DNA of 30,776 nucleotides, taken from positions 1-30,776 of the IMG/VR virus record IMGVR_UViG_3300021519_000743. One strand, 5' to 3'. The notes beneath the pieces are model-generated. The model worked only from the letters and a program-made list of their open reading frames with translations, had not been told where the DNA came from and did no database searches. Source of the DNA: a virus. Of this stretch, positions 1 through 30,776 are shown in pieces; within the stretch, counting starts at the first letter, position 1, and each line of letters starts with the position of its first letter. The position numbers and the translations under genes were made by a program.

Positions 1-439
1 CTCCACCGTAGGCAGTCACGACCAAAGCCGCGCCAGCCGCCGTTGTTGTCACTGAAACAGAGGCATACAACGCAAAAGCCGCAGGAAGAATAAGCGGCTG
101 CGAGTAGGTCAACATGCCGCTATACGAAAGCGCAGTAGCCGACGGCGAAACAACAGTGGTCAGGATTTCGTTAATCAGAAACGCCGTCGTTCCGTCCCAG
201 GCCCAAATGCCAACAATGTTAGCAACAGAGGCAACCGAGATGCCAGTTGATGCCGCTGTAACGCCAATGCTGTCAATGCGTAGACCGTTGGTGCTGACGG
301 GAACAAACGCCGTGATGTTCGCCGCCGCAAGGTTAGCCGTAGCCGTTGGGCCTCGCGTTGTGCAAGCCGTGATGGCTGACATATTCAGCGATTTAATGTA
401 AGGCGTTTGAGCAAAGATTGGTGTTGATGTAACGGCCAT
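1..439 (-). CDS. Phage structural-type protein, C-terminus cut by window edge
   Basis: The ATG at 439-437 overlaps the TAA of the upstream tail-fibre-like gene (TAATG), so the two are translationally coupled. The reading frame stays open to base 1, giving about 146 residues. The protein starts MAVTSTPIFAQTPYIKSL and is rich in Ala, Thr, Val and Gly with no charged clusters, the composition of a beta-rich virion protein. It holds a segment VSTNGLRIDSIGV followed by a WAWDGTTAFLI stretch. I do not recognise a named family. Its place at the end of the virion module suggests a minor virion or fibre-associated protein; this is inferred from context and composition only. Confidence 0.7.
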   Translation of the reverse strand, partial: MAVTSTPIFAQTPYIKSLNMSAITACTTRGPTATANLAAANITAFVPVSTNGLRIDSIGVTAASTGISVASVANIVGIWAWDGTTAFLINEILTTVVSPSATALSYSGMLTYSQPLILPAAFALYASVSVTTTAAGAALVVTAYGG

Positions 440-1776
440 TAGAAGCCTCCGAAGTTATTTGCTGTGTAAATACCGGCCCCGGCTAGAACGACCGTAGGAG
501 TTGCCCACGACAGGTTAGCTCCTGCCCCAGTAGAAGTTACTGTCAAAACTTGTCCGGTAGACCCGATTGGAAACCGCGTATTACTAGTGCCAAAGTAATA
601 GATTAGATCACCTTGGGTGGTCGTTGGCGCTAAGGCACTAAATGCGCCAATCGCCGTTGTCGCTGAAGTACCCCCATAACCAACACCAAGCGTGCCGGTT
701 GCTGTAATGGTGCCAGATGCCGTAATTGGGCCACCGTTAAACGTCAGGCCAGTACCGCCCCCTGAAACATCTACGTAGTTGACGGTGCCAGCAAAAGCAT
801 TTGACCAAATTGGTAGGCCACCGCTAGATGTCAGAACTTGGCCACTAGACCCAATGGCTAGACGGACGTTCGCACCAGCCGCGCTGACGCGGTAGATAAG
901 ATCGCCAGATGTCGTTGTCGGGGACAGCGCCGTGAAAGCCGCAATGGCCGTGGTGGCCGAAGTGCCGCCGTAACCAACACCAAGCGTGCCGGTTGCCGTG
1001 ATGGTGCCAGATGCTGTGATCGGACCACCGTTAAACGTCAGACCAGTACCGCCACCGGACACATCTACGTAGTTGACCGTGCCGCCAGAGGACGGGCTGA
1101 TCCAAACCGGCAAGCCCCCGCTGGCTGTTAAAAGCTGCCCACTGGAGCCAATCGCAAGCCGCACGTTTCCGGTGGAAGTGCGGTAGATCAGGTCGCCAGA
1201 GGTTGTGGTGGGGGCCAGCGCGTTGAAGGCAGCAATCGCCGTCGTAGCCGATGTGCCGCCATAACCTAAACCAAGCGTGCCAGAGGCAGTGATAGTCCCA
1301 GCCGTAGTGATGGGACCGCCGCTATATGTAATCCCAGTACCGCCGCCGGATACGTCAACCGAGGTAACCGTGCCTGTACCGGCTGCGGTTATCCAAACAG
1401 GCAAACCACCACTAGCAGCCAATATCTGGCCATTAGACCCAATGGCTAACCGCACGTTTCCGCCTGAAGCGGCAGTACGGTAGATCATATCCCCAGAAGA
1501 GGTGGTCGGGGCCAACGCATCAAAAGCCGCGCTGGCGGTCGTCTGACCGCTTCCGCCGTTAGCAATCGGAACGGTCGTGACGTTGAATGTATTGGTCGTC
1601 GCTAAGGACAGCGCCGTACCGGCGAAATAAGTCGTGCCAGACGCGGCCATGTAGACCGCCATCTGAGCCGCCGTGCAGTATTCAGCCGGAGGACCAGCAA
1701 TATGCTGGACTAAGAATTTGTCAGTCCCAACAACTTGGGGTGATGGGTCTAATTCGCTAATAAGGACGTTGGGCAT
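439..1776 (-). CDS. Repeat-rich tail-fibre-like protein
   Basis: This 445-residue protein has a unique N-terminus (about 1-75; MPNVLISELDPSPQVVGTDK) that probably attaches to the virion. It then has three copies of a 97-99 residue repeat starting with NVRLAIGS at about residues 107, 204 and 303, and a partial fourth copy at about 400. Each repeat holds VSGGGTG, GGPIT, GTLG.GYGGTSATTAI and PTTT.GDLIYR. Gly/Thr/Ser-rich repeats of this kind are typical of phage fibre or collar shafts. The last 40 residues (ending TANNFGGF) are unique and could be the tip. It overlaps both neighbours by one base or so. The function as a host-contact fibre is inferred; no known receptor-binding domain is recognised. 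Confidence 0.75.
   Translation of the reverse strand: MPNVLISELDPSPQVVGTDKFLVQHIAGPPAEYCTAAQMAVYMAASGTTYFAGTALSLATTNTFNVTTVPIANGGSGQTTASAAFDALAPTTSSGDMIYRTAASGGNVRLAIGSNGQILAASGGLPVWITAAGTGTVTSVDVSGGGTGITYSGGPITTAGTITASGTLGLGYGGTSATTAIAAFNALAPTTTSGDLIYRTSTGNVRLAIGSSGQLLTASGGLPVWISPSSGGTVNYVDVSGGGTGLTFNGGPITASGTITATGTLGVGYGGTSATTAIAAFTALSPTTTSGDLIYRVSAAGANVRLAIGSSGQVLTSSGGLPIWSNAFAGTVNYVDVSGGGTGLTFNGGPITASGTITATGTLGVGYGGTSATTAIGAFSALAPTTTQGDLIYYFGTSNTRFPIGSTGQVLTVTSTGAGANLSWATPTVVLAGAGIYTANNFGGF
580..1458 (-). repeat. Three in-frame ~295-bp tandem repeats in the fibre gene
   Basis: The three repeats lie at about 1458-1168, 1167-871 and 870-580. The copies at 650-790 and 950-1090 are nearly identical at DNA level, differing mostly at third positions, which suggests recent duplication or gene conversion. 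Copy number could vary by slippage or recombination without a frameshift because each unit is a multiple of three. Confidence 0.8.
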
Positions 1777-2189
1777 TAAGGCACCGGAATTAAAGTGGGG
1801 TTATTTCCACTTAAGAAGTTAAATCCGTCATTACTCGGGTCTTGCGGATTAACGCCAGTAATGATCGGCATGTCATAATCCGCGACGATAAATAGCATAG
1901 GCTCTGGATTAAGAGCGTAGTTTTCCGGCCTGGGGTTCTTGATCGGAACCGGATCGGGCGGCAGAACCAGCATGGAGTAATACGGGTTCGGAACGTCGTC
2001 GCAAACGCCGCAGACGTACAGCTTCGTACCCACCGGCACGGACCCGCCGCGATACTCCCTTTTCTCAACCAAATGGCCGTGCATCGTCCACATGCCGCAG
2101 CCGTCGCAAACGGCGACGGAGCGAGGGCTTTTGACATCAATATCAATCGGTGCCCTGGCGCGACGGTGTAACGGCGATAACCGGCTCAT
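1776..2189 (-). CDS. Small protein with a zinc-ribbon-like CxxC pair
   Basis: 137 residues. The ATG at 2189 overlaps the stop of the upstream gp4-like gene (ATGA), and its TAA overlaps the fibre gene ATG. Residues about 28-65 hold CDGCGMW ... LYVCGVCDD, two CxxC pairs spaced as in a zinc ribbon. The C-terminal half is Pro/Asn-rich (PDPVPIKNPRPENY). The position between the head-completion gene and the fibre gene suggests a virion or assembly role, but I recognise no family. Zinc binding is inferred from the four cysteines. Confidence 0.7.
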   Translation of the reverse strand: MSRLSPLHRRARAPIDIDVKSPRSVAVCDGCGMWTMHGHLVEKREYRGGSVPVGTKLYVCGVCDDVPNPYYSMLVLPPDPVPIKNPRPENYALNPEPMLFIVADYDMPIITGVNPQDPSNDGFNFLSGNNPTLIPVP

Positions 2190-2878
2190 GCGTACCTACC
2201 ATACAACATGCTCGGCTTGATGACCGTAGGCACCTTTTCGCGGTCTTCAGCAGCCGCCGCTTGGTAGGCTACATCGGCCATACCTTGCAACATACCGGCC
2301 TTCTCGGGTGCCCATTTCACCGCCAAACGGGCAGCCATACCAGCCGCCATAGCATCAAACCAACGCTGGGGCACATCCAGGGTATTAGTGGGGTTCCCTG
2401 GGTCTTGCGTAAAGTTCATGGTGTAATAAAACAGCGTATACGTCGAGATGTCTGGCGTAGGCCAAAAGTACACTGTCGGCGTAATGGTACGCTCAAAGTA
2501 ATATTGTGTCGGCGGGGCTTGCTGCTGTTTGTTGGGGATAGACGCATAATCAGCCCGGCTAATGGGCGAAAGCATAATGTCCGTGTTAATCCCGCCGCTG
2601 GTGGTACGCCGGTAGACCTGGAACATTTCCACGTTCTTGGCGTTCAGCGCGAGGCTCTGCTGGCCCACAGTCAAGGCTGAGTTGTTAAGCGTGACTTCCC
2701 AAAGGTTAACGCCCTTATTGGCCCATTCGGCGCACAGATAGCTAAGGCTGCGAATGGCACTCTGTACGTCATTGGCCGACAGGTCTGAAGCCTCACGGCC
2801 CATACGCTCGTAAGCCTCGACGATTACGCTATCAAGTTCGGTGTTTACGCCAAAGTCATACGTGCCGGTAAGCGTCAT
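2186..2878 (-). CDS. P22 gp4-like head-completion / tail accessory factor
   Basis: 230 residues. The N-terminal part has the pattern of the P22 tail accessory factor gp4 family: a helical stretch ELDSVIVEAYERMGREA, then SANDVQSAIRSLSYLC, LWEVTL and a short beta segment with FWPTPD and LFYYTMNF. In P22-like phages this protein plugs and extends the portal ring and binds the tail needle or hub. Length and order (after capsid, before fibre) fit. The ATG directly follows the TAG of the upstream gene. A general head-tail connector is the alternative label. Confidence 0.75.
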   Translation of the reverse strand: MTLTGTYDFGVNTELDSVIVEAYERMGREASDLSANDVQSAIRSLSYLCAEWANKGVNLWEVTLNNSALTVGQQSLALNAKNVEMFQVYRRTTSGGINTDIMLSPISRADYASIPNKQQQAPPTQYYFERTITPTVYFWPTPDISTYTLFYYTMNFTQDPGNPTNTLDVPQRWFDAMAAGMAARLAVKWAPEKAGMLQGMADVAYQAAAAEDREKVPTVIKPSMLYGRYA

Positions 2879-3133
2879 CTAACAGGCCCACCTTTTTCTA
2901 GCGGCTTTACCGCGTTCGCCGGTCCAGCTTTGCGACCTAGCGCAAAAGCTCTTCTTACGGCCCGCGTCGGCCTTGCTCTTGGGGTTCGGCGCTGGGGGCT
3001 TTAGATTGCTCCCCGTGCGCCGATTGATGGACGCCCTACCTTTGGCAGTCAAACCAGCGCCCTTAGCCACAGACAGCTTGTAGCCGCCTGAAACCGTCAT
3101 CCCGCGCATTTGGTCTTTCTTGCCACGGGCCAT
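2879..3133 (-). CDS. Short basic phage protein, DUF6321-like
   Basis: 84 residues, strongly basic. The core GLTAKGRASINRRTGSNLK followed by a lysine/proline-rich linker and RRKSFCARS-like residues (here GRKKSFCARSQSW) matches the pattern of a small protein found in many uncultured aquatic phages, which I recall as DUF6321. Its function is unknown. The charge suggests nucleic acid or capsid-interior contact. It sits between a beta-rich structural gene and the gp4-like gene with 5-bp and 0-bp spacing, so it is part of the virion operon. Confidence 0.75.
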   Translation of the reverse strand: MARGKKDQMRGMTVSGGYKLSVAKGAGLTAKGRASINRRTGSNLKPPAPNPKSKADAGRKKSFCARSQSWTGERGKAARKRWAC

Positions 3134-3138
3134 CGGTT

Positions 3139-3795
3139 TTAGTACCCCGATTGGTTAAAGTTGACGTTCATTGTGCCAGTAGCTGTAGTGCTGGCAAGGA
3201 AGATGGCGCGATACGCTGTGGCGTTTTCGTTAAAGGTAAGGTTTGTGGAAGTTCCAATAGACGAAAGCCCTGTAGCCGCAATTACCGCTGGTGTCGTGGT
3301 CGTGGAAATCGGGTCAAAAGTATGTTGAATTGAAACCAAAGAAGTTGTGGCTGTATTCATAGTGATTGCCACGGACACAACTACAGGGTTCTGGAAAGTA
3401 TCAACCATAGCCCAGCGGCTGGTGCCGGTAATACCGACACCAACCGTGAACGCGCTAGTTGCAATAGTCCCAACTGAGATTGCTGTGACTTTAAAGAACT
3501 CAGCCACAGTAGTGGCCGTAGCATTGTTTGGCCCAGTAAGCGTTGTAGATACAGCATACCCAGACGTATCAATACCCGAGATAGTAAAGGTCGATGAGCT
3601 AATGTTTCCCGTTGATGTAAGCGTAATCGTCCGTTGAATACCGGGCGCTACAGTCACCGCAAAGGGCGTTACACCAGCATTAAAATTAGATAGCGACCCA
3701 TTAAGAACAAGGGACTGATCTGTGGCCGTAGTCGTTTGCGTAGCGCAAACGCCATTAACCGTTTGCGTGGGGAAGCTGAATATTACTGGGCGCAT
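3139..3795 (-). CDS. Beta-rich virion protein, paralogue of the 4738-5493 gene
   Basis: 218 residues rich in Thr, Ser, Val and Ala, predicted beta-sandwich. The segment with GIDTSGYAVSTTLTGPN, then FFKVTAISVG and FTVGVG, parallels the product of 4738-5493 (GTDAYGAPLTASLTGPT, then FKTVTTASANG and LTIGNTDTYG). The two genes are therefore likely paralogues. The ATG at 3795 has an SD-like GGAG seven bases upstream and lies inside the 3' end of the previous gene, a 41-bp overlap in another frame. The likely role is capsid decoration or a minor virion protein; no family is recognised. Confidence 0.7.
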   Translation of the reverse strand: MRPVIFSFPTQTVNGVCATQTTTATDQSLVLNGSLSNFNAGVTPFAVTVAPGIQRTITLTSTGNISSSTFTISGIDTSGYAVSTTLTGPNNATATTVAEFFKVTAISVGTIATSAFTVGVGITGTSRWAMVDTFQNPVVVSVAITMNTATTSLVSIQHTFDPISTTTTPAVIAATGLSSIGTSTNLTFNENATAYRAIFLASTTATGTMNVNFNQSGY

Positions 3796-4666
3796 TTGCT
3801 ACTCCAAGAGAAGGGGCATGGCCATTTGTTAATGGGAGTGGCCCACCCAACATAGCGTTATATATAGCATGTTCCCCGCCAACACCCATAACCGGCTGCG
3901 GAGCAGCAATCGGCTGAATAACGGACGGACTAGCAACCTGTAGAACTTGGAACTGAGCGGCTAGTTTAGGCGGATTCCGAATACGTTCTTCGTGCGCCAG
4001 GATTTGCTGGGCAGTCATAATCTTACCACCCATGCCGGGCGGGTGGTTCGGGTCTACAAACCAGCCGTAGGGCTGCTGGTGATTATACATATCCATCAGT
4101 GTTGAGTTCTGAGCGACGGCAAAGCGAACGCCGCGCTGGGTACCAATACCCATGTAGAACTCGCAGCACGCACGGCCAGACTCAGCCAGATGTACGTCAG
4201 GATACGAGAAATCGCAGCCAAACAGGCCAATTTCGTTAAAGCCGTCAGCCAAAGCCAGGGCGATGGCATACGAAACACTGGTATTGAAGTAGGTAATGCC
4301 GCCAAACGAAGCCATAACCCGAGCAAACGGGTAAACGACATGGTTCGGATAACGGGGATGCGGCCACGATGTATAGAACGGGGTGTTGTCCTTCAGCGCG
4401 TATTCGCACATATCACGGACAACGGGGTGGCCCAGGTAAGGGTGAACAGGGTCAACGTGGATAATACGGTCGCAACGAATCTGTGCGCCCATATAGTTAA
4501 TGCACCACGTTTCCGCGTTTTGGAGGATTTCAGGGCGGCTTTCCATAAGCTGCGCCTGGAAGAAATCTGAACGGCTTGAACCCATAGCAATAATGTTGAC
4601 CGCCTTACGAGCCGGGGCGTGCATGATCGCTGTAGGTGCTGCTTGAGCTAAATGAGATTCTGTCAC
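3755..4666 (-). CDS. Rossmann-like protein resembling DUF115/Maf-type transferases
   Basis: 303 residues. After a short Ala-rich leader, residues about 23-60 (VNIIAMGSSRSDFF ... ETWCINYMGAQIRCDRIIHVD) read as a Rossmann beta-alpha unit with a GxS turn. The middle has FNTSVSYAIALALADG then IGLFGCDFSYPDVHLAESG, reminiscent of the G.D[LF][AS]Y motif in DUF115 (MAF_flag10) proteins and related GT42-like sialyltransferases. Maf proteins transfer pseudaminic or legionaminic acid to flagellin, so the match is of interest beside this phage's sugar operon. The C-terminal 80 residues are Pro/Ala-rich and low complexity. The call rests on motif reading alone; an uncharacterised phage enzyme of another Rossmann family is possible. 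Confidence 0.5.
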   Translation of the reverse strand: MTESHLAQAAPTAIMHAPARKAVNIIAMGSSRSDFFQAQLMESRPEILQNAETWCINYMGAQIRCDRIIHVDPVHPYLGHPVVRDMCEYALKDNTPFYTSWPHPRYPNHVVYPFARVMASFGGITYFNTSVSYAIALALADGFNEIGLFGCDFSYPDVHLAESGRACCEFYMGIGTQRGVRFAVAQNSTLMDMYNHQQPYGWFVDPNHPPGMGGKIMTAQQILAHEERIRNPPKLAAQFQVLQVASPSVIQPIAAPQPVMGVGGEHAIYNAMLGGPLPLTNGHAPSLGVANAPSNIQLPHANG

Positions 4667-4696
4667 GGGTTACTTCCTTGCCTAGTTACCGTCAAT

Positions 4697-4730
4697 AAAA
4701 ACGCCGGGGCATGACGGCCATACCCCGGCG
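4697..4730 (-). terminator. Rho-independent terminator after the 4738-5493 gene
   Basis: On the minus strand, eight bases CGCCGGGG (4730-4723) pair perfectly with CCCCGGCG (4709-4702) across a 13-nt loop. TTTTTATT follows directly. It starts a few bases past the TAA of the beta-rich gene and is followed by a new gene 30 bases on, so it may cap the capsid transcript or act as a leaky attenuator. Confidence 0.85.
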
Positions 4731-4737
4731 ATTAACA

Positions 4738-5493
4738 TTAAGCAGAATATGGCGTTACGCCATAAGTATTTTCTTTGGTGTCGCTGGCAGCCGCAACCCC
4801 GTCATTCGGGGTAATGAACATCATGTTAATATACCTGACACCATTGGCTAGAGCAGTCGTAGCCAATGCAACCGTTCCGCGAACGTCAGCGGTGGTAGCG
4901 GTGGCGACGCCCGTCGCGGCAAGACCAGCCGTCCAGGTCGCAGGGACGGTCGCGGATTCGCCGTTGATATGGACACCAAGCCCTTTTCCGACGTTAGCAA
5001 TACGGAACGGCAACCCGTAAGTATCCGTGTTGCCAATCGTCAACGCGCCGGTAGCCGCACCGTTCGCAGATGCGGTGGTGACGGTTTTAAAGGCCGAAAG
5101 CGTATTAACAAAAGAACCAGTGGTTCCCAAGGTATTACCAGTCGGGCCGGTGAGGGACGCAGTAAGCGGCGCACCATACGCATCCGTACCTTGGATGGTA
5201 AATGTCACCGTCGCCATGTTGCTGGAAGCCGTAATGGTTACACAACGCGGAACGTCAAAGGTAGCAACGCCGTTGCTAACCAAAACACCCGTGCCGGTTA
5301 GAGTACCCGCAATGGCCGAAGACGCATAAAACACGCCGCTGGCCAGGGAGGTGGACGCCGTTCCAAGCTGGTAAACGTAAACCTGGGTCAGCGGGACGCC
5401 ATAAATTTCGTCCTCAGCATAACCCGTAGGAGGGGTGTAGTTGCGGTTATACGCAGCACGCCCCATTTTGATGCTATCAAAGAAAGTTGTCAT
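4738..5493 (-). CDS. Beta-rich virion protein, probable capsid decoration protein
   Basis: 251 residues. The N-terminus (MGRAAYNRNYTPPTGYAEDE) is followed by long stretches of Thr/Ala/Gly/Val beta strands, then a C-terminal INMMFITPNDG segment. It shares an internal motif set with the 3139-3795 product (see that entry), so the two are likely paralogues. The ATG at 5493 has GAGG eight bases upstream. It is isolated between two intrinsic terminators, which suggests high, separately tuned expression. Decoration or stabilisation of the head is inferred from position right after the major capsid gene; no named family is recognised. Confidence 0.7.
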   Translation of the reverse strand: MTTFFDSIKMGRAAYNRNYTPPTGYAEDEIYGVPLTQVYVYQLGTASTSLASGVFYASSAIAGTLTGTGVLVSNGVATFDVPRCVTITASSNMATVTFTIQGTDAYGAPLTASLTGPTGNTLGTTGSFVNTLSAFKTVTTASANGAATGALTIGNTDTYGLPFRIANVGKGLGVHINGESATVPATWTAGLAATGVATATTADVRGTVALATTALANGVRYINMMFITPNDGVAAASDTKENTYGVTPYSA

Positions 5494-5516
5494 AATGACG
5501 CCTCACTGTTTGTTGT

Positions 5517-5555
5517 GAAAAGGGCCACCGCACCATTTTGCGGCACGATGGCCCT
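5517..5555 (-). terminator. Terminator downstream of the major capsid gene
   Basis: On the minus strand AGGGCCA (5555-5549) pairs with TGGCCCT (5527-5521). An inner CCGC/GCGG stem is separated by an asymmetric internal loop, and TTTC follows. It lies 25 bases past the capsid stop codon, a common place for a terminator that keeps capsid mRNA short and abundant. Confidence 0.75.
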
Positions 5556-5580
5556 ATTCTCTATTTAACCCCCAGGGCTA

Positions 5581-6486
5581 TTAGGTAGCGCCAGAGCTAC
5601 CATACGCACCACGCGGGTTAGACCAACCGAACGAATAACGCTCGATAGCCTTAGCCAGCAAGTTGTCGCTGGTAAAGTCAGTGAACACATCAGTCTCAAG
5701 AGCTTCACGGACGTAGTGCTTCAGACCATTCGGCGCGTCGGTCATAACGAACCAGCCGTTGGTGTCGGTCAAAAAGTGGTTGACGCGATAACCCTGCGGC
5801 ACGGCACCAATGTTGTAGATCGCATTGATGTCGTTGTTCGCGGTGCCGGTGCGGAACTGCGAGTGCAGAATACGGTCGGCAGTGAACTGAAGCTGCGGCG
5901 GAACGACCAGCTTGGTCGGCTTCGTCATCGTGATGAGGCCAGCCTGATCGCGGAACTGCGAGATGGTTACGATAGCGTCTTGCAGCGACGATTCGTTCAA
6001 GTCCACCTGCACGCTCGGCGTGTTGGCAAACGTGCCGGTATCAATCGGGTGCGCGGTCGAGAAGAGAGGCTGACCATCGCCACCCGGATACGAGGACGAG
6101 AAGCCGTTGTTCAGAACCGAAGCGCCGTTGACTTCTTTGCTTTGCAGCATCGAGTTACGGAGCGACTGTGCCTGAAGCGGGAACTGCGACTCATACAGGT
6201 TATCCTTCATCGCCTGACGGGTGATGATGAAGCCAACGCTGGTGTAGCGGTGGTAGTAGGTCGAGATAACGCGCTGTCCCATATCCTGGAACTGCGTCGG
6301 CGCACCTTCACCTTTGATCGAGGCGAGGCCGAGCAGCTTCATTTCAACTTCAATTTCAACTGCTTTATCGGAAGTATGGGTCGTGAAGATTTCCGTGTAC
6401 TCAGCAGGGTACATGGGATAATCGCCAAAAACTTCTGCCAAACCGGGGCGGAGAAGTTGCTGGATTGAACTGGTATTAATAGTCAT
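5581..6486 (-). CDS. Major capsid protein, Mu gpT-like HK97 fold
   Basis: 301 residues. The pattern matches Mu gpT-like major head subunits: an N-terminal LLRPGLAEVFGDYP, a central TSVGFIITRQAMKDNLY and the hallmark GDGQPLFSTAHP. A later helix SSLQDAIVTISQFRDQAG precedes KLVVPPQLQFTADRIL, and the C-terminus has VREALETDVFTDFT. The length is close to the family norm. The ATG at 6486 has a strong AGGAG seven bases upstream, and a terminator follows the gene, both expected of a highly expressed capsid gene. No protease gene is seen next to it, so head maturation by cleavage is not evident here. Confidence 0.9.
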   Translation of the reverse strand: MTINTSSIQQLLRPGLAEVFGDYPMYPAEYTEIFTTHTSDKAVEIEVEMKLLGLASIKGEGAPTQFQDMGQRVISTYYHRYTSVGFIITRQAMKDNLYESQFPLQAQSLRNSMLQSKEVNGASVLNNGFSSSYPGGDGQPLFSTAHPIDTGTFANTPSVQVDLNESSLQDAIVTISQFRDQAGLITMTKPTKLVVPPQLQFTADRILHSQFRTGTANNDINAIYNIGAVPQGYRVNHFLTDTNGWFVMTDAPNGLKHYVREALETDVFTDFTSDNLLAKAIERYSFGWSNPRGAYGSSGAT

Positions 6487-6518
6487 GTGTTTGCTCCTAG
6501 GCCAAAAGCGTTACGGGA

Positions 6519-7148
6519 CTAAATAACGTGCCCCGGGGTTCCAGCAGAACGCTGGCCATTGTTGATTTGAACAATCCAGTTAGCGAACGCGCCAACGGCA
6601 TTATTAACGCGGGGGTCAAGAGAAACGATCCGCATGTTAAGGCCAGAAGCCGAGCTTGCAGTTGAGTTGTTAAGCGTGACAGCAGAGATACCCGTGCGGG
6701 TGCTGCCAGCCGTGTACAGGAAGTTGGCATTCAGGCCAGGGGCCGACGCGGCTAACGGAGTGCCCGAAGCGCCCGTACCATCACCTTCGGTGATCGTGTA
6801 CTGCGCCATCGGATCATCGATGACCAACGCCACCGGGGTGTTGCCCGAAAGGAAAGCCGTCGCGCCGTTGAAGTAGTTGGCAAACTGCCAGACGCCCGAA
6901 GTGTCCTGATATTTGCAGCCCTGGAAAACGCCAGTGATTGCAGAACCAGCAACGCCGCGAATGATGACACCCGCCGTGGAAAGCGCCACGGGATCGTTCT
7001 GGAAGATCGTCTGTCCACCCGTCGCCGGGATGTTGTACTGATTAGTGATACCATTGAAGGTAACGCCGTTGCCGCTGTTAAGCGGCTGGAGGCCAGCGCC
7101 ACCAGATGCACCGTAAGACATGTTATATACTCCGTTCAGATGCGCCAT
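6519..7148 (-). CDS. Gly/Ala/Thr-rich virion protein upstream of capsid gene
   Basis: 209 residues. The protein reads MAHLNGVYNMSYGASGGAG at its start, has GQTIFQNDPVAL and VFQGCKYQDTSGVWQFANYF in the middle and ends NNGQRSAGTPGHVI. The mid-section resembles small head-decoration or stabilisation proteins that precede gpT-like capsid genes, where a compact beta barrel carries a DPVAL-type strand. No family is claimed. It follows a 277-nt structured leader and has no clear Shine-Dalgarno sequence, so its translation may depend on leader folding. Confidence 0.7.
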   Translation of the reverse strand: MAHLNGVYNMSYGASGGAGLQPLNSGNGVTFNGITNQYNIPATGGQTIFQNDPVALSTAGVIIRGVAGSAITGVFQGCKYQDTSGVWQFANYFNGATAFLSGNTPVALVIDDPMAQYTITEGDGTGASGTPLAASAPGLNANFLYTAGSTRTGISAVTLNNSTASSASGLNMRIVSLDPRVNNAVGAFANWIVQINNGQRSAGTPGHVI

Positions 7149-7425
7149 TATTAGCGCGAAAACCTGGGTTTTTTACTGATTGCCACTACCAGTGGCCGGA
7201 GCAGATAACGTAACTGCCGTCGATAACGGGTGCTTTTGCACCCGGCCAAATACGTGATTGGCGTCGATAATCCGCTATTGCGGAAGCGATATAACGACCT
7301 AGATTACCACGATTTGAGCCTTATGTAAGCCCGTATCGTGGTGGGGTGGCCAGGACTGGCCCCTATCACACACTCCGGCAAGGGAAAGGTGGGCCGGGGC
7401 TTTTTAACCCCAGCCACCCCGTAAC
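7149..7425 (-). promoter_or_regulatory. Gene-free leader with a row of hairpins upstream of the capsid genes
   Basis: No convincing gene lies here. Perfect stems include GCCACT/AGTGGC (7182-7196), CGGGTGC/GCACCCG with a four-base loop (7227-7244), TCCGC/GCGGA with a four-base loop (7271-7284), ACCACGAT/ATCGTGGT (7306-7342), GGCCAG/CTGGCC (7348-7361) and an 8-bp stem with one wobble (7392-7415). The word CGTCGATAA occurs next to two of the hairpins (7218-7226 and 7262-7270). None has a proper T-run on the minus strand, so these are not ordinary terminators. Candidates are a 5' UTR controlling capsid translation, an RNA processing site or a small RNA. Confidence 0.5.
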
Positions 7426-7923
7426 TTACTCCTTGAACTCGGCCTTATGGCCAAACTCAGTCTTAGATTCATCAAAGCGCGGCATTGTCTGTGCAAATGG
7501 ATTAGAGCCAGCGGCCTGAGTCCATTGCGTGCCGTTCATAAGTTGCCTCGATCTAGCCTCAAGAGTAGCCTTATCACGTTTTACATCAGCGGACGGCTTT
7601 TCGCAAAGAATCAGACCGCCTTCATCAATGTAAGAGTTGTCGTCAGAGCCAAAGCCAATGTTCGGCACGGGCGGAAACAACTCAGGGTGCCGATCACGGG
7701 GCACCGGGGTCCAGCCAGCGCGGTACTTCTGGTTCCAGTTGTCTTTATTCTGCGTGCCAGCGTTATCAAACGTGATGGCGACCCAAGCATAAGTCATGGT
7801 CTTGGGAATAACCTCTGGCGGAATGTAAAAACGCGATTGGTGAGTAGTCCGCATGGCAGAACGGCTTTCCGCAGTACGTGTCATGCTTTCGCGGGTTTCA
7901 GAATTACGTGGTTTGCGACCCAT
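7426..7923 (-). CDS. Conserved-type phage protein between scaffold and capsid genes
   Basis: 165 residues. The first 30 residues are Arg/Thr/Ser-rich (MGRKPRNSETRESMTRTAES). The middle holds SRFYIPPEVIPKTMTYAWV, then DNWNQKYRAGWTPVPRDRHPELFPP and a GGLILCEKP segment. I believe similar proteins occur next to capsid genes in aquatic podovirus-like phages, but I cannot name the family. AAAGGAG lies upstream of the ATG at 7923. It follows the scaffold-like gene by 12 bases and ends at the structured leader. A role in head assembly is inferred from position. Confidence 0.65.
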   Translation of the reverse strand: MGRKPRNSETRESMTRTAESRSAMRTTHQSRFYIPPEVIPKTMTYAWVAITFDNAGTQNKDNWNQKYRAGWTPVPRDRHPELFPPVPNIGFGSDDNSYIDEGGLILCEKPSADVKRDKATLEARSRQLMNGTQWTQAAGSNPFAQTMPRFDESKTEFGHKAEFKE

Positions 7924-7935
7924 GATGAGTCTCCT

Positions 7936-9051
7936 TTAAGTCTTGTTTGTATTCATAAGGCGACGAGCGTAGCTCACCTTAGCGTCAGCAAATGACATTG
8001 GTCTAAACTGCTGGGAATGACCCTGTGGGTATTTTGGGCCACCGCCGTTATCGACCATTTTCTTAACAAACCGAATTTGGTCGCCCGTCAGCTTAAACTT
8101 AGTGGAATTTGTGACTTGACCGCCAGATGACATCGACCGAGTAGGGGCCGCGACGGGAGAGGCTCTTTTCGGTTGCGCTTTGGGCTGTTCCTGCTCTTCT
8201 TCGCCAAAGTAATCAGGGAACTGTTGACGCATATGCTCTTCAACGGCCTGGAAATACTCCGGTGAAGCAACTTTATAGTTCAATCGACCACTTGAAATCT
8301 GCCGTTCTAGCTTTGTAGCAAACATGGTGGCTTCAATGTGCATATCATCGTCGTAATCAGGGTTACCAACCGGCTTGCCAGCGCGGTCAAACACCACATC
8401 GCCATTGTTATCGCGCTGAACCGCATCAAAATAGCGATTCTCCATCATCCAACCCTTAATTTCGGGCGGAAGCTCAGGAGTTTGCATATTCTGAGGCTGT
8501 TGCTGCGCTTGTTGCTGCCGGGGCTGCTCGGCTGGCTTGTTTTTCTCAGACTTCTTCCAAGCCTCAACGTCGTCCATCGTCGATTTAGCAGATGCTAGCC
8601 GTTCGGCAGCTTCGGTGATCTTGGTCGGATCACCGCTTTCAATAGATGAAGAGTGAAAAGCACGCGCCTCACGCAAATCGGACTCAGCTTTAGCCGCGTA
8701 GCTGTGCATTGCTACGTTAGAAGCCTCATTAGCCTTGGCTTCAAACTCAGATGCACGCTGGCGTTCACGCTCAAGCTCGGCCTGAAGCTGGTTTGCGTAG
8801 CCACGGGCCTCGTCACGCTCATGGGTCAGTGTTGCGTAACGCTTCGGGCCACGGCGTTTGAAGGTTTTCTTAGTCTCTTCGGCTTCTTCGGGAGCTTCAG
8901 AGGCTTCAGCTTCTCCGCCTTCTTCAGAAAGCTCAATCTCTTCATCGTTAAACTCCTCTTCGCCCGTCAGGTTCTGAGGAGTCTGCGGCTCAGGGGCTGG
9001 GTTCTGACCCGCGCCCTCCGCTGCATAAACTCTAGTTGGTAAAATATTCAT
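7936..9051 (-). CDS. Scaffold-like head assembly protein
   Basis: 371 residues. It has a very acidic N-terminus (about residues 30-62, EEEFNDEEIELSEEGGEAE), a long heptad-like helical section (HERDEARGYANQLQAELERE, then further Glu/Arg-rich helix), a Gln-rich linker (QQQAQQQPQ) and a C-terminus with DQIRFVKKMV and YARRLMNTN. Acidic, coiled-coil, low-complexity proteins placed directly upstream of a capsid gene are usually internal scaffolds. Position, composition and length all fit, but scaffolds share little sequence, so the call is by synteny. Confidence 0.7.
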   Translation of the reverse strand: MNILPTRVYAAEGAGQNPAPEPQTPQNLTGEEEFNDEEIELSEEGGEAEASEAPEEAEETKKTFKRRGPKRYATLTHERDEARGYANQLQAELERERQRASEFEAKANEASNVAMHSYAAKAESDLREARAFHSSSIESGDPTKITEAAERLASAKSTMDDVEAWKKSEKNKPAEQPRQQQAQQQPQNMQTPELPPEIKGWMMENRYFDAVQRDNNGDVVFDRAGKPVGNPDYDDDMHIEATMFATKLERQISSGRLNYKVASPEYFQAVEEHMRQQFPDYFGEEEQEQPKAQPKRASPVAAPTRSMSSGGQVTNSTKFKLTGDQIRFVKKMVDNGGGPKYPQGHSQQFRPMSFADAKVSYARRLMNTNKT

Positions 9052-9060
9052 GCTACTTGC

Positions 9061-9540
9061 CTATACTTTGGGTGGAACATAAACCGAAGAAAGATCGGCG
9101 GGGTCTTCTACCGTTCCAATGATTTTGTCATCCGGCAGAACGCCAATCGCCACACCGCGCCAGTTGGTGAGCCACGTTGAAGCGCGGGGAATAGCTACCC
9201 AGTCGCCTACGCGGCATGTCGGGCCATCGGCCCAGGCTTCGCCAGTGTCGCGGTTCTTGAAGCAGCCAGGGCCAATGGCAACGACAAGGGCGCTGCAAGA
9301 TTCAAGCGCGTCTTGTTTCTGCACAATCGGGGCTGTCCAAAGGGTCTTTTTTGAACCGTCTGGCATGTCGATAATCGACAGTTCATCTGCCCTGACGTAA
9401 ATCTTGACCGCGATGTAATACCCAGCCGGACGGAAACCGAACTTCTTGCCTGTAAGCTCAACAAACTGTTTATCAATTAGATTCTGGGCCTCTTTAATTT
9501 CGTGTTCTTCCACATATGGAAGTGCAGTTACCTTAGCCAT
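9061..9540 (-). CDS. Phage GroES-like co-chaperonin
   Basis: 159 residues. The core (from about residue 35) follows the Cpn10 barrel order: FRPAGYYIAVKIYVR, a mobile-loop-like region, VQKQDALESCSALVVAIGPG, a glycine-rich insertion, CRVGDWVAIP, then GVAIGVLPDDKIIGTVEDP. The VVAIGPG and VGDWV motifs and the closing DDKIIG strand are the most telling. Cpn10 proteins cap GroEL; phage versions such as T4 gp31 help fold the major capsid protein. The gene sits two genes before the capsid gene, which supports that use. It is longer than GroES (about 97 residues) because of N-terminal and loop insertions. Confidence 0.7.
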   Translation of the reverse strand: MAKVTALPYVEEHEIKEAQNLIDKQFVELTGKKFGFRPAGYYIAVKIYVRADELSIIDMPDGSKKTLWTAPIVQKQDALESCSALVVAIGPGCFKNRDTGEAWADGPTCRVGDWVAIPRASTWLTNWRGVAIGVLPDDKIIGTVEDPADLSSVYVPPKV

Positions 9541-9823
9541 AATTAATCCTTGCCTGTTGGTTGGTTTCAGTCCCCGGCTCTTCGGGGTTTATCAGCTTCT
9601 TGTACTCTTCCTCCACAACCGACATGAGCATGTTGATCGCGTCTATCGTTGCGTTGGTGTCGATTGCGAAGAAGGCGATTTCTTCTGCCGTAGCGGCGGG
9701 AACCGCCGCGCCCTCGACAACCATCGGGGCGCGGGGTTTGCATCTTCGGAGTGCGTTTATTTTGTCTTCCCGAATTTCCCTTAGCCTTGCCGTGACCTTC
9801 CTTGCCAGCAGGTCTGCACTCAT
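9533..9823 (-). CDS. Small helical protein of unknown function
   Basis: 96 residues. A basic N-terminal helix (LLARKVTARLREIREDKINAL) is followed by a short Pro/Val segment and a longer helix (EIAFFAIDTNATIDAINMLMSVVEEEY). It overlaps the co-chaperonin gene by 8 bp and the small gene upstream by ATGA, so the three are translated in series. No family is recognised; assembly or chaperone-related roles are only suggested by neighbours. Confidence 0.6.
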   Translation of the reverse strand: MSADLLARKVTARLREIREDKINALRRCKPRAPMVVEGAAVPAATAEEIAFFAIDTNATIDAINMLMSVVEEEYKKLINPEEPGTETNQQARINYG

Positions 9824-9984
9824 TTTTTCTTCACTTTCTCCGGCAAGCCAGATAGCGACTTACCTTTTTCCGTTTTTACAAATTCTTTAGCTACAGATTG
9901 CTTTATGCCCAGCTTCCTAGCCATTGCTGGCCGGGAAGCTGCTGCTTGCATAAACCGATTCTGAGCTTTGCTAACGACCGGCAT
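9820..9984 (-). CDS. 54-residue basic protein, coupled to its neighbour
   Basis: The ATG is at 9984-9982 and the TGA at 9822-9820 overlaps the next ATG (ATGA). The protein begins MPVVSKAQNRFMQAAASRP and ends with a lysine-rich LPEKVKKK. Short proteins with a MPV.SKAQ start and an LPEKV tail are frequent in phage head modules, so I believe it is real despite its size. Function is unknown; a DNA- or scaffold-contacting role would fit the charge. Confidence 0.7.
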   Translation of the reverse strand: MPVVSKAQNRFMQAAASRPAMARKLGIKQSVAKEFVKTEKGKSLSGLPEKVKKK

Positions 9985-9986
9985 GG

Positions 9987-10052
9987 CTATTTGCCTTTGC
10001 TTTTTTTAACGCCTTTCGGCTTCAGACGAATGTCTTTTACGGGGCGCGACAT
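9987..10052 (-). CDS. Possible 21-residue basic peptide with strong ribosome site
   Basis: The ATG at 10052 follows a strong GGAGG, five bases away, that is formed by the last codons of the upstream gene. The reading frame encodes a peptide starting MSRPVKDIRLKPKG and ending in Lys-rich residues, stopping at TAG two bases before the next gene. The good Shine-Dalgarno site suggests translation. It may be a real micro-protein or only a device that keeps ribosomes running into the 54-residue gene. Confidence 0.4.
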   Translation of the reverse strand: MSRPVKDIRLKPKGVKKSKGK

Positions 10053-10053
10053 A

Positions 10054-10809
10054 TCAGCCTCCATTTACATAAGGAACTTTTCTAATTTTATCCGGGGTCG
10101 GAGATGCCCTGCGAAGTTTGGCAGCACCGCCAGCGGCCTTCTTCATGACTTTGCCGCCGCGCTTCATCGGGGGAGCCATCTGCGGAGCCATCGGAGGAGC
10201 CATCTGCGGAGCCATCGGAGGAGCCATGCCAAGGCCAGCCATGCGCGTGCCGGGCATCGGGGTCGCAGGACGACGGGCTTTCTGCAAAGCGGCCATAACG
10301 GCCTTAGCTTCGCCAACGGTGCCCATGACTTTCTTTTGGTTGCCTTTAGCCATACCACCTTTAGCCATGCCACCTTTGACCATGCCGCCTTTTTTCATTT
10401 CCATGTCTTCAGACCGGCCAGGATAGGGGTTAATGCCCTTTTTGGCCTTCTTCTTGTCCTCTGAGGTCAACGGCTTCAGAGGCTCTGACGGAACGGGTTT
10501 TTTAACCGTGCTGCCATCAGCATACTTCTTCACCATCCCGCCGCTTTTCAGCTTGGACTTCTGGCCGGGGTGCATAAGCCGGTTGTGACGCGCCAGCATG
10601 GCCTTGTCCTGCTTCATGTCGGCCTTCATTTCGGCTTTCATGTTGAAGGCACCGCCCTTAGCCATAACCTTGCCGCCTTTGGCAAAGGCAACGAGTTTGC
10701 TAACAGCCGGGGCTGGCTGACGGTCATTCTTCATGCCCATCGTCGGCTTCTTATTCAGAGCCATAACGTGCGGCATCATTTTCTGAGCATTGCGGCGCAT
10801 CGAATCCAT
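10054..10809 (-). CDS. Met/Lys/Gly-rich low-complexity phage protein
   Basis: 251 residues with almost no hydrophobic core. It carries repeats such as KGGMVKGGMAKGGMAKG (about residues 140-156) and four copies of MAPPMAPQ-type units (about 193-215), with Lys/Met/Gly elsewhere. Proteins with KKGG or GGM repeats are common in the head modules of aquatic phages and remain unexplained. They may be unfolded, nucleic-acid-binding or scaffold-like. The ATG (10809-10807) overlaps the portal TAA as TAATG, so its synthesis is tied to that of the portal. The DNA repeats at 10168-10232 and 10350-10390 make it prone to length change. Confidence 0.7.
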   Translation of the reverse strand: MDSMRRNAQKMMPHVMALNKKPTMGMKNDRQPAPAVSKLVAFAKGGKVMAKGGAFNMKAEMKADMKQDKAMLARHNRLMHPGQKSKLKSGGMVKKYADGSTVKKPVPSEPLKPLTSEDKKKAKKGINPYPGRSEDMEMKKGGMVKGGMAKGGMAKGNQKKVMGTVGEAKAVMAALQKARRPATPMPGTRMAGLGMAPPMAPQMAPPMAPQMAPPMKRGGKVMKKAAGGAAKLRRASPTPDKIRKVPYVNGG

Positions 10810-13223
10810 TAGAATTTGCTCCTTGTCCCGAAGGTCTTTGGTTGGGAAACTTGTTTCTGCCTGTCTTTCTCGTAATTCAACATGGCAATACGCTCACGAG
10901 TCAGGCGGTCCTCGCGGCTGGATTTGAGCTTGAGCGTTTCCGTAAACGCCTTGCTGCTAGTGTTGGCTTGTATTTCTTGCAACTTGGCCTGGACCTTCGC
11001 GGCCTCGACTTTAAGCTGCTCCATAGCAATCTGGCCTGGGGTGGGGTCTTCGCCACCCTGCGGTTTAGCAATCTGCTGCATCGCCTTGGCGACCAAGACA
11101 GCAATCTGGTTTTCAACTTCAGGCGGCAACTGCTGGCCTTCTGGCGGCAACTGTTGGCCCAAAATCTGCTCAACTTGAACCCGCATCTTGGCGGCTTCAT
11201 GCTCGGCAATGTGCGCCGGGACCGTTACCAACTCAGGCTTCTGCTGCATCAAAACCGTGTGAGCAGAAATATGGGCATCATGGTCTTGGTACGCGCCAGC
11301 CGTGACCGGCTTGCCGTTTAACAAGTTCTGGTTTTCGCTCAACGGGTCCATCGGCTTGGCTTCTTCCTTGGGAGGCAGAAGCGCCGTAATCCGCTTTTCG
11401 TCTATGCCCATTTCCACGTACATCTGGCGGTAAGCCTGATATTGATCGTGCAAGGCCGGAGCCTGGGTGGCAAACCGAAGCAGGGCTTCGGCACGCATCA
11501 TGCGCTGGGCAGAGGACGTAATGTTGGGATCGCTGACGGGGATAACGTCAATCTGGTCCGAGAAGTCAGCCCTCATGACCACATTGGGACCACCAGCCAC
11601 CGGCCAGGGGTAGGGCTGTTCCGGCAGGAACTGGCCAAACAGGGCAGCAATTAGCTTAAATTCGCGCCTGTAGGCGCGGTGGGCGGCTTTTAGGGTGGCA
11701 GACTGCACGCGGTTAGCGGCTTCCAGAAGGGCCACTGTGGTGCCCACAGGGGCGTCTTGACGACCTTCTCCAACCGCTACCTCAGTCATGCCGCCCAGGC
11801 GTTCCCCATTCTCACGGGTGGCCTTCCAAAGCTCCATGCTCACAGGCGACGGCCCTTTGTAGGGCATCGTCATAATGGCCTGTTGAATCGGCATACCGCC
11901 GGTATCCAGTTCGCGGAACTCGCAGGGGCCGATCATGACGTTGTTATCGTCACCCCGCATACCCTTCACTTTTAGGCCCCCTGGGAACATCTCCAGGGTG
12001 GCGGCGTCAATCATCTGTCTTTGCAGAGAAGTCGCGCCCTTGGCCGTATTACCCAGGATATGGGCATAGCCAATGCCATAGAACCCCAGACCGGGGACAA
12101 ACTTAAAGTGTGTAAAATACTGAATCTTGGAGTAAGTCTGGTCTTCTTCTTTCCAGTTCCGGCGGATCGACAGAACCTTCTTGGAGCCAGTCTCGACCGT
12201 GACAATGTAAGGCAGCGGCAAGCCGGTTTCTGTCGGCTCTTCTTGGTCGTCCCCGCCTTCGGCTTCTTTATGCTCAAAACCGGCCAAATCGAGGTCAATG
12301 TGGCACTCGTAGACCTCGTAAGGCGCTTCGTCTGAATCGGTTGGTTTGGTCAGCCCTTGGGTATAGGTAGACTTGTCATCCAGGGGCGAGTTTTTGTCGT
12401 CCAGATAGTCCGGTTCTTTTAAATCTACATCGCAGTAGAAACCGCTGATTTGGCGCATCTTCATGTCTTTTGGCGACATATTGATGATGTGCGTAGCCCG
12501 AGGGCATGTCTCTAAATCGTCAGTGCTAAAAGAAACAACGAAATCCTGTGGTAGAATAAAGGGACTGACCACCCGGTTTAGGATCGGGTCTTGGTAGGTC
12601 TTCTTGAACGTGCAGCCAACCAGGGGGAGCCAAAACAGCATTTGGTCGTTCTGCTCAACCCACTCGGGCGCACCTTCCATCAAGTAGTAATTCATGAACT
12701 CTTTAACGCGGGAAGCTTGGGCTTCCGTTTCCGGCGTCGGCTGGCCAATGATCTGGGTCTTAACCGGGCCGCTGGCTGGCATCAGTTCGGCGCTGGCGGT
12801 CGCGTGCCAGCGGATTACCGCTTCCAGCAAAATGGGGTCAAACACGCCAGCCGCGCCGCTGAACGGAATAGACCGATCCTCGATCTTTAGGCCGAGATAC
12901 GTCAGGCCCTGAGACAGCATACTTTCCCAATCAGAACGGGATTTGCGGTCTTCATCGACGTAATCAAGAATATCGTTGGCTAGAGATTGAAGGTCGCTGT
13001 CCTCCATATACTCAGCAAGATTGTCATCATGCGCGACAGGCCCTTCTTCGCCATCTTCCGGCGCAAAGTCGATAGTCTCGCCGCCATCTTCGTCAGGGGT
13101 GATCGACGCGCCATCGGCAAACGTAAGATCGTTTTCAGGGACAGCCACATCTTCGCCACCAGCGTCACCGCCGGTAATGTCATTCAAGCCAAGAATAGAA
13201 GCGGTCGCTCGATCTATGGCCAT
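10809..13223 (-). CDS. Portal protein
   Basis: 804 residues, within the size range of P22-type and podovirus portals. It has an acidic N-terminal 70 residues, then a segment RSDWESMLSQGLTYLGLK and SIPFSGAAGVFDPILLEAVIRWHA. The central region has GLGFYGIGYAHILG and MTEVAVGEGRQDAPVGTTVALLE. A long Gln/Glu/Ala-rich C-terminal helical tail begins at about 640. Position between large terminase and scaffold is diagnostic. Portals form the dodecameric ring at one head vertex for DNA entry and tail attachment. The family call is by architecture and synteny more than by conserved residues. Confidence 0.85.
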   Translation of the reverse strand: MAIDRATASILGLNDITGGDAGGEDVAVPENDLTFADGASITPDEDGGETIDFAPEDGEEGPVAHDDNLAEYMEDSDLQSLANDILDYVDEDRKSRSDWESMLSQGLTYLGLKIEDRSIPFSGAAGVFDPILLEAVIRWHATASAELMPASGPVKTQIIGQPTPETEAQASRVKEFMNYYLMEGAPEWVEQNDQMLFWLPLVGCTFKKTYQDPILNRVVSPFILPQDFVVSFSTDDLETCPRATHIINMSPKDMKMRQISGFYCDVDLKEPDYLDDKNSPLDDKSTYTQGLTKPTDSDEAPYEVYECHIDLDLAGFEHKEAEGGDDQEEPTETGLPLPYIVTVETGSKKVLSIRRNWKEEDQTYSKIQYFTHFKFVPGLGFYGIGYAHILGNTAKGATSLQRQMIDAATLEMFPGGLKVKGMRGDDNNVMIGPCEFRELDTGGMPIQQAIMTMPYKGPSPVSMELWKATRENGERLGGMTEVAVGEGRQDAPVGTTVALLEAANRVQSATLKAAHRAYRREFKLIAALFGQFLPEQPYPWPVAGGPNVVMRADFSDQIDVIPVSDPNITSSAQRMMRAEALLRFATQAPALHDQYQAYRQMYVEMGIDEKRITALLPPKEEAKPMDPLSENQNLLNGKPVTAGAYQDHDAHISAHTVLMQQKPELVTVPAHIAEHEAAKMRVQVEQILGQQLPPEGQQLPPEVENQIAVLVAKAMQQIAKPQGGEDPTPGQIAMEQLKVEAAKVQAKLQEIQANTSSKAFTETLKLKSSREDRLTRERIAMLNYEKDRQKQVSQPKTFGTRSKF

Positions 13224-13259
13224 GCAGACTTGCCTAAAAATACAAAGAGAAGAAACATT

Positions 13260-14804
13260 CTAACCGTAAAGTGCCCCATTTGCACGTTCGGTTACTCGGA
13301 ACGGCTCTTCTTCAATAGCATCAAGGCTGTTTTTAATCCAGCCACTGGTCTTCATCCGAATGATAGCTTGGCTGGTGGCGTCGGCATCATCTCGGGAATC
13401 TGACGCCGGGAACGACATCAGAGAATTTACATACTCTTCAGCCCACCGCCTCGGAAGTGTGTAATTTGGTGGCTGACCGGGAACGTAGAACCGGCCATTC
13501 TCAAATATGTCTGTTGTCAGCAAAAGACGGGCGTTCTTGTCGCCATGCTTGTTTGGATTGAACCGGGTCGCCGCAATACCCGCCCGGTTCAGGTCAGCAA
13601 TCAAAGGCTCACCCGTTGCCTTGGCTTCAATCAAGATCATGTCCGGCGGCTTGCGTTGGTTACCCATCCTTGGGACTTCCCGGTTGTCGTCCAAATAATG
13701 GGTCGCCAGCCGTTGGGCCATCTTACGCAAGTCAGGGTAATCCACCCGCCCGCGCCAGCGAGACAGCAAGATAATCGACGGCAAATCTGTTTTGTCTTCT
13801 GTAAATATGCCAAATGTCAGACAAACCGAAAACGCGCTTTTGTTCTTGGACGTAATAGCCGTGTCCCAGCTTTGAAGAATGAACTCGCACTTAGGCGGTT
13901 CACGCTGGTTCCAAATCTTGATCCAGTCGCGCTTGATGACGTTGCCCGACTCAAGGACCGGGCTTTGTTGGTACAGGCTTTCCCACTGCCGCGCCGTCAT
14001 AGACGGCTGTGCGCGCCTACGGGCCAGGGCAGTCTCGCTTTCCCATTCCGGCCAGAGGGCTTCCCCAACCTTACGGCCTAGCGGGTCTTTCTCTTTAGCC
14101 AGCGCGGGCAGGATAACCTTGTCCCACTTATCGCCGCCCTTCTGCTTCTCAGCAGCCATAACCCGGCCAATGATGTCGTCCAGATGCCAGCGCGTACCGA
14201 TAATCACCATCACGCCGCTGGGCTTCAAACGGGTCGATAAGTCAGAACCCCACCAATCCCACATATTGTCTCGGACAAGCTGAGACTCAGCGTCATCAAC
14301 GCCTTTGAGCAAATCGTCGCAGATCACCATATCGGCGCGGCGTCCAGTCACCGTGCCGCCAACGCCAGTCGCGTAGTACGAGCCGCCTTGCTTTAAGTCC
14401 CACCGGCCAGCGGAACGGCTGTCGTCGGATACTTCAATCTCTGGGAACAGCATTTTGTATTCATCCGACAACATGATGTTACGGACTTTACGGCCCCACT
14501 GTTCCGCGAACGATTCGGTGTGGCTGACGGTGATGATGTTGTGCGTCGGGTTTCTTGATAAATAGAACGCCGGGTAATACAGCGACGAAACCGTACTTTT
14601 GCCGTGGCCCGGTGGAAAGCACACCAGCAGACGGTCACCCTTTCGGGTCATCTTGTCTTGCAGCTTATTACATAGGAATTCCATATGACGCGGCGGAGGC
14701 TTGCCGTGCATGTACGTCATAAAGTCTGAGAAGTTTTCACGCGCCTGACGGCGGCGCATTACCTCCCCAGCGGCTTGGTCAAGCGTCGGTTCTTGCAGGG
14801 CCAC
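13260..14804 (-). CDS. Terminase large subunit (packaging ATPase/nuclease)
   Basis: 514 residues. Walker A is PPGHGKST (about 64-71), Walker B is DMVICDD (158-164), and a coupling motif IIGTRWH lies at 201-207. The C-terminal nuclease fold begins with QSWDTA (311-316) and continues through an acidic strand (MILIEAKATG, about 393). This enzyme powers DNA translocation through the portal and cuts the concatemer. The start is a GTG at 14804, inside the last 26 bases of the small terminase gene; a later ATG at residue 16 is possible. The two subunits are likely co-translated. Confidence 0.95.
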   Translation of the reverse strand: MALQEPTLDQAAGEVMRRRQARENFSDFMTYMHGKPPPRHMEFLCNKLQDKMTRKGDRLLVCFPPGHGKSTVSSLYYPAFYLSRNPTHNIITVSHTESFAEQWGRKVRNIMLSDEYKMLFPEIEVSDDSRSAGRWDLKQGGSYYATGVGGTVTGRRADMVICDDLLKGVDDAESQLVRDNMWDWWGSDLSTRLKPSGVMVIIGTRWHLDDIIGRVMAAEKQKGGDKWDKVILPALAKEKDPLGRKVGEALWPEWESETALARRRAQPSMTARQWESLYQQSPVLESGNVIKRDWIKIWNQREPPKCEFILQSWDTAITSKNKSAFSVCLTFGIFTEDKTDLPSIILLSRWRGRVDYPDLRKMAQRLATHYLDDNREVPRMGNQRKPPDMILIEAKATGEPLIADLNRAGIAATRFNPNKHGDKNARLLLTTDIFENGRFYVPGQPPNYTLPRRWAEEYVNSLMSFPASDSRDDADATSQAIIRMKTSGWIKNSLDAIEEEPFRVTERANGALYG

Positions 14805-15279
14805 TAATTTGACTCAATCCAGTCGGGGTTATGTCAATCATGTTCAGGTCTTCTTGCTTTGACTTCAAAGCAATAAGCTTCATCAGTTGATCGTCAGTCA
14901 TGCGCGTCACATCCATCTTATGAGTGACTTGAACAGTTTCCTGCAACACACCCATAAGCTGCGCTTGCAACTTCTTAGCCGCAATGGCTGGCGTGTAGTC
15001 CTTGTCAATCATGGCTGACTGATGGATTGCGTCCAGATCGGAAATGATGCTTTCCCGCGTAATGTCTACAGACGCTGGCTTTCTAGCCTTGGACTCTTTT
15101 GCGACCTTAATGGCTTCTTGAATATCGCAGCGGTCTAGCAGATATTCCGCAACCGTGCGGTCGTCGTAACCGTTAATGATGAAGCCAGCCCGTTTACACG
15201 CATCTAAACCGTCGCCTGTCTGTAAGTAGACTTTTACAAATATAGCGTCTCGTTCAACGTCGGGCGGAATATTCAGCAT
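14779..15279 (-). CDS. Terminase small subunit (DNA recognition)
   Basis: 166 residues. The N-terminal half has a helix-turn-helix-like pattern (FVKVYLQTGDGLDACKRAGF ... DDRTVAEYLLDRCDIQEAIK), and the C-terminal half is helical with KLQAQLMGVLQETVQVTHK. Small terminases bind pac or cos DNA and stimulate the large subunit. The gene immediately precedes and overlaps the large subunit gene, the usual arrangement. It begins 18 bases after a pair of back-to-back hairpins. Confidence 0.8.
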   Translation of the reverse strand: MLNIPPDVERDAIFVKVYLQTGDGLDACKRAGFIINGYDDRTVAEYLLDRCDIQEAIKVAKESKARKPASVDITRESIISDLDAIHQSAMIDKDYTPAIAAKKLQAQLMGVLQETVQVTHKMDVTRMTDDQLMKLIALKSKQEDLNMIDITPTGLSQISGPARTDA

Positions 15280-15297
15280 CTTGCTTTCCTAAAAGGT

Positions 15298-15370
15298 GCG
15301 ACCGAGAAGCAGGACGGTGGGGACCAGCACCTTCTCGGTCGCTTCAGCGTGCAGGGGAATGTACGCTGAA
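15298..15370 (-). promoter_or_regulatory. Two back-to-back hairpins between sugar operon and terminase genes
   Basis: On the minus strand the first hairpin has an 8-bp perfect stem TTCAGCGT/ACGCTGAA (15370-15363 with 15350-15343). The second has a 12-bp perfect stem GCGACCGAGAAG/CTTCTCGGTCGC (15342-15331 with 15309-15298). They abut with no gap and start right at the stop codon of the preceding gene. A competing pairing AAGGTGC (15333-15327) with GCACCTT (15299-15293) excludes the 12-bp stem. The short ACCTTTTAGG after it is a weak T-run. It could be a terminator/antiterminator switch, an RNA processing site or part of a packaging site. Confidence 0.6.
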
Positions 15371-15613
15371 TTACGTGCTTCCATGACAAATGTAATTGTT
15401 GTGTCTCCAAGAGACGATCATCGCAATCCGGCGTGCGTGAGCTTTGCAAACATTCCATTCTGAAACTGTGTCGTGGTCATCTTCGTCTCCAAACAAGAAC
15501 TCGTAATTTGGATAGAACTCAATGCAGCAGACAACATTCCCAACCGTGTTGTAGCCAACAAGAAGGCCGTCTGGAATCGCGTCGTTAATATGAATTGTTG
15601 GGATTAGAAACAT
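15371..15613 (-). CDS. Small acidic protein of unknown function
   Basis: 80 residues from the ATG at 15613, overlapping the end of the RHH gene by 29 bp. Seen features are a MFLIPTIHINDAIPDG start, FLFGDEDDHDTVSEWNVC (acidic), then KAHARRIAMIVSWRH (basic helix). A longer start at 15634 would add a lysine-rich lead that looks like read-through of the RHH gene's codons. Two pairs of cysteines are widely spaced. I recognise no family. It is the last gene of the sugar operon, and a structured hairpin pair starts at its stop codon. Confidence 0.5.
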   Translation of the reverse strand: MFLIPTIHINDAIPDGLLVGYNTVGNVVCCIEFYPNYEFLFGDEDDHDTVSEWNVCKAHARRIAMIVSWRHNNYICHGST

Positions 15614-15770
15614 TTTTAACTTTTTCTTTCTCAACAGTTAAAAAACGTCGGATCGCAAGCTCAACTACTTCCTTCTTGTGCATACAAGCATTATCACAAA
15701 ATTTCTCTAATTCGTCAATTAAGCCCGCAGGAACCCTAGCGTTTAACTGAGTCAGTCTATCTTGAGTCAT
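15585..15770 (-). CDS. Ribbon-helix-helix DNA-binding protein
   Basis: 61 residues. A beta strand LTQLNARVPAGLIDELEKFC followed by HKKEVVELAIRRFLTVEK is the CopG/Arc/MetJ ribbon-helix-helix pattern. Such proteins bind operators as dimers of dimers and usually regulate their own operon. The ATG at 15770 overlaps the epimerase stop (ATGA), so I prefer it over the GTG at 15782. Its gene is near the 3' end of the sugar operon; a second small RHH gene lies at 20142-20294. Which DNA it binds is not visible, but palindromes at 25829-25852 are a candidate. Confidence 0.75.
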   Translation of the reverse strand: MTQDRLTQLNARVPAGLIDELEKFCDNACMHKKEVVELAIRRFLTVEKEKVKNVSNPNNSY

Positions 15771-16720
15771 AAGCGGAGCCACTGGGAAATCTTATCCGCA
15801 ATCTTTGTTGCCGCGCCGCCTTTATAAATTGGTTCCCAATCCTTAACTAACATTAGAGATTTGCCAATGTCGTCAACAGAACTGAATACAGACTTGGCCA
15901 TAGGACGGCCATACTGACGATCACCGATGTTAATTGTCGGGACGCCAACCCACGGCGCTTCAATGATACCAGCCGAAGAATTGCCGATAACCAATGCGGC
16001 GTGCTGCATCTTCTCGACATATTCAAGATGAGGAATTGTCGTAATGACTTTGGCAAAATCACGTTGTTCGCAAAATGAATTAATCAATTCTTTAATTTTT
16101 TCGTTACCAGGATCGTTGTTCACACCAGTAAATAAAATTTCGTAACCATTCAGATACGGTTTATTCAACGCCGCTAGCATATCTTCGCATTGCGACAAGC
16201 CGTAATCGGGTGAACGTGTCTCAGGGTGATACGTAACCAGTATCTCTTTTTTGTCTCGTTTGGCGCTATTGCCCTCAATCCCATCCAGGCCGGGGGCACC
16301 ACAAACGGTGATGGTAAATGGACGAATACCCATCTCTGATAGCTTTATGCCAAAGTCATCTGTAGCAACAAAGTGAATCGTCGCCATATGACTGATGCTA
16401 TTACGGATGGCATCATCAAACGAACCATCAGTTCTCTCCCCTCCGTGGATATGGGCCACGGGTATACCAGCGAACATAGCCGCCATCGACGCCGCCAGCG
16501 TTTCATATCGGTCCCCCAACAGAACTACGAGTTTTGCGTCTTGAGATTTGAACGCGACGGTAAAGAAGATAACAGCCTGGGCAACGGCAACGGCTGGAGA
16601 CATACCATCCGAATTAAAGCGCGTTACAGAACATCCAGGCATCGCCTTGATTACGGATTCAAGCGGGCCGTCCTCGGCGCGGGAGTTGCTGACAACGGTT
16701 ACGCCATTAAAGTCAGTCAT
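15767..16720 (-). CDS. legG: Hydrolysing UDP-sugar 2-epimerase (LegG/NeuC family)
   Basis: 317 residues. Motifs SRAEDG (13-18, as SRAEYG in NeuC), LGDRYE (68-73), HIHGGE (90-95) and the C-terminal GNSSAGIIEAP plus NIGDRQYGR are those of UDP-GlcNAc 2-epimerases that release UDP. In legionaminic acid synthesis LegG converts the UDP-diamino sugar to a free mannose-configured hexose for the synthase. The N-terminal lobe is about 30 residues shorter than in E. coli NeuC. The start at 16720 overlaps the acetyltransferase stop by 8 bp; a frame extension to 16858 is not homologous-looking. Choice of LegG over NeuC rests on the neighbouring dehydratase and aminotransferase. Confidence 0.85.
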   Translation of the reverse strand: MTDFNGVTVVSNSRAEDGPLESVIKAMPGCSVTRFNSDGMSPAVAVAQAVIFFTVAFKSQDAKLVVLLGDRYETLAASMAAMFAGIPVAHIHGGERTDGSFDDAIRNSISHMATIHFVATDDFGIKLSEMGIRPFTITVCGAPGLDGIEGNSAKRDKKEILVTYHPETRSPDYGLSQCEDMLAALNKPYLNGYEILFTGVNNDPGNEKIKELINSFCEQRDFAKVITTIPHLEYVEKMQHAALVIGNSSAGIIEAPWVGVPTINIGDRQYGRPMAKSVFSSVDDIGKSLMLVKDWEPIYKGGAATKIADKISQWLRL

Positions 16721-17261
16721 ATAACTCGTTCCCAATCCAGGTCTCTCCATCTTCCATGTTGTCTGTGACAACCGCACAAGCGCCGATAATGCAGCCGTTA
16801 CCAATCTTCTTGCCGGGGAGAATAACGCTGTTTGCACCGACATGAGTTTCTTCACCAATAATCACGCCGCCAAGAACCGTTGCCCCAGGAGCAATGTGGC
16901 AATGTGGGCCAATGACGCAATCATGTTCAACAATCGCGCCGGTATTAATAATCGTATTGTGCATGACCCTGGCATTTGGATTGATTACCGCCGTCGGCAT
17001 GACTTGGCAGGTTGAATCAACTTCACCCAAAACAACCGCAGTTGGATGGCAAACGCCAACCAATCTGCCGTCATATCTTTCAAATAACTTCCGGCGCGTT
17101 GATAACCCGCTATCGCCAATCTCTGGAACATTGCCAATTCCAATGCAGACGAACAAGTTGTCAGGCAAATCATCAGGCATAAAGAAGTCTGCCTGATCTT
17201 TTAATATGGCCTTAAGCATCCGGCCATGACTGCCGTTGCCAATGATTGCAATTTCTACCAT
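16713..17261 (-). CDS. Sugar O/N-acetyltransferase, NeuD/PglD family (LegH candidate)
   Basis: 182 residues. An N-terminal Rossmann-like strand (MVEIAIIGNGSHGRMLKAIL) is followed by a left-handed beta helix with hexapeptide repeats (INPNARVMHNTIINTGAIVE, then VIGPHCHIAPGATVLGGV and IGEETHVGANSVI). The His in VEHDC matches the catalytic base of PglD-type enzymes. PglD/LegH proteins acetylate the 4-amino group of UDP-sugars made by the dehydratase and aminotransferase. The ATG at 17261 lies in the last codons of the SDR gene, an overlap typical of this operon. O-acetylation of the finished sugar is an alternative. Confidence 0.8.
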   Translation of the reverse strand: MVEIAIIGNGSHGRMLKAILKDQADFFMPDDLPDNLFVCIGIGNVPEIGDSGLSTRRKLFERYDGRLVGVCHPTAVVLGEVDSTCQVMPTAVINPNARVMHNTIINTGAIVEHDCVIGPHCHIAPGATVLGGVIIGEETHVGANSVILPGKKIGNGCIIGACAVVTDNMEDGETWIGNELYD

Positions 17262-17860
17262 GCAGAATATCCCCCATCGACCATTAACACCTGACCCGTG
17301 ATGTACCGCGCCGCATCGCTGCACAGGAACAGCACCGGGCCTACGATGTCGTCTTCGGTGGCCATGCGACCGAGAGGGACTCTATCCTCATACCGTCGTT
17401 TGAACCGATCAGAATGGTCCCTGAAAATCCCGCCGGGACAAACAGCGTTAGAACGGATTGGGGCGAGGTTTGTAGCTTGCCACTTGGTAAGAGCGACCAT
17501 TGCCCCCTTGGACGCCGCGTACCACGCGGGCGTGGGGTCAACTTCGGTGCCTTCGTACATTTTCGGGTCATTGCCTAATACTGCGTAGATGCTGCCGATG
17601 TTGACGATGCAGGAGGCGGCATATTTCGCAAGATGATTATGCCCCTCCCATCCTTTGCATTTTGCATTTGCTATTAGAACATCGTAGTTAATATCTAAAT
17701 CTGGCAATGCTTCGCCAAGATCATCAATATTTAAACTCAAGTCAGCCCCTGTCCCCTTTAGGTCCACCCCCGTCACCACATCCCCCTGAGCCTCAAACGC
17801 CGCACGCAGCGCCCTGCCGAGATGCCCTTCCGAGCCAGTGATTAATACTCTACGCCCCAC
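17255..17860 (-). CDS. Short-chain dehydrogenase/reductase
   Basis: 201 residues. The NAD(P)-binding turn ITGSEGHLGRAL (7-18) and the active-site YAASK are present, and the end has the usual MVDGGYSAW. It is about 40 residues shorter than typical SDRs; the strand around NAG (here IANAKCKG) is kept but a later insertion is lost. The GTG start has GGAGG seven bases upstream inside the previous gene. In Campylobacter legionaminic acid clusters an SDR called PtmA sits among such genes, so a role in sugar precursor reduction is possible; substrate cannot be read from sequence. Confidence 0.75.
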   Translation of the reverse strand: MGRRVLITGSEGHLGRALRAAFEAQGDVVTGVDLKGTGADLSLNIDDLGEALPDLDINYDVLIANAKCKGWEGHNHLAKYAASCIVNIGSIYAVLGNDPKMYEGTEVDPTPAWYAASKGAMVALTKWQATNLAPIRSNAVCPGGIFRDHSDRFKRRYEDRVPLGRMATEDDIVGPVLFLCSDAARYITGQVLMVDGGYSAW

Positions 17861-18758
17861 TTGAAACCCTCCAGATACTGTCCATGCCAGACGGGGTTAC
17901 GACTTCAGTGTCGTAGAACAACTCTTCAGTCAGTCTCTCGCCTGGGCGAAGCCCAGTGACTTCAATCTTGATTTCTTCGTCTGGCATTTTGCCGGACAGA
18001 CGGATCATGTCCCGCGCTAGATCCATGATCTTCACCGGCTGGCCCATATCCAGAATGTACGTGGCTGGCTCACCCGTCGCGGCTTGCAGTACCAACTCAA
18101 CCGCCTCATCAATCGACATGAAGTACCGCTCCATGTCCTCATGCGTGACAGTCAGCGGCCCGCCTTTAATAAGCTGACGCTCAAATAAAGGTACGACCGA
18201 GCCAGAAGAACCCAGGACATTGCCGAAGCGGACGACGGTGCGGTTTTTGCAGATAATTTCCGCAGTGCGTTTTGTCTCGCCCATAAAGCTGCTGGGGTTG
18301 ACGGCCTTGTCGGTTGATATAAGAACCAGACGGTAGACAAAATTCTGGTCACAAGCCGCCGCTACATTGGCAGTGCCAACCACGTTGGTTTTCAAAGCCT
18401 CGCCTCTATTATGCTCAACCAGCGGTACGTGCTTCATCGCAGCGGCATGAAACACAACCTGCTCCAGATTGCTACGCATGAATGTATTCACAGAATCACT
18501 ATCCCGAATGTCGGCATAGACCGCCTTGGCGGTGGGGATTTGCTCAGATATTGAATACAGATTGAACTCGCAGTTATCGACCAGCACCAACTCACGCGGC
18601 TTGTATTGATTGATCTGCCGCGCCAGTTCGGACCCGATAGACCCACCCGCGCCGGTCACAACGATGCGCTTGCCGTCCAGCATCTGGCCCACGGCAGTCC
18701 GGTCCCTGACAACGGAACGGCGCGGAAGCAAATCGTTTAGATTAATCGGGCGAGTCAT
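17850..18758 (-). CDS. legB: UDP-sugar 4,6-dehydratase, soluble CapD/FlaA1 type (LegB candidate)
   Basis: 302 residues. It has TGAGGSIGSE (35-44) for NAD binding, HAAAMKHVPLVE (104-115), STDKAVNP (148-155) and MGETKR (159-164), matching the extended SDR dehydratases that make the 4-keto-6-deoxy sugar from UDP-GlcNAc. The Tyr of classical SDRs is replaced by Met in this family, as seen here. No membrane part is present, unlike PglF/WbpM. The stop overlaps the SDR gene start and the ATG overlaps the synthase stop. The pathway neighbours favour LegB over PseB, because the hydrolysing epimerase belongs to the Leg route. Confidence 0.85.
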   Translation of the reverse strand: MTRPINLNDLLPRRSVVRDRTAVGQMLDGKRIVVTGAGGSIGSELARQINQYKPRELVLVDNCEFNLYSISEQIPTAKAVYADIRDSDSVNTFMRSNLEQVVFHAAAMKHVPLVEHNRGEALKTNVVGTANVAAACDQNFVYRLVLISTDKAVNPSSFMGETKRTAEIICKNRTVVRFGNVLGSSGSVVPLFERQLIKGGPLTVTHEDMERYFMSIDEAVELVLQAATGEPATYILDMGQPVKIMDLARDMIRLSGKMPDEEIKIEVTGLRPGERLTEELFYDTEVVTPSGMDSIWRVSSGA

Positions 18759-19447
18759 ATCTGGCGTATCTCCGCGACCATCTGCTTCAACTCATCTGGC
18801 TCGACGCTGCAAATCTGATCGGGTCCAGCCAGCCTACGGTCTAGGGTGAAGTGCTTCTCAATCACCGCCGCGCCAGAGGCAGCAGCAATGACAGACGCCG
18901 CAATGCCCTGTGTGTGATCTGAGAAGCCTACGTTTAAGAAGAAGTCGTTGAGCCTTGCCATCTTACGAAAATCAACTTTATGAAACGGCGTAGGGTATTC
19001 AGAAATACAATACATCGCCGTGTCCAAATAAGCGGCAGCGGCAAGAAACTCCTTTTCATTCGCCATCCCATTACTAATGATAATCGGGAGCTTCTTAGTT
19101 CTAACGTATTTTACAAAATCTTTGTCTTTGACTCTGCCGGATGAAATCTTCATGCGGCAAACACCCAACTCAACAAGGAAATCCACCCACTCGTTGCTGA
19201 ACGGCGTGGACATAAACTCAATGCCGCACTTGTCAGCCTTCAGCTTCAGCTTGTGGTGATCGTCTTTGGAAAGCTCAAGGCCCTTTAGAAAATCCGCCAT
19301 CTTCTCGTCGTAGCCGAGCTTGTCAGCCGTGAAAGACTGGAACTTAATTATATTAGCGCCAGCGTCTGCCGCAGCCTCCACCATCTTCAGGGCGCGGTCT
19401 AACGAGCCGCAGTGGTTGATCCCGGCCTCGGCAATGATGGTTATCAA
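18755..19447 (-). CDS. legI: Nonulosonic acid synthase, NeuB/LegI family, lacking the SAF domain
   Basis: 230 residues. The TIM-barrel hallmarks are present: IIAEAGINHCGSLDRALKM (4-22), IIKFQSF (33-39), ISSGR (101-105), VGFSDHT (173-179) and EKHFTLDRRLAGPD (197-210). These enzymes condense PEP with the free mannosamine-type sugar to give the nine-carbon acid. Known NeuB/LegI proteins are about 335-350 residues and end with an antifreeze-like SAF domain whose Arg reaches into the partner's active site. Here the protein ends right after the barrel. The start is TTG at 19447, overlapping the CMP-synthetase stop. I see no separate SAF gene nearby. Confidence 0.85.
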   Translation of the reverse strand: MITIIAEAGINHCGSLDRALKMVEAAADAGANIIKFQSFTADKLGYDEKMADFLKGLELSKDDHHKLKLKADKCGIEFMSTPFSNEWVDFLVELGVCRMKISSGRVKDKDFVKYVRTKKLPIIISNGMANEKEFLAAAAYLDTAMYCISEYPTPFHKVDFRKMARLNDFFLNVGFSDHTQGIAASVIAAASGAAVIEKHFTLDRRLAGPDQICSVEPDELKQMVAEIRQI

Positions 19448-20145
19448 GAAACGTACCCCTTGCTATAAGCGTACTCGGCCATCTCAAGATCGTGCATCGA
19501 GTCAATCTCAATGCTCCGCCAGCGGTCCATCAACAACCCGTAGTTCCGCGCCCCACCGTAAATGCTGCCGGTTTTATTAAACATCTCGGCGTCAAATACG
19601 TACAACGCGCCGTTCATAGTCCACTCTTGTTTCAGGTCTTGGCGGCGCAGATTGCGGCCAACGCGGTCCATCTTCACCATGATGGGCGTCACGAAGTCAT
19701 CGTCAGGCTGCTCCGCAACGAACGTCGTGTGCGGTTCGGTGTGCTTCATGCCAACAATCAAATGCGCGTCTTTAGCTTGCTTCATGGTCAGCGCCGTCAC
19801 CAGATGATCTGGCGTTGTAAACGGGGCGCTTGGCTCCAGCAGAACAACCGTGTCGTAATATGTGTCCAACGTAGCCAGCGCATGTTTAATCACATCGGCG
19901 CTTGAAGCCGTGTCCGTTGCCAATTCCGTAGGGCGTGTAAACGGCACTTCAACGTGGTTGAGCCGGGCTTCTTTTTGAATCAGCGGGCACTCGGTAGAGA
20001 TTACCAGCCGGTCGTCTTTGGTGATGACTTGCTTGGCAGCGTTAGCCTTCCAGGCAATCAGCGACATACCGCCAATCTTCCGCAGGTTCTTACCCGGTAC
20101 GCCCTTGGAGCCACCGCGTGCCGTGATGAGATATAGAACGCTCAC
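19444..20145 (-). CDS. legF: CMP-nonulosonic acid cytidylyltransferase (LegF/NeuA family)
   Basis: 233 residues. The N-terminal nucleotide-binding loop LITARGGSKGVPGKNL (6-21) is diagnostic. It is followed by VISTECPLIQKEA, RPTELATDTASSADVIKHAL, VVLLEPSAPF and a C-terminal DRWRSIEIDSMHDLEMAE with the metal-binding Asp. The enzyme activates the free nine-carbon acid with CTP to CMP-sugar, the donor for transferases. The GTG at 20145 overlaps the preceding small gene stop (GTGA), and the TGA overlaps the synthase TTG. The synthase and transferase being adjacent and coupled supports a common pathway. Confidence 0.9.
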   Translation of the reverse strand: MSVLYLITARGGSKGVPGKNLRKIGGMSLIAWKANAAKQVITKDDRLVISTECPLIQKEARLNHVEVPFTRPTELATDTASSADVIKHALATLDTYYDTVVLLEPSAPFTTPDHLVTALTMKQAKDAHLIVGMKHTEPHTTFVAEQPDDDFVTPIMVKMDRVGRNLRRQDLKQEWTMNGALYVFDAEMFNKTGSIYGGARNYGLLMDRWRSIEIDSMHDLEMAEYAYSKGYVS

Positions 20146-20294
20146 TTTTTGTCTTTCTGTAAGTCCAACTTCTCAACGCACGCTTCGTTAATGAACCAGC
20201 TACGTTCATACGGAGTGACAACTTCATCAATACGCTTTAGCAACTCAGGCGTAATGGTGATGTTAATGCGTAGCTTCTTTACGTGTTTAGCCAT
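20142..20294 (-). CDS. Second small ribbon-helix-helix-like protein
   Basis: 50 residues, ATG at 20294-20292, 8 bp overlap with the acetyltransferase gene before it, and a GTGA overlap with the CMP synthetase start. The sequence KKLRINITITPELLKRIDEV then SWFINEACVEKL follows the RHH strand-helix-helix pattern: alternating polar residues in the strand, then two short helices. It is shorter than the 61-residue RHH protein at 15585-15770 and not obviously its copy. Likely role: autoregulation or a small DNA-binding partner. Confidence 0.65.
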   Translation of the reverse strand: MAKHVKKLRINITITPELLKRIDEVVTPYERSWFINEACVEKLDLQKDKK

Positions 20295-20790
20295 GTTTCA
20301 CCTTAAAGATTTCTTTGATGACGGATCGCTTTGTTGGCTTCCAGCTACAAATGGAACGAGTCTTGTGATCCGACTTCTTCCGTTCTTCTAAGAACGGGAA
20401 CACCACAGAGTTGTCCGGTATATCGACGTTTTGCACTACCGTATTGGCGGTGATGAATACGTTGTTGCCGATCTTGGTATTGCCCAGCACCTTCGCGCCA
20501 GGGAACAACACAACGCCCTTACCGATTTCGGGCCGGTTGCCGTCAATGTCAGACCCAACGCCCACGTTCTGGTAAACGCATAGATACTCTCCATACGTAG
20601 CGCGTCCCAAAACCGTGCCAATGGGATGCACCAGCATCACGTTCTTAGGCAGTACGACTTCGTAATAAAGCTCACAGCCGTGTTCGGCGCGGATACGCTG
20701 GTAGTACCTCTCAGCCATCTTAAGATCGTTGTCCTTCCACATATTGTGGGCGACACGGTAAAGCTGAAGGCATTGGTCGTCTAAGCGCAT
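20287..20790 (-). CDS. Hexapeptide acyltransferase, serine-acetyltransferase-like
   Basis: 167 residues. The helical N-terminus (QCLQLYRVAHNMWKDNDLKM) is followed by a left-handed beta helix with TYGEYLCVYQNVGVGSD, IGKGVVLFPGAKVLGNTKIG and NNVFITANTVVQNVDIP. The form is that of serine O-acetyltransferases and of the O-acetyltransferases in polysaccharide loci. It overlaps the aminotransferase stop by 10 bp. It could O-acetylate the sugar. The N-acetylation step is assigned to 16713-17261 because that protein has the PglD-like N-terminal fold; the two roles could be reversed. Confidence 0.75.
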   Translation of the reverse strand: MRLDDQCLQLYRVAHNMWKDNDLKMAERYYQRIRAEHGCELYYEVVLPKNVMLVHPIGTVLGRATYGEYLCVYQNVGVGSDIDGNRPEIGKGVVLFPGAKVLGNTKIGNNVFITANTVVQNVDIPDNSVVFPFLEERKKSDHKTRSICSWKPTKRSVIKEIFKVKHG

Positions 20791-21869
20791 ATCATCTCTA
20801 CTGAGTCTAGAATTGCCGAGACATCATCATCCGTAAGCGTCGGATACACCGGCAAAGACAGCGTGTGAAAACCAAGATCATCAGCCACAGGGCACCTATG
20901 GGCGTGGTTAGCAAAGACCGCCTCGTGGCCAATGTTGGGGCAACCACCCAGCCGCGCAGCCACACCCATGTTCTGCAACTCAATCATCTTACGGTCACGG
21001 TCATTGACGTAAGCCATATACATATACCGGCCATGTTTGTGGTTTGACGGTACTGGGATACCTTCTAGAATATCGTCATATGCAGCGGCAATCTGATTGC
21101 GCCGCGCAACCCAACCGTCCAGCTTTTTCAGTTGAATCCGGCCAATTGCCGACTGCATCTCGGTCATACGCAGGTTGGTGCCAAACTCCTCAACCGTCCA
21201 TTGGAACTGGGTCATGTCCTTAGAACCGACCATCTGGTACCGGCCATGATCGCGGCGTGCGCCCATACTGCGGTGCAGGTTTGGGTTATTGGTAATCACC
21301 ATGCCGCCCTCACCACCGAGGGACATGGTTTTGCCGACGCAAAACGAGAAGGTGCCAATGTCACCAAACGTGCCAACGTGCTGCCCGTTAATCCGCGCCC
21401 CATGAGCATGGGCGCAGTCTTCAATCACGTAGACGCCGTGTAAAGTAGCCCATTTCATAATGGCGTCCATGTCGCACGGCAGACCGGCGTAATGAACGAC
21501 GATCACCGCGACCGTATTTGGCGTCAGTCTTTCTTCCAATGTCTCAACGGTCACATTGAGCGTTTCATCAATGTCGGCCAACACAGGCTCGCACCCAGCC
21601 GTAACGACGGCGCTGGCCGTCGCCATGAACGTGCGGCATGGCACGATCACTTCCGAGCCAGGAATAAGACCAAGCCCGTGCAGCGCAAGTTCAAGGGCCG
21701 TCGTGCCGTTGGTGACAGCAATAGCGTGCTTCGCTCCGGTATATTGAGCAAACTCGGTTTCAAACGCTTGCCCGTTTGGACCCGACCAATAGTTCGTTTT
21801 ACCAGAGCGAAGCACATCAGCTACGGCGCTGATTTCGTCTTCAGAATGATACGGCCATAAAGTCATCAT
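20781..21869 (-). CDS. legC: PLP-dependent sugar aminotransferase, DegT family (LegC candidate)
   Basis: 362 residues. It has VTNGTTALELALHGLG (52-67), IEDCAHAHGA (149-158) with the PLP-contacting Asp, and FSFCVGKTMSLGGEGGM (174-190) where K180 is the Schiff-base lysine. DegT/StrS enzymes aminate 4-keto sugars; in this operon the substrate would be the dehydratase product, giving the 4-amino sugar. Two ATGs at 21869 and 21866 follow GAGG; the first overlaps the HisH-like stop (ATGA). A frame extension to a TTG at 21884 is less likely. Confidence 0.85.
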   Translation of the reverse strand: MMTLWPYHSEDEISAVADVLRSGKTNYWSGPNGQAFETEFAQYTGAKHAIAVTNGTTALELALHGLGLIPGSEVIVPCRTFMATASAVVTAGCEPVLADIDETLNVTVETLEERLTPNTVAVIVVHYAGLPCDMDAIMKWATLHGVYVIEDCAHAHGARINGQHVGTFGDIGTFSFCVGKTMSLGGEGGMVITNNPNLHRSMGARRDHGRYQMVGSKDMTQFQWTVEEFGTNLRMTEMQSAIGRIQLKKLDGWVARRNQIAAAYDDILEGIPVPSNHKHGRYMYMAYVNDRDRKMIELQNMGVAARLGGCPNIGHEAVFANHAHRCPVADDLGFHTLSLPVYPTLTDDDVSAILDSVEMICA

Positions 21870-22432
21870 GCCCTCACTAACCAAGTTGTTAAAAAATCGC
21901 GCCCGTATTGTTGGCTTTTCTCAGGATGAAATTGCACACCCATCACATTGTCCCGGCCAACGATAGAAACCAATTCGTTCGGGCCGTAGTGAGTTGTCGC
22001 CCAAATGTCGTCTGCGTTCTTGGGAACAAAATGGTAGCTGTGCGTAAAGTATGCAAAACCTAATGGCACATTAATGTTGCGCGGGGTCACATCATTCCAA
22101 CCACAGTGAGGAACTCGCTCCGAAGTAATCGGCACAACATCTCCCTCGATCCAATTTAACCCGTTGGTCGTTCCGCCCTCGATGCCGGTGGTAGCCATGA
22201 TCTGCATACCAATGCAGATCCCCAAGATCGGAACACCACGGCCCTTAGCAAAACACAGCCCGTTTACCAATATGTTTATATCCGCCATCGCTTGAGCAAA
22301 CGAGCCTACGCCAGGAAGAACGATGCGGTCTGCATTGGCAATAATGTCCTCGTCTTTGCTAACAACGGCATTAGGTATGGCCTTAACAACCGACCAGATA
22401 TTACCGCTGCCGTAGTCAACAATAACGGTCAC
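21866..22432 (-). CDS. hisH-like: HisH-like glutamine amidotransferase subunit
   Basis: 188 residues from a GTG at 22432 that overlaps the stop of a small zinc-ribbon gene (GTGA) and has AAGGAAG upstream. It has the class I triad: GICIGMQ with C73, and VQFHPEKS with His and Glu. Glutaminases of this class make ammonia for a partner. In histidine synthesis the partner is HisF; in O-antigen and flagellin sugar loci HisH2/HisF2 partner a PP-loop amidotransferase (WbpG/PseA) to put an amidino group on a sugar. The presence of all three genes here fits the second role, since no other histidine gene is present. Confidence 0.85.
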   Translation of the reverse strand: MTVIVDYGSGNIWSVVKAIPNAVVSKDEDIIANADRIVLPGVGSFAQAMADINILVNGLCFAKGRGVPILGICIGMQIMATTGIEGGTTNGLNWIEGDVVPITSERVPHCGWNDVTPRNINVPLGFAYFTHSYHFVPKNADDIWATTHYGPNELVSIVGRDNVMGVQFHPEKSQQYGRDFLTTWLVRA

Positions 22433-22569
22433 TTTACTTCCTTCACATAAAACGCGCCGCAGTACGGACAGCCACGGCCAGCAGACCCAGCCCACTCGCG
22501 CCCACAGCCCAAGCCCCACCGGACATTCTCAGGGTGTTCGCGCAGACAGAGGAACTTGGCGGGGGTCAT
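22429..22569 (-). CDS. 46-residue zinc-ribbon-like protein
   Basis: The ATG at 22569 overlaps the preceding stop (ATGA) and the TGA overlaps the HisH-like GTG. The sequence starts MTPAKFLCLREHPENV and ends GRGCPYCGAFYVKEVK. The cysteines at positions 8, 22, 34 and 37 form a Cys ... GCG ... CPYCG set like a treble-clef or zinc ribbon. Small zinc ribbons occur in tRNA and sugar modification systems, but the role here is unknown. Its exact coupling to both neighbours makes it a likely real gene. Confidence 0.65.
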   Translation of the reverse strand: MTPAKFLCLREHPENVRWGLGCGREWAGSAGRGCPYCGAFYVKEVK

Positions 22570-22733
22570 TTCAATTTCTCTAATTCCGAAATGGCACGGC
22601 GCAATGACTCTAACTCAGAGCCAGCGTCCATGACCCCATGAGCGTCACGGTTTTCAAGGAACATTGCCGCCATGCCCCACGCCGATTCTTCGCGCTTGCG
22701 GAGGGAGTCTAGTAGGTCGTCAATTGGGGTCAT
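22566..22733 (-). CDS. 55-residue helical protein of unknown function
   Basis: The ATG at 22733 overlaps the HisF-like stop (ATGA); its TGA overlaps the next ATG. It starts MTPIDDLLDSLRKREE, has a mid-segment MAAMFLENRDAH and ends LRRAISELEKLK, and is likely all alpha-helical. Gene order in the operon is kept tight around it, suggesting translation. No family or role can be named; its MTP start is shared with two nearby genes. Confidence 0.6.
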   Translation of the reverse strand: MTPIDDLLDSLRKREESAWGMAAMFLENRDAHGVMDAGSELESLRRAISELEKLK

Positions 22734-23383
22734 ACATCCCTCACATTACAGCCCTCGGATACGAGCCAAGAGCGTAGCTTGATTGGTGATTTGTCGCTGA
22801 AGAAGAACATGGAGCTAATGGCAACGCCGTCAGCGTTGTTGGCGAAGGCTTGCTTCACATGATCCAGTTTGCCGCAGCCTCCGGCAATCACAACCGGCAC
22901 ATCCCATCTGCGTTTCAATACGTCCAAGTCAAACCCCTTGCCTATCCCGTCGCGGTCAATGTCCGTCAGTATAACTTCACCCGCGCAGTCAGGCACATCT
23001 TCTACACACAAGGTGTGATAGTCAATAGGCCAGACCACCGCTTGTCGTCCGTATTTATCAGCGACCTGTCTGGCCAGGGGGGGGTCCTTGATGACCACTT
23101 TATCAACGCCGCAGTCCCTGATTAGCTCGTCCACCTGGGCCATGGAATGAATCGACCCAGCCACGGTAACGGGGGTGAACACATAGGCGGTCACATCCCG
23201 TATCATGGCTGGGTCAATTACGCCCAAGTCGCAGAAGTACATCTCATCGACACGTTGGTCTTCATATGTACGCGCCGTTGACGCGGGATTACCGGCCAGT
23301 CGTTTGGCGTTAGTGAACTGCTTGTACTTAACGAGCTTGCCGTCCTCGATTAGAAACTTCGCAATGATCCGGCGTTTCAGCAC
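22730..23383 (-). CDS. hisF-like: HisF-like cyclase subunit without the catalytic Asp11
   Basis: 217 residues. It starts MLKRRIIAKFLIEDGKLVK, where HisF has CLDVKDG: the position of the catalytic Asp11 is Leu here. Asp130 is kept in PIDYH (122). Phosphate-binding loops remain recognisable: VAGSIH (75-80), LTDIDRDG and VIAGGCG. HisF2-type proteins in amidinated-sugar loci commonly lose Asp11 because they pass ammonia from HisH to a separate enzyme rather than build imidazole. The GTG at 23383 overlaps the TAG of the gene before it by one base. Confidence 0.8.
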   Translation of the reverse strand: MLKRRIIAKFLIEDGKLVKYKQFTNAKRLAGNPASTARTYEDQRVDEMYFCDLGVIDPAMIRDVTAYVFTPVTVAGSIHSMAQVDELIRDCGVDKVVIKDPPLARQVADKYGRQAVVWPIDYHTLCVEDVPDCAGEVILTDIDRDGIGKGFDLDVLKRRWDVPVVIAGGCGKLDHVKQAFANNADGVAISSMFFFSDKSPIKLRSWLVSEGCNVRDV

Positions 23384-23922
23384 TACGGCGTCGGGCCACC
23401 AACCGGGTCAACCGCACCAGCCGGTGATTGGGTCATCACCTCAGTACCGGCAGCAACCGCAACGCCAGTCGGGCTTTCGTTCATCGGGCCGTGGCAGTCA
23501 GCCAGCTTGGTGCCGTTGACCTTCTTAGAACGAAGCGTGCAAGGGAAGCTGAACATGTTGCTCATGCCGCCACCGGGCGCGGTGGTCGTCGTGAACTTGC
23601 GAAACGCCGCCAAGGTGTTCGCCCAAGTCGGCGCTTGCGGGAAGCTATCGCGGGGCTGGAACAGGCTCCAGACTTGGTTCTTGCCGGGGGCGGCGCAGGA
23701 GTGGTTCATCAAGTCCATGTCGGCCAAAGCCGGGCCGCGCAGAACCGGACACACAGCAACGCCCAATGGGAACACCTTACCGTTGACGGTGACGGTCTTG
23801 CCGGGGACAGGGGTTGTGGGGCTGGCCGCGCACAAAGCGAACTCGCCTGTGCAGACCTGGACTGTCAGGGCGTGGGCGGGGGCCGTAATCGTCAGCGCCG
23901 CAGCGATCAGTAGTTTTTTCAT
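23383..23922 (-). CDS. Secreted/periplasmic cysteine-containing protein, unknown
   Basis: 179 residues from the ATG at 23922, which overlaps the amidotransferase stop (ATGA). The N-terminus MKKLLIAAALTITAPAHA is a textbook signal peptide with an AHA cleavage site. The mature part has at least six cysteines (VQVCTGEFALCAAS, VAVCPVL, NHSCAAPG, FPCTLRS, ADCHGPM), enough for disulfides, and is Pro/Thr-rich. It could be a periplasmic or virion-surface protein. It interrupts the amidotransferase trio, between the PP-loop gene and the HisF-like gene. I know no family for it. Confidence 0.7.
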   Translation of the reverse strand: MKKLLIAAALTITAPAHALTVQVCTGEFALCAASPTTPVPGKTVTVNGKVFPLGVAVCPVLRGPALADMDLMNHSCAAPGKNQVWSLFQPRDSFPQAPTWANTLAAFRKFTTTTAPGGGMSNMFSFPCTLRSKKVNGTKLADCHGPMNESPTGVAVAAGTEVMTQSPAGAVDPVGGPTP

Positions 23923-25055
23923 ATCCAATCTTTCATGTCTGGAAGTTCTGAGCCAGCCACAATGGCTGACCCATCAAATTCCCACGGATCAACCACATGG
24001 CTCAAGGCCATCTCGTAAAATTCATCCCGCGTAATCCCAACCGTCTGTAGGAACCATCCCAGGCTGGCGGGTTCTTTGCCGTCGTATTGCTGGGCTAAAG
24101 CGGCCCCAGTCGCCCGATCCATACGGCCATGCCGTATCTCAATGTTGGCCAGATGGTTGGTCCGACCAAACCCGCGCTTGATGTACTTCAGCCAATCGCG
24201 CACACCCTGGAACTGGCACTCGATCTTCTCGTAATCAAACTGCGGCGGGATGCCCTCAACCTCATCACCCTCCCAGCCAAAATGGTCCTTAATCAGCGCC
24301 ACTTGATTGCGGGTGTCCCACCGCACGTAGTCTCCCAGACAGATTGACTGCACATTCAATTTGTCCAACGCGGCCTTGGGCGGATATGCGTGCCAATGCA
24401 AATCGCGCCGGTCGATGCTGGGGTTCGCGTCCTTAATGAACTCCCACATATCGTCAGCCGTCATGCCGAGATTCATGGCGCGGTTAAAGCGCACCTCATC
24501 GACATTCTCTTTCGCTGTCGGGTCGAGCCAGGACTGGTACTCCTTCAGTGACTCACCCCAGAATATAAGCGGTGTGTTGAACTTAAGCGCCATGTGCATG
24601 GGGAACGAGTAGACTCCCGTATGACAGTGCCAGCACGAATCGCCCTTGCGGGAAAGTGCCTCAAGCATAGTGGCCTGGACGACCTTCCAGTTCGGTTTGA
24701 AGTCCAAGACCTCAACGCCCAACTGCTTGAACACTCGCGCATTGTTTCGCTCCAACTGTGGCCGAGTTCCCCAGTGGTTATAGCGCACAACCAAAGGCCG
24801 CAACTGTAGCTGCGTCACCACATACCAAAGCTGGTACGTCGAGTCCTTACCGCCGCTAAAGGGCACGATGCAATCGTACTGGCCGTTGTGTTGACGAGCC
24901 TGGGTGATGATGGAGTGTAACTCCATCTTGCGTTCGTTCCAGTCCACATCGTTCAGCTTATGGTCTACCTGAACGCATACGCTACACGCACCAGCCGTGT
25001 TGAATGAGATGGTGTCGGCGGTTTCGGTGTTCAGACATTTAGAACAGGACTTCAT
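23919..25055 (-). CDS. pseA-like: N-acetyl sugar amidotransferase (WbpG/PseA-like PP-loop enzyme)
   Basis: 378 residues. A zinc-knuckle-like N-terminus (Cys4, Cys7, Cys24, Cys27) precedes the PP-loop motif SGGKDST (67-73), where ATP is bound, then RPLVVRYNHWGT and FIKDANPSIDRRDLHW. The protein is of the class used with HisH2/HisF2 to turn an N-acetyl group of a sugar into acetamidino, as in WbpG and PseA. The ATG at 25055 overlaps the preceding small gene stop. With its partners at 21866-22432 and 22730-23383 it implies an amidinated final sugar. Confidence 0.85.
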   Translation of the reverse strand: MKSCSKCLNTETADTISFNTAGACSVCVQVDHKLNDVDWNERKMELHSIITQARQHNGQYDCIVPFSGGKDSTYQLWYVVTQLQLRPLVVRYNHWGTRPQLERNNARVFKQLGVEVLDFKPNWKVVQATMLEALSRKGDSCWHCHTGVYSFPMHMALKFNTPLIFWGESLKEYQSWLDPTAKENVDEVRFNRAMNLGMTADDMWEFIKDANPSIDRRDLHWHAYPPKAALDKLNVQSICLGDYVRWDTRNQVALIKDHFGWEGDEVEGIPPQFDYEKIECQFQGVRDWLKYIKRGFGRTNHLANIEIRHGRMDRATGAALAQQYDGKEPASLGWFLQTVGITRDEFYEMALSHVVDPWEFDGSAIVAGSELPDMKDWI

Positions 25056-25225
25056 TTGCCGCTCCTACGTGCCAGGAACTCGGCAATCTTCTTGTCGCGG
25101 TCTGGGTCAACGGGGAACTCGCGGGGCTTGGGTTTGCGGCCGAATTTGATTGCGGTGTAAGCGTTTGGGTTTGCCATGGCCTTCTCCGGCGGGTTGTTGG
25201 CCATGATCTTCTTTGGCTTCCACAT
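25052..25225 (-). CDS. 57-residue basic protein of unknown function
   Basis: The ATG at 25225 follows the previous stop by 2 bp, and its TGA overlaps the amidotransferase ATG (ATGA). It starts MWKPKKIMANNPPEKAMANP, then has AIKFGRKPKPREFPVDPDRD and LARRSGK at the end. It is basic and proline-rich, probably lacking a fixed fold. The coupling on both sides suggests it is translated. I recognise no family. Confidence 0.6.
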   Translation of the reverse strand: MWKPKKIMANNPPEKAMANPNAYTAIKFGRKPKPREFPVDPDRDKKIAEFLARRSGK

Positions 25226-25227
25226 GG

Positions 25228-25626
25228 CTATTTGATCTTCGTCACACGCATCTCGTATTCATTCCACGGCTGTGGCTCAGACTTGCCAAGGGCGTCGTCA
25301 ATGTCCTGCATGGTGCGGGCCTCAATGTATTGACCGCCACCCTTGGCGAACTTATCGAGCCAGTCGAGTTGGTCGTTAGACAGCGGGTTCTTGCTGCGCG
25401 TGAACTCCGTCTCAATGGCAAACGCCTGACCGTAGTACAGCCAGCCATTGTAGGTGAAGGGGTGGTAGCCGTCCGCACCACGTACCTCCGTCTCCTTGGC
25501 GCGACGTAGCTGCACGCCACGGATTGCAGGGGCACCGTCGTGGCCGCTGATGGCCTCGTCCAGCCAGATGTCTTTGCGGCCACGCAGGGACTTGATGATG
25601 TGCGGCGTTAATTTGATGGGGGTCAT
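25228..25626 (-). CDS. First gene of the sugar operon; VRR-NUC-like nuclease possible
   Basis: 132 residues from the ATG at 25626, with GAGGA upstream. Residues about 70-112 (GQAFAIETEFTRSKNPLSND then QLDWLDKFAKGGGQYIEART) resemble the layout of VRR-NUC and other PD-(D/E)xK phage nucleases: an acidic strand, LS..Q..WL helix, GG and a final strand. But the usual E-x-K is E-T-E, so nuclease activity is doubtful. It leads the long minus-strand operon. The label is tentative; unknown function is the safer reading. Confidence 0.45.
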   Translation of the reverse strand: MTPIKLTPHIIKSLRGRKDIWLDEAISGHDGAPAIRGVQLRRAKETEVRGADGYHPFTYNGWLYYGQAFAIETEFTRSKNPLSNDQLDWLDKFAKGGGQYIEARTMQDIDDALGKSEPQPWNEYEMRVTKIK

Positions 25627-25828
25627 TTTGTCCTCATGTTGTGACGTACACACTCATTGCATACGGAGTGTGGAGGGGGCAAGTGGAAAATTGGGAAATA
25701 AAATTTTGTAAAAAATTTTGGGGAATGGGGGCGAGGGGGTGAGATAGGGACTAGGCGCAGGACCAGGGCCACCGAAAAGCCTCCGTGGGGGGTCGTCGTC
25801 GTTCCATTGTCGGCTATCTATCGCCCGC

Positions 25829-25852
25829 TATGCATAGCAAGCTATGTATCGG
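25829..25852 (-). repeat. Left copy of a 24-bp inverted repeat (palindromic core)
   Basis: Reads as the reverse complement of 29545-29568 with 22 of 24 matches; the central 16 bases (CATAGCTTGCTATGCA on the minus strand) are identical. The core is itself palindromic (CATAGC..GCTATG), and an overlapping perfect palindrome GCTATGCATAGC lies at 25827-25838. It stands between the sugar operon start and the terminator of the accessory block. Confidence 0.75.
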
Positions 25853-25866
25853 CGTGGTCGAGCGCC

Positions 25867-25887
25867 TGGGCACTGGGCACTGGGCAC
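25867..25887 (+). repeat. Three tandem copies of TGGGCAC
   Basis: A 7-bp unit repeated exactly three times, next to palindromic elements. Too short and without spacers to be a CRISPR array. Confidence 0.7.
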
Positions 25888-26022
25888 TGTGGGTATCTAT
25901 ACCCAGGCACCCAGCCACCAGCGCCTAGGGCGCTGGCATTGTGCGATAGCAGGATGCCGCGATATACTCGGACACATCGCGTCCCGACGTCCCGAGAACC
26001 CGGTCCGGCCCGACGAGGGCAC

Positions 26023-26053
26023 AAAAAAAGGGCCCCTCGTTTCCGAGGAGCCC
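26023..26053 (-). terminator. Strong terminator after the DUF932 gene
   Basis: On the minus strand GGGCTCCTCG pairs with CGAGGGGCCC (one G-U wobble) across a GAAA tetraloop, followed by seven T residues. It ends the leftward gene of the accessory block. Its tail TTTTTTTGTGCCC is also found after the rightward terminator at 29509-29539. Confidence 0.9.
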
Positions 26054-26076
26054 AAGGTTAACCGGAGATGATCTAG

Positions 26077-27141
26077 CTAGGCAGCTTGCGCGATCTCCCG
26101 CCAGGACGCTTGAGGCATCTCAATAACCCGCCCGCCGAACGCCTCAAGCTCAGACGCCCGGTCATATTCATCACAATCCGCAGCCGCCCGCGTGACCGCA
26201 TTAGCGAGGCCCCAGCGGCTCAGGTCGCCGCCTTCAATCAGGTGGCGCAACACGCCCGACTTTTCGCCCTCGCTCAGGGCTAACCGCTTGGCAGTGACCT
26301 CCACCACCTGCACAACGTCGCCCTCGATCCGCTGGCCAGCCGCTTCCGCCATCTGTTCGACGATCGCAGCGAATTGAGCAGGGTCAACCGTTGCACGGAT
26401 CACGTCACGCAGACGCAGCAGGAACGCCTTAACATCAGCGCGCAGCGTATCGGTTGCGAATATCTCCGCCCCATCGGATCCGCCCACAACCCGCCCGACA
26501 TGGTTCCGCCGCGCACCAAACGCGGTGTGCTTCATCCCGTTGAGACAGATCAGCCGGGTAGAGAACGGCGCCACATCGACCGCCCCAGCGCCGACCTCGC
26601 TATTCGAGATCAGAACGCCGGACTCCACAACGTCGCCCTTTTTGACCTCCCGCTGCACGGTCGGGAAACTGGCCTTAATGTAAAGCTTGGTCGGAGTCAG
26701 GTCCGCCGACTGGATCACCATGCCCGGCGCGACATCTTGCAACGTCTCGAGCGCCGCGCTGGCCACCAGATCGTTATCAAACGGCTGGTACCGATCACTC
26801 AGGAACGCCCGCGCCGTGCCATCGAGAGTCCGCACCATCCGGCGGGACTTGGCGTCATCCTTGCCGAGCCAGTGGTTGACGTTCTCCGCCAGCAGCGCCG
26901 GAGAGCCCGCCGACATCCGGTCATAGTACCGCTTGGGAATGTCCAAATGCGCCGCCAATTGCCCGCCCGCGTGACCGTTCAAACCGAACGCCCCGACGCC
27001 CGGTACCGACAGCGCCGGCGCGCCGTCCTGTACCAACATTTCCAGACTACGAGTCGCCGCGACGAAATCCCGCTTGGCCGCGCTTTGACGCTCGATCTCA
27101 ACCGCAAGCGCCGACAGTGTTTTACCTTGTTTCATTTTCAT
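26077..27141 (-). CDS. DUF932 family protein
   Basis: 354 residues. The pattern of the phage/plasmid DUF932 family is visible: LSVPGVGAFGLNGHAGGQLA near the start, LDIPKRYYDRM, a central RTLDGTARAFLSDRYQPFDN, then TPTKLYIKASFP, GVLISNSEVGAGAVDVAPF and RLICLNGM. The family is common on plasmids and phages, is of unknown function, and is often found with other accessory genes as here. The ATG has GAGGA upstream. The gene ends at a strong terminator and is GC-rich compared with the sugar operon. Confidence 0.85.
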   Translation of the reverse strand: MKMKQGKTLSALAVEIERQSAAKRDFVAATRSLEMLVQDGAPALSVPGVGAFGLNGHAGGQLAAHLDIPKRYYDRMSAGSPALLAENVNHWLGKDDAKSRRMVRTLDGTARAFLSDRYQPFDNDLVASAALETLQDVAPGMVIQSADLTPTKLYIKASFPTVQREVKKGDVVESGVLISNSEVGAGAVDVAPFSTRLICLNGMKHTAFGARRNHVGRVVGGSDGAEIFATDTLRADVKAFLLRLRDVIRATVDPAQFAAIVEQMAEAAGQRIEGDVVQVVEVTAKRLALSEGEKSGVLRHLIEGGDLSRWGLANAVTRAAADCDEYDRASELEAFGGRVIEMPQASWREIAQAA

Positions 27142-27672
27142 TCCTCAGTTCAAAGGCCGCCCAGCACAATGCCAAGCAGCACCCATGTTAAACCACGGGC
27201 GAACCGCCCTAGCAATCCCCTCTTTAGGCCCCTTTGAGTTAATGCCGAGCATAAACTGAGGACAGATTGACCGAGAAAGCAAAATCCGCCTTTAATCTCA
27301 ACAGCTTAGTTAGTAATAGATTTTAGTTTATAAAAGACACCCGCCTTTTCACTGCTACACCCAATACACCCTACACCCATAAAGTGTACTCACAACAGAC
27401 ACCACAACCTTAAGTGTACCCAACAAAAAAGGAGAGAGAGAGTATATTATTTACTATATATATTCATATATAGATAAGATAAGCCCGTTTTCATTGGCTT
27501 AGTTTTTAACGAGCCCCCCAGCTAAATACCCGGCAAAAACCACCCCTTTCCCCCAAACCGTACACACTGCATCACCTAACACTTGAACCAATACACACTA
27601 ACATGCTACGCCCCATTGCCGGACATACTGCCCGGCTCGAACCGCAACCGCAATGGAAATGAAAGAAACCCC
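27142..27672. promoter_or_regulatory. AT-rich divergent promoter region, possible origin
   Basis: About 530 bases between the leftward DUF932 gene and the rightward gene, with no convincing gene. It has short repeats AAGTGTAC at 27382-27389 and 27412-27419 (30 bp apart), GTACAC again at 27559, a GA-rich run at 27430-27443 and a very AT-rich stretch at 27441-27480. Repeated short words beside an AT-rich unwinding-prone stretch is what origins and bound control regions look like. The role as a divergent promoter follows from gene orientation; an origin is only a guess. Confidence 0.5.
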
Positions 27673-28011
27673 ATGAAACCGCAGATATCCTACCGCTACA
27701 TCCAAGACCCTGGCCACGGCTGGATTGAAGTCCCCCGAGCCGAACTAGACGACCTCAAAATTGCCCACCACATCAGCCTGTATTCCTACCAGCTTGGCCG
27801 ATACTGCTACCTCGAAGAGGACGTCGACGCCCCGCTATGGACCTTCGCACGCGCCGCAGCCGGGCACCCGATCGACCCCGACGACTTGCACCACGAGCAC
27901 ACGAGCACCAACAGCCCGATACGCAACCTGGAACGCTACCGCCCGAGCCCGAACCTGAGAGCCCAGACCGCCGCCCGCTTACTTGCCGCCCTGAACGGCC
28001 CGACCCCATGA
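27673..28011 (+). CDS. Plasmid/phage accessory protein with RYIQDPGHGW motif
   Basis: 112 residues. The start MKPQISYRYIQDPGHGWIE, then ISLYSYQLGRYCYLEEDVDAP, matches a protein often seen on proteobacterial plasmids and phages next to DUF932 genes. Function unknown. A frame extension upstream to a TTG exists but looks non-coding, and no strong Shine-Dalgarno site is seen. The stop overlaps the next ATG (ATGA), so the two are coupled. Confidence 0.75.
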   Translation: MKPQISYRYIQDPGHGWIEVPRAELDDLKIAHHISLYSYQLGRYCYLEEDVDAPLWTFARAAAGHPIDPDDLHHEHTSTNSPIRNLERYRPSPNLRAQTAARLLAALNGPTP

Positions 28012-28688
28012 CCCCCGGCCCCGTTCTATTCAGCTTACAATCCCGCAACGGCAAAACCGGCCCCATGCCGGTCAGCACCATGCCCCGCGAGACATGCCCC
28101 GAGACATGCCCACTCCGGCGCGGCCCCTGCTACGCTGAAACCGGCCCGCTGGCATGGCATTGGACCCGCCTGGACGCTGGCCAGACGGGTATACCCTGGC
28201 CCGACTACCTGGACGCCGTGAGCCGCTTGCCCAGGCGCGCTATATGGCGACACGCTCAGGCCGGCGACCTACCCGGCAAGGGAAACCGCATCGACCGCCC
28301 CGCCTTGCGCCAGCTTGTTAAGGCGAACGGCAAACGGCGCGGGTTTACCTTCAGCCACAAACCGCCGACCGCCGCGAACTTGACCGCGATCCGAACCGCC
28401 AACGCCGCCGGGTTTACGATCAACATGAGCGCCGACACCCTATCCGAGGCCGACACCCTCGCAGACCACGCCGCCGGACCCGTTGCGGTCCTGCTACCAG
28501 CCGACCAACGCCGCCCGACTAAGACCCCCGCCGGGCGAACCGTGGCCATATGCCCCAACGCCCTGGACGCCTCGATCCAGTGCATAACTTGTGGCCTATG
28601 TGCCATGCCCAACCGCAAGGCGATCATCGGCTTCCCCGCCCACGGCGCACGCAAGCGCGCCGCCACCCTCATCGCATCAGGAGCCTAA
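28008..28688 (+). CDS. Cysteine-cluster accessory protein (DUF7227-like)
   Basis: 226 residues. There are three N-terminal cysteines (C30, C34, C41 in ETCPETCPLRRGPCY) and four C-terminal ones (C182, C192, C195, C198 in CITCGLC), with WRHAQAGDLPG and FTINMSAD between. I recall this as a widespread plasmid/phage protein, perhaps the family DUF7227, but am not sure of the number. The seven cysteines suggest zinc or an iron-sulfur cluster; the enzymatic role is unknown. The ATG at 28008 overlaps the preceding TGA. Confidence 0.7.
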   Translation: MTPGPVLFSLQSRNGKTGPMPVSTMPRETCPETCPLRRGPCYAETGPLAWHWTRLDAGQTGIPWPDYLDAVSRLPRRAIWRHAQAGDLPGKGNRIDRPALRQLVKANGKRRGFTFSHKPPTAANLTAIRTANAAGFTINMSADTLSEADTLADHAAGPVAVLLPADQRRPTKTPAGRTVAICPNALDASIQCITCGLCAMPNRKAIIGFPAHGARKRAATLIASGA

Positions 28689-28692
28689 ACCC

Positions 28693-28872
28693 ATGCCCCC
28701 CATTACCCGCGCCCAACGCTTAGCGATCCACCGCGCCTACTTACGCAGCGCCGACGGCGCGCCCGATTACCGCGCCTTCCGCCGCCGCGTGCTCCCCGGC
28801 TGGAATTGCCTAATGCTCCCATGGTGCGGCATGTGGATCGGCATAGAGCCCGATGGATACACCCACAGCTAG
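28693..28872 (+). CDS. Short conserved accessory protein
   Basis: 59 residues from the ATG at 28693, starting MPPITRAQRLAIHRAYLRSA and ending MWIGIEPDGYTHS. The middle (YRAFRRRVLPG) is basic. I recall very similar small proteins on plasmids and phages downstream of the cysteine-cluster gene. Function unknown. It starts 4 bases after the previous stop. Confidence 0.75.
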   Translation: MPPITRAQRLAIHRAYLRSADGAPDYRAFRRRVLPGWNCLMLPWCGMWIGIEPDGYTHS

Positions 28873-28973
28873 ACCGCCCCGCCCCCCAGCAACCCCGCCG
28901 CGCCCTGAAAAGCGCGCGCGGGGCTTTACCCTGCCGGGCACCCGCCCGGTTTAACCGAAACGAGGAAACGAAA
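28873..28973 (+). other. Short GC-rich spacer with two hairpins
   Basis: A long imperfect GC stem around 28903-28922 (arms CCCCGCCGCGC and GCGCGCGCGGGG) and a perfect 6-bp stem CCGGGC/GCCCGG (28934-28949). No T-run follows, so they may slow but not end transcription. The following gene has GAGGA eight or so bases before its ATG. Confidence 0.45.
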
Positions 28974-29408
28974 ATGTCGAAACTAATAAACGGCCTACCG
29001 ATCCGCAACGCGACGACCTCGCTCTTACTACACATCACCGGCCCAGACGTGAAATCGGCCCGCATCAAGCGCCCCGACTTTTGCGTCGTGGCCTTGGCCA
29101 TTAAGCGCGAGATGCGCGCCAAAGAGGTACGGGTTCACCTTGGCCGGGTTTACGTCCGGACCACAGGCGCGCATTGGACGCGCTACATAACGCCGGGCAG
29201 CTTGCGCGCCGAAATTATCAGCTTCGACCGTGGCGGACGCTTCGCGCTTGGAGTCCACACGCTCCAAGCGGTCCCCGTTGGCCAGCGCACCGGCAAGACC
29301 CAAGGCGCGAAGAAGAAGAAAGGCGCGCCCCGTTTCACGGGCACTGGCCACAAGCGCCGGGCTTATCACGCCGTTCGAGATGTACGCACTAGCCCGGCGT
29401 TCGGTTAG
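28974..29408 (+). CDS. Conserved-type accessory protein, unknown
   Basis: 144 residues from the ATG at 28974 with AACGAGGAAACGAAA upstream. It begins MSKLINGLPIRNATTSLLL, has FCVVALAIKREMRAKEVRVH then RYITPGSLRAEIISFDRGGRF in the middle, and a basic, low-complexity tail (KTQGAKKKKGAPR). The N-terminal 100 residues look folded. I have seen related sequences in phage/plasmid accessory blocks but cannot name them. Confidence 0.7.
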   Translation: MSKLINGLPIRNATTSLLLHITGPDVKSARIKRPDFCVVALAIKREMRAKEVRVHLGRVYVRTTGAHWTRYITPGSLRAEIISFDRGGRFALGVHTLQAVPVGQRTGKTQGAKKKKGAPRFTGTGHKRRAYHAVRDVRTSPAFG

Positions 29409-29411
29409 CCC

Positions 29412-29492
29412 GTGGCGACCTGGGCCCCGATCTTTGCCGCCGCTATCGCCTTGGCCTTTCTATTCTTCGCGCTAGGCATAGCCTTCACCTAA
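29412..29492 (+). CDS. Possible 26-residue membrane peptide
   Basis: GTG at 29412, stop TAA at 29490-29492. The sequence after MATWAPIFAAA is nearly all hydrophobic (IALAFLFFALGIAF), enough for one membrane span. No clear ribosome site is present, so translation is uncertain. It lies 3 bases after the preceding gene and just before the terminator. Confidence 0.3.
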   Translation: MATWAPIFAAAIALAFLFFALGIAFT

Positions 29493-29508
29493 ACCCCTAA
29501 CACCTACC

Positions 29509-29539
29509 GCCCGCGCCCTAACCGGCGCGGGCTTTTTTT
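29509..29539 (+). terminator. Strong terminator of the rightward accessory operon
   Basis: GCCCGCGCC (29509-29517) pairs perfectly with GGCGCGGGC (29524-29532) across a 6-nt loop, followed by seven T residues and GTGCCCC. Mirrors the terminator on the other side of the block. Confidence 0.9.
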
Positions 29540-29544
29540 GTGCC

Positions 29545-29568
29545 CCGATCCATAGCTTGCTATGCACA
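29545..29568 (+). repeat. Right copy of the 24-bp inverted repeat
   Basis: Matches the reverse complement of 25829-25852 at 22 of 24 positions, with the identical 16-bp core CATAGCTTGCTATGCA at 29551-29566. It lies 5 bases after the T-run of the terminator. Together the two copies flank a 3.7-kb block and point in opposite directions. Confidence 0.75.
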
Positions 29569-29754
29569 CCAATCCGCTTCGAGAGGCAAAGGGACTATGG
29601 AAATAATTCGGAGTTTTTTTCCATTGACATCACCCCCTCCATTTTTTGTGGATGATCTGTGGATGATCCCCCCAAGCACACGGACAACTTGACCCACCGG
29701 GCTAATAGCCCTAATGTGTGGATGCTTACCAACCATGAACCGAACGAGGAACCT
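29569..29754 (+). promoter_or_regulatory. Intergenic leader of the last gene cluster
   Basis: No gene seen. It holds a TTGACA hexamer (29624-29629), a possible -10 AATAAT upstream at 29602-29607, an 11-bp tandem repeat TGTGGATGATC (29646-29667) and an ATGGAAA/TTTCCAT stem (29597-29623 area). A promoter is likely somewhere here because the terminator before it stops transcription, but no -35/-10 pair with normal spacing is evident. Confidence 0.4.
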
Positions 29755-29931
29755 ATGTCTTACCTAGAGCAGTACCTGGAAAACCAAAGCAAACTAAGCT
29801 CACTCAGATGGCACCTGCACTACATCCGTGCGGTACTTGAAGAGGAGAAAGCAGACCCCTCTCCACAAGTAACAATCGACCTGATCCAAGAGCGCATTGA
29901 AGAAGCCTTCAAACAGTGGGACGGAAAATGA
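29755..29931 (+). CDS. 58-residue helical phage protein
   Basis: The ATG at 29755 has GAGGA five bases upstream, so I reject a longer frame starting at 29659. The sequence begins MSYLEQYLENQSKLSSLRW and is rich in Glu, Leu and Gln, likely two helices. Its TGA overlaps the next ATG (ATGA). Unknown function; early or accessory phage gene by context. Confidence 0.7.
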   Translation: MSYLEQYLENQSKLSSLRWHLHYIRAVLEEEKADPSPQVTIDLIQERIEEAFKQWDGK

Positions 29932-30239
29932 AACTCACATACAAAACCACATGGTCGTTTGACGGCGAGAACGACCACGATCTCATCATCACCTACATCT
30001 ACACACCACCCTCACCGGCACGCGGCCCGTCGTATTCCTGCGCGGGTGAACCGGGTGAGTACACCGAGGTAGAGGTGATCTCAATGTTGATCGACGGTGT
30101 CCCCGCAACGCACGATCAACTGTCTGAGGTTGATGAGAACACGCGGCTGTATGAAGCAATGGAAATCCACGCCGCCGATGTCATCGCAGACGAACGCGCT
30201 GCCGCTGCCGAGTACCGCAACGAACTGAGGAGAGAATAA
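29928..30239 (+). CDS. Small phage protein, beta-rich N-terminus
   Basis: 103 residues from the ATG at 29928. The N-terminal half (MKLTYKTTWSFDGENDHDL then IITYIYTPPSPARG) alternates strands and holds an acidic patch (EPGEYTEVEVISMLIDG). The C-terminal half is a charged helix ending ERAAAAEYRNELRRE. Related short proteins occur in phage early regions; no function is known to me. Confidence 0.65.
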   Translation: MKLTYKTTWSFDGENDHDLIITYIYTPPSPARGPSYSCAGEPGEYTEVEVISMLIDGVPATHDQLSEVDENTRLYEAMEIHAADVIADERAAAAEYRNELRRE

Positions 30240-30240
30240 C

Positions 30241-30776
30241 ATGCTCGCATATCACAATGATCCAGCGATTAAATCCAAGCTGCTGGCTGATCTACAGGCC
30301 CACGCCGACGCCGACCGGCTCGTGAAGGGCCAGTACTGGGAAAACGGCAAGGGCTGCGCGGTCGGCTGCACACTGCACAGCGTTGGCGCTGGCGGCACCG
30401 CCAGCAATCACTCGGAATACGAAACGCGCCTCGGCATCCCGCAAATGCTGGCGCAACTAGAGGATGCGATTTTCGAAGGGCTGCACAACGCCGACGCGAT
30501 GCGCTGGCCGATGCGGTTCAGCGCGGCAATTACACCCGGCGCTGATTTGTCGCGTGTGGGCTGGAAATGGCTGCACTGGCTGCTGACCGACGGCTTGCCG
30601 TGTGTACCCGATGCGGCTGTAAACGCAGCAATCAAACAATCCGCCGACGTACTGCTGCCGCTGACACGCGGCGAGCCTGTTGATCGTGCGACGGCTGATG
30701 CGGCGGCTCGTGCGGCTAATGAGGCGGCTAATGCGGCTTATGCGGCTTATGCGGCGGCTAATGCGGCGGCTAATGC
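30241..30776 (+). CDS. Conserved-type phage protein, 3' end cut by window edge
   Basis: At least 178 residues. The ATG at 30241 has AGGAG eight bases upstream. It starts MLAYHNDPAIKSKLLADLQA and has GKGCAVGCTLHS, LGIPQMLAQLEDAIFEGL and WPMRFSAAI, a pattern I have seen in phage proteins of unknown function. The last 30 visible residues are Ala-rich with AAN/AAY repeats and continue past the edge. The repeated tail suggests variable length among relatives. Confidence 0.7.
   Translation, partial: MLAYHNDPAIKSKLLADLQAHADADRLVKGQYWENGKGCAVGCTLHSVGAGGTASNHSEYETRLGIPQMLAQLEDAIFEGLHNADAMRWPMRFSAAITPGADLSRVGWKWLHWLLTDGLPCVPDAAVNAAIKQSADVLLPLTRGEPVDRATADAAARAANEAANAAYAAYAAANAAAN
30686..30776 (+). repeat. 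GCGGCTAAT/GCGGCTTAT in-frame repeat
   Basis: Tandem 9-bp-based units (GCGGCTAAT, GCGGCTTAT, and GCGGCGGCTAAT variants) encode Ala-Ala-Asn/Tyr runs at the 3' end of the last gene. It continues beyond the window. Slippage-prone by nature. Confidence 0.75.

Follow-up and report, generated by a model that had tools for sequence, protein, structure and literature searches.

Using CMP-Pse/Leg, Maf enzymes modify Ser/Thr residues of a structural protein capable of self-assembly (PMC11339370, PMC9298399). In C. jejuni, maf4 co-occurs with CMP-Leg genes (PMC9298399), and one Maf enzyme accepts Kdo and Neu5Ac (PMC11339370). These proteins are built of three domains: an N-terminal Rossmann-like domain, a central MAF_flag10 domain (PF01973) and a C-terminal helical domain (PMC11339370). 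Among phages, mycobacteriophages have glycosyltransferases of their own, and a phage-encoded enzyme was proposed to act on capsid protein (PMC11256854). The system described below likewise involves a phage-encoded transferase with a capsid protein among the proposed targets, whereas the abstract of the mycobacteriophage report mentions no nonulosonate pathway (PMC11256854). In the open-access literature, we encountered no description of a phage nonulosonate transferase accompanied by its own synthesis pathway, nor of a family of such enzymes.

We analyzed the tailed phage record IMGVR_UViG_3300021519_000743 of IMG/VR, hereafter the window, meaning the whole stretch of 30,776 bases (table 1). 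An earlier note had proposed that a gene of its virion module is a DUF115/Maf-like transferase with a Rossmann-like N-terminus, and both the gene and this feature were recovered: the 303-aa reading frame is encoded on the minus strand, begins with GTG and is preceded by a good ribosome binding site, and its N-terminus (KAVNIIAMGSSRSDF) is Rossmann-like in sequence and forms a strand-loop-helix in the AlphaFold model. Close relatives are encoded at 25 IMG/VR loci, among which residues 20–235 are almost invariant and the tail differs. This near invariance, together with a dN/dS of 0.02–0.04 (where synonymous sites are unsaturated), indicates that the reading frame is a true gene. Its described position between two related virion genes also stands. 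The flanking 218-aa and 251-aa proteins are 38% alike over 74 aa (E 1.6e-7, from a comparison of six proteins), and portal, terminase, capsid and SU10-type adaptor genes surround the gene on the same strand. The first 41 bp of the 218-aa gene are also the last of the transferase gene, homologues of the 218-aa protein occupy the same place in the contigs G009 and G013, and its Thr/Ser content ranks at the 99th percentile among ORFs of related loci. Thr-rich beta proteins are nevertheless frequent in phages, so the composition of the two neighbors is weak evidence that they are acceptors.

Table 1. Positions of the candidate transferase gene, its virion-module neighbors and the sugar operon in the window
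Feature	Positions	Strand	Evidence
SU10-type head-tail adaptor	2186..2878	-	PF24175 E 4.9e-11
Thr-rich beta-type virion protein, 218 aa, S+T 32%, candidate acceptor	3139..3795	-	composition; homologues elsewhere
Candidate nonulosonate transferase, GT42/Maf-like, 303 aa, GTG start	3755..4666	-	dN/dS, alignments, AlphaFold model, fold matches
Variable C-terminal tail, residues 233-303	3755..3970	-	alignment; modelled part past residue 231 pLDDT <50
Catalytic-domain core, residues 20-212, kept across the phage family	4031..4609	-	alignments A1/A4; model
GCDFSYPDVH, residues 150-159	4190..4219	-	read in translation; profile alignment
Ribosome binding site AAGGAAG, 5' of the GTG start	4673..4679	-	read directly
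Thr-rich beta-type virion protein, 251 aa, S+T 24%, candidate acceptor	4738..5493	-	related to 218-aa protein
Mu gpT-like major capsid protein, landmark of the virion module	5581..6486	-	PF10124 E 2.2e-10; phrog_371 E 8.4e-16
Hydrolysing UDP-sugar 2-epimerase, NeuC/LegG-type	15767..16858	-	TIGR03568 above cut-off, E 1.4e-70
NeuD-type acyltransferase + short-chain dehydrogenase	16713..17860	-	TIGR03570 E 5e-40 (below cut-off); SDR matches
UDP-GlcNAc 4,6-dehydratase-like (Polysacc_synt_2)	17850..18758	-	PF02719 E 3.1e-97
NeuB-type nonulosonate synthase, 230 aa, catalytic domain only	18755..19447	-	PF03102 E 2.1e-64; TIGR03569
CMP-nonulosonate synthetase (PseF/NeuA-like), source of the proposed donor	19444..20145	-	PF02348 E 9.3e-15; TIGR03584 E 1.6e-31
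Hexapeptide acyltransferase + DegT aminotransferase	20287..21884	-	PF00132; PF01041 E 2.9e-100
HisH, HisF-like, WbuX N-acetyl-sugar amidotransferase (sugar amidination)	21866..25055	-	TIGR01855, TIGR03572, TIGR03573

Two scans of IMG/VR with degenerate motifs, together with iterated HMM searches of the retrieved loci, assembled a wider phage family of about 80 distinct members. Those outside the window's subfamily are 17–31% identical to the window protein. The subfamily sits on a long branch of the family tree (1.76 changes per column), so that statements made for the family reach the window protein by descent. The family is unnamed in Pfam, PHROGs and NCBIfam, and UniProt labels its proteins "uncharacterized" or "MptE-like". 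Single-sequence searches of the window protein were uninformative (PDB phmmer, PHROGs, NCBIfam). In 50,697 phage records, tblastn of the family gave one significant phage, Microcystis phage Mvi-Yong1342-1, which is the only cultured relative found (consensus core, E 5e-8). Its member adjoins terminase genes (PP496355.1 34781-35584; L027:4650-5453), and its annotation as a "type 11 methyltransferase" is unsupported by Pfam. Bacterial genomes searched for related loci gave no relative, and the bacterial motif matches were rejected as mostly due to chance. Several genomes carry two divergent copies of the transferase (G018, G023, G030, G034 and G036; L107, L109, L128 and L123), often both within or near the head gene cluster, which may mean two acceptors or two sugars. 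In a 64-kb phage (G016), the transferase (L050:7750-9435, plus strand) contains an intein-like insert of about 300 aa in the conserved region after GVDL..DEY; its match to the Pfam intein splicing domain falls below the cut-off (E 0.0056).

We built a profile (A4) from 55 diverse phage members and searched it against all PDB sequences. GT42 sialyltransferases accounted for nine of the ten matches, including the best ones, with CstII (2drj) first (E 4.5e-5); among the sequence signals, the strongest is homology to GT42, represented by CstI and CstII of Campylobacter (PF06002). With the narrow profile of the window's own subfamily, GT42 was not significant (CstI E 2.8). PF06002 (CST-I) matched two of the 55 family members (best E 0.11) and not the window protein, for which strict GT42 membership was consequently rejected. 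Identity to GT42 proteins is about 15–20%.

The predicted structure places the protein in the same superfamily. An AlphaFold run on the close relatives alone (A1) reached a pLDDT of 37 and its model was discarded; with the A4 alignment, mean pLDDT was 74.6 over residues 15–246. The best fold match of this model by VIA-align was Maf 5mu5 (Z 12.1, rmsd 3.1, 161 residues), with residues 3–177 superposing on 269–498 of the 5mu5 chain, that is, on the central MAF_flag10 domain. It was followed by archaeal MptE 8sd5 (Z 11.3), thiamin pyrophosphokinase (Z 10.7), CstI 2p56 (Z 10.4, rmsd 3.5, 155 aligned residues) and CstII 1ro7 (Z 10.1). SteA also falls within this group of Z 10.1–11.3, and the next, unrelated fold drops to 6.2. 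The top Foldseek match was CstII 1ro7 (E 2.8e-4). We consider it nearly certain that the 303-aa protein has the Maf/GT42/MptE fold. The earlier note had named a predicted fold unlike GT-A/GT42/DUF115 as grounds for refuting its proposal, and the model does not show such a fold. The earlier proposal of a Maf/DUF115-like transferase thus holds for the fold and fails for strict membership. The window protein scores 15–16.4 bits against PF01973, below the cut-off of 34.6 (E 0.014–0.022; 11 of the 55 family members match weakly, best E 0.0021), and it has a single domain of 303 aa, whereas Maf proteins have three and measure mostly 800–900 aa in the proteobacterial set that we compared. Because of the missed cut-off and the different architecture, we did not file it under Maf or PF01973 (DUF115). 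Its surroundings differ as well, since in the lineages looked at the gene lies in a virion neighborhood rather than a flagellar locus, no flagellin is present and the presumed acceptors are virion proteins.

As modelled, the fold does not separate the archaeal 6-hydroxymethylpterin diphosphokinase MptE from Maf and GT42. A protein of the GT42/MptE/thiamin-pyrophosphokinase fold might instead carry out other chemistry, such as nucleotide- or pterin-dependent diphosphotransfer or DNA modification. MptE and thiamin pyrophosphokinase indeed score as high as GT42, the only weak match in Pfam is MptE-like (E 0.014–0.022), some UniProt phage proteins of the same fold are labelled MptE-like, and the gene of the Microcystis phage abuts terminase genes. 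However, profile comparison prefers Maf (39) and GT42 (32) over archaeal MptE, the weakest of the three (21; E-values uncalibrated), and no pterin genes were noticed near the 303-aa gene. The TDLDG and HAHGDN motifs of the archaeal sequences are missing from the window protein, which disfavors an MptE identity. The genomic association described below is with CMP-nonulosonate synthesis. On all these grounds, we regard other chemistry as improbable.

The motif GCDFSYPDVH, which the earlier note had likened to a signature of Maf proteins, is present at residues 150–159. It is not a chance resemblance, because it sits in the sole region with a weak match to PF01973 (the former DUF115; E 0.022), in the same place as the Maf motif. 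In the family profile alignment, D152 and F153 align with the G-I-D-F of CstII, and the model exceeds a pLDDT of 90 around the motif. The resemblance to GT42 extends over the TS...GxDF region. The Asn that the family conserves behind the second strand, the Ser in FTSS/NTSV and the Asp-Phe of GxDF coincide in this alignment with segments by which CstII binds CMP-sialate. H159 lies at the start of helix 158–177 in the model, and the spacing H159-x9-E169-F170 matches the H-x9-E of a GT42 ORF found in L440. This suggests H159 as a candidate general base, possibly equivalent to the catalytic His of GT42 enzymes (His188 in CstII). The segment from GxDF to this His is much shorter in the window protein than in GT42. 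The profile alignment stops before H159, most members of the phage family have no His there, and only the window's subfamily was seen to carry one at the position of the GT42 general base. The active-site region as a whole is among the most conserved parts of the protein.

The proposed donor would come from the sugar operon of the window, whose existence the gene-by-gene family matches of table 1 confirm. As the earlier note had stated, this operon has no obvious transferase: none was found among the Pfam/TIGR family matches of the genes at 15767-25055. A hydrolysing NeuC-type epimerase is the mark of the legionaminic-type rather than the pseudaminic route, and its presence in the operon points to a sugar of the legionaminic type; together with the amidination genes, the product is probably an amidinated legionaminic-type sugar. 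WbuX and HisF amidination genes were seen in at least three distinct phage lineages (the window, L480 of G024 and L486 of G036), with HisH joining them in the window and in G036. The NeuB of the window, at about 230 aa, lacks the SAF/antifreeze-like domain found at the C-terminus of cellular NeuB, as do its relatives in L081-L086. Short and very different NeuB proteins also occur in several other phage lineages.

We then compared contigs carrying a family member with IMG/VR contigs drawn by an arbitrary 15-mer, searching both for NeuB (PF03102) and the CMP-sugar synthetase (PF02348). Two contigs (G045 and G046) hold the gene and were therefore counted with the gene-bearing contigs rather than the controls. 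Among member contigs of at least 45 kb, 11 of 14 encode NeuB and 12 of 14 the synthetase, against 0 of 17 random contigs for each (Fisher P = 4e-6 and 6e-7, respectively; 1e-4 and 2e-5 once lineages were collapsed by eye). When random contigs of at least 20 kb were considered, none of the 41 had NeuB or the synthetase, and none had the transferase family. In INPHARED, a NeuB similar to that of the window was found in only two of 50,697 phage records. The NeuB proteins of different lineages are only about 25–32% alike to the window's NeuB and the NeuB-positive members are dispersed over the family tree, which makes a single ancestral hitch-hiking event unlikely. The link to the sugar pathway, originally drawn from one genome, thus extends over about ten phage lineages. 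In some of them the genes are adjacent: the order is NeuB, transferase, CMP-synthetase in G016; both transferase copies lie between CMP-synthetase and NeuB in G036; and in G030 the transferase is followed by the CMP-synthetase close to the contig end. WbuX/HisF-type genes are also encoded in G024 and G036.

The association has exceptions. In the relative G013, a gene 67% identical occupies the same position, yet the 62.7 kb of that contig lack all eleven sugar genes known from the window operon, and neither NeuB nor CMP-synthetase was found in G034 or in Microcystis phage Mvi-Yong1342-1. These three phages might use a host CMP-sugar, or else the protein has a different role there. Absences in short contigs say little, because such contigs are fragments. 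A protein derived from a transferase that has lost its activity and now serves in structure or assembly would account for the retention of the gene in G013 and for its place among virion genes. Such a loss is hard to reconcile with the high conservation of the active-site region, the strong purifying selection and the association with donor-pathway genes in different lineages. In addition, the intein-like insert of G016 interrupts exactly the conserved region, and inteins habitually sit in active enzymes. We therefore give little credence to an inactive structural protein.

Neighboring genes were clustered over 25 family loci and typed with PHROGs. One group of lineages presents an HK97-type head cluster with portal, maturation protease, major head protein, transferase, head-tail adaptor and connector. 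In another group, the transferase adjoins small S/T-rich proteins, one of which matches the virion structural family phrog_3758 (E 4e-4), and in the window's group the two Thr-rich proteins flank it. This late, virion-module position in unrelated phages favors a particle protein as acceptor. An active nonulosonate transferase could alternatively modify a host surface glycan (lipopolysaccharide or capsule), for example blocking superinfection. Known GT42 acceptors are glycans, and the names of the PDB matches indicate that the characterised enzymes act on lipooligosaccharide; the donor pathway would be the same, and the phage enzyme would be cytoplasmic like GT42 enzymes. Unlike the GT42 genes, however, the phage gene lies within the head/virion cluster in many unrelated lineages, and not in a lysogenic or early region. 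Moreover, in G003, a 61.8-kb relative that encodes the complete pathway, we detected neither a flippase nor a polymerase nor a partner glycosyltransferase, and its 41 further ORFs contain no other glycosyltransferase family. We judge a host-glycan acceptor unlikely, although less so than either other chemistry or lost activity. The same relative carries, with its module, genes resembling PAPS reductase (phrog_424, E 5.7e-56) and ferredoxin (L489-L491).

Our preferred reading is that the enzyme is a CMP-nonulosonate transferase acting most likely on a virion protein, to which, as a whole, we assign a probability of about 0.62, with both activity and acceptor inferred. The protein would act in the cytoplasm as a glycosyltransferase consisting of one GT42/Maf-fold domain, and its donor, supplied by the operon of the phage itself, would be a CMP-activated nonulosonic acid, probably amidinated and of legionaminic type. 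Transfer would take place during late gene expression onto a particle protein, the most likely targets being hydroxyls of the adjacent Thr/Ser-rich structural proteins. The parts of this reading differ in strength. Use of CMP-nonulosonate as donor is strongly indicated by the fold and by the pathway alongside, and action on a virion protein appears probable, while the choice of the two flanking proteins in particular is tentative. The enzyme probably works like Maf, transferring nonulosonate from its CMP form to Ser/Thr residues of a structural protein before that protein self-assembles. By slightly better than even odds, the case is general: tailed phages of a widespread, so far unannotated class, spanning about ten unrelated lineages, would make their own CMP-nonulosonate and sialylate their own capsid or decoration proteins through a GT42/Maf-like enzyme of the head cluster.

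If true, this would constitute a viral counterpart of flagellin glycosylation. Nonulosonic acids on the particle would alter its surface charge, its recognition by hosts and antibodies, and its stability. The reading would also provide a function for an unnamed phage protein family and a reason for the long and costly sugar operons of these phages, and such small single-domain enzymes could serve as O-sialylation tools. Elsewhere in the window, positions 439-1776 (minus strand) encode a tail-fibre-like protein made of near-identical repeat modules, whose repeat unit contains GGTGxTYxGGP and GYGGTSATTA in several copies.
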